A DNA stretch of 64,000 nt. Source: Thermofilum sp. NZ13. GTDB taxonomy: Archaea > Thermoproteota > Thermoprotei > Thermofilales > Thermofilaceae. Shown here one piece after another: positions 1-64,000 of the stretch (its first letter is position 1; the number at the start of each line of letters is the position of its first letter). The stretch covers positions 186,001 through 250,000 of the forward strand of contig NDWX01000001.1 in the NCBI GenBank assembly GCA_002855745.1, in the 5' to 3' direction. The position numbers and the translations under genes were made by a program. The notes under the pieces were generated by a model, which made no database searches, had not been told where the DNA came from, and saw nothing but the letters and a program-made list of their open reading frames with translations.

Positions 1-1
1 C

Positions 2-250
2 GATGTAACGCTTCTAGAAATTGTTAGAAGAGACTGTAAGGAGCTCAACGGCAAATCTAGAACCGAATGGATTAAGAGGGCTGAATCTGTGTCGAAAGTC
101 TATGGAGGAAAGGTTAAAAGGGAAAAAGTCGAGAAGCTACGAGAAATTATAAATAAAATAAACGAAAGAATATCCGGTAGTGGGTTACAACTAGTGGAGA
201 AAGAAGAGGGAGGGAAAGGGTATATCATTTGCGTGGAAGAAAGAAACTAG
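2..250 (+). CDS. hypothetical protein, 3' end only
   Basis: An open frame runs from the window edge to a TAG at 248-250, giving the last 82 residues of a gene that starts outside. The fragment is rich in Lys, Glu and Arg and looks like a charged helix (for example KREKVEKLREIINKINERI), ending in GYIICVEERN. The local base composition is AT-richer than most genes in the window. I recognise no family. About 110 bases of non-coding DNA follow before the convergent gene at 364-1266. Confidence 0.5.
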   Translation, partial: DVTLLEIVRRDCKELNGKSRTEWIKRAESVSKVYGGKVKREKVEKLREIINKINERISGSGLQLVEKEEGGKGYIICVEERN

Positions 251-363
251 TACACGTTGGGCAAACACGCATCCAAGACTAAAAATATAAGAATAATAGA
301 AAAGAACTAGTTTTTAAACATTCTAAAAATAATTGTCGATCGTTTTAACCAGAACTTAACCCG

Positions 364-1266
364 CTATCTGGGAAGCACCCTAAGCGTGGCGGTCAGGGCT
401 TTATTGTTCAGCGTGACGGTGACTGAGTACACACCTGGGGGTAGCTTCAGGAGGTATGCTCCCTCGAAGTACGGTCCCCTGGCCCTCAGCTCCAGCGGGA
501 ACTCCTCGACCACTCCGCCGCCCTCAACTCTGAGCTTCGCCTGCATACCACCTTCTGCCCCTCCCGGGACGTAGACCCAGACTAGGAGCTTGAAGCTCGC
601 CAGCTCGTCCTCGCCCGCCCTTGAGGCGAGCCCGTCGACCTGCACGGCGTAGCTCCTGGTTGAGCCGTTGAAGGGGATCCACTCGGGCGCTTCGGGTGGC
701 TCGGGGAGCACCTCCAGCTCTGCGGTCTTCCCCAGAGAGTACCTCAGCGTGATCCTGACCTTGAGGTCCCCGCTCGACTGCCATGAGACCCTCAGCCTCG
801 CGCTGTACACTCCCTTCTCGATGAGCATTGGGGCGTCGAACCCAGGGATGAGCATCATAACCCTGAAGCACTCCATCCCACTCGCGGCGACGCAGGGCAT
901 GTCTACCTTGTAGCTTCGGACGGAGCCCTCGAGCTCGAGTGTTGCGCTCAGGATGAAGCGGGCGTTCCCGGACAGCAGCTGAACCTCTGGTTTGAAGACA
1001 ACGTTCGAGCTCTCCGAGAAGTTGATGCTACTGAGGCTCAGCACCTCCTCCCCTCTCCCGGCCGTCAGTGTGAGCTCCGCAGACTGGTAGGCGTTTCCCG
1101 GGGAGTAGCTCCCATGAGTGGGGTTCGATGCCCATGGGGAGGCTAGGCTCCCCTGAGAAGCGTGACCCCCAGCTAGGGGTTCTGGGAAAAAGGCGAGGAG
1201 GATGAACAGCGAGGCGAGAGCTGCAAAAACAGGTGCCAGCACCAATACTAGAGTTCTTGCTCTCAT
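364..1266 (-). CDS. exported or membrane-anchored hypothetical protein
   Basis: A 300-residue protein with an N-terminal hydrophobic segment (about residues 5-28, after MRARTL), as in a signal peptide or membrane anchor. The rest has alternating hydrophobic beta-strand patterns (for example ARFILSATLELEG and GVYSVTVTLNNKALTATLRV), which suggests two or more Ig-like or CARDB-like beta-sandwich domains exposed outside the cell. The fold is inferred from pattern only. The ATG at 1264-1266 has a TATA-like TTTAATG about 28 bases upstream on the minus strand, which supports this start and a leaderless transcript. It is divergent from the exported propeller protein at 1615. I cannot name a specific function. 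Confidence 0.7.
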   Translation of the reverse strand: MRARTLVLVLAPVFAALASLFILLAFFPEPLAGGHASQGSLASPWASNPTHGSYSPGNAYQSAELTLTAGRGEEVLSLSSINFSESSNVVFKPEVQLLSGNARFILSATLELEGSVRSYKVDMPCVAASGMECFRVMMLIPGFDAPMLIEKGVYSARLRVSWQSSGDLKVRITLRYSLGKTAELEVLPEPPEAPEWIPFNGSTRSYAVQVDGLASRAGEDELASFKLLVWVYVPGGAEGGMQAKLRVEGGGVVEEFPLELRARGPYFEGAYLLKLPPGVYSVTVTLNNKALTATLRVLPR

Positions 1267-1614
1267 CGAGCTAGCAGGCTAAGTTGGTTTCATTAAACTT
1301 AGCGTAGCTTTGATACGTATCCTCGCGACAGCCACCGCTCGCAGGTGCAAGTTAGAGGGAGGTACGCGTAAACCTCTGAGAAAGCCACCGGATAGGGGGT
1401 GGGCTCGACGGGAGTTTACTCAGCTAGCGCTCAAACCGAGGTTTGCTTCAGCCTCCTCGTGAACCAACAGTAGCCTGCAGGTAGCGCAAGCGTAGGACTC
1501 TAGTGTCCTCGACAACGCTAACAGCCTTACTCGAATGCTGGCTAGTAAATTCTCAGACCGATTCATGTATTAAGAGTACTTTATGTTTAAAAGTATCTTT
1601 GTACGGTTGCTTTT
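1267..1614. promoter_or_regulatory. divergent promoter region
   Basis: A 348-base gap between two divergent exported-protein genes. On the plus strand a TATA-like GTTTAAAAGTAT at about 1582-1593 lies about 27 bases before the ATG at 1615. On the minus strand AGTTTAATG at about 1290-1299 serves the gene starting at 1266. The central, more GC-rich part (about 1320-1520) shows no convincing open frame on either strand. Confidence 0.5.
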
Positions 1615-3354
1615 ATGGGCTTTAAGGCCGCCTACCTAATGTGCCTGTTTCTCGCAGTCTGCCTTACCTCTTTTGCCTTAGCACTCCCGGAGAGGACTAT
1701 TCAAGGAGGGACACGCATAGTCGGGAGTAAGGGCGACTATGTTCTCTTTTCCGACGTCGTAGTTGCTGGCGGGAGTGTTTACATCGGTGGTTGCTCCGGT
1801 AGTTATAGCAACCATAACTGGACTCTCTGGAGGCTCAGCCCTAATGGAAGCCTAACCTACATAGAGGGAGGGTGGGGTTGCGTGGCTAGCCTCGACACAG
1901 ACGGGTCAATAATCTACGCGGTAGGCACCCTCGAGCACGGTTCATCTCCTAAGCTTACGGGTTTCATCGCGGCGCTAAGCACAAATCTCAAGAAACAGTG
2001 GGAAAAGGAGTGGGTGGGATCGTCCCTGTTTAGCTACTTCCGGGGGGTTGCAGTAGGAGAGGACGGAATATATGTCGCAGGGGTTTCCTACACGGGCGAG
2101 CGCGCCACCGACATTGTTCTCCAGAAGTACAGCCGAAACGGCTCTCTCATTTGGGAGAAAGTCCTCGCTGAGCCCGGCTACCAGGAGCCAGAGTCAATAG
2201 CTTTGAGCGAAGGTAAAGTATACATCGTGGGCACTACCGCTCCTCATGATTCACGCGAGAACGTTGACGGGATATTGATCGTAGCGGACAGCAACGGAAG
2301 CATTCTTGCGAACTTCACCTGGGGAGGTAAAGGTCGCGACTTCTTCAAGAGCATCCAGGTGTACGACTCTGAGGTATATATTTGCGGTTTCACAGACTCC
2401 TACGGGGAAGGAGGCCTAGATGGTTTAATTCTCAAAGTGAACCAGTCTGGGAAGGTTCTCTGGTGGAAGACTTTTGGAGGAGCTGGAGACGACTCCTTCA
2501 TAGACTTAACTGTCTACAACGGGAGAATACACGTTGTGGGCCATGCGACAACAGCTGAGGGAATGCTACCCGTATACCTGCAGTACGGTCTCGATGGAGC
2601 GCTCCTGGGAAACTGGACACTAGCCCTCAACTCGTCATCCTGGACAGGAGTGTACGCGTCTGAGGGCGTAGTCTACGCGGTTGGGAACAGGATGAGGGGG
2701 ATGTTCAGCGTCGACGGGATTTCCTCAAGCTACGTTACAAGCTACCTGCTAAGGGTCAACCTTCCTGAAGACGGGCTATGGGCTTCACTGGATGGCGTGA
2801 ACAAGACCGGGAGAAGTGTCAGCTTTGAGGCTCGGGGCGGTGAGCACAGGCTTGAGGTGGCTTCCTGCAAACGCGATGGGGAGACGAGAATTGTTTTCGT
2901 CGGCTGGAGCGACAGCGCAACAGATAACCCCCGAACGGTAAGGCTTGAAAGGGACACTGTTCTAGACGCCTTCTACAGGCGCGAGCACCACGTAACGGTG
3001 ACGAGCGAGCTCGGCTTGGCGTCGGGAGAGGGGTGGTACGCGGAGGGCTCTACCGCAACCGTGTCCGTGTCTCCGAGCGTTATTCCTTCGGATTTTCTCA
3101 CAATTAGGGTTTTCGACGGGTGGGTTAAAAACGGGAGGAAGATCTCGTTCGAGGCTGTGTACTCCTTCAACGTCACGGAGCCTGTTCACCTAGTAGCTAG
3201 TTGGAGAAACGAGCTCAACTTCTTGGCACTCTTAATCTTGTTGCTTCTAGTTGGCGTACTCGCACTGCTAGCATTGATTGTTTTCGTTGCTAGGCGCAGG
3301 AGGAAGAGAGAACCAGCCCCACCGCCTCCCCCACCCCCGCTACCGAGATACTGA
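1615..3354 (+). CDS. surface protein: beta-propeller, InlB-like repeat, C-terminal anchor
   Basis: A 579-residue exported protein. Residues 1-24 are a signal peptide. Residues about 30-380 contain repeated blades of the type 'VYIVGTT...GILIVADSNGSILANFTWGG...', with recurring G-x-D-x-F and W-x-x-x-x-GG elements, typical of PQQ/SBBP beta-propeller repeats. Residues about 390-530 carry two modules with the GWYAEGSTATVSV pattern of divergent InlB B-repeats, followed by a membrane helix (about 537-562), an RRRRKR stop-transfer cluster and a proline-rich tail. The orientation implies an outward-facing protein anchored at the C-terminus, with many N-x-S/T sites for glycosylation. The same InlB-like module and anchor recur in the protein at 30843-33206. 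A role in adhesion or substrate binding is inferred. Confidence 0.8.
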   Translation: MGFKAAYLMCLFLAVCLTSFALALPERTIQGGTRIVGSKGDYVLFSDVVVAGGSVYIGGCSGSYSNHNWTLWRLSPNGSLTYIEGGWGCVASLDTDGSIIYAVGTLEHGSSPKLTGFIAALSTNLKKQWEKEWVGSSLFSYFRGVAVGEDGIYVAGVSYTGERATDIVLQKYSRNGSLIWEKVLAEPGYQEPESIALSEGKVYIVGTTAPHDSRENVDGILIVADSNGSILANFTWGGKGRDFFKSIQVYDSEVYICGFTDSYGEGGLDGLILKVNQSGKVLWWKTFGGAGDDSFIDLTVYNGRIHVVGHATTAEGMLPVYLQYGLDGALLGNWTLALNSSSWTGVYASEGVVYAVGNRMRGMFSVDGISSSYVTSYLLRVNLPEDGLWASLDGVNKTGRSVSFEARGGEHRLEVASCKRDGETRIVFVGWSDSATDNPRTVRLERDTVLDAFYRREHHVTVTSELGLASGEGWYAEGSTATVSVSPSVIPSDFLTIRVFDGWVKNGRKISFEAVYSFNVTEPVHLVASWRNELNFLALLILLLLVGVLALLALIVFVARRRRKREPAPPPPPPPLPRY

Positions 3355-3477
3355 GAAAGTTCTAGTGAAAGCTCAAAGCTTATTTTCTCGCTGAGCTCCT
3401 CGAACCTACGAGAGCACCCCCTTGCAAGCAGCCTGAAGTTCGCTGAGCGGGCGGTTGAAGGTGGGAATAATTACACG

Positions 3478-4179
3478 CTAATCTATTACGTGGCCGCAGA
3501 CGACTTCTATCCCCAGCTCCCCAGCTCTCTCGTAGGCCTCCCTATCTACGTTGACGGCGACAAGGATCGTCCTGGCCACCTGCTTGCCCAGGACCTTGCC
3601 GACAACCTCAGACTTCAGGGGTAGCGCTTCGACGTGCTCCAGCTCAGCCCTGGACTTGACCTCGATCACGTAGACCTTCTCGTCTTCAACCAATACGTCC
3701 ACGTCGACAATCCTGCCCTTGACGCCGGTTAGGCTGCCGTCCTCGTCCCTCAGCCTCAGCTTCCGCACCTTCCCAAGCTCGATGCCCCTCTTCTCCAGAG
3801 CCTCCCGGAAGATCTCCAGAACCATCCGCTCGAGGTCCTCCCCCCACCTCCTGCCCATGCTCCCTATCGTGACCTCGACCCTTGCATTCAAGCGGTTGAA
3901 CTCACTCCACAGCCGCTCCTGCCCCTTGAGGAGCTCAGCCAGAACCTTATCCACCCGGTTGAAGTCCTCCCTCAGCTTCACCTGCTCCTCCCTTAGCTGC
4001 CGTATCTCACTCAGGATCTCGTTGAATTTCCGGTCGTGCTCCTCAAGCCTCTTCAGTACGTCGAGGTAGCCGAGGATGCCGGCTACAGTGTACCTGAACT
4101 CCTCGTCCTCCCTCAAGAGCCTGAGCAGCTGCTCTCTGAGCTCCGCGCGCGAGACAGGCAACCCCCTATTCCCGTTCAA
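3478..4179 (-). CDS. coiled-coil PD-(D/E)XK nuclease-like protein (DUF3782 type)
   Basis: A 233-residue protein. Residues about 40-110 form a long coiled coil (EEHDRKFNEILSEIRQLREE and following heptads). Residues about 125-225 match the restriction-endonuclease-like fold, with GRIVDVDVLVEDEKVYVIEVKS giving the D...E-x-K signature. Archaea, especially crenarchaea, carry many such DUF3782-type proteins. Their substrates are unknown, and a DNA-acting accessory or defence role is inferred. The gene stands alone on the minus strand, downstream of the broken HEPN-MNT gene. Confidence 0.8.
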   Translation of the reverse strand: MNGNRGLPVSRAELREQLLRLLREDEEFRYTVAGILGYLDVLKRLEEHDRKFNEILSEIRQLREEQVKLREDFNRVDKVLAELLKGQERLWSEFNRLNARVEVTIGSMGRRWGEDLERMVLEIFREALEKRGIELGKVRKLRLRDEDGSLTGVKGRIVDVDVLVEDEKVYVIEVKSRAELEHVEALPLKSEVVGKVLGKQVARTILVAVNVDREAYERAGELGIEVVCGHVID

Positions 4180-4216
4180 AAGACTCGATCTAATATATAA
4201 AAAGGTTTACCCAGGC

Positions 4217-4581
4217 TCAGCGGGACCTACAGGACGGTTGCCGAATAGGCTCGAGCCCCTCCACAACCACGATCACGTCTCGATCGCTCAGAACCGTCAC
4301 CCTGCCCTCGGCGACCCCCCGATGACGTAGACCTCAGCGCTGAGCCCGAGGCTCTGGACTATGAAGCCGAAGAGCTCGAAGTACACGCTCTTGATGTAGA
4401 GCTGGGCCCCCGGCTCGACCATGAACATCGCCAGTTCGGGGCCCCGCACCCTCTCGGCCTCAGAGAGGAAGCCCTCCGCCTCAGCCACCTGGCGTAGCTC
4501 CCGCCCGCGCTTCCCCTGCGGGCCGGCTGGATATAGGCGAGTGCTCCAGCTACAACGCCGCAGGCCTAGGGGCTCCCACAC
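4217..4581 (-). pseudogene. broken HEPN-MNT fusion gene
   Basis: On the minus strand the segment FLSEAERVRGPELAMFM...LYIKSVYFELFG resembles a HEPN domain. It runs straight into a nucleotidyltransferase start, SLGLSAEVYVIGG. The frame then stops at SPRAG. Shifting by one base at the C6 run (about 4315-4320) restores the nucleotidyltransferase signature VAEGRVTVLSDRDVIVVVEG, ending at a TGA at 4217-4219. The result lacks the C-terminal half of a normal MNT domain, so both a frameshift and a truncation are seen. HEPN and MNT proteins normally form toxin-antitoxin pairs, and an intact pair lies at 17036-17720. The upstream limit of the HEPN part is unclear (about 4500). Confidence 0.6.
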
Positions 4582-4682
4582 GCCAGCCCCTCAGCTCCTT
4601 CCGCCAAACGGCGGGCGCGTGCTCCCAGCGGTTCCCAACGCACCCTCTGGAGCGGCCCCTCCGCCGGCCAGAGCTCCGTCCG

Positions 4683-7502
4683 CTACCGGGGCATCTCGAG
4701 CTGGGCACCAACCCCTACTATCAGGAAGATGTCAGACCACTTGAACTCCCCGACCGAGGAGAGGACGCCCCTAATGCTCTCGATGTGCGCGCGATCGATC
4801 CCCAAACGCTCCCACTCCTCCGCAATGCCCTCGACGACGCTCTCCAGAACCTCCCTCGGCGTAGCGACCCTCCACTCGATCACTCTATCGAGTAGTACCT
4901 GGAGGCCGGCCTGCTTCAGCAGCGCAACCCAGTACTCCCTAGGTCTGTACTCCTCGAAGAGCCCGATCGAGCTCACGGCGCTACGGTACGTCCGCCAGAA
5001 CCTCTCGTAGAGCTCAACCCCGTGGGGGGAGGGCTCGGCTACGGCTACGTACTTACCGACCCTCCGGGCCTCGAGCACGACGTTCCTGTGGGCTCGCGGG
5101 TCGATTTCGTGTAACGTGAAAACGAATGAGACAACGCTGCAGCAGTGGTCCCTCAGCGGCAGGAGCCTAGCGTCAGCCACTACGATCTCAAGCCTCTCCC
5201 TAAACTCCTTACCAACTCTTTTCGGCTTGGCGTCAACGCACACCACGAAGCTATCCCGAGCCGTCAACAGGATGCCTCTCGTGGAATCCCCGCAGCCGAC
5301 ATCGATTATGACGCCACCCCCGCTCAATTCCGCCAGCGTACTGTAGATTCGCCATTTGACTCTGCGCTCCTCCTCAAGGTAGTCCCCCAGGGTACGTGTG
5401 CACCACGACCGTCCTCTAACCCCTTTCTCGACCCTGAGCCCCATCGGGCTTTGCTCGCGCCCCCAACCGGCTATGTCGTGCGCGCAGATCGCGCCCGAGA
5501 TGACTACGGCCTCGATCCCTCCGCCTGGGAAGGTTGACGCGCTGGCAAGGTACAGTCCCTTAATCGGGGTCTTGAAGTAGGGCCTCTTCGTCCCTACGGA
5601 CTGGTCGAAAGCGTAGATCGCGCCCTCCGGCATCGAGGTGTACCTCTCGAACGTCCTCGGGGTTGCGGCGTCCACGACGACAACGTGCTCGCCCAGGCCC
5701 GGTATCACTCTCTCGGCTTTCCTGACTAGCTCCCAGGCAAGCCTGAGCTTCTTCTCCAGGTACTCGCGTGTGCCCCTCTCGGGGAAGTCGCGGCTGTTGG
5801 CCAGCGTTAGTATCGTGACGCTGGACTTACCTGCGGGGGCCATCCCGGGGTCTGCGTTGGAGTTTATGACGAGGCTGTAGCCCTCGTCTAGGTTCTCGAT
5901 TATCGACGGGTAGCCCGAGAGGTCCATGTCTACCCCCAGGAACACCATGAACGCGGAGGGCGACATCCTGAGGCTCTTAAGGTGCTCCGCGTAATCCTTG
6001 GGTAGGTGCTCCTCGCCGACGAGCTCGAGCAGCGCTGTCTTCGCGTTGGCGTTGGCCACCACGACGCGGCTCCTGTAGACCTTCCCCCTGGCTACAACGC
6101 CCCTGACCTCTCCGTTCTCGACGAGTATCTTATCCACCCTGTGCATCAGGAGGACTTTCCCGCCTCTGCTCTCAATGTAGTCTTTGAGCGCGTCGGCGAA
6201 CCTCTGAGCCCCGCCTTTCGGGAAGTAGCCGCCGTGGAGGTAGTAGGACACCACGGCTGTCAGAGCGCTGCTGGCCGGGGTCTCCTCGGGCCTGGTCCCG
6301 AGGTACCCGAGGAGCGCGCAGAGGAGCGTCTTGAGGTCCTCGCTCTTGAAGAACTCGTCGAGCTTCTGCCTGTACGTCTTGTTCATCCAGTCGTAGAAGT
6401 GGGGGTGGTCCCGGGGGTAGTCGAGGAGCTTTTTAGGCCCCTGAACCTTGGCTATCAGCGCGGCAGGCAGCGGGACGCCGTACGCTAAGTCGCTGTAGCA
6501 CTCCTCGTACGCCCTCCTCGCCTCCTCGAAGAAGGCGCGGATCGAGCCCTCCTCATCCGGGAACATGCTCACCAGCGCGGCCGTGAACTCCTCCAGGCTG
6601 CTGGCCTCGATTTCCCTGCCCTTGTAGATGAAGCGGACCCTGTTCCTGACGAAGAGGTCGTCCTTGCTTAAACCCAGCTCGCTCAGCAGGTAGCTGACTG
6701 GCCCTCCAGCCCACAGGCCGCTCACGTTCTCCACTCCCGTGTTGAAGGTGAAGCCTCCCCTGCGGAAGGATGAGCAGTAGCCCCCGACCTGGTAGTGCTG
6801 CTCGAGGACTAGGACCCTGTAGCCCCACTTCGCAAGCAGGGCCCCGCAGGTCAAGCCGCCCACGCCGGAGCCGACGATGATGACATCGTACTCGTCCTCG
6901 CGCTTCAGGGTCCCGGGCTTCACCCTCACGCTCCAGTCGTACCTCCTGAACTCCCTTGTTGCCAGGTAGGCGGGGAGCCACGCCGGCAGCAAGACAGACA
7001 GAGCCACGCCGGCCGCGATCAAGGCGTTTGAGAGCAGCAGGCTCAGCGGGAACCCGAGAAACGCGTAGGCAAGGGCGCTCGCCAGGAAGACCGCGGCCCA
7101 CACCGCTGTGAGCAGGCGGTTGACTAGAAGGAACGACGGGTCGCTCCAGTAGACGGGAGGGTAGTCCCTCTTCGAAACCTGAAGCGTGTAGGGCTTCCCA
7201 ACAGCCAGCGAGGTGAGAGCCATGAGGAAGAGCGCTAGGTAGCCGAGAAGGCCGCTCTCCTCGATGAAGAGCCTGGAGCCAAGGGCGTAGGTGGCGAGAG
7301 CCGCAAGGGTGAAGTAGAGAAGCGAGGCGGCGTCCATCGGGCTCAGCTCCCCTCTGAGGAGCTGCGGAAGAGCCAGGACTGCCGAGACGATCAGAGCTAG
7401 AGCGACTCCGATCTCAAGCCCAAGCCCGCTGAGAACCCAGTACAGGATCCACGGGGTGAACGATGCAAGGATGTAAAGCATCCCCGGCATTCTACCCGGC
7501 AA
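4683..7502 (-). CDS. fusion: membrane domain + FAD oxidoreductase + methyltransferase
   Basis: A 939-residue protein with three parts. Residues 1-185 hold five or six membrane helices. Residues about 205-690 form a flavin oxidoreductase of the phytoene desaturase/carotenoid isomerase/retinol saturase superfamily: the dinucleotide motif VIIVGSGVGGLTCG at about 207-220, the EQHYQVGGYCSSF segment, and a C-terminal FAD loop GLYLASASTFPGGG. Residues about 715-939 form a class I SAM methyltransferase (VIIDVGCGDSTRG at about 731-743, then VVCVDAK and an acidic VVADARLLPL). The likely role is desaturation or saturation plus methylation of an isoprenoid or other membrane lipid at the membrane. The substrate is unknown. 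The ATG at 7500-7502 is the only good start before the first helix. Confidence 0.85.
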   Translation of the reverse strand: MPGRMPGMLYILASFTPWILYWVLSGLGLEIGVALALIVSAVLALPQLLRGELSPMDAASLLYFTLAALATYALGSRLFIEESGLLGYLALFLMALTSLAVGKPYTLQVSKRDYPPVYWSDPSFLLVNRLLTAVWAAVFLASALAYAFLGFPLSLLLSNALIAAGVALSVLLPAWLPAYLATREFRRYDWSVRVKPGTLKREDEYDVIIVGSGVGGLTCGALLAKWGYRVLVLEQHYQVGGYCSSFRRGGFTFNTGVENVSGLWAGGPVSYLLSELGLSKDDLFVRNRVRFIYKGREIEASSLEEFTAALVSMFPDEEGSIRAFFEEARRAYEECYSDLAYGVPLPAALIAKVQGPKKLLDYPRDHPHFYDWMNKTYRQKLDEFFKSEDLKTLLCALLGYLGTRPEETPASSALTAVVSYYLHGGYFPKGGAQRFADALKDYIESRGGKVLLMHRVDKILVENGEVRGVVARGKVYRSRVVVANANAKTALLELVGEEHLPKDYAEHLKSLRMSPSAFMVFLGVDMDLSGYPSIIENLDEGYSLVINSNADPGMAPAGKSSVTILTLANSRDFPERGTREYLEKKLRLAWELVRKAERVIPGLGEHVVVVDAATPRTFERYTSMPEGAIYAFDQSVGTKRPYFKTPIKGLYLASASTFPGGGIEAVVISGAICAHDIAGWGREQSPMGLRVEKGVRGRSWCTRTLGDYLEEERRVKWRIYSTLAELSGGGVIIDVGCGDSTRGILLTARDSFVVCVDAKPKRVGKEFRERLEIVVADARLLPLRDHCCSVVSFVFTLHEIDPRAHRNVVLEARRVGKYVAVAEPSPHGVELYERFWRTYRSAVSSIGLFEEYRPREYWVALLKQAGLQVLLDRVIEWRVATPREVLESVVEGIAEEWERLGIDRAHIESIRGVLSSVGEFKWSDIFLIVGVGAQLEMPR

Positions 7503-7652
7503 TCTCCCACGCTCCGCCGCCTAGGTGGCACTATATTGCTTTAGCGCTACATATTCTTTTTCTTTCTTGGTAGATGAGCGAGCCAGGCTTAAGTGGCGTG
7601 CCGAAGTAGTGGCCTAAGCTGAGTGCTCCCGCGGGAATCTCACGTACCCCTC

Positions 7653-8375
7653 TCACACACCAGGTTGCCGGTTCAAACTGTTGTACTTAACCCCCTTCTC
7701 GAAGAGCTTGTGCTCGTCGACCTCTACGTCAAACCAAGGGTTGATTATCTTGGCGAACAACCCCTTAGCGTAGTTCTTCACAACAGCACCCTCCATGCTC
7801 CTAGCTTCCGTCGAGAAAGCGGACTTGCCCTCTATGATACCCGCTAGTTCCCGGATAACCTCGTCCACTTCACGCTCGCTACGGCGGCTTAGCTCGAGAA
7901 CCTTGAGGAGCGGAGGAGGCTCGAGTCCGAGATTCATTATCACGCGGATCTTCTCCTCGTACCCGAGAAACGCCTGCCTTTCGAGATCGTACACGTCGAA
8001 GACCACAGCCCAGTCTGGCAGCCGATCGTAGGGGACAGTATGCCTGACCCTAAGGTACTCGCCGTAGAGGACGTAGCGCTCAGGCAACTCTAGGAGCTTC
8101 CCGTAATGGGGATAAACCCAGAGACGCCAGATTCCCTTGTATACACCGGGCTCGTAGCCATCGACGATGTTCGTGCCGCGCTGGTAGACGACAATCTCCC
8201 CGCCTTCCCTCATCACCGAGAACTGGGCACCGTCCAGCTTCTCCTCTACGTGCACAACGCCGTTGAATAGCTGTAGAAGCTCAGGGTAGGTGAGGTAGCG
8301 CTTGCCACCGTGCCTAAAGCCACTGGGGTGCGGTATCCTATATATGCGAGGATACCTAGGCCTCTGAATGGACAA
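7653..8375 (-). CDS. RNA ligase-like nucleotidyltransferase
   Basis: A 240-residue protein with the ligase superfamily motifs in order: motif I EEKLDGAQF (the Lys is adenylated), motif IIIa WAVVFDVYD, motif IV EGAVVKNY and motif V AKIINPWF. This fits the short Rnl2/T4-like RNA ligase group without an OB domain. It would use ATP to seal RNA or nicked nucleic acid ends. The TTG at 8373-8375 is chosen because a TATA-like TTATATC lies about 30 bases upstream at about 8403-8414. The C-terminus (VKYNSLNRQPGV) ends close to a short sequence motif also found after the next upstream gene. Confidence 0.85.
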   Translation of the reverse strand: MSIQRPRYPRIYRIPHPSGFRHGGKRYLTYPELLQLFNGVVHVEEKLDGAQFSVMREGGEIVVYQRGTNIVDGYEPGVYKGIWRLWVYPHYGKLLELPERYVLYGEYLRVRHTVPYDRLPDWAVVFDVYDLERQAFLGYEEKIRVIMNLGLEPPPLLKVLELSRRSEREVDEVIRELAGIIEGKSAFSTEARSMEGAVVKNYAKGLFAKIINPWFDVEVDEHKLFEKGVKYNSLNRQPGV

Positions 8376-8680
8376 ACGCCGTCCGTAAGTGCTTCAGCTG
8401 TGAAAGATATAATCTTTGCGCACGAGTCCCGAGAAAAATCCCAAGAGCGAGCTCAGTCGGGTAGTTCCTGCTTATCATCACGTGAATTCACATAACTCTG
8501 ACGCGGACGAGTTCAGAGCAAGACGATGAGCAACGCCCTTCACCTGTGGCTGAAAACGTGACGACGCCGAGGAAAACTACTGTGCGTTGATGTGAACGAC
8601 GATGTAGGGGAGATTGCCTATGTTAAGTGCCTGCCGAAGCGTTGCGCCGAGGTAGTGGCCTAAACCGGGAGCCTTGTGAA
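8376..8680. other. intergenic stretch without a convincing gene
   Basis: It holds the promoter of the RNA ligase gene (TATA-like element at about 8403-8414, minus strand). At about 8620-8665 it carries a copy of a short element (GTAGTGGCCTAA preceded by TGCCGAAG) that also occurs at about 7590-7620. A weak C/D-box-like pattern (GATGAG, CTGA, GTGACGA between 8520 and 8565) was seen but lacks a final D box. Confidence 0.4.
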
Positions 8681-9133
8681 TCACAGCAGACTAGTTCTCG
8701 TAGGCCTCACTTTCTCCCAGGGCTCGACCCCACCGGGTACAACCTTGAAAACGGGGTTTACTTCCACTCTGTGCAAGTTTACCAGCTCCTGGTACCTCTT
8801 GGGATCTCTTGCCTTAAGCTTACCCAGGAGGTGCTGGAACTCGTAGCTCACCTGCCCCTCTGTTACAGGGATAACGCTGACCTTCACCACCTTCCGCACC
8901 TTGCTTACGTCGAAGGAGTACCCCCTTTCGACCGACTCGAGCCACACGTAGTAAATGTACGCGTCTATGCACTCCATCGGGTTCTCGCAGGCCTTAAACC
9001 TCTCAAGCTGCGGGTGGTTCCTGTACCCCTTCGTCCCGCCCTCGAGAACCTTTCTCGCCAGGAGCGCCTCCCGCCACAGAGCCACTAAGCCTTTCGCGTC
9101 AAGGTACTTGGGATGAATCGACCACAAGCGCAT
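8681..9133 (-). CDS. pyrimidine-dimer DNA glycosylase (endonuclease V/DenV family)
   Basis: A 150-residue protein starting MRLWSIHPKYLDAKGL, the hallmark N-terminus of the Pyr_excise family, followed by LVALWREALLARKVL and GYRNHPQLERF. It would excise UV-induced cyclobutane pyrimidine dimers and nick the abasic site. The ATG at 9131-9133 is preferred because the family starts there. A TTG 15 bases upstream (9148) is better placed relative to the AT-rich ATAAAATTTTTAG promoter element and cannot be excluded. The family is best known from phage T4 and scattered bacteria, so transfer is possible. Confidence 0.85.
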   Translation of the reverse strand: MRLWSIHPKYLDAKGLVALWREALLARKVLEGGTKGYRNHPQLERFKACENPMECIDAYIYYVWLESVERGYSFDVSKVRKVVKVSVIPVTEGQVSYEFQHLLGKLKARDPKRYQELVNLHRVEVNPVFKVVPGGVEPWEKVRPTRTSLL

Positions 9134-9276
9134 GAGCCAGCGCACCAACCATCGTCCTCGACGTTTTACAGACTAAAAATTTTATCTCAATCCACCGTCG
9201 CATTTGCTAGTCCCGCAACGAGCCTGAAAAAAAAGGATTGATTTATCTCGTGGGAGGGGCTCAGCTTTAGTAAGGA

Positions 9277-9696
9277 CTACCCCACTACCCTCTTTATCCC
9301 ACTGAGCTTGTCGAAGTCCCTGTCGAATGAGTATATTTCCCTAATACCGCTCCTCAGCATTGCAACATATGCGACTGCGTCGCTAAATCCGATGTGGTTG
9401 GTCTCCGCGACCCGCAACGCTTCCCGGCACATGCCCAAATCCACCCCGTAGACGGCCACATGAGGAGCATAAAGCAGGTATTTCTCGACATCGAGAGCGG
9501 CGTGCGGTGGCATGTACTTCTCAAGTATATTGGCGATCTCAGCTAGCTGGACGATAGTCAGCGCAACCCTCTCACCTTTCTGAATCCTTCTAATTATTTC
9601 TTTAGCCACGTCCTTAATCTCCCGCTCGTGTTGACTCAGCGTCCTCCTCGGTTTCAGGTAAGCATGAACGAAAACGCTCGCATCAACGAATCCCAA
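9277..9696 (-). CDS. vapC: VapC-type PIN-domain toxin
   Basis: A 139-residue PIN domain: FVDASVFVHAYL at the N-terminus carries the first acidic residue, a central Glu lies in VQLAEIANIL, and the last acidic pair is in IGFSDAVAYV and IYSFDRDFDKL. Such proteins are Mg-dependent ribonucleases. It overlaps by 14 bases the AbrB-type antitoxin gene upstream, so the two are one co-translated unit. Confidence 0.88.
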   Translation of the reverse strand: MGFVDASVFVHAYLKPRRTLSQHEREIKDVAKEIIRRIQKGERVALTIVQLAEIANILEKYMPPHAALDVEKYLLYAPHVAVYGVDLGMCREALRVAETNHIGFSDAVAYVAMLRSGIREIYSFDRDFDKLSGIKRVVG

Positions 9697-9916
9697 GGAG
9701 CTCTCCCTTGACGGATTTCCAGTCCGATAAATCAGACTTTAAGTCGACCTCCACGTAGTCAAAGAACTTCGTTAAGTCGGGGAGCCTTAGCGGCTCCAAG
9801 ACTATCCTCTCGCCCTCAATCCTCACCACAACAAGGCCGTTTTCCGCGTACTTCTCCCTCCACTCCTTGGGTAACACTAGCCTTCCTCGTTTGTCTACAC
9901 GCTTAATTATCTCCAC
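9683..9916 (-). CDS. vapB: AbrB-family antitoxin (VapB)
   Basis: A 77-residue protein with a swapped-hairpin AbrB domain at residues 1-45 (IIKRVDKRGRLVLPKEWREK...VVVRIEGERIVLEPL) and a short acidic C-terminal tail (KFFDYVEVDLKSDLSDW) of the sort that wraps the toxin. It is upstream of, and overlaps, the PIN toxin gene. It probably represses its own promoter by binding the DNA just upstream. Confidence 0.88.
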   Translation of the reverse strand: MEIIKRVDKRGRLVLPKEWREKYAENGLVVVRIEGERIVLEPLRLPDLTKFFDYVEVDLKSDLSDWKSVKGELLGIR

Positions 9917-10007
9917 AACCTATGCAACCCACGCTCTGGTGGAAGCTGGGATCGAAATTAAGCTTCATGTTATAAGGTTTTTTAGCTGTTGGTGCGTTCT
10001 ACATTCT

Positions 10008-10223
10008 GTGAGCGAGGAGTACGTGGCAGTGTCCATCACCGCGATCGCAAGGATACCGGGCAGGGAGTTCAGGGAAGAGAGGGTGTTCTACATACCTAAG
10101 AGAGTCCTCGAGGAGTGCGAAGGTAGGTCGCTTCAGGACGCTTTCTCGGTTGTCAACTGCGTGGAGTGGTACATGAGGAGGGCGGTTCTGAAGGAAAAAG
10201 AGACAGAACACGATGAAGGCTAG
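10008..10223 (+). CDS. small hypothetical protein
   Basis: A 71-residue protein, starting at the GTG at 10008 (MSEEYVAVSITAIARIPGREF). A TATA-like TTATAAGG about 35 bases upstream supports this start over the longer frame that opens inside the antitoxin gene. It has a beta-rich first half with GREFREERVFYIPKRVLEEC, then an amphipathic helix (SVVNCVEWYMRRAVLKEKE). No family is recognised. It is divergent from the VapBC pair at 9277-9916. Confidence 0.6.
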   Translation: MSEEYVAVSITAIARIPGREFREERVFYIPKRVLEECEGRSLQDAFSVVNCVEWYMRRAVLKEKETEHDEG

Positions 10224-10520
10224 ATCGCGCAGGTAGAGGGTAGCGTGGCTCTCGCAACGCCATTAACGTCTAAAGACCCGCCTAAACGGGCCCGGGATCA
10301 CCGCTGACCCTCCGGATGCAAAAACACTAGCAATTCCCAAGAATGTGTGAACACCGAATCCCCGTGCTCTTCCGGGGAACCGCAGGCGCTTGCCCATACG
10401 TGTTTCTCACGCTGGGGTTTCCCTTGGTCCTCACTCCCAGCTAAGTTTTTAATGCGGGGAGTTACTTACAGTGCGGCGCCCTGAAGTAGACGCCCGAAAA
10501 AGCGCTTCGCGGGATAGGTT

Positions 10521-11303
10521 ATGCGCGTCAGACTCACACGGAGATCCTTCCTCGCTCTCGCAGCAGGGCTAGCTGGCATAACCGCGGTGAGCGCTTTACA
10601 TGACACGTGGGCACCTGAAGTTACGGAGGTGGAGCTGGGCTTGGGCCTCGGGCTGACGGTGATGGTGGTGACAGACCTCCACCTCCACGGCTGGGGCTGG
10701 CGGGAAGAAGCCGTGCTCGACGCGCTCATCGAGGCCTCTCGGAGGGCCGACGTAGCTGTAGTCCTTGGGGACACGTACGACCAGGCGACGCCGAGCCTGG
10801 AGCTCGTGGGGAAAATGCTGAAGCCGCTGGACCTCCCGAAGCTGGGGGTCCTCGGGAACCACGAGCACTGGGCCACCGGCAGGTTCCCCCTGCAGGAGGG
10901 TATCGCCGCTCTCGAGGCCACTGGCGTCCGCCTCCTGCTCAACGAAGCGGTCGAGATCAAAGGGGTCAGGTTCGGCGGGATCGACTGGTACGAGGACGAG
11001 GTGGGCCTCGCGAGGTCTTACCTCTCGCGCGTCGGCGAGGTGGACGTCCTCCTCTCCCACACCCCCGACGTCGCGGGCCTCTCGCCCAGAGCCCGCGTAG
11101 TCCTCGCAGGGCACACGCACGGCGGCCAGGTCTGCCTCCCTCTTCTGGGGCCCCTGTGGGTGCCCAGCCGCTACGGCGCGAGATTCGCGAGCGGGCTCTT
11201 CCGGCTGGGCGAATCCTACCTGTACGTGAGCCGCGGCCTGGGGGAATCGGTCCTTCCGGTGAGGATCAACTGCAAGAGGGAGCTCCCGCTGATCCACCTG
11301 TAG
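10521..11303 (+). CDS. Tat-exported metallophosphoesterase (YaeI-like)
   Basis: A 260-residue protein with a twin-arginine-like signal (RLTRRSFLALAAGLAG) followed by a calcineurin-like phosphoesterase domain. The metal motifs appear in order: VVTDLHLHG, VVLGDTYDQ, LGNHEHW, LLSHTPD and LAGHTHGGQ. It should act outside the membrane on a phosphodiester or lipid-linked phosphate. The YaeI/YkuE relatives act on membrane lipids, so a lipid substrate is inferred. About 300 bases of non-coding DNA upstream contain a CCCCG/CGGGG hairpin at about 10360-10378. It lies about 90 bases before the anion transporter gene on the same strand. Confidence 0.85.
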   Translation: MRVRLTRRSFLALAAGLAGITAVSALHDTWAPEVTEVELGLGLGLTVMVVTDLHLHGWGWREEAVLDALIEASRRADVAVVLGDTYDQATPSLELVGKMLKPLDLPKLGVLGNHEHWATGRFPLQEGIAALEATGVRLLLNEAVEIKGVRFGGIDWYEDEVGLARSYLSRVGEVDVLLSHTPDVAGLSPRARVVLAGHTHGGQVCLPLLGPLWVPSRYGARFASGLFRLGESYLYVSRGLGESVLPVRINCKRELPLIHL

Positions 11304-11396
11304 ACGCGCACCGCGGGCCCGGCGCCGACCAGGGGGCTTTCCCAGCCTTTGGGAAATCCTTAAAAGGTTAGCTCGCTCCAGGGGGTGGGAGGATGC

Positions 11397-12686
11397 ATGC
11401 TGGGCCTAAGAGAGGCCGTGGCCGCTTCACTGCTGGCCTTCCTCGCGCTCTCCCTCGTGCTCAGGTCGAGGCGCCCAAAGGTGCCTATCTGGGCTCTGAT
11501 GGCTCTCGCCTCCTCCTTCTCGGTCGCGTTCGGGCTAATAGGGTTGGACGAGCTGGGGCAGGCTGTGAACATTGAGGTCGTCCTCTTCCTCGTCGGGATG
11601 TTCTCCATAGTCGCTCTCGCGGAGTCGTCGGGGCTGCTGGAGGCTGCCTCCCTGTGGTTCGTGTCGAGGTTCAGGAGCAGGAAGGCGGCCGTCGTCAGCT
11701 CAGCCTACCTTTTCGGGCTCATGGCGGCTCTCGCGGTGAACGACACGGTTGCACTGATCGGCCCGCCGATAGCCGTGCTTGTGGCTAGGGCGCTGGGAGT
11801 CGACTACAGGATGGTGTTCCTCCTGCTCGCCTACTCCCTCACGATCGGCTCGGTGATGACCCCTATTGGAAACCCCCAGAACATGCTCATAGCCGTGGAG
11901 TCGGGGATCAGGGCGCCTTTCGTGGAGTTCCTGAAGTGGCTCGCGATACCCACGCTCATCAACATCTACCTGACCGCCGCGTACCTTTTGAGAGTGTTCA
12001 GGGTCGAGGACAGGCCGGTGAGCCTCCTCGCGCTCCCCCAGGAGAAGATCACCAACAGGCGCGACGCCTACCTGGGAGGCTTCGGGCTCGCCGCGGTGGT
12101 GGCCGCGCTTCTAGTGAACGACCTGCTGCAGCTGGCGGGCCTACCGCACGTGAAGAGCATCGGCTTCATACCCTTCGTCGTTGCCGCAACCCTCTACGTG
12201 GCGTCGAGCGACCCCAGGAGGATAATCGGCGGCGTCGACTGGGGCACTGTCGTCTTCTTCATCTCCATGTTCATAACCATGGAGGCTGTTTGGCGTGCCG
12301 GGGTCCTCCAGAGGGCGATCGGAGCCCTCATCCTGAACCCCCTCGCCCACACCTGGGTGAACGTGCTCCTGATAACCCTAGCCTCGCTGGCGCTCAGCCA
12401 GCTTCTCAGCAATGTCCCCTTCACCAAGTTCTTCATCGACTACATGAAGGCCCTCGGTTTCGGGCCGGGCAACACCGCGGAGTGGGTAGCGCTGGCCATG
12501 GCCGCTACGATAGCCGGCAACCTCACGATACTAGGGGCCGCCTCGAACGTGATCGTGATCGAGACCCTCGAGACGAGGTACCAGCAGACCATCAGCTTCA
12601 CGGAGTTCCTCAAGCACGGAGCGGTGGTGACGGCCATAAACACCGCCGTGTACCTCGCGTACTTCTACCTCCTGCTCCACCTCTGA
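11397..12686 (+). CDS. anion transporter of the ArsB/NhaD/SLC13-like (IT) superfamily
   Basis: A membrane protein of about 429 residues with ten to twelve hydrophobic helices in two repeated halves. The diagnostic loops are TPIGNPQNMLIA in the first half and LGAASNVIVIE in the second, as in ArsB, NhaD and citrate/sulfate permeases. The substrate cannot be read from sequence; an anion (arsenite, dicarboxylate or sulfate) or Na+/H+ exchange is possible. A GGGAGG element 5 bases before the ATG at 11397 favours that start. A GTG at 11385, nearer the TATA-like TTAAAAGG, is the alternative. Confidence 0.85.
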   Translation: MLGLREAVAASLLAFLALSLVLRSRRPKVPIWALMALASSFSVAFGLIGLDELGQAVNIEVVLFLVGMFSIVALAESSGLLEAASLWFVSRFRSRKAAVVSSAYLFGLMAALAVNDTVALIGPPIAVLVARALGVDYRMVFLLLAYSLTIGSVMTPIGNPQNMLIAVESGIRAPFVEFLKWLAIPTLINIYLTAAYLLRVFRVEDRPVSLLALPQEKITNRRDAYLGGFGLAAVVAALLVNDLLQLAGLPHVKSIGFIPFVVAATLYVASSDPRRIIGGVDWGTVVFFISMFITMEAVWRAGVLQRAIGALILNPLAHTWVNVLLITLASLALSQLLSNVPFTKFFIDYMKALGFGPGNTAEWVALAMAATIAGNLTILGAASNVIVIETLETRYQQTISFTEFLKHGAVVTAINTAVYLAYFYLLLHL

Positions 12687-12735
12687 GAAAACCTTCCTTG
12701 TCGCGCCCGTTAAGCGAGAGCAGCGGGGTGGTCCC

Positions 12736-13323
12736 TTGGCGGAGGAGCTAGCCAGGAGGTTGATGAAGTGGTACTCCGTGAACAAGCGCCAGTTCCCCTG
12801 GAGGGTCGGCATGAGGGACGAGTGGGTCGTCGCCCTCACCGCAATACTGCTTAGGAAGACGCGCGCCGAGAGCGTGGCGAAGCACTACAGCAGGATCGTC
12901 GCCTCGATCAGCTCGCCTCAGCGCGCGCTGGAGCTGGGTGTCGAGGGCATCGAGGAGCTCCTCAAGCCGCTAGGCCTACACCGCACCAGGGCCAGGCAGA
13001 TCTACGCCCTTGCGGAGAACTGGGTTAAGGGCGGGAAGCCCGGCCTCGGGCCCTACGCCCTCTCCCTCATAGACTGCCTCCTGAGGGGCAGGCTCGTCCC
13101 CGTTGTGGACGTGAACACGAGGCGGGTGGTCTCAAGGTTCTTCGGAGTCGAGGAGGCGGAAGTGGGCGGGCTCCTCGCCGAGGCGGTTAGGGCCGCGGGG
13201 ACCTGCGAGCTCAACCTCGCGCTGATGGACCTCGCGGCCACGGTCTGCAAGCCCCGCAGGCCGGCGTGCAGCCAGTGCCCGCTAGCCGACCTCTGCTTGT
13301 ACGCGCGCTCCGCTAAGCATTGA
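12736..13323 (+). CDS. HhH-GPD DNA glycosylase, MIG/MutY-like, with Fe-S cluster
   Basis: A 195-residue helix-hairpin-helix glycosylase. Residues 1-30 match the MutY/MIG start (WYSVNKRQFPWR). The helix-hairpin-helix region reads GLGPYALSLIDC with VVDVNTRRVVSRFFG after it. Four cysteines near the C-terminus (C-x6-C-x2-C-x5-C in VCKPRRPACSQCPLADLC) bind a 4Fe-4S cluster. The residue taking the place of the endonuclease III lysine is a Tyr (GPY), as in the thymine-DNA glycosylase MIG. A T:G mismatch glycosylase repairing deaminated 5-methylcytosine or cytosine is the best guess. A GGGGTGG element precedes the TTG start. Confidence 0.85.
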   Translation: MAEELARRLMKWYSVNKRQFPWRVGMRDEWVVALTAILLRKTRAESVAKHYSRIVASISSPQRALELGVEGIEELLKPLGLHRTRARQIYALAENWVKGGKPGLGPYALSLIDCLLRGRLVPVVDVNTRRVVSRFFGVEEAEVGGLLAEAVRAAGTCELNLALMDLAATVCKPRRPACSQCPLADLCLYARSAKH

Positions 13324-13513
13324 GGGGCCAACCGGGATCTAGGTGCTTTAGGCCCTCCACAACTGGGTATACGTGGTTGTAGCTCGCATTGTCTCATCTC
13401 TGGCCTAGGCCGACGCGACGCGTAGGAATTGGAAGTGCGTCACGCCCTGCTTTTCCCTCGAGCCTCTCTCAGCGAAGTGATCCAAACATCACCTTTTCAA
13501 CGACCGTAAAGCG

Positions 13514-13765
13514 CTAGCGACTCGCTGAAGCGCTGAGTAGCTTTGCTTCGAGCTCCTTCTCGAACTCCTCCTCTACGACCTCCTCGCTGGCTGGAGCCTC
13601 TACGACGAGCTCCGCGAGCTTATCGAGCGGGTCTTCCGGAACCTCGAGCACGATCCTCCTACCCTCAACTCTGAGCTTGAGCACCCTCTTGATGCCCAGC
13701 CCGCGCCTGACCTCCGATGGGATAACCAAGCGCCCCTTTTTGTCGACTTTAACGTAGATCTCCAT
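13514..13765 (-). CDS. orphan AbrB-family DNA-binding protein (VapB-like)
   Basis: An 83-residue protein. Residues 1-45 form an AbrB domain (VKVDKKGRLVIPSEVRRGLGI...LRVEGRRIVLEVPE) and the tail is very acidic (EEVVEEEFEKELEAKL), like toxin-binding antitoxin tails. No PIN gene follows: the next 190 bases are non-coding and then a convergent glycosylase gene ends. It may be an orphan antitoxin acting in trans or a transcription factor. Confidence 0.8.
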   Translation of the reverse strand: MEIYVKVDKKGRLVIPSEVRRGLGIKRVLKLRVEGRRIVLEVPEDPLDKLAELVVEAPASEEVVEEEFEKELEAKLLSASASR

Positions 13766-13911
13766 ATCTAACTTAGCTGTCGAGAGCCGAGTATAAGTAC
13801 TTGCCCCACGCGGAGTGCGGGCTTAAACGGTTTCCCACATGTGAGAACCTGGCGCGCCACCTGATCTCTATTAGCTGGGCTGTTCTTCCCGAAACTGGCT
13901 TGCATCCAGCC

Positions 13912-14070
13912 CTACGAGCAGGCGCAGCCGGACTCCCCGCCGCTCGGGACCAGGAGGTTCTTCTCGAAGAGTGCTTCCCAGCACTTCCTGCAGACCCAGA
14001 CACCGCCGAGCTCTTTGTGAACAGCCCAAAGCAGGCTGTCAGACTCCGAGCCGCAAATCGCGCACTTCAT
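13912..14070 (-). CDS. 52-residue zinc-ribbon protein
   Basis: A short frame from the ATG at 14068-14070 to the TAG at 13912-13914. It starts MKCAICGSESDSLLWAV and contains a second knuckle WVCRKCWEALF, giving a C-x2-C...C-x2-C zinc site, and ends CACS. The spacing fits a treble-clef or rubredoxin-like mini zinc ribbon. No partner gene is next to it: the neighbours are an AbrB protein downstream on the same strand and a divergent cyclase gene. The function is unknown. Confidence 0.6.
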   Translation of the reverse strand: MKCAICGSESDSLLWAVHKELGGVWVCRKCWEALFEKNLLVPSGGESGCACS

Positions 14071-14383
14071 AGCCACGTAGACTCAAAAAATCTACGTGTA
14101 AATAAACTTAGTGCTTTCTCCTCTCGAAGTAATAGCGGGGCGCCGACTTCGGCAACACCTGTGAATACCAACATGCATGCGGCTCCACGGCGTACATGCC
14201 ATACTCAGCACAAAAGCCAGCATAGGGGAGGAACTGAGAAGCTAATGCACAAGGAGTTACTTCCACTCAAGTCAGTCTGAAAAGGTGCCCAGGGGCCTCT
14301 ACGTCAACAGCTACCGCCTGAAGCGCCCCTCAGCAAGCGCCCACGACACTACGCCTATATACCAGAGAGGCCGTAAAGTGTTC

Positions 14384-15034
14384 GTGGCCAAGAAGCTGAT
14401 CGACCTGACGATGGAGATCAGGACGGGGACGCCTGTCTTCCCGGGGTACTCCACGCCCATCGTCCACTCCTGGACGACGATACGCGAGCACGGCTATTAC
14501 TCGAACCTCCTCCAGTTCGTCGAACACACGTCCACGCACGTCGACGCGCCAGCCCACTTCGCAGAGGGGGCTGACACCGTGGACAGGGTCCCCCTCGAGA
14601 GTTTCACAGGGGAGGGCGTGGTCGTGGACCTGCGAGACCTGCCCCCCAGGGCCGTGGTTACCGCCGGCACCCTGCGGGAAAGGATGGGCGCAACACTGGA
14701 CAAGCTGGGGCCGGGTTGGGTTGTGCTCTTCCTGACGGGCTACGACTCCAAGGCTGGCACGCCCGAGTGGTTCGACCACCCCGGCTTAGGTGAGGACGCG
14801 GCCCGCCTCCTCGCCGAGAAGCGCGTGAACGCGGTGGGCACGGACGCCCCGAGCATCGACCAGCCTCCCTTCCCAGCCCACAAAACCCTGCTCCCCCGCG
14901 GCGTCGTGATATACGAGAACCTCACGAACCTCTCCCAACTGCTGGGGAGGAGGTTCCAGTTCGTGGGTTTTCCACTGAAGATCCTCGGCGGCTCCGCGAG
15001 CCCCGTCAGGGCGGTGGCAGTGCTCGAAGAGTAA
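14384..15034 (+). CDS. cyclase-family metal hydrolase (KynB-like)
   Basis: A protein of about 216 residues (MAKKLIDLTMEIRTGTPVFPGY...) with the metal motif HTSTHVDAPAHF (H-x3-H-x-D-x3-H) of the cyclase/arylformamidase family, followed by DLRDLPP and a late GTDAPSIDQPPFPAHK segment. Family members hydrolyse amide or lactone bonds in small metabolites; the substrate here is unknown. The GTG at 14384 is chosen because a TATA-like CCTATATAC at about 14355-14363 lies about 26 bases upstream. A longer frame from 14285 would place that promoter inside the coding region. Confidence 0.8.
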   Translation: MAKKLIDLTMEIRTGTPVFPGYSTPIVHSWTTIREHGYYSNLLQFVEHTSTHVDAPAHFAEGADTVDRVPLESFTGEGVVVDLRDLPPRAVVTAGTLRERMGATLDKLGPGWVVLFLTGYDSKAGTPEWFDHPGLGEDAARLLAEKRVNAVGTDAPSIDQPPFPAHKTLLPRGVVIYENLTNLSQLLGRRFQFVGFPLKILGGSASPVRAVAVLEE

Positions 15035-15127
15035 GCGCCACAGGCAGAGACCTCCGAGGCCCCGAGCCGCCCTACTCCCAAAGACTCGTTTCAGGCTCCT
15101 GAATACCCGTAACGCCAGAGGAAAACC

Positions 15128-15163
15128 TTTATATCACAGTTGTGATATCACCATTGTGATATT
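15128..15163. promoter_or_regulatory. double palindromic operator over the promoter
   Basis: Two 18-base palindromes, ATATCAC-N4-GTGATAT, at 15131-15148 and 15145-15162, sharing the central ATAT and spaced 14 bases centre to centre. The first overlaps the TATA box (TTTATATC, about 15128-15135). The second covers the probable transcription start of the gene at 15170. This is the classical layout for repression by a dimeric HTH protein. The regulator is not identified. Confidence 0.7.
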
Positions 15164-15169
15164 ACATCT

Positions 15170-16456
15170 ATGATTATCGAGATCACAAGGAGGGAGTGCG
15201 GCTGGCTGAGGTCGACGGAAGGCTGGCTGCTCGTCTACGGCCGCCGCAAGACAGGTAAGACTTGGCTGCTGAGGAGGTGCCTCGACTGGGACCTCTACGC
15301 CACCGTCACCAGGATGGGGGAGTGCGTGGTGGATACAGGCGACTCACTCAGCGTCGTAAGCCTCGGGGAGTGCGTGAAGGTTATCCTGGGTAGGCTGAGG
15401 GGCGGCGGCTCAGCAGTCGTGCTCGACGAGTTCCAGCGGCTCCCGGAGAGGTACTGGGACCTGATAGCCGCGTCAAGCGGGGTGGGGGAGGGGAGGCTTG
15501 TGCTGTGCGGCTCCAGCCTCGGAATCTCCAGGCGTGTGCTCAGCCCTAGGAGCCCCCTGCTCGGCCTCCTTGCGCCGTTCCCCGTGGGGCTCGCTAGCTT
15601 CTCCGACACGCTCGCGTCCCTCGCGGCTCACCTCCCACCGCGCGAGACCGTCCTGTGGGCTGTGCTCGCCCGGGATCCGTGGATCATTCCGCACGTGGAT
15701 CTCTCAAGGGAGCCTTGGGAGGAGCTGGCCTTCAAGGCCAAGTGGCTGTCCATGGCGGCTGAGGGCCTATTGGGCGAGGTCTTCCTGGAGGAGGAAAGGA
15801 GCCTCACAAGGGCCTACGAGGCCGCCTTGAGGGTCCTCGCCTCGGGAGAGTGGAGGCTCAACGTGATCGCGCAGGTACTCCACAGCGCCGGCCTGCTCGC
15901 GAGCCCAGCACCGAGCGCTGTGACCGGCGTAGTCAACGTGCTCGAGGAGGTGGGGCTTGTCGAGAAGATCCCGTTGTGGAGGACCCGCGGGGCGCGGGCC
16001 TACTACAGGCACTCGAGCTCCGCTGTAGCGCTACTCATCTACGCGGAGGAGAAGTACCTGTCCGCCGGCGTCGAGCCGAGGGGCGAGGACCTCAGGCCCC
16101 GCGTGGCTATCGAGGCCCAGTTCGCCGTCGGCGAGCTCTTGGCCGAGCTAAAGGGTTTGATGAGGACCTACACGCTGACCCCCGAGGGCGACTTGGACAT
16201 CGTGCTCCTCGACGGGTCCGGCAGGCCCGTTATCGCCTACGAGGTCAAGCTGGGCCCCGCCAGTGATAGGGAGCTCCGCAGGAGCGCCGAGCTGGCCGCG
16301 AGGCTCGGAGTGCCCGAGTTCGGCGTCGTCAGCTTGGCCGAGAGGCCCGAGGCCGGGTGGCTTGACGAGGCTTACGGCCCCGAGGACCTCGTGGAGGCGG
16401 CGAGGAAGGTATCCGAGCGGTACCTCAAGCGAGTAAATAGGGCGCAAGGCCTCTAG
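15170..16456 (+). CDS. archaeal STAND-like ATPase with C-terminal nuclease-like domain
   Basis: A 428-residue protein of the archaeal ATPase/DUF234 type. The Walker A motif is GRRKTGKTW (about residues 24-32) and the Walker B is SAVVLDEFQRLPE (about 83-95). A winged-helix segment follows at about 225-300. The C-terminal 130 residues carry a PD-(D/E)XK-like signature (GDLDIVLLDG...VIAYEVKLG). Family members are common and mostly of unknown function in crenarchaea, possibly mobile or defence-linked. The gene is monocistronic, with the double palindrome directly upstream. Confidence 0.8.
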   Translation: MIIEITRRECGWLRSTEGWLLVYGRRKTGKTWLLRRCLDWDLYATVTRMGECVVDTGDSLSVVSLGECVKVILGRLRGGGSAVVLDEFQRLPERYWDLIAASSGVGEGRLVLCGSSLGISRRVLSPRSPLLGLLAPFPVGLASFSDTLASLAAHLPPRETVLWAVLARDPWIIPHVDLSREPWEELAFKAKWLSMAAEGLLGEVFLEEERSLTRAYEAALRVLASGEWRLNVIAQVLHSAGLLASPAPSAVTGVVNVLEEVGLVEKIPLWRTRGARAYYRHSSSAVALLIYAEEKYLSAGVEPRGEDLRPRVAIEAQFAVGELLAELKGLMRTYTLTPEGDLDIVLLDGSGRPVIAYEVKLGPASDRELRRSAELAARLGVPEFGVVSLAERPEAGWLDEAYGPEDLVEAARKVSERYLKRVNRAQGL

Positions 16457-16490
16457 CCCCTGTGTTGACACTCTCGCGCGGGTGTGCTTC

Positions 16491-16844
16491 TCACTTCAAC
16501 ACAGCTCTGATTGGCCTGAGTACCCTCCTGAACGGGTCCAGCACGAGCCCGAAGATCTCGAGTGTTACGACCCCTAGAAGGTTCTCGTCCTCGCTCTCCC
16601 CCAGGACGACCGGGGTGTGCCTCTCACCGTATCCGGGTAGCTCGAGCAGGGCCTCTGAGACAGCCCTCCGCAGGGTGGTGCCGTCCGCGAGCACAAACTC
16701 CATCTCCCCCAGCGGCTCGAGCCCCAGCTGCTCCCACACGCTCCTCGTGAGGACAGTGTACGTCGCCCCGGAGTCGACGAGGAACCTCACCTTCACCTCA
16801 CGCCCCCCGTGCTTGACAACGCCGTCAACGTACACCAAGCCCAT
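16491..16844 (-). CDS. retropepsin-like aspartic protease
   Basis: A 117-residue single-domain clan AA protease. The active-site motif is FLVDSGATYTVL, with the flap region after it (VLADGTTLRRAVSEALLELPG) and the conserved late LLGVVTLEIFGLVLDP segment that matches the second psi-loop. Such short proteins act as homodimers. Substrates in archaea are unknown. The ATG at 16842-16844 starts just before the first strand. It is convergent with the ATPase gene, ending 34 bases from it. Confidence 0.82.
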   Translation of the reverse strand: MGLVYVDGVVKHGGREVKVRFLVDSGATYTVLTRSVWEQLGLEPLGEMEFVLADGTTLRRAVSEALLELPGYGERHTPVVLGESEDENLLGVVTLEIFGLVLDPFRRVLRPIRAVLK

Positions 16845-17035
16845 GGGGCAACCTCAGCTAAGGCAGTTGGAAAAACAAATATAAGCCTAAGCTAGGGGCT
16901 TCCCTAAGCTGGTCACCCCGCACCCCCGAGCTTTAAGCGAGCGCGTACCTATGCATTAGCTTCAGGCACCCCGTGCGCAGGCGCACGGAGGTGACCTGAG
17001 GCGCTTATATGCGTGCCAGACACGTATTTACTTAG

Positions 17036-17431
17036 GTGTTAGAGTTGCCGCTCGAGGAGGCGGAGCTGCTGAGAAGGCGGGCCCACTCTTTTCTGCACAA
17101 CGCCGAGAGGCTCCTCGACGAGGGGGAGTACGACCTAGCCGTCTTCAACCTGGAGCAGTACTGCCAGCTCATCCTCAAGTACAGGCTACTCGTGGCTAAG
17201 GGCACGTACCCGAGGACAAACATGCTGAGGAGGCTCATAAGGGAGCTCGGTAGCGTGGACGAAGGCGTGCCGGCCCTCGTCGACGACGTGGGGAAGCTAC
17301 ACTACATCGCCAGGCTTGAGGAGGCCTACGTCGCGTCGCGCTACCTCCCTATCACGTACGAGGAGGCTGAGGCAAGGGATTTGGTGAGGTTCGTTAAAGA
17401 GGTGTTCAGGCGGGTTGTCGAAGGAGCTTAA
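17036..17431 (+). CDS. HEPN-domain protein (toxin of HEPN/MNT pair)
   Basis: A 131-residue helical protein: AELLRRRAHSFLHNAERLLDEGEYDLAVFNLEQYCQ is a typical HEPN first half, with a late AYVASRYLPITYEEAEA segment. HEPN proteins of this type are RNases silenced by their MNT partner. It starts at a GTG with a TATA-like TTATATGC about 30 bases upstream and overlaps the MNT gene by 17 bases. The degenerate catalytic Rx4-6H motif is not obvious here, so toxicity is not certain. Confidence 0.8.
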   Translation: MLELPLEEAELLRRRAHSFLHNAERLLDEGEYDLAVFNLEQYCQLILKYRLLVAKGTYPRTNMLRRLIRELGSVDEGVPALVDDVGKLHYIARLEEAYVASRYLPITYEEAEARDLVRFVKEVFRRVVEGA

Positions 17432-17720
17432 GGCGCTCGAGAAGTACATGGAGGTGGCCGCGGAGGTGAAGAAGGTTGTGCTAGAGGTCGACCCGGAGGC
17501 GGAGGTCTACGTGTTCGGCTCGGTCGTCCGGGGCGACTACACCGCGGCTAGCGACATAGACATACTGGTGGTGACCGAGAAGTTGGACAGGAAGTACGAT
17601 ATCATGACCAGGGTGTACCAGAGGGTCGACGCGCCCGTCGAGCTACACGTGGTAACGAGGAGGCTCTACGCGGAGTGGTACAGGAGGTTCATACCGGAGA
17701 GCGAACTGGTGAAGGTGTAG
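17415..17720 (+). CDS. MNT-type minimal nucleotidyltransferase (antitoxin)
   Basis: A 101-residue pol-beta-fold protein with the motif YVFGSVVRGDYTAASDIDIL (G-S-x8-11-D-x-D) and a third acidic residue in APVELHVV. MNT antitoxins AMPylate or cover the HEPN toxin. The TTG at 17415 lies inside the 3' end of the HEPN gene, so the pair is translationally coupled. Confidence 0.85.
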   Translation: MSKELKALEKYMEVAAEVKKVVLEVDPEAEVYVFGSVVRGDYTAASDIDILVVTEKLDRKYDIMTRVYQRVDAPVELHVVTRRLYAEWYRRFIPESELVKV

Positions 17721-17923
17721 AGGCAACCCTCAAGCCACTTCGGCTCTGCGACGCGCGCTTATCCACCTTTCGGGAAATCTCGATTGGCTTTAGCTTGCAC
17801 AGGCTCGATGCGCGATGGTGCCGGGCGCTAGTCAGGTCCTCACTAGAAGGCTCCGCAGTGAAATTAATGAGGCTTTTTGAAAAGCATATTTATCATCCCT
17901 GCTCATTGCCACCCTCGGTTGAA

Positions 17924-18715
17924 ATGGAAAACAAGCTACTTCGCTTGAGGAGGATAGTCCCCCCTGAGGGGAAGACTGTTATCGTCCCCATTGACCACGG
18001 CATCGAGGGCTACTTCCCGCAGCTGGAAGACTACCGGGGCCTCGTGTCAGCACTCATAGCCGGTGGCGCCGACGCCCTGCTGGTCAGGAGGGGCCTCCTG
18101 AAGCGCGTCGCGGACCTCGTCGCTGGCAGAGCCGGCGTGGTCTACCGGGTTAGCGGGGCCACCGTGACGTCGCCTGATGTCCAGGACCAGAGGCTGGTTG
18201 CAACGGTTTTCGAGGCCGTGAGGGTTGGGGCGGACGCGGTGGTGTTCACCGTGACTATCGGGCACCCGAAGGAGGCCGACATGCTGACGGCTTTCGGCGA
18301 GGTCGTCGACGAGGCCTCGTACTACGGCCTCCCGGTCATAGGGGAGGCTGAGCCGTGGAGCAAGGCCACGGAGGAGGAGAGGGCGGAGCTGCTGAGGCAG
18401 GGCGCCAGGATCCTCAGCGAGGAGGGGGCCGACATAGTGAAGACGTTCTTCCCGAAGGATGAGAGCCACTACCCTAAGATAGTGAGGTACTCGCTGGCCC
18501 CTGTCGTGGCGGCCGGCGGCCCCCGCCTAAACTCCCAGCTCGACGTCCTCAGGTTCGTGAAGGCCGTGATGGACGCCGGGGCGATCGGCACGTGCATGGG
18601 GAGGAACGTGTGGGGCTGGGACAGCCCCGAGCTCATGGTGAAGGCTGTGGCGGCGATCGTGAAGAAGGGGGCCTCCGTTGAGGAGGCGAGCAGGATTCTG
18701 GGTGGCTCGAGGTGA
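17924..18715 (+). CDS. class I aldolase (archaeal fructose-bisphosphate aldolase/DeoC-LacD family)
   Basis: A 263-residue TIM-barrel aldolase. Visible are VPIDHGIEGYFP near the N-terminus, the Schiff-base strand ADIVKTFFPKDE, and the phosphate-binding VVAAGGPRLNSQ and GAIGTCMGRNVWG loops. It should cleave or form a ketose phosphate through a lysine Schiff base. Fructose-1,6-bisphosphate is the family standard, but the linked dehydrogenase and kinase hint at another ketose phosphate. The ATG at 17924 has a TATA-like CATATTTATC about 33 bases upstream, which rules out the longer frame running back over the MNT gene. It overlaps the next gene by 4 bases. Confidence 0.88.
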   Translation: MENKLLRLRRIVPPEGKTVIVPIDHGIEGYFPQLEDYRGLVSALIAGGADALLVRRGLLKRVADLVAGRAGVVYRVSGATVTSPDVQDQRLVATVFEAVRVGADAVVFTVTIGHPKEADMLTAFGEVVDEASYYGLPVIGEAEPWSKATEEERAELLRQGARILSEEGADIVKTFFPKDESHYPKIVRYSLAPVVAAGGPRLNSQLDVLRFVKAVMDAGAIGTCMGRNVWGWDSPELMVKAVAAIVKKGASVEEASRILGGSR

Positions 18716-19737
18716 AGGCCGCAGTCCTCCACAGGCCCGGCGACCTGCGCGTCGAGGACATACCCTACCCCGAGCCGGGCCCCGGGGAGGTAACGGTCAA
18801 GGTTGAGGCCAGCGGCCTCTGCCCGACGGACATAAAGACCTACATGTACGGGAGCTCCGCGGCTAAGCTCCCGGTCGTCCTGGGCCACGAGTTCGCGGGG
18901 GTGGTGGAGGAGGTCGGAGAGGGGGTCGAGGGCGTAGCCCCCGGAGACAGGGTCAACGTGCCGGCTGACGCCTACTGCGGGAAGTGCAGGTTCTGCAGGG
19001 CCGGTAGGGAGAACCTCTGCGAGAACCCGATAACCTTCGGGTTCCAGATCGACGGCAGCCACGCGGAGTACGTGCGCGTGCCTAGGCGCTTCGTCGAGAG
19101 GGGGCTTGTGTTCCGGGTGCCGGACGGTGTTCCGCTGGAGGCCGCCGCCATGACAGAGCCCCTCGCGTGCGTCCTTCACGACGTGGAGCTCGCGGGGGTC
19201 AGGCCCGGCAAGCGGGTGGCGGTGATAGGGGACGGGCCGATGGGTTTGAAGCACGTGGCCCTCTCCAGGATCTACGGCGCGGACGAGGTGGTGCTGATAG
19301 GGCTCACCGACTGGAAGCTCAGGCTCGGGGAGGAGATGGGCGCCACCCGCGTGGTCAACGTGCAGGAGGAGGACCCCGCTAGGGCGCTCGCGGGGGCCAT
19401 GGACGCGGTGTTCGTGACCGTGGTCAACCAGCAGACACTCAGCACAGCCATGAGCATCGCCTCGAAAACCGGGGTGGTGTCGATATTCGCCGGCCTACCC
19501 AAGGGTGCCTCGACCTTCACGATCGACACCAACCTCATCCACTACGGCGAGCTGGTGCTCACGGGTAGCTCGAACTACACGTACCGGGAGTACGAGAAGG
19601 CCTTCAGCCTCATAGCCAGTGGTAGGGTCAACCTGCTCCGCCTCATCTCCCACAGGTTCCCGCTGGCGGAGTTCCACGAGGCCATCAAAGCGTGGCAGGA
19701 CAAGAGCTCCTCAATGAAGATCATGATCAAGCCCTAG
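18712..19737 (+). CDS. zinc-dependent medium-chain dehydrogenase (sorbitol/threonine dehydrogenase-like)
   Basis: A 341-residue MDR-family enzyme. The catalytic zinc ligands appear in SGLCPTDIKT and VLGHEFAGVVEEVGEGV. The structural zinc lobe has four cysteines (CGKCRFCRAGRENLC). The Rossmann motif is VIGDGPMGLKHVA. It would oxidise a polyol or sugar hydroxyl with NAD(P). It overlaps the aldolase gene (GTGA at 18712), so they form one operon. Its 3' end overlaps the convergent kinase gene by 27 bases. Confidence 0.9.
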   Translation: MKAAVLHRPGDLRVEDIPYPEPGPGEVTVKVEASGLCPTDIKTYMYGSSAAKLPVVLGHEFAGVVEEVGEGVEGVAPGDRVNVPADAYCGKCRFCRAGRENLCENPITFGFQIDGSHAEYVRVPRRFVERGLVFRVPDGVPLEAAAMTEPLACVLHDVELAGVRPGKRVAVIGDGPMGLKHVALSRIYGADEVVLIGLTDWKLRLGEEMGATRVVNVQEEDPARALAGAMDAVFVTVVNQQTLSTAMSIASKTGVVSIFAGLPKGASTFTIDTNLIHYGELVLTGSSNYTYREYEKAFSLIASGRVNLLRLISHRFPLAEFHEAIKAWQDKSSSMKIMIKP

Positions 19738-21189
19738 CTCCGCGCTCCCCAGCATCTCCCAGAGAGCCCTGAACGCCGAGTAAACCCGCTCGTACCTAGC
19801 CCGCACCCCCTCATCCGGCTCCACCACGCTCTCCACCCTCACCACTCCGACAGCCTCCTCCACCCCGCGGTAGACCCCGTAGCCCACCCCCGCCAGCAGC
19901 GCGGCCCCGAGGGCGGAGGCCTCCCTCTCCGCAGGTATGGCGAACCTCCTCCCGGTAATGTTCGCCTTGATCCTCGCCCAGTTCAGCGTCGCTCCCCCGC
20001 CGACCGCCCTCACCTCCCCTACGCGGAAGCCCAGCTCCTCCATAGACTCGAGCACAGCCCTCTCCCACAGAGCCACGCCCTCCATGAACGCCTTCACCAG
20101 GTCGCTCCTGCGCGTCGCCAGCGATAACCCGTACACCGCGCCCCTCAGCCAGGGCCTCCAGTCGGGGCTCCTGGACCCCGAGAGGAACGGCAGGACGAGC
20201 AGGCCCGAGGGCTCCAGACTGTCGAGGTGCGCGTCGGGACTGCCACCAGGGTCGCCGACCAGCTCCAGCGCCTTCCTCAAGGCCTCTCCCCCAGTCGGGG
20301 TGCACGCCTCGAGCAGGTAGCGGCCGGGAGCCACGTGCCTGTAGCTCTCGAACCTCATCAGCTGGTCCACCACGGGCCTCTCGGTGGCTAGGTCCAGGCA
20401 GGCGGAGGTGCCCGTCGTGTCGACGACGCTGCTCTCCACCCCTCCCGATCCGAGCGCCGCGCAGGCGCTGTCAACGCCCCCAAGCGCCACGTATACCTCG
20501 CGGCCGGTGGCGCCGAGCCTCTCAGCCACATCTCCTCTGAGGGGGTATACGCGAGTCGACTCCTCCGGCGCGAAGAAGGAGTCCTCGCCCAGCCCCAGGA
20601 GGTCCAGCATCTCCGCGAACCAGGCGCCGTCCAGCGTGTAGAGGAGCGTCTCGCTCAGGCTACTGTAGTCCGTGAGCCTCTCACCCGTAAGCATGTGGAA
20701 GACGTAGTCCTTGGGCTGGACGAAGAACCTCGCCTCGGGCCTCGGGGAGTTACGCAGGAACCAGAGGATCTTCGCCGCCGTGAATATCGGGTCCACCCTC
20801 AGCCCAGTCCTCCTGTACACGTGCTCCAGGCCCAGCCTCTGCTCGATCTCTCGTGCCTCCTCGACAGCCCTCCTGTCCATCCAGAGGATCGACTTACCCA
20901 CAGGCTCGCCGCGCGAGTCCAACACGGCCAAGCCAGGCGAGGTCGAGCTGAGACCCATTAGAACGACGCGCGCGGGGACGCTCCTGAACAGCTCCCGCAG
21001 GAGCCCCTCCACCTTCCAGTAGACAGCCCTCAGATCCTGCTCGAACCACCCATCTCTCGGCGACTCCACCTCTAGGGGCTCGCGCCCACTCCATAGCCTG
21101 GTCCCCGTCTTATCGAAGGCCTCGACCTTGATGCTGCTGGTCCCGATATCGACCCCCACTACAATCGAATCACTCAAAAGGATCACCAT
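19711..21189 (-). CDS. FGGY-family carbohydrate kinase
   Basis: A 492-residue sugar kinase of the xylulokinase/gluconokinase type. The N-terminal ATPase fold starts VVGVDIGTSSIKVEAFD, with WFEQDLRAVYWKVEG, ILWMDRRAVEE and, in the second half, VDTTGTSACLDLA and AVGGGATLNWARIKANITG. It phosphorylates a ketose, polyol or sugar acid. The ATG at 21187-21189 follows a TATA-like TTTTTAAG by about 25 bases, so an N-terminal extension to 21375 is not used. It faces the aldolase/dehydrogenase operon and ends inside it; the three together fit a polyol-to-ketose-to-ketose-phosphate-to-triose route. Confidence 0.88.
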   Translation of the reverse strand: MVILLSDSIVVGVDIGTSSIKVEAFDKTGTRLWSGREPLEVESPRDGWFEQDLRAVYWKVEGLLRELFRSVPARVVLMGLSSTSPGLAVLDSRGEPVGKSILWMDRRAVEEAREIEQRLGLEHVYRRTGLRVDPIFTAAKILWFLRNSPRPEARFFVQPKDYVFHMLTGERLTDYSSLSETLLYTLDGAWFAEMLDLLGLGEDSFFAPEESTRVYPLRGDVAERLGATGREVYVALGGVDSACAALGSGGVESSVVDTTGTSACLDLATERPVVDQLMRFESYRHVAPGRYLLEACTPTGGEALRKALELVGDPGGSPDAHLDSLEPSGLLVLPFLSGSRSPDWRPWLRGAVYGLSLATRRSDLVKAFMEGVALWERAVLESMEELGFRVGEVRAVGGGATLNWARIKANITGRRFAIPAEREASALGAALLAGVGYGVYRGVEEAVGVVRVESVVEPDEGVRARYERVYSAFRALWEMLGSAELGLDHDLH

Positions 21190-21471
21190 TTCAACAAACC
21201 GGAAAAATCTTAAAAACGACTCGGAGTAAAACTGGTTAATCATCGTGCTGGACTTTGAAATATGGGTATCAATAACTGCGCGATCCACGGGATGAACCTT
21301 TACGTCTCCTAAATCAAAGGGGCTCTTTATCCTGTCCGTTAACTGTTCAAACATCCAGTGAGAGCGGGTAAACAATTACATACTTCAAATTTTTACATAT
21401 GATGTTTTATCATTCTACATTGATATCATTAAAGAATAGATGCCTCTAAATATCACACAAAAAGGTTAAAT
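21190..21471. promoter_or_regulatory. divergent promoter region of kinase and permease
   Basis: A 282-base AT-rich gap. A minus-strand TATA-like TTTTTAAG at about 21209-21216 serves the kinase. A plus-strand CTCTAAATATC at about 21444-21456 lies about 22 bases before the permease ATG. The stretch 21385-21435 contains several ATGAT/ATCAT half-sites, which could be operators for a shared regulator. Confidence 0.5.
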
Positions 21472-23067
21472 ATGGTAGAGTTAACCGACATACCGATGAG
21501 CGGAAAAATTGAAGTGAAGTACCGGAGAGCCTCTGGTCTTGTAAGGAGCCTCGGAGCCTTCGACACCCTCAACCTCAACGTCGCCATGTGCAGCCCACCG
21601 CAGGGAGTCCTTTGGGCCTGGACCTGGGGCGCGGCGATGTTCGCGGGAGCCCTTCTGTCGCTCTCGTACTTCCTCGGGATCTTCGCCGTTCTACCCATCG
21701 CAGTAGTGTACACACTCTGGGTCATAGCGATGCCTAGATCCGGCGGCGACTACGTCTGGCTCAGCAGAGCCTACCACCCCATAATTGGCTTCATGGTGAA
21801 CTTCTTCCTAACATTCGTCATGCTGAACTGGTACGCGATGAACCTCCAGACGACTGGGCCCTTCTTCCTGGGGACGTTCTTCCAAGCTCTAGGGATGCAA
21901 AGCCTAGCTGAGTGGGCTTCAAGCTTCGAAGGCTCGATGATAATAGGTATACTGGCCTTAGTGCTCTACGCTGTCCTGATAGTGTACGGGATGAGGGTCT
22001 TCTCCTGGTTCCTGAAGGTGTTCTTCGGCTTAAGCCTCCTCGGCAGCCTAGTCTTCATAGCACTCAGCTTTGCCACCCCCTCCTCCACGATCGCGAGCAA
22101 GTTCGCTCAGCTGGCAAACGGCACGACCCCCGAGAGGATACTGAGCCTAGCCACTTCGCTGGGCTTCACGGGCCTCACCATCTCAATACCCGCAACCCTC
22201 ATGGCCCTAGTATTCCCATTCCAGAACTACAGCTGGGCCGCTTTCCCAGCCTACGTGGCGGGTGAGATCAAGGAGGTGAAGAGGAACGCTTGGATAGGAA
22301 TCGTGGGAGGCCTCTTCGTCATGGGAGCGTGGTACGTCATCCTTGGCCAGTCCGTGTACAACGTGCTCGGCTACGAAGCGCACTCCGCGCTCACGTGGCT
22401 CTACCAGTGGCATCCAGACAAGTACCCCTTACCGTTCCCTCCCTACCCGCAGAACTACGCCTTCCTGATGACCGAGGACAAGCTACTCATACTCCTCATC
22501 GCAATAGGATGGCTAGCCAGCGGCATCTACCTCACGCCCCCCAACCTGCTTATCGTCTCGAGGAACGTCTTCGCCTGGGCTGTGGACGGGCTAGCCCCTC
22601 AGTGGCTACGGGAGGTAAAGAGGGGTGCCCCCATCTACAACATCATCGCGCTCAGCATAGTTGCCATACCGCTGATGTTCCTTGTCGGCCTCGCCTCCTA
22701 CCAGGTGATGATCGTCAACACCTTCTTCTTCATGCAACTAGCACTCATCATCGTCGCACTGGGCAGCGCCCTGCTACCCTTCAGGAACAAGCAGATATTC
22801 GAGACGCTCCCCGCGCTCGCCAAGAGGAGGATCGCAGGCGTACCTTTCATCACGGTTATCGGCTTAACCGCAACGGTCCTCCACGCCTGGGTAGCCTACT
22901 CGGCCATCACCGCCCCGGCCCTTGGAGGGCTCCAGTGGCTCTCCTTCCTCTTCAACCTCGCGGTGTTCCTCCTCCCGATACCCTGGTACTACATCGTCCG
23001 CTGGTACAGGCTAAGGAAGGAGGGCATCGACATCTCCACGCTCTACAAGGAGATACCGGTCGAGTAG
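21472..23067 (+). CDS. APC-superfamily amino acid/polyamine-type permease
   Basis: A 531-residue membrane protein with about twelve helices. The first helices start after a 30-residue cytoplasmic leader (RASGLVRSLGAFDTLNLNVAMCSPPQGVLWAW), typical of APC transporters; PRSGGDYVWLSRAYHP is the conserved helix 3 entry. Substrates of the family are amino acids or related organic cations. Its position next to a sugar kinase may mean an unusual substrate. The ATG at 21472 follows a TATA box by about 22 bases. The next gene begins 8 bases after its stop, so they are probably co-transcribed. Confidence 0.88.
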   Translation: MVELTDIPMSGKIEVKYRRASGLVRSLGAFDTLNLNVAMCSPPQGVLWAWTWGAAMFAGALLSLSYFLGIFAVLPIAVVYTLWVIAMPRSGGDYVWLSRAYHPIIGFMVNFFLTFVMLNWYAMNLQTTGPFFLGTFFQALGMQSLAEWASSFEGSMIIGILALVLYAVLIVYGMRVFSWFLKVFFGLSLLGSLVFIALSFATPSSTIASKFAQLANGTTPERILSLATSLGFTGLTISIPATLMALVFPFQNYSWAAFPAYVAGEIKEVKRNAWIGIVGGLFVMGAWYVILGQSVYNVLGYEAHSALTWLYQWHPDKYPLPFPPYPQNYAFLMTEDKLLILLIAIGWLASGIYLTPPNLLIVSRNVFAWAVDGLAPQWLREVKRGAPIYNIIALSIVAIPLMFLVGLASYQVMIVNTFFFMQLALIIVALGSALLPFRNKQIFETLPALAKRRIAGVPFITVIGLTATVLHAWVAYSAITAPALGGLQWLSFLFNLAVFLLPIPWYYIVRWYRLRKEGIDISTLYKEIPVE

Positions 23068-23075
23068 TGGTTTAG

Positions 23076-24011
23076 ATGATCAAGCTACTATACGCCAGCG
23101 ACCTCCACGGCTCCACACTCATGTTCAAGAAGCTGATCAATGCATCCCTCATCTACAAGGCTGATGCCGTCGTCATCGGAGGAGACATAACCGGCAAGGG
23201 AATAGCGCCGATCGTCAAGCGAGACGGCAAGTACGAGACTGAAATCTACGGCACAAGATACGAGGCCAAGAGCGGGGAAGAGCTGAAAAACCTCATAAAC
23301 CAGGTGACATCCTACGGGTTCTACGAGTACATAGTCGAAGACCCCTCAGAGCTCGAAAAGCTCGACGAAGTGCTCGACAAAGTCCTTGAGGAGCTGATGG
23401 CCAAGAGAATCCTCGAATGGGCGGACTTCGCCCGAGCCAAGCTCGGGGAAAGCGGCGTGAAAGTCTACATGATGCCCGGCAACGACGACCCCTACACAGT
23501 CGACGCCGCCATCGAGAAAAGCGGCGTCTTCATCAACCACGCTCGGAGGGTGGTTGAGCTCGGCGACTACCTGCTATTCGGGTACGACAAGACCAACATC
23601 ACTCCTTGGAAGTGCCCTAGAGACGTCGAGGAGGATGTAATGAGGCAGGAGCTGTCAGAGCTTCTCAGCGGCGTGCGCGACTACTCCAGACTTATTTTCA
23701 ACGCACACTGCCCGCCCTACGGCACGACTCTAGACCTAGCGCCTAAGCTCGACGAGGACCTTAAGCCAGTCATAAGCGGAGGAGGCATAGTCATGGAGCA
23801 CGTGGGATGCGCTAGCATAAGGGAGTTCATCGAAAGGCACCAGCCACTCCTGGGCCTGCACGGGCACATACACGAGTCGAGGAGCATCGAAAAGATCGGT
23901 AGAACAACTATCGTGAACGCCGGGAGCGCTTACAACGAGGGAATACTCTACGCGGCCCTCATAACGCTGGACAAAGACAGAGTTAAAGGAGTAAACCTGA
24001 TCAAGGGCTAA
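23076..24011 (+). CDS. cytoplasmic metallophosphoesterase
   Basis: A 311-residue calcineurin-like phosphoesterase: YASDLHGS and VIGGDITGKG near the N-terminus, MPGNDDPYTVD in the middle, FNAHCPPYG and LGLHGHIHESRS towards the end provide the metal-binding Asp, Asn and His set. There is no signal peptide. A phosphodiesterase or nucleotidase role is likely; the substrate is unknown. It follows the APC permease by 8 bases. Its stop overlaps the stop of the convergent nucleotidyltransferase gene by 4 bases. Confidence 0.85.
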   Translation: MIKLLYASDLHGSTLMFKKLINASLIYKADAVVIGGDITGKGIAPIVKRDGKYETEIYGTRYEAKSGEELKNLINQVTSYGFYEYIVEDPSELEKLDEVLDKVLEELMAKRILEWADFARAKLGESGVKVYMMPGNDDPYTVDAAIEKSGVFINHARRVVELGDYLLFGYDKTNITPWKCPRDVEEDVMRQELSELLSGVRDYSRLIFNAHCPPYGTTLDLAPKLDEDLKPVISGGGIVMEHVGCASIREFIERHQPLLGLHGHIHESRSIEKIGRTTIVNAGSAYNEGILYAALITLDKDRVKGVNLIKG

Positions 24012-24835
24012 ACCTCCTCGACCACATTATACCATCTTTTTTTCGTCCCTACCTTTGCCCTCTTGAGCCAGTCCTTGGTCTTAGGCGTTTCATCGACAGT
24101 TTTCGCGATGAAGTCCAGGTTCTTCAGCGCCCTCTCGAGAAGCTGTCGGTGGTCGGCGAAGTCCGCCCTCGAGACGTACTCGCCTATAAACTGCCTCAAA
24201 GCGTTCATGTTGTTCGTCGCGTCGTACCAAAAACCCCAGTCGTCCGCTAAGACCTCCCCTATTCTCCTAGCGTTCAGCCTGCCTGGCTCATCGGAGAGAG
24301 AGGTCTCGTGGCAGGCGAGCAAGACGGCCATATCGGCTAAGTCCTTCCTGTTAATGTCGTGGATCTGAAGCTTAAGCAACAAGAGATCCGCCGGAGACAG
24401 AGTGATGTCCTCCAGGAGGAGGCGCGTGCTCTCGGGGTCTTTGCCGAGGTCTACCACGTGGCTGAACTCAAGCGGAGAGAAGAAGACGTCGAGCGAGAAA
24501 AGGTTCTCGGGATGGGAGAAGATGAGCCTTCGGTCGCTGAAAAACGCGTTCACGTAGTAGTCCGGCTTAAAGCCCCTCTCCGCGAAAAACCTCTCAATGA
24601 GGCTCTTCTGCTTCTTCAGGCCAACCAGGTCGAGATCAGTAAAAGCGAACTCCTTGTCCGAGAACCTACCAATAGCACGGTAGAGGTCTAGGCAGGGCTG
24701 ATCCCCCATAACTCGGATGTAAATCGCGACCGCGCCCATAGCCCGCAAGATCACCCCGGCACTCTGGGCCTCGCGGATAAGACCCTTCACGTACTCGGCG
24801 AACTCCTGCGGGGCCAGGGATACTCGCTTCGACAA
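24008..24835 (-). CDS. nucleotidyltransferase-fold protein (AbiEii/MNT-like)
   Basis: A protein of about 275 residues with a pol-beta-type core: AMGAVAIYI, then FTDLDLVGLKKQ (the D-x-D pair), LDVFFSPLEF with a further acidic residue, and DINRKDLADMAVLL, the R-x-KD-x-x-D helix typical of AbiEii-like transferases. A TTG at 24833-24835 is chosen because GGAGGGGGTGA lies just upstream and an AAAGTAATAAG promoter element precedes it. The longer frame from 24928 has a basic leader without such signals. No obvious toxin or antitoxin partner is adjacent. Confidence 0.7.
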   Translation of the reverse strand: MSKRVSLAPQEFAEYVKGLIREAQSAGVILRAMGAVAIYIRVMGDQPCLDLYRAIGRFSDKEFAFTDLDLVGLKKQKSLIERFFAERGFKPDYYVNAFFSDRRLIFSHPENLFSLDVFFSPLEFSHVVDLGKDPESTRLLLEDITLSPADLLLLKLQIHDINRKDLADMAVLLACHETSLSDEPGRLNARRIGEVLADDWGFWYDATNNMNALRQFIGEYVSRADFADHRQLLERALKNLDFIAKTVDETPKTKDWLKRAKVGTKKRWYNVVEEV

Positions 24836-24946
24836 AATCTCACCCCCTCCTGTCAGGACAAAAATGCGCTTGCTCAGCTTATTACTTTTTCTAACCTCTC
24901 TCCTTGAACCCGCTACACGACTAGCCACAGTTCACAACCAGCCGCA

Positions 24947-25903
24947 CTAGTACCACTCCCCCGGGCGTATCAGGTTCAGCGGCTCCACGCCGAGTAGGAA
25001 CCTCTTCACGTTCTCGGCTGAGAACCTGAGGCACCTCTCGAGTGAGAGCCTGGTCCACCCACCCTTGTGCGCGGTGGCTACCACGTTTTCGAGCCTGTGG
25101 ACACCCCTCGGGGACGGGGCTGAGGGGTCGGGAGGGTACCTCCACCACACGTCGAGACCGGCTCCAGCTATCCGCCCCGTGGCTAGAGCCTCGTAGAGAG
25201 CCTCCTCGTCGACCACCTCGCCCCTGCCCACGTTCACCAGGAATGCGGTGCTCTTCATGCTGAACAGCACCTCCCTCCCCACCAGGCGCCTCGTCCTAGG
25301 CGTCAGGGGCAGCGTGACCACGAGGTAGTCGGCGTCCCTGACGACCTCGACAAGCTTGTCGACGCCCAGCACCCTCCACTTCCCCTCCTGCCTCTCCCTC
25401 GAGGCGACCGGAACCACCCTGATGCCGAACGCCTCAGCGATCCTGGCAACCTCCCGGCCGATTCCCCCGAAGCCGAGGATGACCATGGTTTTGCCCTCCA
25501 GGTCCCCGACCAGCGTCTCCCGAGCGTACGGAACCCACTCGCCGGACTTCAGCTTCCTGTCCTGCAGGGTGACCCTCTTCTCGAGCGCGAGCAGGAGGGC
25601 GAAAGCCATCTCCGCCACCGCGCGAGCGTTGCAGCCCTTGCTCGACGCGACGGGCACCCCCCTAGCCCAGGCGAGCTCTAGGACACCCGGCTCCACACCC
25701 GCGCTCCTCACCTGTATGAAGCGCAGGAGCTCCATCGAGCCGAGGAAGCTAGGCGCCCCGACGATCAGCGCCACCTCGGCGTCGCGGTAGCCTTCAGGCT
25801 CGAGCGACGGCCAGGAAACCACGGTGTGGTCCCCGAGGACCTTCCGCAGGATACCCTGCTCCCATTCCAGTGGGTTCCACGACAGGTAAACCTTCGGCTT
25901 CAC
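24947..25903 (-). CDS. D-isomer-specific 2-hydroxyacid dehydrogenase
   Basis: A 318-residue NAD-dependent enzyme. The Rossmann motif is VILGFGGIGREVA. The catalytic Arg lies in LVNVGRGEVVDEEAL (the usual R is in the earlier SAGVEPG-KGCNARAVAEMA region and NVGRG), and the Glu-His relay ends with VVATAHKGGWT. It interconverts a 2-keto acid and a D-2-hydroxy acid such as glyoxylate, hydroxypyruvate or phosphoglycerate. The GTG at 25901-25903 lies about 28 bases after TTTAAATTG, so this start is preferred over the TTG at 25927. Confidence 0.87.
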   Translation of the reverse strand: MKPKVYLSWNPLEWEQGILRKVLGDHTVVSWPSLEPEGYRDAEVALIVGAPSFLGSMELLRFIQVRSAGVEPGVLELAWARGVPVASSKGCNARAVAEMAFALLLALEKRVTLQDRKLKSGEWVPYARETLVGDLEGKTMVILGFGGIGREVARIAEAFGIRVVPVASRERQEGKWRVLGVDKLVEVVRDADYLVVTLPLTPRTRRLVGREVLFSMKSTAFLVNVGRGEVVDEEALYEALATGRIAGAGLDVWWRYPPDPSAPSPRGVHRLENVVATAHKGGWTRLSLERCLRFSAENVKRFLLGVEPLNLIRPGEWY

Positions 25904-26054
25904 GCAGATACCAAGCCGCCCCAGCAATTTAAAGGTTCAAGCAAGCACCCCCCAGGTGGCGCTGTAAAGCCTAAAGCTTAGTACGCTCGGTTGCCCCGCT
26001 ATGGGAGCTCGCCCTGAAGCGAGCTTATATACAGCGCGCTCTGACGGAATAGCG

Positions 26055-27059
26055 GTGGGAGGCGTGGAAACCCCCGTCCGGATCAAGGTAAGGCAACCAA
26101 GGAGCACCCTCCTGCTGGTAGTCATCTTCGCCGCAGTCGTCGCGCTCGCCCTCCTCGCGGCCTCCGTCTCGACCCTCGGCGTCAGCGAGGTGGCGGTGGT
26201 CGTCGACCCCCTCCTCGGCACGATCTCCAAGCCGACTCAGGGCCCCGCCGTGTTCCTAAAGGCGCCGTGGGCCTACACGGTCAAGGACACAATAGCTGTC
26301 GAATCAATCGAGTTCGCCCAGGCCGAGGCGGCCGTAAAGGAGTGGGTGCACGCTCCGCCGACGGTTCTCACTAAGGATGGCGTCAGCGTCACGGTGGAGG
26401 TGGTCGTGAGGTACCAGCTCGAGCCCAGCACGTTCGACCAGCTCGTCAGGGACTTCCCCAACGTGGACTACGACGACAGGATCATGGTCCCGCTGATGAG
26501 GCAGGTGATCAGGGACGAGATCAGCAAGGTCAGCCTCGACGAGCTCATCACGAACCGCGACGTGATCTCCAGGCGGATCCAGGAGGCATACTTCGACGCC
26601 GTCGGCAGGGAGAGCAAGCTCGCCGGGCGGGTCAGGGTCCTTGAGGTCAACATCCTCAACTTCATCCTGCCGCAGGAGATAACCACGGCGATCAACCAGA
26701 AGATCGCGGCGCAGCAGCAGGCCATAAAGGCTATGTACGAGAGACAGAGGATCGAGGAGCTGGCGAGGGCGAACTACACCAGGAGGGTGCTCGAGGCCGA
26801 GGCCCAGGCGAACGCAACCCTAACCGTGGCCCAGGCTGAGGCCAAGAGCCTCCTCCTAAGGGCGAACGCAACCCGCGCGGCAATGCTCCTGGTCGTGTCC
26901 CAGTTCAACGACACCGAGCTGGCGAGGATATACCTCTACCTCCTCGGCCTCCAGGAGGTCGCGAAGACCGGAGCGAGCGTCATCGTTGTAACCCCCGCGG
27001 GCCAGTCCGTCCCAGTCATCCTCCAGCCCGGCCAGGGCGGCTCCACTAACCGAGGATAG
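26055..27059 (+). CDS. SPFH/Band 7 (prohibitin-like) membrane protein
   Basis: A protein of about 334 residues: one N-terminal membrane helix (STLLLVVIFAAVVALALLA), then an SPFH domain (VSEVAVVVDPLLG...VTVEVVVRYQLEPSTFDQLV) and a long Ala/Glu-rich coiled coil (IEELARANYTRRVLEAEAQA). Such proteins form large membrane scaffolds. GTG 26055 is preferred because the TATA-like TTATATAC lies about 28 bases upstream and would be inside the longer frame from 26001. It precedes a peroxiredoxin gene on the same strand by 50 bases. Confidence 0.85.
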   Translation: MGGVETPVRIKVRQPRSTLLLVVIFAAVVALALLAASVSTLGVSEVAVVVDPLLGTISKPTQGPAVFLKAPWAYTVKDTIAVESIEFAQAEAAVKEWVHAPPTVLTKDGVSVTVEVVVRYQLEPSTFDQLVRDFPNVDYDDRIMVPLMRQVIRDEISKVSLDELITNRDVISRRIQEAYFDAVGRESKLAGRVRVLEVNILNFILPQEITTAINQKIAAQQQAIKAMYERQRIEELARANYTRRVLEAEAQANATLTVAQAEAKSLLLRANATRAAMLLVVSQFNDTELARIYLYLLGLQEVAKTGASVIVVTPAGQSVPVILQPGQGGSTNRG

Positions 27060-27109
27060 CCCCGGAAGCACGAGGCAACCTTTTTAACCCGCCGGCGAGC
27101 TAAGCTAGC

Positions 27110-27586
27110 ATGCTCAAAGCCGGCGACAAGGCGCCCGAGTTCTGCCTGAAGGACGACGCGGGGCGCGAGGTATGCCTCTCGGACTTCCGGGGCAGGTGGC
27201 TCGTGCTCTACTTCTACCCGAAGGACAACACGCCGGGCTGCACCCGCGAGGCCCTCGAGTTCACGGAGCTCATCGGGGAGTTCGAGAAGCTTAACGCCGC
27301 GGTGGTCGGCGTGAGCAAGGACAGCCCCCAAAGCCACAGGAGATTCCGCGAGAAGCACGGCCTCAAGGTCATCCTCCTCAGCGACCCCCAGCACAAGGTC
27401 ATCGAGCAGTACGGCGCCTGGGGCAGGAAAAAGGTGGCCGGCCGCGAGGCAGAGGGGACGATAAGGAGCACATTCCTGATAGACCCCGAGGGCATCATAC
27501 GGAAAACCTGGACAAACGTCAAGGTCGACGACCACGCCAGGGAAGTCCTCGAGGAGCTAAGAAGGCTCGCCTCAAAGCCCGGGTGA
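27110..27586 (+). CDS. peroxiredoxin of the BCP/PrxQ family
   Basis: A 158-residue thioredoxin-fold peroxidase: KAGDKAPEFCLKDDAG, LYFYPKDNTPGCTREALEF (peroxidatic Cys in PGCT) and GVSKDSPQSHRRF. The second Cys found five residues after the peroxidatic one in many BCP proteins is missing (CTREALEF), so it acts as a 1-Cys enzyme or uses Cys12 or Cys22 near the N-terminus. It reduces peroxides in the cytoplasm. A TTTTTAACC promoter element lies about 28 bases before the ATG. Confidence 0.9.
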   Translation: MLKAGDKAPEFCLKDDAGREVCLSDFRGRWLVLYFYPKDNTPGCTREALEFTELIGEFEKLNAAVVGVSKDSPQSHRRFREKHGLKVILLSDPQHKVIEQYGAWGRKKVAGREAEGTIRSTFLIDPEGIIRKTWTNVKVDDHAREVLEELRRLASKPG

Positions 27587-27641
27587 GCGCGCAGCGAACA
27601 TTTATATGGAACCTCACCGCCGGGAAACACGGGAGCAAGAA

Positions 27642-27764
27642 GTGGACGGCAGCGATCTCCTGCTCCTCTTCATCGTCGCCGTCTGGATCGCGTGGGAGCT
27701 CCACGAGATGAGGAAAACCCTCGACCGGCTGGAGAAAGCCCTCTCCGGGAAGCAACCCGCCTGA
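27642..27764 (+). CDS. 40-residue membrane microprotein
   Basis: A short frame from the GTG at 27642 to the TGA at 27762-27764. It has a hydrophobic helix (LLLLFIVAVWIAWEL) followed by a charged amphipathic tail (HEMRKTLDRLEKALSGKQ). The TATA-like TTTATATGG at about 27600-27608 supports expression. Single-pass proteins of this size are often missed. No family is recognised. Confidence 0.5.
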   Translation: MDGSDLLLLFIVAVWIAWELHEMRKTLDRLEKALSGKQPA

Positions 27765-27826
27765 AGGAAAGGCCACCATGATGCAAGCGCGACGCCGAGC
27801 AACTCAAAAGCGAACCTTCCTTTTGA

Positions 27827-28096
27827 GATACACTGACACAGCTCAGCGATCCGAAGCCCCTCAGCAGGGCCTTCGGCACCCGAAACACCAGGCAAATCGC
27901 CGCTGCGCTGGAGAGGCTCCGCACGGCTGGCCTCGTCAGGGAGGCGGTGGTCGGCGATACGCGCTACGTCTACCTGACGGAGAGGGCCTGCGGCCTCCTC
28001 GCGCTGCTCGGCTACAGCCTCGATGAGGTGGCATGCGGCGAGTCGGCCTTGAGGCTCATCCGGCGCGGAGCCTCAGCTGCCTCCGGTGCAGCATGA
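27827..28096 (+). pseudogene. winged-helix protein fragment without a clear start
   Basis: An open frame of about 89 residues with a winged-helix pattern: LSDPKPLSRAFGTRNTRQIA, ALERLRTAGLVREAV, GDTRYVYLTERACGLLALLG. The recognition helix and wing are clear. No ATG, GTG or TTG opens the frame: an in-frame TGA sits at 27824-27826, and the same frame seems coding before it (RDAEQLKSEPSF). It is therefore either read from a rare start such as CTG at 27833 or a gene with a premature stop. Its 3' end overlaps the SWIM-like remnant on the other strand. Confidence 0.45.
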
Positions 28097-28229
28097 CGGT
28101 GGCGATGTGCGAGCATATTTTCGCCTTGCGCACGTAGCCGTAGGCGCGGAAGAGGCAGTCGCACCCATATTTCCCTTTGCTTATCCACACGTTGTACCAG
28201 TGGTAGGTGTCCCACCTCCGGCAACGCCT
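28056..28229 (-). pseudogene. SWIM zinc-finger remnant
   Basis: The minus strand is open for 57 codons between two TGA stops: RWDTYHWYNVWISKGKYG, then CDC, then a spacer (LFRAYGYVRKAKI) and CSH, then IATVMLH. This is the C-x-C...C-x-H pattern of SWIM zinc fingers. There is no good start codon, so it is a 5'-truncated copy. A second degraded copy of its end (FCSHVATVMLH) lies on the minus strand at about 42163-42200. Confidence 0.4.
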
Positions 28230-28339
28230 TCACCAGCCGGTTCCCGCTTTTAAGCCCTCTGCACCTTCCTGGGAGTTGCTCGAGCGGCTCACTTTCAGCC
28301 TACACACCGAAAGGGAGATAAACCCCCGAAGCACCGCCT

Positions 28340-28480
28340 CTAACGGGTAGGGCAGTTGGCCGCCGCTGCCCGCAGTGGGTGCCGCGGCCGCCGGCTGCTC
28401 CTCCCCGGAAGCCCCGAGAGGGGCAGGCCCGCAGCGGGCGATGCCTCGCCCCCGTGGGGCGACCCCGAGGCTGAAGAGGG
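28340..28480 (+). ncRNA. candidate structured RNA, GC-rich hairpin cluster
   Basis: Between two small genes, without a convincing frame, lie consecutive hairpins: GGGCAG...CTGCCC at about 28350-28372, GCCCC-GAGA-GGGGC (a GNRA-type loop) at about 28414-28428, GCCCG-CAG-CGGGC just after it, enclosed by GGCA/TGCC, and GCCTCG...CGAGGC enclosing CCCC-CGT-GGGG. The order and GNRA loop look like an RNA rather than a terminator. I do not see RNase P, SRP or tRNA signature bases. Strand is assumed plus because the PaREP1 gene follows on it. Confidence 0.3.
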
Positions 28481-28573
28481 ATGACGAAAAGTTTAAGGGA
28501 GGCCAGTGGGGGCAGAAAAGGAGGAGCCATACCACGTGTCAGGCTTATATGTTTCAACGCATATAATGTCGTA

Positions 28574-29044
28574 ATGACTACTGCTACAAGATTTACGTCG
28601 GAGTCGAGGCGTGATAAAGCCATGAGCATCCTGTTAGAGGAAGCCGAGCTTTTCTACAAGGCTTCGCTCGACGAGTTAGCAAAGGCGCGCAGCGAGGCAG
28701 ACGCGCAAAAGCGAAGCGTACTCGTAAGGGACGCCGCGGAGAAGGCCTGGAACGCCAGCGTGAAGGCAGTCGAGGCACTCCTCACAGCCTACGGCTACGA
28801 CCCCGAGGACATCAAAACCTACAAGATGAAGAGGGACAAGCTGGAGGAGCTCGAATCCAAGAACCCCCAAGTCAGAGACATGAACCTCAGCGACAGGTTC
28901 GCGGCCAGGGAGCAGAAGCTGCACATCCGGTGCTTCTACGACGGCGAATGCACAGCCGAGTGGCTCGAGGAGGAGCTGAAGAAGGTCAAGAAGCTCATCG
29001 ACGACGTGTACAGCATGCTTGCCACCCAAGCCGCCTCTGCTTGA
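28574..29044 (+). CDS. PaREP1-family protein
   Basis: A 156-residue helical protein: LLEEAELFYKASLDELAKAR, then VRDAAEKAWNASVKAVEALL, then LEEELKKVKKLIDDV. This matches the PaREP1 family, a HEPN-related, highly repeated family in Pyrobaculum and relatives, of unknown function. The ATG at 28574 is chosen because a TATA-like GCTTATATG lies about 29 bases upstream; a longer frame from 28481 would swallow the promoter. Confidence 0.75.
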   Translation: MTTATRFTSESRRDKAMSILLEEAELFYKASLDELAKARSEADAQKRSVLVRDAAEKAWNASVKAVEALLTAYGYDPEDIKTYKMKRDKLEELESKNPQVRDMNLSDRFAAREQKLHIRCFYDGECTAEWLEEELKKVKKLIDDVYSMLATQAASA

Positions 29045-29095
29045 ACCAACGCCACGCTACCCGAGCCCCAGCACCCCTCGCCGCCGTGAACACCT

Positions 29096-29372
29096 TCACC
29101 GCTCGAACTCCTCCTCGAGGTAGCTCCCAGCCAGCTCGCCCGGCGCCGGCTCCCTCCTGCCAGGAACCCCCTTCAACACCTCCGCGTGCCTCCTGAGGGC
29201 CCTCCTCAGCTCTTCGACGTCTACCTTCCTGCGAGCTGGCTTCAGCATGCTCCCATCACCGGCCTGACCCAGCCCCCTCCTCCATGCCCACTGACTCGCA
29301 GATAGTTTTAGGCAGCATCACGTAGCCTTTCCTCCCAACCCTCAGCGTGAAAGCCAAACCCAGTTCACCCAC
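29096..29372 (-). pseudogene. AbrB-family antitoxin gene split by a frameshift
   Basis: Two pieces on the minus strand fit one antitoxin. The first (GTG at 29372 to TGA at 29256) is the AbrB start LAFTLRVGRKGYVMLPKTIC. The second (ATG at 29248 to TGA at 29096) is the usual tail: KVDVEELRRALRRHAEVLKG then APGELAGSYLEEEFE. A one-base change in the G5 run at about 29277 joins them as one 91-residue protein. As read, the pieces would be 38 and 50 residues. No intact PIN gene lies directly downstream; the VapBC pair at 29641-30268 is separate. Confidence 0.5.
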
Positions 29373-29640
29373 AGTAGTATCCTCTTTAAAAGTAAATATC
29401 CTTTGCCACCCACCAGCCCGCAGACCCTTAAATGTACGGGAAGAGTTAACACCCGTCAGGCCAATCGCTATTCTGAACTCAATTCCTTTCAGGGTAAGGC
29501 TGGCGTGCACCTGTAGTTCTCAGCCAAGAGAGTCTCACCTTTGCGCTCAACAAATATTTTTTACGTATTAATTAGCGTTGGTCGGCTCTTTGGTGGAGCG
29601 AGACCATCTCGAATCTCCACTTGACCGCAGACTTAGAGGC

Positions 29641-30039
29641 CTAGGGCACTACCTCCAATCCCAGTGAGGATGCCACAGCTCTCTGCCTCTCATCTAGCGA
29701 TAAGAGGGGCTTACCGTGGTGCAGCGCCTGAGCCAGGTACAGCGAGTCGTAGACCGTTACGCCGTGCTCAACCGCGATCTCGAACGCTCGCCCCACGTAC
29801 CTCTCCTCGGGCTCCAGAACCATGTTCTTCTCGCGGTAGGAGTTGAAGAGCCCTATGATCTCCCTGGCTTCCTCGAGGCTGATAACCCCCCTGAGCCTCA
29901 CGCTCCTCCACACCGCGTTGTAGAACTCCTTCACCGCATGATCCACCGAGACCGCCCGAACCATGTACCTCGCCAGCCCCCTCCAGCCCTCCTCCCTGAG
30001 GAAGAACGCCACCAGGGCGGACGCGTCAACCACTATCAC
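29641..30039 (-). CDS. vapC: VapC-type PIN-domain toxin
   Basis: A 132-residue PIN protein: MIVVDASALVAFFLREEGW with the first Asp, a mid Glu in AVKEFYNAVWRS, and VTVYDSLYLAQAL then LLSLDERQRAVA with the later Asp residues. An RNase toxin is expected. Its start overlaps the 3' end of the ribbon-helix-helix antitoxin gene by 14 bases. Confidence 0.88.
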   Translation of the reverse strand: MIVVDASALVAFFLREEGWRGLARYMVRAVSVDHAVKEFYNAVWRSVRLRGVISLEEAREIIGLFNSYREKNMVLEPEERYVGRAFEIAVEHGVTVYDSLYLAQALHHGKPLLSLDERQRAVASSLGLEVVP

Positions 30040-30268
30040 GATCCTCCCTCACCAGGGCGGCCGAGTAACCCCCAGGCACCTGCCAGCGCGCCCCCTCCAG
30101 CCTCCTCAGGACGTCCTCGAAGTTCTCCTCAGCCTCCAGCCTCCTGATGGTCTCCTCGATGAACCTCCTAACCTCCTCAGCCCAGTTCACCCTATCCCTG
30201 TACCTCTCCATCTTCTCCTTAACCTCCCTCCTAATCTTCACGCTAAACACCGCGCTCAAGCCCTTCAC
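30026..30268 (-). CDS. vapB: ribbon-helix-helix-type antitoxin (VapB)
   Basis: An 80-residue protein: a short beta strand (AVFSVKIRREVKEKME) followed by two helices (RVNWAEEVRRFIEETIRRLEAE) and a toxin-binding tail (RWQVPGGYSAALVREDRD). This is the common crenarchaeal VapB with a CopG-like fold. It is upstream of and overlaps the PIN toxin gene. Confidence 0.85.
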   Translation of the reverse strand: MKGLSAVFSVKIRREVKEKMERYRDRVNWAEEVRRFIEETIRRLEAEENFEDVLRRLEGARWQVPGGYSAALVREDRDSG

Positions 30269-30842
30269 CCCTTAGGCACAACAATGGTAGACTCATTAAT
30301 AAACCATATGGTCAACCAGCTCGTAACACCAGCTCGTTCAGAGAGCTCGTCATCAGCCAAACGTCGGTGGTGTGCAACGAAGCAGGGCAGCCGAAGGTGT
30401 TCCTAGCTATCCTCCTCCCGCTAGCCCGCAACCTGTCCAGGAAGTTGAAGAGGAACTCGTGGCACCCGGACTGGCCCTGGGCTCGGCCGACCAGTAATTC
30501 ATCTTTTTTATTATCTGTTGTAATTAGTATTGGTCGGAGCCCTTGAGGCGCAGAACATGATCTAAGCTGACCAGGCTGGGCGCCTAGAAGTGGCGCGAGC
30601 GGCCCCGCTGGTATCCTAGCCCCCCTGCGTGTGCCCATATCTTCTCGAAGTACTCCGCTGCGGCCCTCGCGACTTCCACCCGTGACCTACGATGCGCTCA
30701 CTACCCGTGGAGGCTGAAGTTCAGGAGAAGCCCGCGCGGTACGTGAGAACCACCCTCACGACTCCAAGGCACTCGAGCTCCAGTAGCCCCTTCACCCGAG
30801 TCTCAGGATGCTTATTTATATTGCTGAAAACCTCCGGTACTC
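30269..30842. other. 574-base stretch without a convincing gene
   Basis: Only fragmentary frames are seen. A minus-strand piece at about 30605-30680 (VARAAAEYFEKIWAHAGG) could be the remains of a small helical protein. The right end carries the promoter of the next gene: TTATTTATATT at about 30813-30823, about 27 bases before its ATG at 30843. Confidence 0.4.
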
Positions 30843-33206
30843 ATGGAGGCTACAAGCATGATGAAAACTCCCCTTTTCATTCTAGTTCTCGCTCTCCTCA
30901 CCGCCTGGCTCCTCATGCCATGCCCCCTCTCGAGCCCCCCTGTGCTCGCTGAGCCCGGCAGAGTTAGCGGGGCTGAAGGTGTGCCCACAAAAGTTGCCAC
31001 TAGGGCGCTGGCAGTTTACTTCGACGAACGCTACCCGAGCAACTGGGTCAATCCAAGGGAGATCGCGGCCAACATCAGGAAGACCCTTGACAGGCTCGGT
31101 ATCCCGTTCCGAATCCTCAACGCCGAGGAGCTTAGGGACTACATGCTTCGAGAGACCGGCGTGGTCGTGTTCACGAGCGACGTAGCCCCGGACACCGTGT
31201 GGAACGGCAGTTCAAACTCGCTCGCGCTACAGTGGATTAGAGGCGGGGGAGTCGTCGTGTGGACGGGTGACTGGGAGTTCTACTACATCGGCTATGCCAA
31301 CGGCTCGAAAGTCCACAGGCCCGGCATCGAGAACAGCCTCCTCGGCCGGCAAGTCACCGTCGCCGTGGACGGGGGAGCCGTCACGAGGCCCACGGAGCTG
31401 GGGGCAAGGTATATCCCAAGCTTCAAATCGCTGAGAAGCTTTAGGCCCTTCGACGAGAGCAGGCTTAAGGGTGTTGAGTACGAGGCTTATGGTGCCGCTG
31501 AGCTCGGAGGCAGTAGGCTGCTCGACCCGTGCGCCGTGAAGGTCGGTGAAGGGTACTTCGTGAAGGTCTCCGCTAACGGGTTCGGAGACAACTTCGGCTT
31601 CGCGTACGCGCTGGAGCTTGTGCTTAACAGGTTTTACGGCGCTAAGGTGAGGCTCACCCCTGACTCGCCAAGCCCCTACTTCACGGGCGCGGGGATCGTC
31701 TACATCCTCCCCAGCGGCGCGTCCTCCCCCTACTGGAGGGAGAAGTACGGGGACAGGATATACTTCTACACTAAGTCGAACCTGAGCGACTACAGGAGAT
31801 TCATCGAAAACGACTTCAGAGTGATATCCTCAGCGGGGTACGACTTCGCCATACTCGTCGTCCCGCTGAGCGACACCGAGGTGTTCCGGTTTAACGCACG
31901 GCTCATCGACGAGCTTGCGCAGCTCGCGCGCCTGAGAGTGCTCTACCTCGTGCTGCCGAAGTGGGAGTACGGAGACGAGTGGGAGTACCTGATCCCGGGA
32001 AGCAGAGTGAACACGGCCCTCCTCTCCGTTTCGAAGCACCTGCTAAACCTCTCCTCCACGCTAGCGGTGGCTGTCTGGTACGGCTGGGAGGGGAGGGCGA
32101 TGAACCCAGGCGAGCTCGAGGGCTTCTACCTTTCTCTAGGCGACGCTGAGAGGGAGAAGGTATGGCTCTGGATAGACCAGCCCTTCATAGAGAAAGCCAA
32201 CTCATCCGGTATATTCGGGGTGCTCGACAGGCTCAACGCGACCCTCGTGACTGAGCTCTACGACCCGGTCAAGCTCTCCCTCTACCAGAACGCAACCCGA
32301 AAGCAGGTCATCGTGACAGGCTACTGGAACGCGAGCACAGTGGACGAGTGGCTCAGCGGGGTTAAAGGCAAACTCAGCCTCGTTGACACGCCCGGGAGGC
32401 TACTCGGCATCTGGATATTCTGGGACGTCAACGACGGCTGGGGAGAAGCCTATAGAGCCTACATAGGAGGAAAGCTAGCTAACCCCCTGCACAGGAAGGA
32501 GCAGGGGCCTCGCTACTACATCCTGGCTGAAAGCGAGTACGGGCAACCGATCGGCACAGGCTGGTACAACCCAGGGGAAAACGCCACCATCGAGGTACAG
32601 CCAACCCTCATCGAGCTACCCAACGGGACGCGTAGATCGTTCTTAGGCTGGTACGAGGGCCCCGAGCTAGCCAGCACGCAACCGCGCTACAGCTTCCCCG
32701 CCAGCTCGAACCGCACCCTCACAGCGCGGTGGAGAACCCTCTACCTAGTCGAGGTCACCACAGAGAAGGGCGCAGCCACGGGGGCAGGCTGGTACGAGGC
32801 TGGCTCCACGGCGAGAATATCGATCGCGCCAACCGAGGTGCCGGAGAACACCACGCACAAGTGGGTGTTTTACGCCTGGGAAGTCGACGGAGAAACAGCC
32901 TCACGACAACCCACGCTCAACATCACAGTGAACAGGCCCCTGCGGGTCAGGGCTGTCTGGAGGCTCGAGAAAACAGCAGGTCAAGCCCCCGGCTGGGCTG
33001 AGCCGGTGTCCGCGCTGGCGGGCCTGATCCTAGGCACCCTAGCAGGCTTACTGGCCCTCAGGCTCGCCCACACAATGGCGCGCCGAGAAGCACGCCAACG
33101 CACTAGCCTCAGAGCCCATCTCTCCCCAACCGATCCTACCCTAAACGGTAAACGTCGAACAACGGCCCACCGGTTCCTCCGTAGGGGGCTTCAAGAGCCA
33201 CGCTAG
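30843..33206 (+). CDS. large exported surface protein with InlB-like repeats
   Basis: A 787-residue protein with a signal peptide (residues about 8-38). Residues about 55-260 look like a ThuA/class I glutamine-amidotransferase-like fold (ALAVYFDERYPSNWVNPREI...VVFTSDVAPDTVW...GGGVVVWTGDWEF). Residues about 290-560 form a second alpha/beta domain, possibly a TIM barrel (YDFAILVVPLSDTEVFRF, VAVWYGWEGRAMNPGE). Residues about 575-720 hold two InlB-like repeats (GTGWYNPGENATIEV and GAGWYEAGSTARISI), then a membrane helix (about 725-745) and a basic tail. It shares the repeat and anchor with the protein at 1615-3354. Many N-x-S/T sites are present. The function is unknown; sugar binding or cleavage at the surface is possible. 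Confidence 0.75.
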   Translation: MEATSMMKTPLFILVLALLTAWLLMPCPLSSPPVLAEPGRVSGAEGVPTKVATRALAVYFDERYPSNWVNPREIAANIRKTLDRLGIPFRILNAEELRDYMLRETGVVVFTSDVAPDTVWNGSSNSLALQWIRGGGVVVWTGDWEFYYIGYANGSKVHRPGIENSLLGRQVTVAVDGGAVTRPTELGARYIPSFKSLRSFRPFDESRLKGVEYEAYGAAELGGSRLLDPCAVKVGEGYFVKVSANGFGDNFGFAYALELVLNRFYGAKVRLTPDSPSPYFTGAGIVYILPSGASSPYWREKYGDRIYFYTKSNLSDYRRFIENDFRVISSAGYDFAILVVPLSDTEVFRFNARLIDELAQLARLRVLYLVLPKWEYGDEWEYLIPGSRVNTALLSVSKHLLNLSSTLAVAVWYGWEGRAMNPGELEGFYLSLGDAEREKVWLWIDQPFIEKANSSGIFGVLDRLNATLVTELYDPVKLSLYQNATRKQVIVTGYWNASTVDEWLSGVKGKLSLVDTPGRLLGIWIFWDVNDGWGEAYRAYIGGKLANPLHRKEQGPRYYILAESEYGQPIGTGWYNPGENATIEVQPTLIELPNGTRRSFLGWYEGPELASTQPRYSFPASSNRTLTARWRTLYLVEVTTEKGAATGAGWYEAGSTARISIAPTEVPENTTHKWVFYAWEVDGETASRQPTLNITVNRPLRVRAVWRLEKTAGQAPGWAEPVSALAGLILGTLAGLLALRLAHTMARREARQRTSLRAHLSPTDPTLNGKRRTTAHRFLRRGLQEPR

Positions 33207-33439
33207 CGCCCGGGAGAGGTTTGTCCAGCCCTCCTCCTCAGCGCCGCCACCAGGTCCTCGCCCTCCCAGATGTGGCCGGACTGCAGCCCGAGCCCTACAA
33301 TCGAGTCCACTGTGCCGCCACCCGGCTCCCCCTCGACGACCCCCGCCGCGCCCCTCGTGGGAGCGCCTCTACTCAGCCAACGCCCCCGAGCCACACGCCC
33401 CCGAAGCCTCTCCGCAAGCCGCTCGAGCACCTCGACCAT
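33203..33439 (-). CDS. small hypothetical protein, possibly an antitoxin
   Basis: A 78-residue frame (MVEVLERLAERLRGRV... TVDSIVGLGLQSGHIWEGED). The helical start and the late DSIVGLG...EDLVAALRRR pattern resemble small crenarchaeal PIN-partner proteins, but no PIN gene is next to it. It is convergent with the surface-protein gene, overlapping its stop by 4 bases. The codon pattern is plausible; no family is firmly recognised. Confidence 0.4.
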   Translation of the reverse strand: MVEVLERLAERLRGRVARGRWLSRGAPTRGAAGVVEGEPGGGTVDSIVGLGLQSGHIWEGEDLVAALRRRAGQTSPGR

Positions 33440-33451
33440 TAAGGTGAACAA

Positions 33452-33960
33452 GGCACCGACCTATGAACCTTACCTACCCGCGCTCGAAGGTCACAGTCGC
33501 TAGCTTCGCGTAGCTGCAAGAGCATGAAGCCCAAGACCCTCTTCGATAGTAGAAGCTCGTAGCACAGCAGAAAACGAGAGAGCAGGAGCCAGTAAAGGCT
33601 GGCGGAGCGGCACTCGCGAAAACCCGTTTAACAGCTCACCGCTTAAACTCCTCCCCCGGGGCAGTCCTTAGCCCTGTCGGGTAGCCCCCTCGCGCCACCT
33701 ACCGGCCGGGCACTTTGAACAGCACCCAAGCACGCGGAAGGCGCAGACTGCCTGGGCTTGGTGAGGCGGCTGCCCAGTTATGGGTTGCGGGCCTACTCCC
33801 CCTTCCTACCAAACATCACACAGCCCCAGCCACCGCACAGAAGGCAGCCTTATCGTGGCAAAGCCAGCCCGTTACACTGGGTAAAGGCCCACCTGCTACC
33901 ACGACACCGCTCTCACGCGCAGTAGAGCACTAGGTTTATAAGAAAATAAGGCCTTTTGGA
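33452..33960. other. 509-base stretch without a convincing gene
   Basis: No frame with credible composition is seen. The right end holds the promoter of the following toxin-antitoxin pair: GGTTTATAAGAAAATA at about 33932-33948, about 22 bases before its ATG. Confidence 0.5.
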
Positions 33961-33963
33961 CTT

Positions 33964-34236
33964 ATGATCAAAGCACGAGTAGACGAGAAGCTGGAGCAGA
34001 GGTTCAGGGAGCTGGCGATGAAGAGGTTCGGGTACGGGAAAGGCTCGATCAGCAAGGCCCTCGAGGAGGCCATACGCATGTGGGTCTCGCACGTCGAGGA
34101 GACCGAGGCCCTTGAGGGAGACCCCGTTGAGGCCATCAGCGGCGCCCTCGCCGACCTCGACATAGACTCCGTGGAGCTCCAGCACAAGATCAAGCACCTT
34201 TGGAAGGCGAGGGTGCTAGGCGATGTACCTGATTGA
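33964..34236 (+). CDS. vapB: ribbon-helix-helix antitoxin (VapB)
   Basis: A 90-residue protein with a CopG-like fold: IKARVDEKLEQRFRELAM then KGSISKALEEAIRMWVSHVE, and a C-terminal helix that would bind the toxin (VELQHKIKHLWKARVLG). Directly upstream of, and overlapping by 14 bases, the PIN gene. The TATA box just upstream suggests autoregulation by the complex. Confidence 0.85.
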   Translation: MIKARVDEKLEQRFRELAMKRFGYGKGSISKALEEAIRMWVSHVEETEALEGDPVEAISGALADLDIDSVELQHKIKHLWKARVLGDVPD

Positions 34237-34630
34237 CACAAACATCTTCCTCGAAGTGATGCTCTCGTGCGGTAGAAGCGAGGAGTGTAAGAGGCTCCTC
34301 GGAGCCCTGAGAAGCGGCAAGCTGAGGGGAGCGGTGACGGACTTCGCAATTCACTCAATCATGGTCCTGCTCGGAGACCTAGGGAGGCTCGACGCCCTCA
34401 AGCTCTTCCTGCGAAGCCTCCCCGCGTACAGAGGGCTACAAATCTACACAACCTCCCTCGCCAGCGAGGCTAGAGCGGTGGACATCGCAAGAAAGACCGG
34501 CCTGGACATCGACGACGCGGTGCAGTACGAAGCCGCCCTCTCACTCGGGGCCCAGGCGATAGTCTCCTTCGACAAGTACTTCGACGACCTCGAGATCCCG
34601 AGAGTAGAGCCCAGGGAGCTCCTGGGCTGA
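34223..34630 (+). CDS. vapC: VapC-type PIN-domain toxin
   Basis: A 135-residue PIN domain: MYLIDTNIFLEVMLSCGR, an acidic residue in TDFAIHSIMVLL, then LDIDDAVQYEAAL and IVSFDKYFDDLEI near the end. A site-specific RNase toxin is expected. Translationally coupled to the antitoxin gene upstream. Confidence 0.87.
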   Translation: MYLIDTNIFLEVMLSCGRSEECKRLLGALRSGKLRGAVTDFAIHSIMVLLGDLGRLDALKLFLRSLPAYRGLQIYTTSLASEARAVDIARKTGLDIDDAVQYEAALSLGAQAIVSFDKYFDDLEIPRVEPRELLG

Positions 34631-34657
34631 CGCCGCCAAGCCGAGGATCAGCGCCGC

Positions 34658-35224
34658 TCAGCGGGGCGCCGAACCCCTCAGGCCGTAACTCCTCCTGCCC
34701 GAGCAGAAGCTCCGGCCCGCGGGCGTGGAGCCTTCCTCGAGCGCACGGAGGACCTCGACGAGGCCTCTCACGTACCTCTCCCTGCTCCTCGCCGGGAACG
34801 GGAGGCACACCACCGGCACCCCCAGGCCCGCGAGCCGGACAGCCTCCCCGACGAGGCCGCACACCCTGCACAGCACCGCCACCACCAGCCTCGGCCTAAG
34901 CTCCCCAACCAGCCCCGCTAGCCCCCGCACAGCCGCCGCCAGCTCCCCCTCCGACGCCTCGCTTACACGCCTACCCCTCTCCCCCAGCAGGTCCACCAGG
35001 AAGAACCCCCGCGACCTGAAGAACTCCAGGAACTCCGAGTAGCTGCCAAACCTCACCCCGAAAGCCTCCTCGAACGCCTCCCTGGTCGCCCGCCCCAGCT
35101 TAGAGCCCCCGGGCGCGTAGAAGAAACTCCCGCCCGCCGGCGGAGACTCGCCGACCATCAGCACCACCACCCTCGACGGCCTAAACCGCTCCCTCAGCGC
35201 CTCAACCCCGCCACCCTCGCACAC
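34658..35224 (-). CDS. uracil-DNA-glycosylase-fold-like protein, uncertain
   Basis: A 188-residue protein. VVVLMVGESPPAGGSFFYA near the N-terminus and VVCLPFPARSRERYVRGL towards the C-terminus sit where the GE-x-PG and HPS motifs lie in the uracil-DNA glycosylase superfamily, with a central strand LRPRLVVAVLCRV. The catalytic residues of known families are not clearly conserved, so the activity is open. It is convergent with the VapBC pair. The last 25 residues (GRSFCSGRRSYGLRG) look like an unrelated tail. Confidence 0.5.
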   Translation of the reverse strand: MCEGGGVEALRERFRPSRVVVLMVGESPPAGGSFFYAPGGSKLGRATREAFEEAFGVRFGSYSEFLEFFRSRGFFLVDLLGERGRRVSEASEGELAAAVRGLAGLVGELRPRLVVAVLCRVCGLVGEAVRLAGLGVPVVCLPFPARSRERYVRGLVEVLRALEEGSTPAGRSFCSGRRSYGLRGSAPR

Positions 35225-35334
35225 GGCGCACCACCCCCAGGCGAAAAGACGCGTACAGCCCCATATGCGCCCTCCGCAGGTAGCGTGACCTAGCTGCTCA
35301 GCGGGTGTTCCTAGAGGAACAGGTACACTGCTAC

Positions 35335-35493
35335 CTACGCGTTCCTCTTCAGCTTCCTCAGCAGCTCCCTTTCTACGTCCTCCAGAATCAACGGCAAGTC
35401 ATCGTAGCTAGGCGGAGGCACGTAGTCCTCAACGCGCTCCTCCCCCAAGTCCAGCTTCCTCGCCCAAGGCGACTTCTTTCTTCCCACCTCCAC
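35335..35493 (-). CDS. 52-residue acidic/basic hypothetical protein
   Basis: A short frame from the GTG at 35491-35493 to the TAG at 35335-35337: KKSPWARKLDLGEERVEDYV, then PPPSYDDLPLILEDVERELL and a basic end RKLKRNA. The charge pattern and amphipathic last helix are protein-like. A TTAAAC element about 27 bases upstream fits a promoter. No family is recognised; an antitoxin or a partner of an absent gene is possible. Confidence 0.45.
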   Translation of the reverse strand: MEVGRKKSPWARKLDLGEERVEDYVPPPSYDDLPLILEDVERELLRKLKRNA

Positions 35494-35522
35494 GCACCGC
35501 CGAGTAAAATACGGGTTTAAGC

Positions 35523-36028
35523 CTAATAAATGCTCTTGCTCTCAGCCTCTCCCAAGGGGCTAGAGATGGATTCTTTAGTATTCAATCGAAAACCGATGCT
35601 AGAGCTGAGCGCGAACGACCACCCCCATGCTCCCAACACGGTATTTGGTAAATATGCAGAAAGCGCCTCCAATCGTCTCCCAACCTCACGGCTACGCAAG
35701 TCAACCCGTGTGCCCCGGGTTACTTCAACCCCGACCCCCCACCCCATTACTGCACCCGCACCAGCGCTTACAGTAGCACTACACTTGAGAGGTGCTCAGA
35801 GCACAAGGTTCGCGGCGAGCCTCAGGGCCGAGGCTTTAACGCTCAGGGAGACGGGAAGAAGGCGCTGGAAGCTACATACAACAGCGAAAACAAGAGTGAA
35901 AAGCAAACAACCTCCCCTAGAGACCAGGGCTTCACATCCTTTAATCTCGCACACCTCGGCTTCAAAAAGCGTGGAAGAATGCTGAAAAACAGGGCGGAAA
36001 CAGCAAGAGACACTGCAAACACAACCAC
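35523..36028 (-). pseudogene. possible broken membrane-protein gene
   Basis: Two consecutive minus-strand frames have protein-like composition but do not join. The upstream one (36028-35843, GTG start with AGGGAG 4 bases before it) has two hydrophobic stretches (VVFAVSLAVSALFFSIL and VVCFSLLFSLLYVASSAFF). The downstream one (35747-35523) includes RLEALSAYLPNTVLGAWGW. About 95 bases separate them. They may be pieces of one decayed membrane protein. The first alone may also be a real 61-residue protein. Confidence 0.3.
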
Positions 36029-36282
36029 AAACTCCCTGATAAAGGTAAGAGCGTGCCCATCACTCTACACACCCCTACCCATCAATGCCATTTGTTTTAA
36101 TATTCCTTCCCCCAAGGAGAAGCGCGCCGCCTGCGTAGCTTCCAACAGCCTCTTAACCTCTCCACCACCACGGCCTGTCCTGCGGCGCCAACGCGCTCAA
36201 CCCAATGGGTTCTCAAGTGCCTCTTGGCTTCTTCAGCCAAAGAGGTATTCGGTGTGCCTACTACAACTGGAGGAGGTGGAGC

Positions 36283-36851
36283 CTTTAAATTGTCTCTTGA
36301 CTTCCTCCGGCTACCACGCCTCCGCGGACTGCCTCTATGCCATACCCCTCTTTCAATTGTCTCTTGACTTCCTCAGTAACGAGTGGGCCAGTGTCGATTT
36401 AATAGCTGTCGAAGGCTACTTTCAATTGTCTCTTGACTTCCACGTAGTCGTCCTTCTTACGGATCGTCAGGCGCAGCCCTGTCTTCTTTCAATTGTCTCT
36501 TGACTTCCTCTCAAGGTGTTCAAGGAGGAGCTTCCGGTTGAGAACTACCTTTCAATTGTCTCTTGACTTCTTCCTATGACGGGCAAGTCTCTGCTCGCGG
36601 TGCAGAGCGCACTTGAGCTCGTCTTTCAATTGTCTCTTGACTTCTTCCCATCGGACTTCACGAAAACATCCTCGACGCCAGCCTATGCAGGCTTTCAATT
36701 GTCTCTTGACTTCTTCCCATCGGACTTCACGAAAACATCCTCGACGCCAGCCTATGCAGGCTTTCAATTGTCTCTTGACTTCTTCCCATCGGACTTCACG
36801 AAAACATCCTCGACGCCAGCCTATGCAGGCTTTCAATTGTCTCTTGACTTC
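36283..36851 (-). CRISPR. CRISPR array A: 9 repeats, 8 spacers
   Basis: Repeats start at 36283, 36350, 36419, 36486, 36549, 36623, 36692, 36761 and 36830. On the plus strand each is CTTTCAATTGTCTC followed by TTGACTTC (22 bases). Read on the minus strand they end in ATTGAAAG, the common crenarchaeal 5' handle, so transcription runs leftwards from the leader at 36852. The first repeat (36283) is mutated (TTTAAATT), as expected for the leader-distal end. Spacers are 41-52 bases. The three leader-proximal spacers (from 36645, 36714 and 36783, 47 bases each) are identical. The cas genes in the window belong with a different repeat. Confidence 0.97.
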
Positions 36852-37210
36852 CTCCGTTGAATGGTGTGGGAGGGACTATTTAAACGTTCCCTTTTCGGCC
36901 GGCTCCCTGCTCCTCTGCGAACATGCATTTTACTGGGTGCCGCTTCCCGCAGTTGTGATTCCAAGCCCTCCCTGTATTTTAAAAGTTCGCATCATTAATG
37001 AAACTTGAATTATAAAATAACAGGGTTATGTTCCAGCCGAATCCTCCCAGGGAAAACCTTGAATATCGCGAAACTTTTCACTGCTGAAAATAGCGTTTAA
37101 AGAGCTCTCAACACGCTTTGAGCGGTTTTAGCGCACAGGCTATGGCGTCGAGGAGCTTGCCGCTGGGCTACTCCTTGGCGGTGAGCGCAAGGGGTCATTA
37201 GGGGCGCTTT
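36852..37210 (-). promoter_or_regulatory. leader of CRISPR array A
   Basis: AT-rich stretch next to the last repeat, about 75-80 percent identical by eye to 43756-44110 beside array B over some 350 bases (shared blocks include GGTGTGGGAGGG, GCTCCCTGCTC, TATTTTAAAAGTTCGCA and GGTTATGTTCCA). On the minus strand a TATA-like GTTTAAATAG lies about 30 bases before the first repeat. The remaining bases up to the zinc-ribbon gene (37211-37449) carry no convincing gene. Confidence 0.75.
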
Positions 37211-37449
37211 TCCCAAGCCCTAGGCCTAGAGAGTGCGGATGGGGCCGCTGAGCCCGCGCTCTTCCACGGCCTTGTCGCGCTCGAGCTTAGGCCTCGCAGG
37301 CATCTCTAGGGCAATAGAGGGTGACGGGTAGGCCGACGCCGGGAGGCTCCAGGAGGCTGTGAGCGGGGTTCCTCCACGCGCATGACCCCCAGGTGTTCTC
37401 GAGAGGGCTCGGCACCGTGGTTCCAACAACCCGAGTGGAGCTAGCCTCT

Positions 37450-37704
37450 TCACGGGTAACGGGTTACCCGCTCAGCCTCTCTGCACTCGTTCTCGAGAAC
37501 CGTGGTAACCTCCTCATAGGGAGCAGGTAGTCTGTGGGAAGCCATGAAGGACGCGTAAGACTCGATGTAGTCGCAGGTGGGGTTCGTGCAGAACAAAAAG
37601 CGCATAACGAGGGTGTCACCGCTCCGAAATAGGCTTAACGCGCTACCGCACTTCGGGCACGTGCTACGGCTCCGGCTACCAGAGTGTTCCCGTGGCCCGC
37701 TCAT
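37450..37704 (-). CDS. zinc-ribbon protein of the NTPase operon
   Basis: An 84-residue protein with a zinc ribbon: CPKCGSALSLF and FLFCTNPTCDYIESY give C-x2-C and C-x4-C, with a basic Ser/Arg leader and an acidic C-terminus. Its ATG overlaps the stop of the 1462-residue NTPase gene (ATGA), so the two are translationally coupled and probably work together. Such ribbons often bind nucleic acid or a partner protein. It is not part of any cas family I know. Confidence 0.75.
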   Translation of the reverse strand: MSGPREHSGSRSRSTCPKCGSALSLFRSGDTLVMRFLFCTNPTCDYIESYASFMASHRLPAPYEEVTTVLENECREAERVTRYP

Positions 37705-40700
37705 AAGAAATCGGTGAGGCGCCTGGAGCCCGCGGCTCCACCTCCCTCTCGCTTGCGACTCCCAGCCCTTCTCCTCACGAAGCTGGAGGAACCCTTGTGA
37801 CCTTTAAGCGCATTGGGTTTTAGTTCCTTGGTTCTGGCGAGCCTGCGCTCCATCATAGCCTTAGCCAGCTCGCGGGCTGTATCTGCCAGAACCTCGGCTA
37901 GACCAAGAATCTCCGCCACCTTCCTATCTATATCCGCTATCACGCTGTCCCAGAGCCTTATCAAGTTCTCATATGTGTCTGCGCCCCCCATTTCTCGCGC
38001 GGCGCCCTCGAGTTTATCGAAGAGCGCAGAGAGCTCCCCCAGCGCCTCATCGTCTAGAGTTCGAGGATCTATGACAGGCATCTCCCTCGCATGCGATACC
38101 TCCAGGCACACTAGCCCTAAGCCTGTTGTTCTGCCGCGCGATTCGATGTAGAGTTGAGAGAAGCTCGAATTAAGGTATGCCAGCAGGGCCTTAAGCTGTC
38201 TTTCATCGAGCTTTACGTTAGGCTTAGGAATAAAGGCTATCATAGCATGATATGTCACCACTCTCTTTTGGTTTAAAATAAAGCGCGTTTTGTACCGTGA
38301 CTGGTATACTGCGAGGATAGGAGCGTCTTCAACCCCACCGAGATCGTACCACCCATAGAAGAGGTTCTTATGCCTCGTTCTCTCTTGGCACGCAAGCGCC
38401 TGGCTACATATCTTTCCACCACCCCTCGTCTCTTTTACCTGCGTCCTGCACTCCGTCTCACCCCATTTTATATAATCCTGAACTCCTTTCGGGAGCTCGT
38501 GCCATGGCTTATGGCATATGAAAAGATAGCAGGCAATGCTACGTTTCCTGAGCTCCTCCCAGTCCTCCTCAGTGAAGGTGAACCACTTAGCGTAGCGGGC
38601 GTTCGTGAGAGCTGGGTAGGCACACTCCGCCAACCTCCATTTCTCAATTTTTCCTTCATTGAGATAGAAGAATTCCTTAGCCCCCACGTCAGGTATTCTT
38701 CTGCTGGAGAGGGCCCAGATAGCGAATTTGTAGTTACCTCTACTCACTTCAAACATTTCGCTCATTTTTACTGTTTTCTGTTTTACTTCATCTAAGATTT
38801 CCTCCGACCTAAAAATAATCCCCAAATTAAGTACAGTAAACTTCAACTCCTCCAACAACCTCTCGGCGGCCTCCTCCGGTTTACTGAAGGGGTACTTAAC
38901 CTTCAGCAGCGGCTTCAAGCTCTCCGCGAGCTCTCTCCTGTCGAGCCGCTCGAGTTGCTCGAGGGCTCTGTGCGCCTCCTCAGCCCACTCGCGCGCTTCC
39001 CTGACGGAGCCCATCCTCAGGTTGGCATACGCCAGCCTTGCTCCCAGCAGGGCCCTCGCGTTAAGACCAACCGCGTCCTCTCTCAGCCCGCTCAGGAAAG
39101 CTTCAACCCTCCCAGCCCACTCTTCCAGCCCCTCGCGTAGTGTCCTCCGTGCGTAGTAGTGTGCATCCTCGTAGAGCGTGCGCGCGAGCTGGTCGAACCT
39201 GTCCAAGCCACCAGCTTCCCGCTCTACGATTCCTAGGAGCTCTGAGGCCAGCCTAGGTTCCCGCATCGAAGCGCTGTGAGCTACGTCTACTGCCTCTAGC
39301 CACCGACCCTCCTCTATAAGCTTCATTGCAAGCCCCATGAGGGCTTTCGAAATGCTGGTCAAGGCGAGTCTTTCCGGCAGTAGCGGTATCGATCTGAGTG
39401 CAAATCCTGTAGCAGGAGCCGCCTCGTCCAAGCACCCCTCAAGCCCTCCTCTCGAGATCGTCAGCGCGCCGAGAGCCGTCAAGAGGAGGTCGGGAGCGTA
39501 CTGCTTTTCCTTCTCGGCTCGCTGGTGAGCGCTTTTCAGGACCTGGCAGGGGTTGACGGCGTCACTGAAGGCGGGGGCAACCTCAACCAGGAACAGCCTG
39601 GCCGAAAATGGCATCTCGCCCCCAATAGTGAGCCACCTCTTAAAATCCTCAGGGAGGTCAGCCTCCTTTAAAAGAGATTTCGCCGAGGGGAGCGCATGAG
39701 CTAGGCCCACTAAAGTTGCGAAGCTCTCCCCATAGTTCTCAATGTCCCTGACCACTTCCTCCTTGAATTCCCGGGCTTTCTCCGCTAGCCTTTTAATAAT
39801 ACTGGAAGCCGCCTCGTCCCTGCTTTCCCCGAGCTTCTCTTTCTTGATTATGTCGCGTAACCGCGCAACAATGACACCGGGGTCGTCTCCCGTGTGATCG
39901 CACACCTTGCTCCCGTAGGCGCACTCTAGGGCCTCCTCCGCCATCCCCTCCAGCACCTCTAGGAGTGAGGGGTGAAGTGGCTGCGTGAGCCAAAGGAAGG
40001 CCGCGTGGCTCTCAGCGCGGTGCGGGTCTCTCCCGAAGGACTCCAGTAGCAAGGCGGCCAGCCCCATGGGAAAGGGGCCGAGGAGGCACGTGGCGAGGAT
40101 CAGCGGGGCGAGCAACCAGGCCTCATCGGATCTCTCCCTCTGGTCTTCGCCGAGCAGCCCATACCAGAGGTAGCTCCTAACGAACTCCTCGATCTTGCCC
40201 TTGCTGTGCTCTATGGCTTCGAGCACCCTCCCCTCATCGCAGCCCGCCTTTCCGAGCCAGTCAGCCGCGAGCACCGCTACAACAGCGTAGTTCTCGCCGA
40301 ACCCGTCTGCGACAAGCTCCGCCAGCTCTTCCGCGACCCTGCTGTCGCAACCGCTGTAAGCCTCCACCAGGGCCCTGACGAAGCCCTTCTTTGCCTCTCC
40401 GAGCACCTCGTCGGCGTCGATAGGCGCTAGGTCCTTGAGTTTTCCCTCAGCTAGGGAGTACTGGTCGTTCGAGAGCACCACGAGGGAGACTGCTCCCTGG
40501 ACTCCCCTCAGGTACTCGATCGCTCTGGAGAGCCGCTCGGCGAAGCCCTCCTCCGGCACGTAAGCCTCCCCGGGGGTTGAGGGGTAGTGTCCTGTCCTTG
40601 AGGGGTCGAGGTAGAGGATCGGGAGGAAGCCAGTCTTCCTGGCCTTCTCGGCGAACTTCTTCAGCCTGTCCTTGTCCACGCTCTGTAGCCTGAGCTCGAG

Positions 40701-42089
40701 GATTACAGGGCTAAGGGCCTCCACACCCTCTTTGGACTCTGTGGGGAGCGCGTCCCGGAGGAGCTTTGCGAGGGCGACGCTCGCGGCGGTGGACTTCCCG
40801 ACACCCTTCCCGCCTTTTACAACGACGACCCCGCCTCCCCTGCGTGCCGCCTCCCTCAGCTCATAAGCAACTTTCTCCTCGAGCGGGTTCGGCACGTAGC
40901 CCACGGTGCCCGTGCCGGTGAGCAGGGCTATGGAGAGCCTGACTGAGCCGTCCTCGAGCTCGACGCCCGGCACCCCGTCGAAGTAGAGGGAGCCCAGCGC
41001 AGCGGAGCCCGCCACCTGGCGTAGCTCCTTCTCTAGCTCTTTAACTCTGTTCTCCAGCTCCCCCACCTTCTGCTTAAGTAACTTCTCCAGCTCCTCCTCG
41101 GTGACCACGCGCCCTCCTGTGAGCCTGTGGAGGTTCTCGACGAAGTTCCGGAACTTCCTGAGGCTCAGGCCCCACTGGCTAGCAACCTCGTCCGCCACCC
41201 CCTCGAACCTCTCATCGCTTACGAACTGCGCCGCGATGATGGCTTTCCTGAGCAGCTCCGCCAGCCGCTCAGGGTACTCCCTCTCCGGAGCGCCGCTACC
41301 CGCGCGGATCAGATCCTCCGCGGCGTCGAGGAGGAGGCTAGGGGAGAAGAGGTAGCCGGCAGCCAGGGCCACAACCCCGGGCAAGCCCCCTACCATCATT
41401 GCGATCACGGAGGCCAAAGCGGCGGCCCCGATCGTGAGGGCCTGCTCGGCGGCCCCCCTTCCCAGCTTGCGCGCCACCTCCATCCCCACGCGCCTCAGCG
41501 CATCAGCCAGCGTAAGCCCGCCGGGGCTCAGAGCCCTCAACGCAGCGGCGCCCTTCTTCAGCTCCTCCCACTCCCCTTTTCCATGGTGCTGAAGGAGCTT
41601 GAGCGAGACTCCCTTGTCGCCACCCTCAGGCTTCACGTTGAAGACCTTGAACACCGCGCTGCAGTCTACCTCCGCCTCCTCAGGCGGCTTAAAGTCACTC
41701 CTCTCCAACTCCTCTTCGTAGATCCTGGGCGTGAAGACTAAAGCGACCTTATCCTCCCCTAGCTTCTCGCGTAGCAGGCTGTAGGCTCTGATCGCCTCTA
41801 TGGTGCTCTCCGGGACCACGATCACCCTCGCGGGGCTTTTCTCCCTGACGTACTCGGCGAGAGTCTTATCGCCTGCGAGCGGCTCTCCGCCCTCAAACCT
41901 CAAAAGCTCGGCGCTACCCCCTGAGGGCTTGTAGCTCACGACCACCGAATCCGGAACCCTCCCGGCAACCCCTAGGCGGGATGAGCCCGGCCCCGCGAGG
42001 ACAACCACGCTTCTACCTTTCTTGAATACCTCTTCAACTCTCTCGGCGGCCCGCTTCACCAGATCCTCGTAGCTGTACTCGCGGCTCAA
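37701..42089 (-). CDS. giant NTPase with methylase-type target-recognition domain
   Basis: A 1462-residue protein. Residues 1-130: Rossmann-like (VVVLAGPGSSRLG, then VIVVPEST). Residues about 215-258: hydrophobic, possibly a membrane hairpin. Residues about 330-362: coiled coil (EELEKLLKQKVGELENRVKE). Residues about 420-560: P-loop NTPase with Walker A GGKGVGKST (426-434), Walker B ILYLDPS (491-497) and a sensor-like VVLSNDQ. Residues about 560-1080: all-helical, with TPR-like stretches (EEGRWLEAVDVAHSAS, LAYANLRMGSVREAREWAEE). Residues about 1100-1360 resemble the target-recognition region of TaqI/Eco57I-type N6-adenine methylases (YGWYDLGGVEDAPILA, VVTYHAMIAFIPK, LKALLAYLNSSFSQLYIESRG, MPVIDPRTL), but no NPPY or SAM motif exists. 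The architecture suggests a STAND-type sensor. TTG start, TATA (ATTTATATAG) about 30 bases upstream. It lies between CRISPR arrays A and B. Confidence 0.85.
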   Translation of the reverse strand: MSREYSYEDLVKRAAERVEEVFKKGRSVVVLAGPGSSRLGVAGRVPDSVVVSYKPSGGSAELLRFEGGEPLAGDKTLAEYVREKSPARVIVVPESTIEAIRAYSLLREKLGEDKVALVFTPRIYEEELERSDFKPPEEAEVDCSAVFKVFNVKPEGGDKGVSLKLLQHHGKGEWEELKKGAAALRALSPGGLTLADALRRVGMEVARKLGRGAAEQALTIGAAALASVIAMMVGGLPGVVALAAGYLFSPSLLLDAAEDLIRAGSGAPEREYPERLAELLRKAIIAAQFVSDERFEGVADEVASQWGLSLRKFRNFVENLHRLTGGRVVTEEELEKLLKQKVGELENRVKELEKELRQVAGSAALGSLYFDGVPGVELEDGSVRLSIALLTGTGTVGYVPNPLEEKVAYELREAARRGGGVVVVKGGKGVGKSTAASVALAKLLRDALPTESKEGVEALSPVILELRLQSVDKDRLKKFAEKARKTGFLPILYLDPSRTGHYPSTPGEAYVPEEGFAERLSRAIEYLRGVQGAVSLVVLSNDQYSLAEGKLKDLAPIDADEVLGEAKKGFVRALVEAYSGCDSRVAEELAELVADGFGENYAVVAVLAADWLGKAGCDEGRVLEAIEHSKGKIEEFVRSYLWYGLLGEDQRERSDEAWLLAPLILATCLLGPFPMGLAALLLESFGRDPHRAESHAAFLWLTQPLHPSLLEVLEGMAEEALECAYGSKVCDHTGDDPGVIVARLRDIIKKEKLGESRDEAASSIIKRLAEKAREFKEEVVRDIENYGESFATLVGLAHALPSAKSLLKEADLPEDFKRWLTIGGEMPFSARLFLVEVAPAFSDAVNPCQVLKSAHQRAEKEKQYAPDLLLTALGALTISRGGLEGCLDEAAPATGFALRSIPLLPERLALTSISKALMGLAMKLIEEGRWLEAVDVAHSASMREPRLASELLGIVEREAGGLDRFDQLARTLYEDAHYYARRTLREGLEEWAGRVEAFLSGLREDAVGLNARALLGARLAYANLRMGSVREAREWAEEAHRALEQLERLDRRELAESLKPLLKVKYPFSKPEEAAERLLEELKFTVLNLGIIFRSEEILDEVKQKTVKMSEMFEVSRGNYKFAIWALSSRRIPDVGAKEFFYLNEGKIEKWRLAECAYPALTNARYAKWFTFTEEDWEELRKRSIACYLFICHKPWHELPKGVQDYIKWGETECRTQVKETRGGGKICSQALACQERTRHKNLFYGWYDLGGVEDAPILAVYQSRYKTRFILNQKRVVTYHAMIAFIPKPNVKLDERQLKALLAYLNSSFSQLYIESRGRTTGLGLVCLEVSHAREMPVIDPRTLDDEALGELSALFDKLEGAAREMGGADTYENLIRLWDSVIADIDRKVAEILGLAEVLADTARELAKAMMERRLARTKELKPNALKGHKGSSSFVRRRAGSRKREGGGAAGSRRLTDFL

Positions 42090-42487
42090 GAACGCTCCAA
42101 TGAATGGCTCCTCGAATGCTATATAAATTTTTGTTTTTGTAAGCTTAATCCCGAGCCTCAGCTACCTTCAGTGGAGCATGACCGTCGCTACGTGACTGCA
42201 GAAACTCGCCTTCTCCAGGCAACGTGTTCGCAGAGTACGGTCGCGGCGGTTCTCCCATCCGGTAGCTCGGCCTGCACCGCTAGCATTGGTCGCTACGCCC
42301 CGTCACCTTTACAGCAACGCCCGCCTCAAATCCCCCCGACCACGCCTTCCGGAGGCCTGCGAGGCATTGCTGGAGCCTTACTGGCCGCGGTAGCGTCCAC
42401 TTCACCGGCATCCCCTATTCGGCCGCGCCTCTAGGAAGCGGCCTTCTGCGCTAGGCCACTCCCCGAGGGGCAGGTGAAGTTGCCGGA
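42090..42487. other. intergenic stretch with a SWIM-like remnant
   Basis: Contains the promoter of the giant NTPase gene (ATTTATATAG at about 42116-42126, minus strand). At about 42163-42200 the minus strand reads FCSHVATVMLH and stop, matching the end of the SWIM-like remnant at 28056-28229. The rest has no convincing gene. Confidence 0.4.
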
Positions 42488-43755
42488 CTTTCAATTGTCT
42501 CTTGACTCCTTCCAGATGTTGTAGGCTACACGAAGGAGGGTGGACCGGTCACCTTTCAATTGTCACTTGACTTCCTTGAATTCCATTAGGCGCGGGCATG
42601 GTCCTCCAGGGAATCCACATTGCAATCTTTCAATTGTCTCTTGACCTCTTCGGCCCCAGCTGGGCATGTGGCCCCAAGTTCCGGGGTTACCCGTCTCTCA
42701 ACTGTCTCTTGACTTCTTTTAAGCGGGAAATGGTCATTCTCTATCAAAAGGGGCAAATCGTTGCTATCTTTCAATTGTCTCTTGAATTCTTCCATCGTGG
42801 AGCATCTCCTGGCGGAAGGCAAGGTGGTGATGATTCTTTCAATTGTCTCTTGGCTTCTTCATTCGCGAAATGACGGCTGATGAAGCGCTTAAGGTCGGCC
42901 CAATGTCCTTTCAATCGTCTCTTGACCTCCTCCGATTTACCCGATTGGGGTATGTGTTGATTGAGAAAATAGGCTTTCAATTGTCTCTTGACTTCTGCTT
43001 GAGTTCGAGGAGACCGTGAGGAGGATCCGGGGCGTGACGGCCAGCCTCTTTCAATTGTCTCTTGACTTCTGCGCGCTCGTAGTCACCGATAATGGCCTTC
43101 ACGGCAGTGATGGACTCCTTTCAATTGTCTCTTGACTTCTGCTTTAGCCCTCTCCTCCTCCTCCTCTGGGCTTATCTCCTCTTTCAATTGTCTCTTGACT
43201 TCTGCAAATCCACCAGGCGATAATAGAGGAGGCTGGCAGACAAAGCCCAGGCCTTTCAATTGTCTCTTGACTTCTGCAGCCGAGGAGCTTAGGAAGCTCC
43301 TCTCCTCGAGCGACGCTTTTCTTTCAATTGTCTCTTGACTTCTGCCTAGGAACCCGGGGTCGCGCGCCGCCTTCTCCTCTATCCACCTATTCTTTCAATT
43401 GTCTCTTGACTTCTGCAACACCGTCACCGCGCAGGATAGGTACACCCCGGGAACCACGCTCTACCTACTTTCAATTGTCTCTTGACTTCTGCAGGAGCGC
43501 GACTCGATGGGGCTGGACTGGATCAATGGCTTTCAATTGTCTCTTGACTTCTGCCGTGGACTACCGTAGCCTAGCCTGGGTTGACTCGGATTGGTACCTT
43601 TCAATTGTCTCTTGACTTCTGCCGTGGACTACCGTAGCCTAGCCTGGGTTGACTCGGATTGGTACCTTTCAATTGTCTCTTGACTTCTGCCGTGGACTAC
43701 CGTAGCCTAGCCTGGGTTGACTCGGATTGGTACCTTTCAATTGTCTCTTGACTTC
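42488..43755 (-). CRISPR. CRISPR array B: 19 repeats, 18 spacers
   Basis: Repeats start at 42488, 42553, 42627, 42695, 42768, 42836, 42908, 42974, 43048, 43118, 43181, 43253, 43321, 43392, 43468, 43530, 43598, 43666 and 43734. They are the same family as array A (CTTTCAATTGTCTC then TTGACTTC) and from 42974 onward continue with TGC, so the full unit is 25 bases. The seven leftmost repeats each carry one or more changes, while the right ones are uniform, so the leader is on the right and transcription is on the minus strand. The three leader-proximal spacers (about 43552, 43620 and 43688, 46 bases counted after the 22-base core) are identical. Confidence 0.97.
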
Positions 43756-44110
43756 TGCCGTTAAACGGTGTGGGAGGGGGTATTTAAGCATTCCTTTTCG
43801 ACCTGCTCCCTGCTCCCTTGCGAACACGCGTTTTACAGCATGCCTCTTCCCGTGGTTGTGACTTCGAACCCTCCCTCTATTTTAAAAGTTCGCACCGTTA
43901 ATAAAACTTGATTAATAAGATAACTCGGTTATGTTCCACCCCAGTCTTCCCAGAAAAAACTTCAAATAACCTGAAATTTTTCACTATTGAAAATAACGTT
44001 TAAAAGGCTCCAGTGCGGCTTTGACTAGGTTTAGCCACGCTGGCTGTGGTGTCGAAGGAGTTCGCTGTTAGACGCCTAGGTGGTGAGTGCAAGGAGTCAT
44101 TAGGAGCATT
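43756..44110 (-). promoter_or_regulatory. leader of CRISPR array B
   Basis: Homologous over about 350 bases to the leader of array A (see 36852-37210), including GGTGTGGGAGGG, a TATTTTAAAAGTTCGCA block and the AAAATAACGTTTAAAAG block. A minus-strand TATA-like CTTAAATACC lies about 30 bases before the first repeat. The homology fades towards 44200. Confidence 0.75.
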
Positions 44111-44551
44111 TTCCGTAACCCGTGAGGCCTCGGGTAAAGTAGTGGGCTCGCTGAGCCAATACTCTTCCGCAACGTAGGCGTGCTTAAGTCTGAGCGCCCT
44201 CTCTTAGAGCGTCTCCTAGGTTGAGGCGGATGCGTTGTTCGCGACAGCGCCCGCGCGGCCTACAGATGGGATTATGGGGTGAGGGGCTCGTATGTCAACG
44301 GGCTGGCCCAGTTCGGGGAGTTGGGGAGGTTTACGAGCCGGAAGCGGGGGAATCTGGAGAGGCTTCCCGAGCGTGAGGTGTAGGAGTGCGCCCTCTGCCC
44401 GACGCTTTGCACGGAGACCCCCTGTGTGGGGATGGTCTCCCGTAGGGAGGTAAGAGGGGCTGCGACTGCCACTGAGGAAGGGTTCAAGTTAACCCGCGAT
44501 CGGGTCTACCTTAGGGCTAGCTTCCAGGACGCCGTGGAGAAGCATAACACG
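44111..44551. other. stretch between arrays B and C without a convincing gene
   Basis: The first part shows fading similarity to the flank of array A. No frame has convincing composition. A palindromic GGGTTCAAGTTAACCC lies at about 44479-44495, shortly before the distal end of array C. Confidence 0.4.
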
Positions 44552-47500
44552 CTCTTAGCCTCGCTTGTTTTAAACAGAGGTATAGAGGCTGGCACAGTCC
44601 TAGAGGTGGCTCTTAGTCTTGCTTGTTTTAAACGAACTATCTTGTTCTCATTGCCGTATTCCCCGCATCTCTTAGTCTTGCTTGTTTTAAACAAGGGGGC
44701 AAGAAACACGCCGACAAACTCTGTTTTCCTCTTAGTCTTGCTTGTTTTAAACACGCGAAGTCCCACAGCTCCTGGGGGTCGACTCTTAGTCTTGCTTGTT
44801 TTAAACCCCACTGGAAACTGCCGAGAGTAGAGCCCGTGAGCCCCTCTTAGTCTTGCTTGTTTTAAACTCAACGGGTGGGCTTACGTGAAAAGCGCTTACT
44901 CTTAGTCTTGCTTGTTTTAAACTTGGTGCTCTTCGAGCTACTGGGAGCGTTCTTCACTCTTAGTCCTTCCAACGCCCGCAAACTCTACTTTTATCTTTCC
45001 TGGGAGCGTTCTTCACTCTTAGTCTTGCTTGTTTTAAACCGAGAGGCAGTAGCACGTTATCCGGATGGTCTCTTAGTCTTGCTTGTTTTAAACCAGCCGT
45101 TTTCGAGCCATAAATTAAGGAGCCACTCTCTTAGTCTTGCTTGTTTTAAACTCCTCCTCATCGGCGCAGAACTCCCACTGCTCGCAACTCTTAGTCTTGC
45201 TTGTTTTAAACCTGCTCATCACCTTCTCTTGCCGGGAAGAACGCCCTCTCTTAGTCTTGCTTGTTTTAAACTATCCTAGCAATGTAAGCAAGGGCTATGA
45301 GCACTCTTAGTCTTGCTTGTTTTAAACCGTTTAGCACTATTGGCTAAACCGGAAAACCCTCTTAGTCTTGCTTGTTTTAAACACGCTAAGCTGTGGCTGG
45401 CGTGGCAGGTGCTCTTCTCTTAGTCTTGCTTGTTTTAAACCCCCTCGCGACCTACCTCCTCGATGCAACCCTCTAGCTCTCTTAGTCTTGCTTGTTTTAA
45501 ACTTGCTCATGCCCATCAACCCCTAAATCGATAACTCTTAGTCTTGCTTGTTTTAAACCTCAGGATTTGGACAACCGGGTCGGGCTCGGCTCTTAGTCTT
45601 GCTTGTTTTAAACTGGAGTCGTGGCTTGAAGAATGTGGGGATATCTCTTAGTCTTGCTTGTTTTAAACGGACCTGACGGTGCCCCAGTGGACATCATAGT
45701 CATGGTGAACTCTTAGTCTTGCTTGTTTTAAACCCGGCCGTTGGGGCTTGCTTGGATGTGGTTGGGTTTTGCATCGTTACCTCTTAGTCTTGCTTGTTTT
45801 AAACTTGAAGTGGCCTGAAGCGTTATGGTTTTCGCTCTTAGTCTTGCTTGTTTTAAACAAAACGCTCCGAAAGGTCACGTCTACCAATCCAATCTCTTAG
45901 TCTTGCTTGTTTTAAACGACTACATGGCGCTGCGCGCCGCCCTGCTGGCGCAGATGCGCGCTCTTAGTCTTGCTTGTTTTAAACTACGCTTGGTTCCGGG
46001 TCCAACCTCGTGAAGAATGCCTCTTAGTCTTGCTTGTTTTAAACCCTGAGCTAGAGCACGTAAAATCTCCATGTCTCTTAGTCTTGCTTGTTTTAAACGA
46101 ACTCGTAGCGTGGGAAGAGACAGCTTACGACTCTTAGTCTTGCTTGTTTTAAACCGGAGTGATAAAGCGGGAGCACGCGAACCGCGGCTTCGTGGGGATA
46201 GCTCTTAGTCTTGCTTGTTTTAAACGCGCGGTATTCATGGTTGCCTTGGCTTTCACAGCTCTTAGTCTTGCTTGTTTTAAACGCTTCTGAGCTAGGCTGG
46301 GATCCTCTGGGTCTCTTAGTCTTGCTTGTTTTAAACGAGAGGGTGGCTGGGAGTGAGGGTGGACGTGTACGATACCGCCTCTTAGTCTTGCTTGTTTTAA
46401 ACTTCTCGAGGATCCTGGACGCCGCAACGCCGTCTCTTAGTCTTGCTTGTTTTAAACTCGTAGCGGGACCAACCTCGTGAAGGATACGCCTCTTAGTCTT
46501 GCTTGTTTTAAACTATCCACATCAGCCTGTCCATGACATACCACACGTCTCTTAGTCTTGCTTGTTTTAAACCCGTCAGTCGGGGAGCTTATCCCACTCT
46601 TCGACAAAGCTCTTAGTCTTGCTTGTTTTAAACTAACGGAAGCGGAGGCGCATTTTAAGGTTTTCTCTTAGTCTTGCTTGTTTTAAACACTTCGACGGCG
46701 TGGACGACTACGTTGCTTTCGGCTCTTAGTCTTGCTTGTTTTAAACGGGCGCCTACCAGCTGGCGGTCGTCTACACCAACGGTACGCACGCCCTCTTAGT
46801 CTTGCTTGTTTTAAACGTACCACTGGTAGCCCGGCGCACCGGTCGGGACTCTTAGTCTTGCTTGTTTTAAACAGAAGATCGGGGCGACGGCGATCTTTCC
46901 GCTCCTCTCTTAGTCTTGCTTGTTTTAAACGATAGATGACGCGGTGGCCTTCCTCACCACCGGCTCTTAGTCTTGCTTGTTTTAAACCAAGTATCTTGCC
47001 GTTACTAACTACAACTACCTCTTAGTCTTGCTTGTTTTAAACGCGGAGTTCTGCTCGAACCCCCATAACCCCCTCCTCTTAGTCTTGCTTGTTTTAAACG
47101 CCGGAGAGGCGGTTGGCGTGAAAAGCTATTACACTCTTAGTCTTGCTTGTTTTAAACCTGCAGCCTTCCCCCGGCCTAACTGGTGCTAACTCTTAGTCTT
47201 GCTTGTTTTAAACTAGTTAATTTCGAGGTATACGGAACCAACGTCTACTCTTAGTCTTGCTTGTTTTAAACACGAGCCACACCTCGAAGCTCTGTTGCAC
47301 GAGGCTCTTAGTCTTGCTTGTTTTAAACGTGGCTATAATCCTGGGCCTCGTGGCATACTTAGAGCTCTCTTAGTCTTGCTTGTTTTAAACCAGTTTCAGT
47401 TTACGCGAGCATTCAGGGAATAGTCTCTTAGTCTTGCTTGTTTTAAACGTGTGGTAGAGGTTGTTTTGAACAAGTTTCTTCGCGAGCTCTCTTAGTCTTG

Positions 47501-48295
47501 CTTGTTTTAAACGCTGCGCCTGTGCCTGCTGCTGGTTTTGCTGATCTCTTAGTCTTGCTTGTTTTAAACTTGTCTGTAAACATCTGATAAGTGCCGCAAC
47601 TTCTTGTAAACCCCGCGCACATCCTCCAAAGACACTCTTAGTCTTGCTTGTTTTAAACCCGTCACGATCGACGACGTGGTGGCGGCCGTGGCTCTTAGTC
47701 TTGCTTGTTTTAAACATGCCGATGCACTCAAACACGAACTCCAGCCAGCTCTTAGTCTTGCTTGTTTTAAACCCAAGACAATCGGCTTGCCGGCTTTCCC
47801 AATACTGGCATCTCTTAGTCTTGCTTGTTTTAAACGCAGTCTCATCGGAGGCATAGTAGAAGCCGTGCCTCTTAGTCTTGCTTGTTTTAAACTTTTATAA
47901 TCCTCGACCAGGGCCTGTGCCTTCGCTCTTAGTCTTGCTTGTTTTAAACCCAGTCCCTCAAGCAACCCGCTCGAATATCTCCTCTTAGTCTTGCTTGTTT
48001 TAAACAAATAGCCTTTAACAGCTGTTATTCACGTGGCAGCTCTTAGTCTTGCTTGTTTTAAACTAGGTATCCCGCACAGCGACAGCCTATACTTCTCTTA
48101 GTCTTGCTTGTTTTAAACGAATACACGGGAAATCATGCCGTAGGCCTCCGTCCCTCTTAGTCTTGCTTGTTTTAAACTTATGCAGTGGATGTGGAATACC
48201 CCCACCACTCTCAGCTCTTAGTCTTGCTTGTTTTAAACACAATCGACGTCTATCCCCATTAGCCCTTGAGTCTCTTAGTCTTGCTTGTTTTAAAC
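44552..48295 (-). CRISPR. CRISPR array C (type I-D): 63 repeats
   Basis: Repeats of 24 bases, on the plus strand CTCTTAGTCTTG then CTTGTTTTAAAC, from 44552 to 48272 at a spacing of about 54-65 bases. The leftmost repeat (44552) is mutated (TTAGCCTCGC) and marks the distal end. The leader is at the right (48296-48409), so the array is transcribed on the minus strand and the crRNA repeat reads as in array D. One unit is disturbed: at 44941-45015 a 25-base segment made of a spacer end plus the first 9 bases of a repeat is duplicated, and the rest of that repeat is replaced. The spacer at 47570-47634 is unusually long (65 bases). Confidence 0.98.
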
Positions 48296-48409
48296 TGGCG
48301 TCTTTTTCTCTGTGTTTTCCTGGTAGTTATGCTTTTCCCCTAAGTGCGGTCTGAAAGGCTCCCGCGCACGGGAGCAAAGCCTCCCAGCGCTTTCAGAGCA
48401 AAGTATTTA
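48296..48409 (-). promoter_or_regulatory. leader of CRISPR array C, inverted copy of leader D
   Basis: 114 bases between the last repeat and the stop codon of cas1. As reverse complement it matches 57580-57693 at 113 of 114 positions. It contains a nested inverted repeat: GCTCCCG-x4-CGGGAGC inside CTGAAAG...CTTTCAG. A minus-strand TATA-like AATATAAATAC marks the promoter end. Confidence 0.9.
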
Positions 48410-48411
48410 TA

Positions 48412-49380
48412 TTACTTATAGGCTCGGCGGTTCCAAATCACTGTGAGTTCAGCGGTAGGAGTACGGCCTTCCAGGTGCGCTGCTAGGCGGTACGCCTTGA
48501 GAATTATGTACTGGTAAATGCTTTTCCCGGTTTTTATGTTTCTTAAAGTCATGTACACGTAGAAGTGCTTTATAACGTCGTTGACGGAGCTTCTGGTCAG
48601 CTCTCCATCTTCGTCTACTGCCGGTAACCCGGTTCTGGAGACCAGCTCGACCATCGCTTGAATAGCCACCGGTCTGAACATCTCTACGTAGTCGAAGGTG
48701 AGCGGGGTCGAGTATCTTGTTCTGTGCAGAAAGCCGTAAGTCGGGTCGAGGCCGGCGGCGAGTAGTGCCTTCGTCGCCAAGGAGTAGAGAACTGCGTACA
48801 TGACGCTTAAACCTTTGTTGAAGGGGTCATTGCTCCTGGGTTTCCTGCCGGACACACCGTAAGTACCCTCAAGAATCGTTCTCTCTCGTTCAGGCAGCAG
48901 CCCAAATATTCTGTCCCAGAGCATGTTCGAGGTTTCAGCTTCCCACGTGCGTAGCTCCCGCTCGTAGACCGACGGGTCACTTGAAGGCTCTGGTTTAGGC
49001 GGTAGTGCTGGGGGATCCTTTCTGTAGTACTTGAGGATGTTCACCATACCTTGAACCTTTGCCTCTAAATAGTGCTGAGCGATGTGAAGGGCATCGGTTT
49101 TGTTCAGCTGGTACTGCAACCTCCTGTAGTTATTGTACCTCGTCACAACTGGACTAGAGAGTATGGATACACCGTCCTGCGTAAGCACGGCTAGAGGGAT
49201 GTTATGCAAGGACAGAACCGCCGGTACAGATGCTTGAATCTTCACGTTACCCCCAATGATTAGAACCGCGTCTACGTCGCGTATGGGTACTTCTTTTTCT
49301 CTGTCGCCGAGCGAAAGGGCCAGCGATGAGCGCCCCTTGATTCTAAGTTCGGCCGTGTCCCTTAACACCAGTAGCTTCAC
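48412..49380 (-). CDS. cas1: Cas1 integrase
   Basis: A 322-residue Cas1. An N-terminal beta domain (LVLRDTAELRIKG, IRDVDAVLIIGGNVKI) leads to a helical catalytic domain with the metal ligands in WEAETSNMLWDRIF (Glu149), GFLHRTRYSTPL (His219) and FDYVEMFRP (Asp230/Glu233). It joins new spacers into the array with Cas2. Last gene of the cas operon, starting directly after cas4 and ending 2 bases before the leader of array C. Confidence 0.95.
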   Translation of the reverse strand: MKLLVLRDTAELRIKGRSSLALSLGDREKEVPIRDVDAVLIIGGNVKIQASVPAVLSLHNIPLAVLTQDGVSILSSPVVTRYNNYRRLQYQLNKTDALHIAQHYLEAKVQGMVNILKYYRKDPPALPPKPEPSSDPSVYERELRTWEAETSNMLWDRIFGLLPERERTILEGTYGVSGRKPRSNDPFNKGLSVMYAVLYSLATKALLAAGLDPTYGFLHRTRYSTPLTFDYVEMFRPVAIQAMVELVSRTGLPAVDEDGELTRSSVNDVIKHFYVYMTLRNIKTGKSIYQYIILKAYRLAAHLEGRTPTAELTVIWNRRAYK

Positions 49381-50013
49381 TTAAATCGCCTTCGAGGGGC
49401 AGAAGCTAGCTAGCTCGCATAGGCTACAGAGGTTGGGGCTCGGCTCAACACGGGCGCCTGTTCTGTTAAGGAGCTTCAGCACCTTAAGCTGGTCTTTCTC
49501 GCAAAGTAGCTTGTACCGCACCTCACGCGGCGAGACTATTATCATACCCACCGGCAACCTCCTCTCATAGTAGAGGGCGAGCCCTCGGAGGAGGGTTTGC
49601 CAGGGCTTTGCGATGTTAATCTTAGAAGAGGTAACCTCTACGTAGAGGACTAGGGGTGACTCAAAAGTTGTCATAGCCGTGATTAGAACGATGTCGGCCG
49701 ATGACCCGGCGCAGAGCCACACGCCCCTGCTTTTGACGCCCAGCTGTAGCCTGTACTCTTCGCTGGAGTCCAAGATCTTAAACTGAGAGCTTTGGAGGTT
49801 CTCCACAACGTTTTTGATGTACTTCTTCATCTGCTCGTGCTTGGATTTGGACTCGCTGGCGGTCGGGTATTCGGGGCTCAGCAACGGCGCAGCGCCCTCT
49901 CTCAGCAGATCCAAGGCGTGTGGGCAAACAAGGGCCCAGCCTAAGAGGTTTAGGTTAGTAAACCTCGAATGTTCGTTCGCGCACGATGTAGTGATCTCTG
50001 CCCTCAAAAACAT
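49381..50013 (-). CDS. cas4: Cas4-like nuclease
   Basis: A protein of about 210 residues with a RecB-like core (AGSSADIVLITAMTT, LYVEVTSSKINIAKPWQTLLRGLALYY) and the Fe-S cysteines: one near the N-terminus (ALVCPHALDLL) and three at the C-terminus (NLCSLCELASFC). Cas4 trims prespacers and checks PAMs. The usual E-x-K motif reads EVT here, which may weaken catalysis. The ATG at 50013 is the last ordinary start before the first Cys and overlaps cas2 by 59 bases. A longer frame to 50229 lies inside cas2 and is unlikely. Confidence 0.85.
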   Translation of the reverse strand: MFLRAEITTSCANEHSRFTNLNLLGWALVCPHALDLLREGAAPLLSPEYPTASESKSKHEQMKKYIKNVVENLQSSQFKILDSSEEYRLQLGVKSRGVWLCAGSSADIVLITAMTTFESPLVLYVEVTSSKINIAKPWQTLLRGLALYYERRLPVGMIIVSPREVRYKLLCEKDQLKVLKLLNRTGARVEPSPNLCSLCELASFCPSKAI

Positions 50014-50245
50014 GTGCCCCCCGGTACTCGTCTTCTCTAACGACGATGATAAACACCGAATCGTCCTCGCCAACGATTTCTCTAGACTTCTCGGCAATGA
50101 GGTTGGCGGTTGTGGATGTTCCTGGACCGGCGTAGACGCTTCTGTTAACTCGAGCGAGGCCCAATCTTCGCAGGTATCTGCGCAACTTTCCTCTCCTCTC
50201 TTCGTCCCCAATATCGTAGGCGACAACAACTATCACCCCTGCCAC
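49955..50245 (-). CDS. cas2: Cas2
   Basis: A 96-residue ferredoxin-like protein: VIVVVAYDIGDEERRGKLRRYLRRLGLARVN is the typical start, with the conserved Asp in YDI and RSVYAGPGT after it. It forms the core dimer of the Cas1-Cas2 integrase. It begins one base after the cas3' stop and overlaps cas4. Confidence 0.93.
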   Translation of the reverse strand: MAGVIVVVAYDIGDEERRGKLRRYLRRLGLARVNRSVYAGPGTSTTANLIAEKSREIVGEDDSVFIIVVREDEYRGAHVFEGRDHYIVRERTFEVY

Positions 50246-52405
50246 CTAGACGAAAACAACAGCGAACTTATCATCCATTACGGCAGCCCCCTCACCCGTA
50301 TAAGAGAGATACTCGGTAAGATCAGGGCTGGAGTCGAGCACGAGCGCAAATGACCCGTCTTGTATGTGCTCCGGCCCGAGCTGAACGTCTCCCACGCTTA
50401 GAGTCCCCTTAACGAGAGTTAAAAGAGTTCGCAGGTCGACTAGCTTTCCCTTGAATGGCTCCAAAGAGACGCCCCGGCGGTAAATTTTAAGGCGATGCCT
50501 GGCTTTCTCTAGAGATATGACCAGCACTCCGTCTTCCAATCCATTAACTGCAAAGTTCCGCGATATGAGGCCGATGCTGGTCTCTCCCTCAGCGCCGGCA
50601 CCACCCACAACGCCCCCCTCGACCCTGTACCTGATGGTGAAACCGCTTCTCCGAAATAGCAGAAGCCTGGCCAATGACTGGGCATCCGATATAACTCCTC
50701 CAAGGATCCTTGCGGCGTCCTCGCTTGTCAGGGACACTTTTTTGAAGAGTGCCGAGGAGCCCGACACCCTAGCGTGCGAGGCGACGGCAACGGAGTATAT
50801 CAGCTTCCTCCTAACCTCGCGGTACCTCTCCGGGATGAGAGCGGCCACGCTCTTCCTCCGCTTAGGGTAGTCTGGGTAGACTTTTGACACCCATGAGACC
50901 AGCTCGTAGTAGCTCATCACGCCAGAGGGGGGCGCCTTTTCCAAGGCCCTCTCCGGAGCCACAAGGTACACTTTGGAGTTCACGCCCCGGCGCCCAACCC
51001 TGCCTATCCTCTGAATCACGTCCTCCGAAGACGTCCCGGCCGTCACCCCGAGGACGACTCTCCCGAGGTTAACGCCCTGCGTGGTCGCCTCGCTCCCCAC
51101 TATCACCCGAGCGCCCGCCCTGCACTCTCCGGCGGGCGTAATGGAGGCGATACAGTCCACCTCGATCCCCGCATCCCGGAGACCACGGACTATCACCGGC
51201 ACCATCCAGAGCCTCTCCGCGATCACGAGAGCCCTGCCGTCGCCGAGCAGCTTAAGCTCGTCCAGCAGGTCATCAAGGACGATCCCCGGGATCTCATCGC
51301 AGGCCTCGTAGAAGGCCGCCAAGCCCCCTTTGGTGGTTTTGACGGGGATCACTTCAAATAAGGTCTCTCCCCTCACGGCGAAGCCCCCGAGCCCGTTCAT
51401 AACCTCGGCTTCCACTTTTTCTGGCCTTAGCTCAACTCCCCACTCTCCCAGGGTGTCCGAGAGCTCCGTCAGGGTATCGGACGCGGGTGTTGCGGAGGAG
51501 AACACCACAGGCAATTCGACGAAGTCCTTGTATATCTTGAGCAGGGCCGCGAGCGCGTCGAGCTCGTAGGGGTCGTAAAGGTGGAACTCGTCAACGAAGA
51601 GCGGGAAGCCGAGCCTCTGGAAAACGGCAACCGCCTCGTCTGCTTCGCCTCGCGTCAGGGCGCCGGTCTCCCTCAGCACGTCTTCGAGCTCCTCCTTGCG
51701 GAACCCACGTGCCAGCGCCACCAGCATGTTGTGAACTGTCCTGCCGACACCCTCGAAGTCCCTGTAAGCCCCCGTGGAAACGAGGAGGTATGTATCAGGG
51801 GTGGCGAAGACGATCAGGTACAGCCCGCCCCTCCTAGTGTACTCCATCGCTTTCCTAACGAGCCCGTAGAGGATCTCCCTCTTCGACTTTCCATCGGTTG
51901 AGACGATGTACCTTCCCGAGAGAGCTAGAAGCCCCACGTGCTCGTAGCAAGCCCACGCGTCCCCGCAGCTATTTACGTCGACGTTGTAGATAGTGAGCGG
52001 CTCCACGCACGCATCGTCAGAGAGGTGCAGGCACTCGCACCTTCGAGGCGCAGGGGCCTCTGAGCAGTGCTCGCCGCCGCAGAGGCCTGAGGAGTATTCA
52101 AGCCTCCCACCCATGTGCTCAACGATAATATCCTCAACGGTGCACAGCTGGTTCCTGAGCAGGGTGTTGTTCGGATACAGCGCGACGAAGCCCCGCAATC
52201 CCGTCTCCCCGTGCTCCGTGTTCAGCAGAAGGGTGAGGGTTTTACCGCCACCCGTCGGGGCCACGAGCAGAACGTCCCTGCCGTGATCGTTGATGAGGCG
52301 CCTTACGGCCAACTGAAACTGGTTCAGCTGGAGGGAGCTGGAGAGGTAGCTCCCCGCGAACGGGATGGAGAATGCCGGGACTCTAAACGTGTATCCACCA
52401 CTCAC
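50246..52405 (-). CDS. cas3: type I-D Cas3' helicase
   Basis: A 719-residue superfamily 2 helicase: Walker A APTGGGKT (about residues 49-56), DEFH box in VDEFHLYDPYEL (272-275), SAT motif (304-306) and the motif VI QRIGRVGRRG. The DEFH box and the lack of an HD nuclease domain are typical of subtype I-D, where the HD domain sits on Cas10d. A cysteine cluster (CGGEHC, CECLH) at about 109-126 may bind metal. The start overlaps csc1 by 4 bases. Confidence 0.92.
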   Translation of the reverse strand: MSGGYTFRVPAFSIPFAGSYLSSSLQLNQFQLAVRRLINDHGRDVLLVAPTGGGKTLTLLLNTEHGETGLRGFVALYPNNTLLRNQLCTVEDIIVEHMGGRLEYSSGLCGGEHCSEAPAPRRCECLHLSDDACVEPLTIYNVDVNSCGDAWACYEHVGLLALSGRYIVSTDGKSKREILYGLVRKAMEYTRRGGLYLIVFATPDTYLLVSTGAYRDFEGVGRTVHNMLVALARGFRKEELEDVLRETGALTRGEADEAVAVFQRLGFPLFVDEFHLYDPYELDALAALLKIYKDFVELPVVFSSATPASDTLTELSDTLGEWGVELRPEKVEAEVMNGLGGFAVRGETLFEVIPVKTTKGGLAAFYEACDEIPGIVLDDLLDELKLLGDGRALVIAERLWMVPVIVRGLRDAGIEVDCIASITPAGECRAGARVIVGSEATTQGVNLGRVVLGVTAGTSSEDVIQRIGRVGRRGVNSKVYLVAPERALEKAPPSGVMSYYELVSWVSKVYPDYPKRRKSVAALIPERYREVRRKLIYSVAVASHARVSGSSALFKKVSLTSEDAARILGGVISDAQSLARLLLFRRSGFTIRYRVEGGVVGGAGAEGETSIGLISRNFAVNGLEDGVLVISLEKARHRLKIYRRGVSLEPFKGKLVDLRTLLTLVKGTLSVGDVQLGPEHIQDGSFALVLDSSPDLTEYLSYTGEGAAVMDDKFAVVFV

Positions 52406-53095
52406 TCAACATCCCTCAATGCGGGAAGAGATACCCGGATCGATCGCCCACCGCTCTGCACTAAGTAAGTGTACCCCCGCGTCGCCCTCCCGAAGGCTGC
52501 CACGCTACCTGCCTCGTGCGGAAGCAAAACCGTGGAGCCGATGACTTCCACGGTATCCGCCACGTTGAACGGGTGGCTTACCTCGACGTTAACCTCTTCT
52601 CGCGGCTCCACTCGGTGGAGTCGCACTCTAAGCACGCCCCGCCTCTTCGTGCCAATCTCCACAACCACATACTCGGGCAACTCGTGCTCCGATATGATGA
52701 GGGTTCTGAGCTCGCTCCCAGGCATAAGGATCGTAACCTTCGTGTACACCGGGTACGCGAGTCTACCTTGCCCCCTAATCATTACATTCCCCTCATTGGA
52801 TGCGGCCATCAGCGTCTCTTTTAGCAGGGCCCTGGTCACCAGAAGTGGGTAGGCGTAAACCCCGTACCTCGCGAAGAGCTCGAGGGGCTTCTTGTACTTG
52901 GTTTTCCCGAACAGCGAGGCGTAGCCTACGTCGGGGTCAACGGCGAAACCTGAGAGCGCGAGCGTGAAGCCGTAGTTGTGGAAAACCAGGTTCGGTTGGC
53001 TTATGTAGAAGTCGGTGGAGGGTTGAGATTTAGCGTGGTGCCAGAGGAAGCCCTCAACCTTCGCCTCGGCGTGATAGAAGTGGAGCGTTGTGCAT
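52402..53095 (-). CDS. csc1: Csc1 (Cas5d), with an apparent frameshift just after the start
   Basis: A protein of about 230 residues of the Cas5 group of type I-D: LHFYHAEAKVEGFLW, then FYISQPNLVFHNYGFTLALS, KYKKPLELFARYGVYAYPL and ATRGYTYLVQSGGRSIRV. It caps the crRNA 5' handle in the effector complex. The Csc1 frame has no ATG, GTG or TTG upstream of LHFYH. The only ATG (53093-53095, GGAGG about 20 bases before it) is one base out of frame: removing one A in CACAAC gives M-H-T-L-H-F-Y-H. Either a sequencing indel or a non-standard start is at work. Confidence 0.8.
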
Positions 53096-53102
53096 CCCCG
53101 CT

Positions 53103-54185
53103 TTACTGTTCTTCCGACGCCTCCTGTCTCTTGCCGCCTCTCCTTCCCTTACCCCTCTGCCCTTCTCCGCGCATGGACTGTATGAGCCCGTGCATCTGCT
53201 CGACGTAATCAATGCTACTCTGCCAGAGCTCTTTGAAGATGCCATCCTTCTCAATAGGGTTGACCGCCCGCGTAACGTCCTCGTTGCTCAGCTTTGAAAA
53301 GCCGAGCTCATTGAGCCGCTTCAAAACGCCCTCAAGATCCCAAACGTTTCTCCCCGCATACTCTTCGGCCAGCTCCAGGGCCGTAGTCTTCGAGTAGTTT
53401 CCGCACCTAATGCCGAGCAGCTCCATCCTTATCCCTCCGAAGATGCTACTCCTCCCGCCTATCTCCTCTGTAGTTGCTAAGGAGTACAAGACAGCGAGTA
53501 GCTCTGGTAGAGTTACGTCGTGAAGCACGACCCTGCCCATAAAAACCGTCCCGGGCATGACGTGAACATCGCTGAAAAGCGCTCCACCGGTCGTGGAGGC
53601 GTAGCCCTCTGAGACCTTGTTGTGGGTCTCGGGTTGTATAGCACGAGTCGTCGCGAAAGCGGGGTCAAAGTGAACCCTGCTTTTGAGACCGATGCTCATC
53701 GTTCCTCCGGCTTCCTCGTACTGGTTCTGTGTGAGGGCGGCCCCGAATATTGTGCAAGCCGGGCAGTAGCCGTCTATCCCAAGGTCGGTTGCTTTCTCTC
53801 CACCACTTGCGAGCGGTGGCTGTATCGTGCACTCCCACCCGTTGGTCAGGTGTTCCTCGGCTTTCCTAAAGCCCATCTCCTTTGCTTTAAGTATGAAGGG
53901 CCTAAGGTCGGCGCCGGAGTCGCGGTATTGCCTGAGCAACTGCAGCATCCTCCTTCTAACGACCGCCATTATTTTCTGCGGTTGTATGACTGGCACGCTT
54001 ATACCCGATTTGGGCAAGGTGGCCTCGTTTATGTCTCCGGGTCCCTCGGTTCGCAGGAGCAGGAAGTTGACCGCCTTCACCGCGAACACGACTTCGACTC
54101 TTTTACCGTTGGGGAAGAGTCTGCCTTTTTCGCCGACACCACGTAGGCACGGCTTTACAGAGCTAATCCACTCGGGCTGGCTCAC
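53103..54185 (-). CDS. csc2: Csc2 (Cas7d) backbone protein
   Basis: A 360-residue RAMP protein of the I-D Cas7 family. Diagnostic are the zinc-like site IDGYCPACTIFGAAL, TMSIGLKSRVHFDPAFA, and the glycine-rich EEIGGRSSIFGG near residue 245. It coats the crRNA spacer. The C-terminus has a basic Gly/Arg tail (RGKGRRGGKRQEAS). It overlaps the small gene upstream by 4 bases and precedes csc1 by 8 bases. Confidence 0.93.
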   Translation of the reverse strand: MSQPEWISSVKPCLRGVGEKGRLFPNGKRVEVVFAVKAVNFLLLRTEGPGDINEATLPKSGISVPVIQPQKIMAVVRRRMLQLLRQYRDSGADLRPFILKAKEMGFRKAEEHLTNGWECTIQPPLASGGEKATDLGIDGYCPACTIFGAALTQNQYEEAGGTMSIGLKSRVHFDPAFATTRAIQPETHNKVSEGYASTTGGALFSDVHVMPGTVFMGRVVLHDVTLPELLAVLYSLATTEEIGGRSSIFGGIRMELLGIRCGNYSKTTALELAEEYAGRNVWDLEGVLKRLNELGFSKLSNEDVTRAVNPIEKDGIFKELWQSSIDYVEQMHGLIQSMRGEGQRGKGRRGGKRQEASEEQ

Positions 54186-54655
54186 TCCGCCTCACCCTCA
54201 CTCTCCTTATCGCTCTTTGGCTTAAAAAATGTATCTGCAATCTCCTTGCCTACCGGCGACAATTGCTTAGACCTTGCTATGTTTGCTAGAGCGGCTGTGA
54301 TCATGTTCATTAGCCTTATCCTAGCGCCGATCGGAAGCTTATCTCCCACCTCCCTGAACCTAGTTAGCATGCCCGCAATGAGCTCTCTGAAGCACTTTCT
54401 AGCCTCCGGGGATTTGAGGTCATCAGGTATGTTAGAGTCGGCTATTATAGGAATCATCTCGTCCGCCTTGTCCCAAAAGCTGAAGAGTAGTTCTTCCAAG
54501 GCCTTTCTAACCTCCTTAACATAGGCGTGCGTGGATTTCTCCCCATGTCTCAGCGGTCCGAGAATGCCGGAAAGCGCGGATACGTAGTAGGATAGAAACC
54601 TATCGGGCTTGTAACCACACAGCTCGACAGTTTCCTTCACTTCTTCACTCATCAT
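54182..54655 (-). CDS. putative separate small subunit (Cas11d-like)
   Basis: A 157-residue all-helical protein: RFLSYYVSALSGILGPLRHG, VRKALEELLFSFWDKADEMI and RIRLMNMITAALANIARSKQ. It sits between cas10d and csc2, overlapping both by 4 bases, exactly where a small-subunit gene would be expected. In characterised I-D systems Cas11d is made from an internal start of cas10d, and here cas10d looks short. Assignment to Cas11d rests on position, size and helicity, not on motif identity. Confidence 0.6.
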   Translation of the reverse strand: MMSEEVKETVELCGYKPDRFLSYYVSALSGILGPLRHGEKSTHAYVKEVRKALEELLFSFWDKADEMIPIIADSNIPDDLKSPEARKCFRELIAGMLTRFREVGDKLPIGARIRLMNMITAALANIARSKQLSPVGKEIADTFFKPKSDKESEGEAE

Positions 54656-56496
54656 AAACCACCCATAATCCTTTTCTCAAACGACTCAAGGAGAGACGAC
54701 ATGTGGGGCGACCCGTACTGAGCCAGCACAGGAGAGACGTCTGGGGGATAGTCGAGTACTTCAAGTAGTGCGGGAAGGCTCTCACCCTGCGATCTTCTAT
54801 CGCTAAGCTCCTCCAAGGAGCTCATGGTTACGGATACATAGGGCAGGAAGCTCCCATAGTGACGGTCTGATGGCCTAAAATCATAGAGAGGTTTCTGCCC
54901 CTTGTAGTAGGACAGCACAACCTCCGTCGGCACTGTCGGTATCGCGGGCGAGATGACGAGCGGGTATAACCCCCACCCCGCCAGAACCCCGGCGAGAGTG
55001 ATGTCTTCAACCCACTCGTCCAAGTGGCTTCTTCGCTTCTCCCGCCATGACGCACTGATTGCCGTTGTAAAGGCGTCATACACGGGGATCCTCGTCCGGT
55101 CTCTTGTGCTCCCTAAGCTTTCAAGCACGCGCTTCGTGTCCTCCAGAGCTGCGCTACAGGAAAAGCGCCTATCGCGGCATAGGTTCACAAGAGCACCCAA
55201 CAGGGTGGCTATCTCTGCTAGAGCATTAAGTGGGGTGAACACTCTAAGAGTGAGAGACACCAGTATGTCGTCAAAGTATGTGCTCCTGATGATTATGTCT
55301 CCTAAGCAGAGGGGATCAATCGCGTATTCCTTTATACCACTCATAATGACATTCACATTACCAGGGTACAGCCGTCTTGCCCAATGCTCCGTCTTGAGCC
55401 TTTCGCCAAAGAACTTAATAAAGTCCCCTGGCACTCCCACGGGCGTCCTTAGCCCGCAAATAGGACACGTGGACTCACCGCTTGCATAATCGACACCGTT
55501 AACGACCACGCCTTGAAACATGCCTTTGACACCCTCAGGTAGCACGACTCGAAGCCCATCCTCCCCGTTGTGCCCGTAATAGGCTAGGGCAATTTTGTAC
55601 GAGTTCCCCGAGCCGTCGGGGTGCAAGCCCTCCTCGCAGTCCCTTTGAGTATAGCCGTTTTCCCTGCACTCTTGAGGCTTCACCTTTCCGCTACAGCGAG
55701 AGCGGCATTCGTCGTCTTCGCAGCATCTCGCGCACCACCTTAATCTCTCTTCCGAAGGAGCATCTAGGAGCCCACCCCCAAAGCCCTCCCTTATTTCCTC
55801 CCAGTCTATTGCCACCTGGAGGTCGGGGTTATCTGTTATAACCGCCACGCCCATCGGCGTCGAGATAGGGATCACGATCTCGGAGCTTTCCCGTGTGTAC
55901 TTTTGGAGATAGTCCTCAATCGCCGTACTGATCAGGGCCCGAAGATATTGCTGGGGCAGAGAAACGTTTAGGTACTTAACATATAGCTCTCTGTGAAGCC
56001 TGGCCTTCACCTCGCCTAGTAAGCCAGCGACCTCCAGCGGATTGCCCACGCCCTGCAACTGGTCTGCCAGCCTAAGGAGTGCCCAGACCTCGTCCGGATA
56101 GCTAGGATCCTTCCCGGTCTCCGCGGGGTTGGTGTACAGGTACTTCTCGTAGTGCCTGATCTCGTCGCGCGCCATACCGAGGAGCTCGAGCCTTTCTCGG
56201 AACCAGTCCAGAGCTGGGCCCTCAGAAGCTTTGCCGCGGAGCCTTAGCTTCTGCCCGAGATCGTGGATAAAGCCTATGATGAAAGCCTCGCGGTGTGTTG
56301 GGGCTTCGGCATCGTCTTTGAAGTAGGCTCCGACCAGCTCCTCGAACGCCCGCCCGACCGTGTAGCTATGGAGCAGGAGGCTTACACTTGACCAGTACTT
56401 CGCCGGAAGGGAAGACAGCGGGGGTGGTAGAAGAGTGTAGGCCACGTTGAACCTGTCGCGAAGGCCCAGTACGGGCGATAACCCCAATTTTTGCAC
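54652..56496 (-). CDS. cas10d: Cas10d (Csc3) with HD nuclease domain
   Basis: A 614-residue large subunit of the I-D effector. The HD domain is at residues about 40-150 (LLHSYTVGRAFEELVG with His43, and GFIHDLGQKLRLRG with His78-Asp79). A cysteine cluster (about 265-288) and STCPICGLRTP (344-347) form zinc sites. The C-terminal half resembles a degenerate palm region. It is shorter than the usual large subunit, which fits a split with the following gene. The GTG at 56494-56496 has AGGAG upstream and an AT-rich TATA (TTTAAATTTAA) at about 56521-56531. First gene of an eight-gene overlapping operon. Confidence 0.9.
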   Translation of the reverse strand: MQKLGLSPVLGLRDRFNVAYTLLPPPLSSLPAKYWSSVSLLLHSYTVGRAFEELVGAYFKDDAEAPTHREAFIIGFIHDLGQKLRLRGKASEGPALDWFRERLELLGMARDEIRHYEKYLYTNPAETGKDPSYPDEVWALLRLADQLQGVGNPLEVAGLLGEVKARLHRELYVKYLNVSLPQQYLRALISTAIEDYLQKYTRESSEIVIPISTPMGVAVITDNPDLQVAIDWEEIREGFGGGLLDAPSEERLRWCARCCEDDECRSRCSGKVKPQECRENGYTQRDCEEGLHPDGSGNSYKIALAYYGHNGEDGLRVVLPEGVKGMFQGVVVNGVDYASGESTCPICGLRTPVGVPGDFIKFFGERLKTEHWARRLYPGNVNVIMSGIKEYAIDPLCLGDIIIRSTYFDDILVSLTLRVFTPLNALAEIATLLGALVNLCRDRRFSCSAALEDTKRVLESLGSTRDRTRIPVYDAFTTAISASWREKRRSHLDEWVEDITLAGVLAGWGLYPLVISPAIPTVPTEVVLSYYKGQKPLYDFRPSDRHYGSFLPYVSVTMSSLEELSDRRSQGESLPALLEVLDYPPDVSPVLAQYGSPHMSSLLESFEKRIMGGL

Positions 56497-56551
56497 CTTA
56501 ATTCTCCTGAAGCACGCTCATTTAAATTTAATGTTGTAACCCCACCGATGT

Positions 56552-56626
56552 GGGTTCAAGGACGCTACTCGGGCGAGCCAGTGCGTTCTCCACTGGAGCA
56601 AAAAAGGCGGTAAGCCTTATGAACCC
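56552..56626 (+). other. cloverleaf-like inverted-repeat element
   Basis: A closing stem GGGTTCA (56552-56558) with TGAACCC (56620-56626) encloses three stem-loops: CTC/GAG (56568-56577), CCAGTG-CGTTCTC-CACTGG (56578-56596) and AAGGC-GGTAA-GCCTT (56604-56618). The layout recalls a tRNA, but the 7-base loop has G instead of U33 and there is no TTCRA loop, so it is not a working tRNA. It may be a regulatory RNA, an operator cluster or a decayed tRNA. Confidence 0.45.
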
Positions 56627-56646
56627 CGTGAACTTCCAAGTGTTGT

Positions 56647-56670
56647 GTTTAAAACAAGCAAGACTAAGAG
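56647..56670 (+). repeat. solitary perfect CRISPR repeat
   Basis: All 24 bases match the type I-D repeat of arrays C and D (GTTTAAAACAAG then CAAGACTAAGAG), in the same orientation as array D and cas6. No second repeat follows. It lies about 75 bases before the cas6 start, within the cas promoter region. It could yield a crRNA-like transcript with the 3' sequence starting GGAAGTGCCCC, or serve as a Cas6-binding site on the cas6 mRNA. Confidence 0.92.
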
Positions 56671-56745
56671 GGAAGTGCCCCTGACGCTTGAAGCACGATT
56701 TGCTGGTACACAGAAAGTGAAACTGCTTTAGCGGGGGGTGGGCAC

Positions 56746-57582
56746 GTGTACAGGGCGTTACGCGTCTACCTGACTGTGGAGGCCAGCGAGCCTGTTACTG
56801 TTTTCACAGGTCAGCTGTCTAAAACCCTTGTATACGCCCTTGTGAAGAACTTGAGAATTTTCCGGGGAGTAAGGGGGATGGTGAGCCCCCTCCACATCTC
56901 GCCCCTCTTTAAACCTGGAAAGGGGGACTTTGAAGTCGGTGAAGTCGTGACCCCCCTAGTTGCGCGTAAGGAAGGTAAGAGGGAGGTTCAGCCCGTGAGG
57001 CTAAGCGGCGAAGAGTACATCCTGCACCTCGGCGGCGATGCGGCCTTGGTCGGAGTAGCCGAAAAGGCCCTCGCGGATCTCAGAAACCCCTTAACCGTGA
57101 AGATCGGAGACAATTTGGTCACGTATAAGCTGGAGCGGTTATCGGACGTCACGTCCAGCCTCTCGGAGAAGGACGTCACCTCGGATAGGGTCACAGTCTA
57201 CCTTAAAGGCCCCGTCAAGCCCTTCAACGTCCTCTCCCCCTCAAGGCTCCCGAAGTTCAGCCCCTCGGCCTACGAGTTGCTGTTTGTCGCCTACATGCTC
57301 GAAAAATCAACGTACACTGTAAGCACCGAGCTCGTGCTTCAGGCTATGAGAACCTTGGGCCTCCTCGTGGAAACCTGGTACAGTTTGACTACACTCAGGC
57401 CGGTTCTAGTACCTTTCAGAGGCATAGAGCCGGCACTCCTCGGAAAAGTGACGTACATCCTGGACACGGGGGAAACCAAGTACATAGATGAGATCAAGCG
57501 CACATTACAAATCGCCGAAATAGCCGGAGTAGGGGAGTCCAGACAGAACGGCTTCGGAACCATCACGTGGGCACCAAAATAA
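56746..57582 (+). CDS. cas6: Cas6 crRNA-processing endoribonuclease
   Basis: A 278-residue double-ferredoxin RAMP protein (ALRVYLTVEASEPVTVFTGQ at the start) with the C-terminal glycine-rich loop GVGESRQNGFGTI that defines Cas6. It cuts pre-crRNA within the repeats. The GTG at 56746 follows a GGGGGGTGGG purine run. The gene is divergent from the other cas genes, and its stop codon begins the leader of array D, so cas6 transcription may run into the array. Confidence 0.92.
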   Translation: MYRALRVYLTVEASEPVTVFTGQLSKTLVYALVKNLRIFRGVRGMVSPLHISPLFKPGKGDFEVGEVVTPLVARKEGKREVQPVRLSGEEYILHLGGDAALVGVAEKALADLRNPLTVKIGDNLVTYKLERLSDVTSSLSEKDVTSDRVTVYLKGPVKPFNVLSPSRLPKFSPSAYELLFVAYMLEKSTYTVSTELVLQAMRTLGLLVETWYSLTTLRPVLVPFRGIEPALLGKVTYILDTGETKYIDEIKRTLQIAEIAGVGESRQNGFGTITWAPK

Positions 57583-57693
57583 ATACTTTGCTCTGAAAGC
57601 GCTGGGAGGCTTTGCTCCCGTGCGCGGGAGCCTTTCAGACCGCACTTAGGGAAAAAGCATAACTACCAGGAAAACACAGAGAAAAAGACGCCA
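57580..57693 (+). promoter_or_regulatory. leader of CRISPR array D, inverted copy of leader C
   Basis: 114 bases starting at the cas6 stop codon. One base differs from the reverse complement of 48296-48409. The hairpin GCTCCCG-x4-CGGGAGC sits mid-leader. An AATAAATAC element at its start could act as the array promoter. Together with the adjoining repeat, the inverted pair is 138 bases long and about 9.2 kb apart. Confidence 0.9.
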
Positions 57694-60287
57694 GTTTAAA
57701 ACAAGCAAGACTAAGAGGCGGGAGCGGGCACACCTTCCTCGGGCCAGCCACACTCGTTTAAAACAAGCAAGACTAAGAGTCACGGTCGAAGATGCTAAGG
57801 TTCACTTCGAGTTACGTTTAAAACAAGCAAGACTAAGAGGCCCGCCGCTCACAGCCCCAGCACCTCCGCCAGGTTTAAAACAAGCAAGACTAAGAGTTGC
57901 CAATGGGCGCGCTGACGGCGGGGGCGAAGCCTTGTTTAAAACAAGCAAGACTAAGAGCCGGTGCGGAGGGCATGGCGCAATTGAAGTTGCCTTCAGGTTT
58001 AAAACAAGCAAGACTAAGAGGGTACACAAGGGAAGGTAAACCGGTGACCGTTGGTTTAAAACAAGCAAGACTAAGAGGCAGTGGGTTAGCGTAGACCTAG
58101 TATCTATTGAAAAGTTTAAAACAAGCAAGACTAAGAGAGCACTGTCTTTGCAAACTCCGTCTTCTCGATGCGTTTAAAACAAGCAAGACTAAGAGTTGCG
58201 TAGTGCGCTCCTCTGCCTTTGGGGTTCTCTGTTTAAAACAAGCAAGACTAAGAGGCATAGAGAAGACGGAGTTCGCCAAGACGGTTCTAGTTTAAAACAA
58301 GCAAGACTAAGAGGTCTGGCGCTGCTACAGAACCACCTGACATTGTTTAAAACAAGCAAGACTAAGAGGCATAACCTTCTCACCGATCACGTCGATGGCC
58401 TTGTTTAAAACAAGCAAGACTAAGAGTGACGACGCGGTACTCCTCGCTGGGCGGTAGCTCTATCAGTTTAAAACAAGCAAGACTAAGAGGAGGTAGGCGC
58501 CCAGGTGCTTGAAATCATCAATGTGTTTAAAACAAGCAAGACTAAGAGTCCAGCCGCCTGACCGCGACCTACGCCTGCGGCTCCGTTTAAAACAAGCAAG
58601 ACTAAGAGGCGGAGCCTGAGCTGTCGCTGCGCTCGTTTGAGGGTTTAAAACAAGCAAGACTAAGAGTCGAGAAAACAACGACTATCAAACACAAGACATC
58701 GTTTAAAACAAGCAAGACTAAGAGCCCTTACTCATGGGAGCCTACCCCAAATCCCTCGTTTAAAACAAGCAAGACTAAGAGTGGGACTTGGACTCACACT
58801 CCCATATGCCTACAATGTTTAAAACAAGCAAGACTAAGAGAGAAGATTGATAAGATAAAGGACTTGGAGAGCAGTTTAAAACAAGCAAGACTAAGAGAAG
58901 CACTCTGTCCTTGCTTTGGAGGTGATACGGTTTAAAACAAGCAAGACTAAGAGAAAAAATAGAGAAAATCAAAGACTTGGAGAACAGTTTAAAACAAGCA
59001 AGACTAAGAGGCCAGCCTGTCCCAGTCCTCTTGGCTTGCGCCTCTCTGTTTAAAACAAGCAAGACTAAGAGCTACTCGCCAGCCGCTGCGCCACCTTCTC
59101 GCGTTTAAAACAAACAAGACTAAGAGTGGTCCCGGGACCAACCTCGTGAAGGATGCGGGTTTAAAACAAGCAAGACTAAGAGACAGCGCCAGCGTGCTCT
59201 TCCCGGCTCCCTGTTTCCCATGTTTAAAACAAGCAAGACTAAGAGATTAACCTCTTCACCACCCACCACCCTCGCGCGTTTAAAACAAGCAAGACTAAGA
59301 GACAGCGCATCCTCGGCGAAGACAAGCTCGCTGGAGGTTTAAAACAAGCAAGACTAAGAGTCCGGCAGGCGGACGGGGAACGGCAGCTCCTCGTTTAAAA
59401 CAAGCAAGACTAAGAGACCTCACGTACGGGGTCGGGCGCTTCTACCGTAAGTTTAAAACAAGCAAGACTAAGAGTAACACCAACTATACCCCCCTCCCCA
59501 TCTTGTTTAAAACAAGCAAGACTAAGAGGTGAGAAAGAGCTTGAGGCAGTATTCGCCTAGTTTAAAACAAGCAAGACTAAGAGGGACCAGGCGCTGGACT
59601 CTCGGGTGCGGGACTTAGTCACGTTTAAAACAAGCAAGACTAAGAGCTTTACGTCTACTACTTTGGAGTTATACAAAAGTTTAAAACAAGCAAGACTAAG
59701 AGGCGCTCTACTCCGGGGTCAAGGAGGAGCTGGGTTTAAAACAAGCAAGACTAAGAGTCAATAATGCGCCTAGCAAGCTCATACACTTTCTCTGTTTAAA
59801 ACAAGCAAGACTAAGAGCAGGTCTCGATGAGGGGCCCGAACACCGACTCCAGGTTTAAAACAAGCAAGACTAAGAGATTGTTTCCTTGACCTTGCCGGTT
59901 TTCCTATCAAGTTTAAAACAAGAAAGACTAAGAGGCGTCTTCCCGCCCGAGGGCCCGAAGGGGGTCTGCGGGTTTAAAACAAGAAAGACTAAGAGGCGTA
60001 TCTGTTCTCGGCGCTTTTTCTCCAGCTTCTGTTTAAAACAAGAAAGACTAAGAGTTAACTCTCCCTTCTCAGCCACAACCTTAAGCGTTTAAAACAAGAA
60101 AGACTAAGAGAAGGCACCTTGAACACGAGGTACCAGTGCTGGTTCACGTTTAAAACAAGAAAGACTAAGAGTCTACACATCCAGGGTGAACCCAGCGTAC
60201 ACCATCACGTTTAAAACAAGAAAGACTAAGAGAGGCGGGGAGCGACTGCGCCGCCGAGGTGCAGTTTAAAACAAGCAAGACTAAGAA
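57694..60287 (+). CRISPR. CRISPR array D (type I-D): 45 repeats, 44 spacers
   Basis: 24-base repeats GTTTAAAACAAG then CAAGACTAAGAG from 57694 to 60264, spacing about 55-63 bases. The leader is on the left, so crRNAs read on the plus strand. Repeats near the leader are uniform. The one at 59103 has CAAACAAG. The six repeats from 59911 to 60209 carry CAAGAAAG. The last repeat (60264) has lost the final G, as usual at the distal end. Several spacers are relatives of one another or of spacers in array C (see findings). Confidence 0.98.
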
Positions 60288-60367
60288 ATAATTGTTAAGG
60301 TAAGAATCGCATGATTTAAATAAAAGTTTTTTTATGATTTATTGCACGTGGATGGGATAAAGATTTG

Positions 60368-60513
60368 GCACAAAGCGAGCAAGACTAAGAGTTCAAACCC
60401 CTATGCATTGGGACGACCTTTGTTTGAAATTAGAAAGACTAAGAGTCATCTTCATCGTCATCAGGCGCTGCTTTTTTATTCTATGATGAGTTTAAAACTA
60501 CCAAGGCCAGGGT
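60368..60513 (+). repeat. decayed CRISPR repeats beyond array D
   Basis: Three degenerate copies continue the array after its last clear repeat: at 60368-60391 (ending GAGCAAGACTAAGAG), at 60422-60445 (GTTTGAAATTAG then AAAGACTAAGAG) and at 60490-60513 (starts GTTTAAAACTACCAAGG). Their spacing (54 and 68 bases) is that of repeat units. They look like an old array end that has lost selection. Confidence 0.7.
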
Positions 60514-60896
60514 TAGTTAGGTTAGTAAGGTTTGATTTTGATAATATAAGGGAAGAATTCAAAGCCCTAGCTACCTCCTTAGCTGAGGGTGGCTGAAACT
60601 GAGAGGATTATTTGCCACTCTTTAGGCGTGAAGGCCTGCCTCGCACGTTAACCTTGCTTGTTGGAGACAAGCTAATCAGGTGTGTTATCGCCGCAGTGTT
60701 AGGAGCGAGGTCTGCGGCGGTGCTGGGGCGTGTCGCTGGAGCGCTGGGGGCTGGCGGCTAGCCGAGAGCGGGGGTTGGGCTGGTGTACTGGTTGTGGTCT
60801 CGATATGTCGGTCTGAGTTTTAGTATCGCTCGGGGATACGCTGGTTTTTTACGGCTTGGGGTTTGCTGTTGCCTGGTGGTTTGCGTGGCTGGGGGC
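60514..60896. other. 383-base stretch without a convincing gene
   Basis: It lies between the decayed array end and the aldehyde dehydrogenase. A frame in register with the enzyme extends back to 60783, but its leader (LRLGVCCCLVVCVAGG) has no counterpart in the family and is probably untranslated. Confidence 0.4.
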
Positions 60897-62429
60897 TTGG
60901 GTAGGGTTGAGCTTCGGGTTAAGGGGGATGTCTTCTCCGGGATCTTCGAGGAGGCTGGCGGGGTGCTGAGGTTCAAGACGTACTTGGCTGGCGAGTGGGT
61001 TTCGGCTGACGAGTACACGAGGGTGAGGAGCCCGATCGACCTGTCGGTGGTGGCGGAGGTGCCTAGGCTTTCCTGGGGGCAGGTGGACGCGGCGCTGGAG
61101 AGGGTGTACAGGAGGGGGAGGTGGGCGATCAGGGATACTCCTGGGTGGAGGAGGCTGGAGCTCTTTGAGAGGCTCGCGGGGCTCCTGGAGAGGTACAGGG
61201 AGGACCTTGAGTGGTCGCTGGTGGTGACGGCGGGGAAGACGCGGAGGCAGGCGGCGGGGGAGGTGGACTCCAGCATCATCAGGCTCCGGAGGGCAAGCCT
61301 TGACGCGAGGAAGATCTTCGGGGAGTACGCGCCGGGGGACTGGGACTCGACGACGGCTGGGACCGAGGCTATCGTGAGGAGGGAGCCATACGGCGTCGTG
61401 CTGGCTGTCGCGCCGTTCAACTACCCGCTCTTCGACAGCGTCGCGAAGTTCACGTACAGCGTGGTCGCGGGGAACGCGGTGGTGCTGAAGCCCCCGTCCG
61501 CTGACCCCCTGCCGGTTCTTCTCTTCGCCAGGCTGGCTGAGGCGGCGGGCTTCCCGGCTGAGTCCTTCGCGGTCGTCACGCTGCCGGGTAGCGAGAGCGA
61601 CAGGCTGGTCTCGGACGACAGGGTGAGCGTGATCAGCTTCACTGGGAGCAGCGAGACGGGCAGGAGGATCCTTGCCAGGGCTGGGATCAAGCAGTTCGTG
61701 ATGGAGCTGGGCGGCGGGGACCCGGCGATCGTGCTGGCGGACGCCGACCTGGAGCTGGCCGCGGAGAGGGTTGCCGCCGGGGTGTACAGCTACTCGGGGC
61801 AGAGGTGCGACGCGGTGAAGCTGGTTCTCGTCGAGAGGCCCGTGTACGGGGAGTTCACCGAGAGGCTTGTGCGGGAGCTCTCCAAGGTGGTGGTCGGCGA
61901 CCCGAGGAGCCCCGATACGGTGATGGGCCCGCTGATCGACGAGGGGGCTGTCGAGGAAATGCTGAGCGCGGTGGAGGAGGCGGTGAGGATGGGCGGGCGG
62001 GTGCTGTACGGCGGCCGCAGGCTGGGCCCCACGCTGGTTGAGCCGACCTTGGTTGAGGTGCGGGACAAGCAGGCGCTCAGGGGGATGCGGCTGTACAGGG
62101 AGGAGGTCTTCGCCCCCGTGGCCGTGGTGACCGACTTCCAGAGCGAGGAGGAGGCCATCGAGATCGCCAACGGGAGGAGGTACGGGCTCGACGCCGCGGT
62201 CTTCGGCCGTGACCTGGAGCGAATAAGGAGGCTGGTCAGGTTCCTGGAGTTCGGGGCGATCTACGTCAACGACATGCCGAGGCACGGGATCGGCTACTAC
62301 CCGTTCGGCGGCCGTAAGGACTCGGGCATCGGGAGGGAGGGGGTGGCGTACGCGGTCGAGCACGTGAGCGCGTACAAGACGATCGTGTTCAACTTCAAGG
62401 GGAGGGGCGTCTGGAGCTACGCGGAGTGA
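60897..62429 (+). CDS. NAD(P)-dependent aldehyde dehydrogenase, GAPN-like
   Basis: A protein of about 510 residues of the ALDH superfamily: VAPFNYPLFDSVAKF, the Lys-containing VLKPPSADPLPV, FTGSSETGRRI, the catalytic Glu in VMELGGGDPAIV and the catalytic Cys in YSGQRCDAVKLV, with late YPFGGRKDSGIGREG. The set and the VFSGIFEEAGGVLRFKTYLAG-type start point to the archaeal non-phosphorylating glyceraldehyde-3-phosphate dehydrogenase, which makes 3-phosphoglycerate in one step of the modified glycolysis. The TTG at 60897 is the likeliest start. An upstream extension to 60783 is doubtful. Confidence 0.88.
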   Translation: MGRVELRVKGDVFSGIFEEAGGVLRFKTYLAGEWVSADEYTRVRSPIDLSVVAEVPRLSWGQVDAALERVYRRGRWAIRDTPGWRRLELFERLAGLLERYREDLEWSLVVTAGKTRRQAAGEVDSSIIRLRRASLDARKIFGEYAPGDWDSTTAGTEAIVRREPYGVVLAVAPFNYPLFDSVAKFTYSVVAGNAVVLKPPSADPLPVLLFARLAEAAGFPAESFAVVTLPGSESDRLVSDDRVSVISFTGSSETGRRILARAGIKQFVMELGGGDPAIVLADADLELAAERVAAGVYSYSGQRCDAVKLVLVERPVYGEFTERLVRELSKVVVGDPRSPDTVMGPLIDEGAVEEMLSAVEEAVRMGGRVLYGGRRLGPTLVEPTLVEVRDKQALRGMRLYREEVFAPVAVVTDFQSEEEAIEIANGRRYGLDAAVFGRDLERIRRLVRFLEFGAIYVNDMPRHGIGYYPFGGRKDSGIGREGVAYAVEHVSAYKTIVFNFKGRGVWSYAE

Positions 62430-63154
62430 GCATGCTGGTGCAGCCCGACGGCAATCTTTTGCGTCGCCTGATGCGCACCGCCTAGGCTAGGGTGCGCGCC
62501 AGCCTGCTGTACTTGGGCTCGGTGAGGAGGACCCGCCTCTCGAGCCTCCTCGAGAGCTCCTCGCGTGCGAGGAATCCGCACAGAACTTCTGCTCCACACG
62601 CTCACACCTAGCCGTGCTGCACGGCGTGCCTGCGATATGTTTTCTGCGCGTCGAGGGGGTTAGCAGGCGGTATGCGGTTATCCGCGGTAAGCGTAGGGGT
62701 TTCCTGGGATGTTCCTGCGGCTTAGCGTGCTGGCCGAGCCGGGGGTTATGGGGGAGGTTCTAGCGCATAGTGTGTGAGGGGTGTGCTTGCATCGAGGCAC
62801 TGCCGCGGGGTCGCACCGTCCTAGGGGCAAGTCGCTGGGCTTAGCCTCTAAAAGGTGGAGCTGGGTAAGCGGGGGGTTGTGCTTCAGTACTGCTTTGGGG
62901 AGTTGCGCTCGCCTGATGCCGGTAGCTAACTCCGTGCCCCTCATGGGGCTGACCGGCACTGTGCAGGCTAGCAGGCCCTGCTGATGCTCGACGTTGGCGC
63001 TACGGCACTGAGCTCGATGAAGCCGCGCTGTGGCTCGCAATCTTGCTTTGAGCTCAGGGTGGCGGGGGCCCGGCTAGAGCGCACAGAGTCCCCCTTTGTT
63101 AACTTAGCTTGTTAACAGCAAGCTTATTAAGGCTGTTAGCGTTAATGTGTTACG
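62430..63154. other. 725-base stretch without a convincing gene; promoter at right end
   Basis: A minus-strand piece at about 62495-62600 (GFLAREELSRRLERRVLL) may be a gene remnant. At the right end two direct copies of TTGTTAAC (63096-63103 and 63109-63116), each containing the palindrome GTTAAC, lie just upstream of a TATA-like CTTATTAAGG (about 63122-63131). They look like operators for the following toxin-antitoxin pair. Confidence 0.45.
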
Positions 63155-63394
63155 GTGGGCGGAGTGGGGTCGACGGTCGTGCTGGGGATCAGGGTGCCCA
63201 GGCAACTCAAGGAGGAGCTGGAGAGGCTGGGAATAGACTACGCTAAGGAGGTGAGGGAGTTCCTGGCCAGGCGGGTCAGGGAGGAGAGGGCGAGGAGGCT
63301 CAGGGAGGAGGCTGAGGCCCTTGCGAGGGAGATCGGGAGGCTGAGCGGCAACTACGCGGCGGAGTTCGTCCGGGAGGTGCGGGATGAGCGGTAG
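63155..63394 (+). CDS. vapB: ribbon-helix-helix-type antitoxin (VapB)
   Basis: A 79-residue protein: TVVLGIRVPRQLKEELERLG (strand and first helix), DYAKEVREFLARRVREERAR (second helix) and a long basic/acidic helix ending in NYAAEFVREVRDE, the toxin-binding part. GTG 63155 lies about 27 bases after a TATA box. It overlaps the PIN gene by 11 bases. Confidence 0.85.
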   Translation: MGGVGSTVVLGIRVPRQLKEELERLGIDYAKEVREFLARRVREERARRLREEAEALAREIGRLSGNYAAEFVREVRDER

Positions 63395-63854
63395 CGTTGT
63401 CGCCGACGCTAGCGTCCTCGTCAAGTGGTTTGTCCCCGAGGACTTCTACGAGCAGGCGTCGGCGCTGAGGGACGACCACCTCTTCGGGCGCGTCAGGGTC
63501 GTCGCGCCGTGCACCGCGCCGGTGGAGGTGGCGAGCGCGCTTAGGAAGTACGTCGCGAGGGGGTTCCTCGACGCGGGTCGCGCGCTGCGGGCCTTGGAGC
63601 TGCTCTGGAGGATGGAGGTCGGGCTGGTGGGCGTTGACGAGGGGCTGCTTCGGGCGGCGCTGGAGTTCAGCCTGGCGAGGGGTGTGAGCGTGTACGATGC
63701 GCTCTACGTGGCACTGGCGCGCTCGCTCGGGACCGTCGTGTACACGGCGGACGAGAGGCTCTTGAAGAGCATGGGCGGCGAGGAGCCGGTTAGGCACATC
63801 AGGGACTACACCGGGTCTGGCTCGGCGCCTGGTGGCGAGCCGCAGACTCGCTGA
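63384..63854 (+). CDS. vapC: VapC-type PIN-domain toxin
   Basis: A 156-residue PIN protein: SVVADASVLVKWFVPEDFYE, the Glu in APVEVASALRKYV, VSVYDALYVALAR and VVYTADERLLKSMG give the four acidic residues. It is coupled to the antitoxin gene. The last 20 residues (GSGSAPGGEPQTR) look like a disordered tail. Confidence 0.88.
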   Translation: MSGSVVADASVLVKWFVPEDFYEQASALRDDHLFGRVRVVAPCTAPVEVASALRKYVARGFLDAGRALRALELLWRMEVGLVGVDEGLLRAALEFSLARGVSVYDALYVALARSLGTVVYTADERLLKSMGGEEPVRHIRDYTGSGSAPGGEPQTR

Positions 63855-63866
63855 GGGTCTAGGCTC

Positions 63867-63994
63867 TTGGGGTCGGCGGTGGCGCCGGAGGAGGCTCAGC
63901 TGATCCTAGACAGGCTCGTGCTGGGGGCTTTCGGATCTCAGCGGGTCTCTACGCGAGGATTAGGGAGGAGCTCGCGAAGACCGGCAGGGGCTAG
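63867..63994 (+). pseudogene. C-terminal remnant of a DUF3368-type (PIN-like) gene
   Basis: Two frames together read APEEAQLILDRLVLG, then (after a shift at the G5 run near 63920) GGFRISAGLYARIREELAK and a stop at 63992-63994. The GFRIS-x-x-LY pattern is the usual C-terminus of DUF3368 proteins, the PIN-like partners of UPF0175 antitoxins. The main domain is missing, so this is a stump left after recombination beside the VapBC pair. Confidence 0.4.
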
Positions 63995-64000
63995 AGCCTG

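Follow-up and report, generated by a model that had tools for sequence, protein, structure and literature searches.

Results

A chimeric gene and its zinc-ribbon partner

The window, i.e., the whole stretch of 64,000 nucleotides of Thermofilum sp. NZ13 that was analyzed, contains a gene for a large NTPase with the target-recognition domain (TRD) of a DNA methylase at its C-terminus, and an overlapping small gene (Table 1). Both open reading frames had been proposed in an initial annotation, and both were confirmed. The TTG start of the NTPase-TRD gene is supported by its paralogues, which begin at the same position behind the same TATA box; the box and its spacing are similar in four other NTPase gene copies, some of which differ by one or two bases. 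The small protein (P0002) has the zinc-ribbon pattern CPxC...CxxxxC and matches Zn_ribbon_Top1 with E=8.6e-5, which is under the curated Pfam cut-off. Over about 70 residues it shares 36-43% identity with a zinc-ribbon SF1-helicase-like protein of Caldivirga, at the N-terminus of the latter. The match is weak (E 2e-4 to 1e-3) but falls at a fitting position. The possibility that the gene is left over from a truncated helicase was considered; no more helicase sequence was found downstream. The Caldivirga helicase-like gene, which reads as two frames, is oriented divergently to a TRD-bearing methylase gene (L078: 3831-6041 (-) and 6081-9479 (+)), and a shortened version adjoins another TRD-bearing methylase gene (L091:999-1166 (-)). 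An Rfam scan of positions 28-62 kb of the window yielded zero matches above the gathering score.

Table 1. Features of the NTPase-TRD locus and its surroundings (window positions)
Feature	Position	Strand	Remarks
Chimeric STAND NTPase-TRD gene	37701..42089	(-)	1462 codons, TTG start
TATA box TTTATATA, archaeal	42120..42127	(-)	38 nt upstream of NTPase-TRD start
Block 1, codons 1-336, N-terminal Rossmann/P-loop-like part and hydrophobic helices	41082..42089	(-)	DNA including promoter 72-78% identical to all paralogues
Block 2, codons 337-789, divergent STAND NTPase block	39723..41081	(-)	no DNA-level match to paralogues
Walker A	40788-40814	(-)	in block 2
Walker B	40599-40619	(-)	in block 2
Block 3, codons 790-1087, helical region common to paralogues	38829..39722	(-)	72-77% DNA identity
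Block 4, codons 1088-1462, type IIG methylase TRD and basic tail	37704..38828	(-)	from homology and G+C
PCNA-interacting-like peptide LTDFL, C-terminal	37704..37718	(-)	same tail type in 14 of 17 TRD-family tails
Zinc-ribbon gene, 84 aa	37450..37704	(-)	overlaps NTPase stop via ATGA
CRISPR array A	about 36.2-36.9 kb
CRISPR array B	about 42.5-43.8 kb
Tandem spacer units, array A	36623-36855
Tandem spacer units, array B	43530-43761
CRISPR-Cas locus, type I-D-like	48412-57582		Csc2 family, Cas1, DEAD helicase, Cas6-like
Arrays flanking the CRISPR-Cas locus	44531-48390; 56647-60300		same repeat, opposite orientations

The gene pair is flanked by CRISPR arrays A and B, which have one common repeat and leaders that are 80% identical. 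In both arrays, three copies of the leader-proximal spacer unit follow each other in tandem, with at least 99% identity. A type I-D-like CRISPR-Cas locus with flanking arrays of its own is also found in the window. The position between two arrays, emphasized in the initial annotation, was thus confirmed, but the setting is incidental, because L084 is the only other NTPase locus examined with an array nearby and a complete genome of the same species contains CRISPR-cas at the matching site without the NTPase-TRD gene. CRISPR association as a feature of the NTPase family was therefore rejected.

The NTPase family

The Walker A motif GGKGVGKST comprises residues 426-434 and the Walker B motif ILYLDPS residues 491-497. 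The P-loop and the DP...Y residues are invariant across 21 homologues, and the profiles matched by these family members include nSTAND3 (18/21), NB-ARC (7/21), TPR_12 (7/21), and AAA_16. The window protein alone stays under the Pfam cut-offs (AAA_16 E=0.005, nSTAND3 E=0.3). A fold search with a model of residues 1-790 (pLDDT 55) retrieved Cdc6/Orc1, CED-4, Apaf-1, NLRP2, and NOD2, with E-values of about 2.5e-4 to 4e-3 and low TM-scores, and a PDB sequence search with the NTPase gave generic P-loop matches only. The NTPase region is common to the branches of the family, while the C-terminal region varies among them. The protein has an intact Walker A motif, an acidic Walker B residue, and a repeat-containing or variable C-terminal region, and the profile matches of its family and the fold search identify it as an NTPase of the STAND/ORC-Cdc6 clade. 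Family profiles and invariant residues hence bear out its earlier description as a STAND-type NTPase with Walker A and B motifs. Searches of the window protein against Pfam, NCBIfam, and PADLOC revealed no N-terminal effector family.

The distribution of the family is patchy, with members in 23 of 398 Thermoproteota genomes at E<=1e-15. Relatives are found in Caldivirga, Thermoproteus, Vulcanisaeta, a Sulfolobales genome, Methanodesulfokora, and a Calditenuaceae genome. Contigs C4 and C33, as well as a genome of the same species, encode paralogues of about 1440 aa, and decayed copies are a fragment with a stop codon (C29) and a fragment in the same-species genome (G013). The literature searched contained no description of this archaeal STAND NTPase family. 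In three scans of viral contigs, neither the full protein nor its NTPase or TRD had a relative; phage and plasmid records had no NTPase match, and the only TRD relatives in them were haloarchaeal methylases.

The C-terminal target-recognition domain

The C-terminal part of about 370 residues is homologous to the TRD of type IIG-like N6-adenine methylases. In PADLOC, residues 1136-1358 align with positions 297-494 of the 539 positions of the MTase_II profile, i.e., its specificity part (E=1.3e-16); the Pfam matches of the C-terminus are weak (M_Eco57I_C E=0.16, TaqI_C E=0.22). The closest methylase TRD is 60% identical, and 47 of the 48 residues that are invariant among other full-length enzymes are kept. 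A C-terminus unrelated to methylase TRDs would have spoken against the initial proposal, which is instead substantiated by the PADLOC match and the homology to full-length methylases. The 1462-aa protein contains no SAM-binding motif, NPPY motif, or PD-(D/E)XK nuclease. Structure prediction of the TRD was unusable (pLDDT 34.7), and the PDB sequence search gave no match for it.

The TRD occurs in 22 of 398 Thermoproteota genomes. This genome encodes only two Eco57I-type methylases, both full-length (1229 and 1142 aa), with TRDs that are about 41% and 30% identical to that of the window, and no cognate methylase for the window TRD was found in it. A protein of 1225 aa on contig C4 has an N6-methylase domain, a related TRD (41-48% identical by alignment), and an N-terminus that by eye reads like a PD-(D/E)XK nuclease. 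Judged from their divergence, its TRD and the window TRD probably read different sites. In another genus (G002), a methylase gene with the same TRD (L026:7363-9189 (-)) is 5'-truncated and lacks NPPY, and therefore looks like a decaying gene.

The protein terminates in RRLTDFL. A basic linker followed by an LxxFL/LxxFF-like motif is present in 14 of 17 tails of the TRD family, compared to a background of 12 in 255 proteins. Archaeal type IIG-like methylases with this TRD thus have a C-terminal PCNA-interacting-like (PIP-like) peptide in common (L134, L137, L138, L140, L141, L061, L062, and L009:14753-18430). Archaeal PCNA-interacting peptides resemble this tail motif, and an adenine-specific methylase co-purifies with PCNA and NucS (PMC4929162). 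From these similarities we infer that the LTDFL tail may bind PCNA.

Mosaic structure of the gene

At the DNA level, recombination has made the NTPase-TRD gene a mosaic with sharp edges. Neither the mosaic nor the paralogues had been part of the initial annotation. Blocks 1 and 3 are closely related to the paralogues, in contrast to block 2, for which protein identity to the paralogues is 20-43%; identity along the protein tracks the DNA-level block pattern. The model of block 1 has low to moderate confidence. The edges of block 3 coincide, at the same base or within 1-2 bases, in the copies from C33, C4, and G013, and the decayed copy L025 has the same left end. At residue ~1088-1092, the tail of about 350 aa of the paralogues is swapped for the TRD. 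Position 45 of M_Eco57I_C corresponds to residue 1136, and by extrapolation position 1 would be near residue 1092, close to the junction. The G+C content is 0.51 in the TRD versus 0.60-0.64 in the remaining gene, and 0.44 at the locus with the closest TRD. Therefore, the TRD looks recently acquired from outside. The fusion, known from a single genome, may be young.

Genomic neighborhood of the family

Homologues of the NTPase are found near adenine methylase genes in five arrangements, and also near genes for BrxL, Hma/BREX-like helicases, HerA, and a CARF protein. At L078 (Caldivirga) the neighbors encode a TRD-bearing methylase, the CARF protein, and the zinc-ribbon SF1-helicase-like protein, so that one 19-kb contig holds helicase, methylase, and NTPase homologue. 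At L087 a PglX-like Eco57I methylase, BrxL, and the NTPase are encoded consecutively on one strand, and another Eco57I methylase gene is the neighbor at L085. DUF1156 methylases and an Hma-type helicase or ATPase are encoded at L090 and L092-L094, and HerA and DrmA/DpdJ-like helicases at L082 and L084. In several Thermoproteaceae genomes (L087, L088, L092, L093, L094), the NTPase homologue is followed by a conserved set of small uncharacterized genes, in most cases together with a HerA-like gene. These neighbors agree with the defence context suggested earlier, which homologues lying consistently outside defence islands would have contradicted.

In 20 genomes with about 33 NTPase places, 6 of 28 methylase sites were near such a place versus 0.54 expected (P about 2e-5, a rough value that treats sites as independent and is inflated by defence islands). 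The linkage need not mean partnership, because defence genes cluster in islands. The repeated proximity to adenine methylase and BREX/Hma-like genes makes the wider archaeal STAND family a candidate defence component.

Discussion

Other immune systems combine some of these elements. STAND receptors such as Avs and bNACHT, and nSTAND3 proteins, likewise have a central STAND/ORC-Cdc6-like NTPase, a long helical C-terminus that differs among members, a patchy spread, and a defence neighborhood. Avs proteins carry an N-terminal effector (nuclease, TIR, or protease) and sense the phage terminase or portal. The window protein differs from Avs and bNACHT in having a methylase TRD as its putative C-terminal sensor and no recognised N-terminal effector. 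With type IIG enzymes of the Eco57I class and with PglX it shares the C-terminal TRD with a basic tail and a terminal peptide, but it is devoid of the nuclease, SAM-binding domain, and NPPY motif of these enzymes, and its TRD is fused to an NTPase. In the Dnd phosphorothioate restriction system, DndH is similar in that a TRD is part of a large protein with an ATPase and without an active methylase; however, DndH comprises an inactive methylase, an REase, and a HerA/FtsK ATPase (PMC10853773), whereas the window protein has a TRD and a STAND NTPase only. BREX loci combine PglZ with BrxC, and BR (Hma) loci a DUF499 ATPase with a methylase and a helicase. The PglX-like/DUF1156 methylases, BrxL, and Hma-type helicases adjoining some homologues resemble parts of these systems, but the window ORFs scanned next to the gene included no recognisable PglZ, BrxC/DUF499, or helicase, and the BREX STAND subunits BrxB and BrxF are described as inactive and without a TRD (PMC12839542, PMC8565338). 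The other ~30 NTPase loci and the other ~28 TRD loci contain no fusion of the same TRD to the NTPase. As far as the searches reach, the STAND-TRD fusion is thus a new architecture, present in one genome, in agreement with the initial statement that no similar layout was known.

The reading that we favor, although with slightly less than even confidence, is that the protein is a modular archaeal defence receptor of the nSTAND3/ORC-Cdc6-like AAA+ type, in which recombination exchanged the helical C-terminal sensor for a type IIG TRD. At rest, the NTPase block would be restrained. Engagement of the TRD by its target, either a DNA site or a TRD-binding viral protein, would lead to nucleotide exchange, oligomerisation of the NTPase, and an output via the N-terminal region or the partner. 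The coupled zinc ribbon would aid nucleic-acid binding, and the PIP-like peptide may target the receptor to PCNA and to DNA under replication. It had been proposed that a borrowed TRD senses self versus non-self DNA or its modification state. The borrowed TRD is borne out, but sensing of methylation is weakened by the failure to find a cognate methylase in this genome; it would be easier to reconcile with the data if the site were protected by the C4 or C5 enzyme.

Because the gene is a recombination mosaic, a chance fusion has to be considered. Recent illegitimate recombination could have brought together a truncated NTPase copy and the 3' end of a methylase gene that had entered the genome, and the resulting protein would then have no selected role. 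The restriction to one genome, the decayed NTPase copies in the species, the base composition of the TRD, which is not adjusted to the host, the missing cognate methylase, and the truncated methylase gene of G002 are all in line with this explanation. On the other hand, all 1462 codons are open and in frame, the junction lies at a domain boundary, the promoter is intact, all NTPase invariants are kept together with 47 of the 48 TRD invariants, and another block was also swapped cleanly. In a recent fusion, however, the intact frame, the exact placement of the junction, and the kept residues could persist anyway. Synonymous sites of the TRD were saturated in a dN/dS analysis, and codon-position tests brought no decision for or against a chance fusion. 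We regard a non-adaptive origin as the main alternative, though one with clearly less than an even chance.

It is unlikely that the TRD is instead a tether to DNA or PCNA, which would bring the NTPase to particular DNA sites within a restriction-like complex that also contains the C4 methylase and the zinc ribbon. About 3.2 kb separate the full-length IIG-like enzyme on C4 from an NTPase paralogue, the tail is PIP-like, and in DndH, too, a restriction subunit with an ATPase carries a TRD (PMC10853773), but the two TRDs share only about 41% identity and the C4 locus is on a different contig.

A further version of the receptor, which we consider less probable still, is an integrated decoy. The TRD would guard restriction-modification instead of serving as a DNA reader in its own right, and a viral anti-restriction protein, e.g., a DNA mimic, that binds to it would switch the receptor on. 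Plant NLRs carry copies of effector targets in this way. A decoy would account for the presence of the TRD in a genome in which no cognate methylase was found and for a defence family that is allied with methylases. The DNA mimic Ocr can block a methylase-based defence, BREX (PMC7261183). An assembly artefact that joined two unrelated genes is conceivable for a draft of 33 contigs, but very improbable, as there is no orphan 5' methylase half, both Eco57I-type methylases are full-length, and the divergent NTPase block and the TRD each occur only at this site in the genome.

Taken together, the analysis points to a real STAND-TRD fusion within a family of likely defence genes, and to a candidate virus sensor made from parts of a restriction enzyme. 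If the favored receptor is functional, STAND receptors can gain sensors from restriction-modification enzymes via clean domain exchange, and two large branches of prokaryotic immunity would be linked. It would then also represent a testable archaeal receptor, either a reader of DNA sequence or a guard of restriction enzymes against viral inhibitors.
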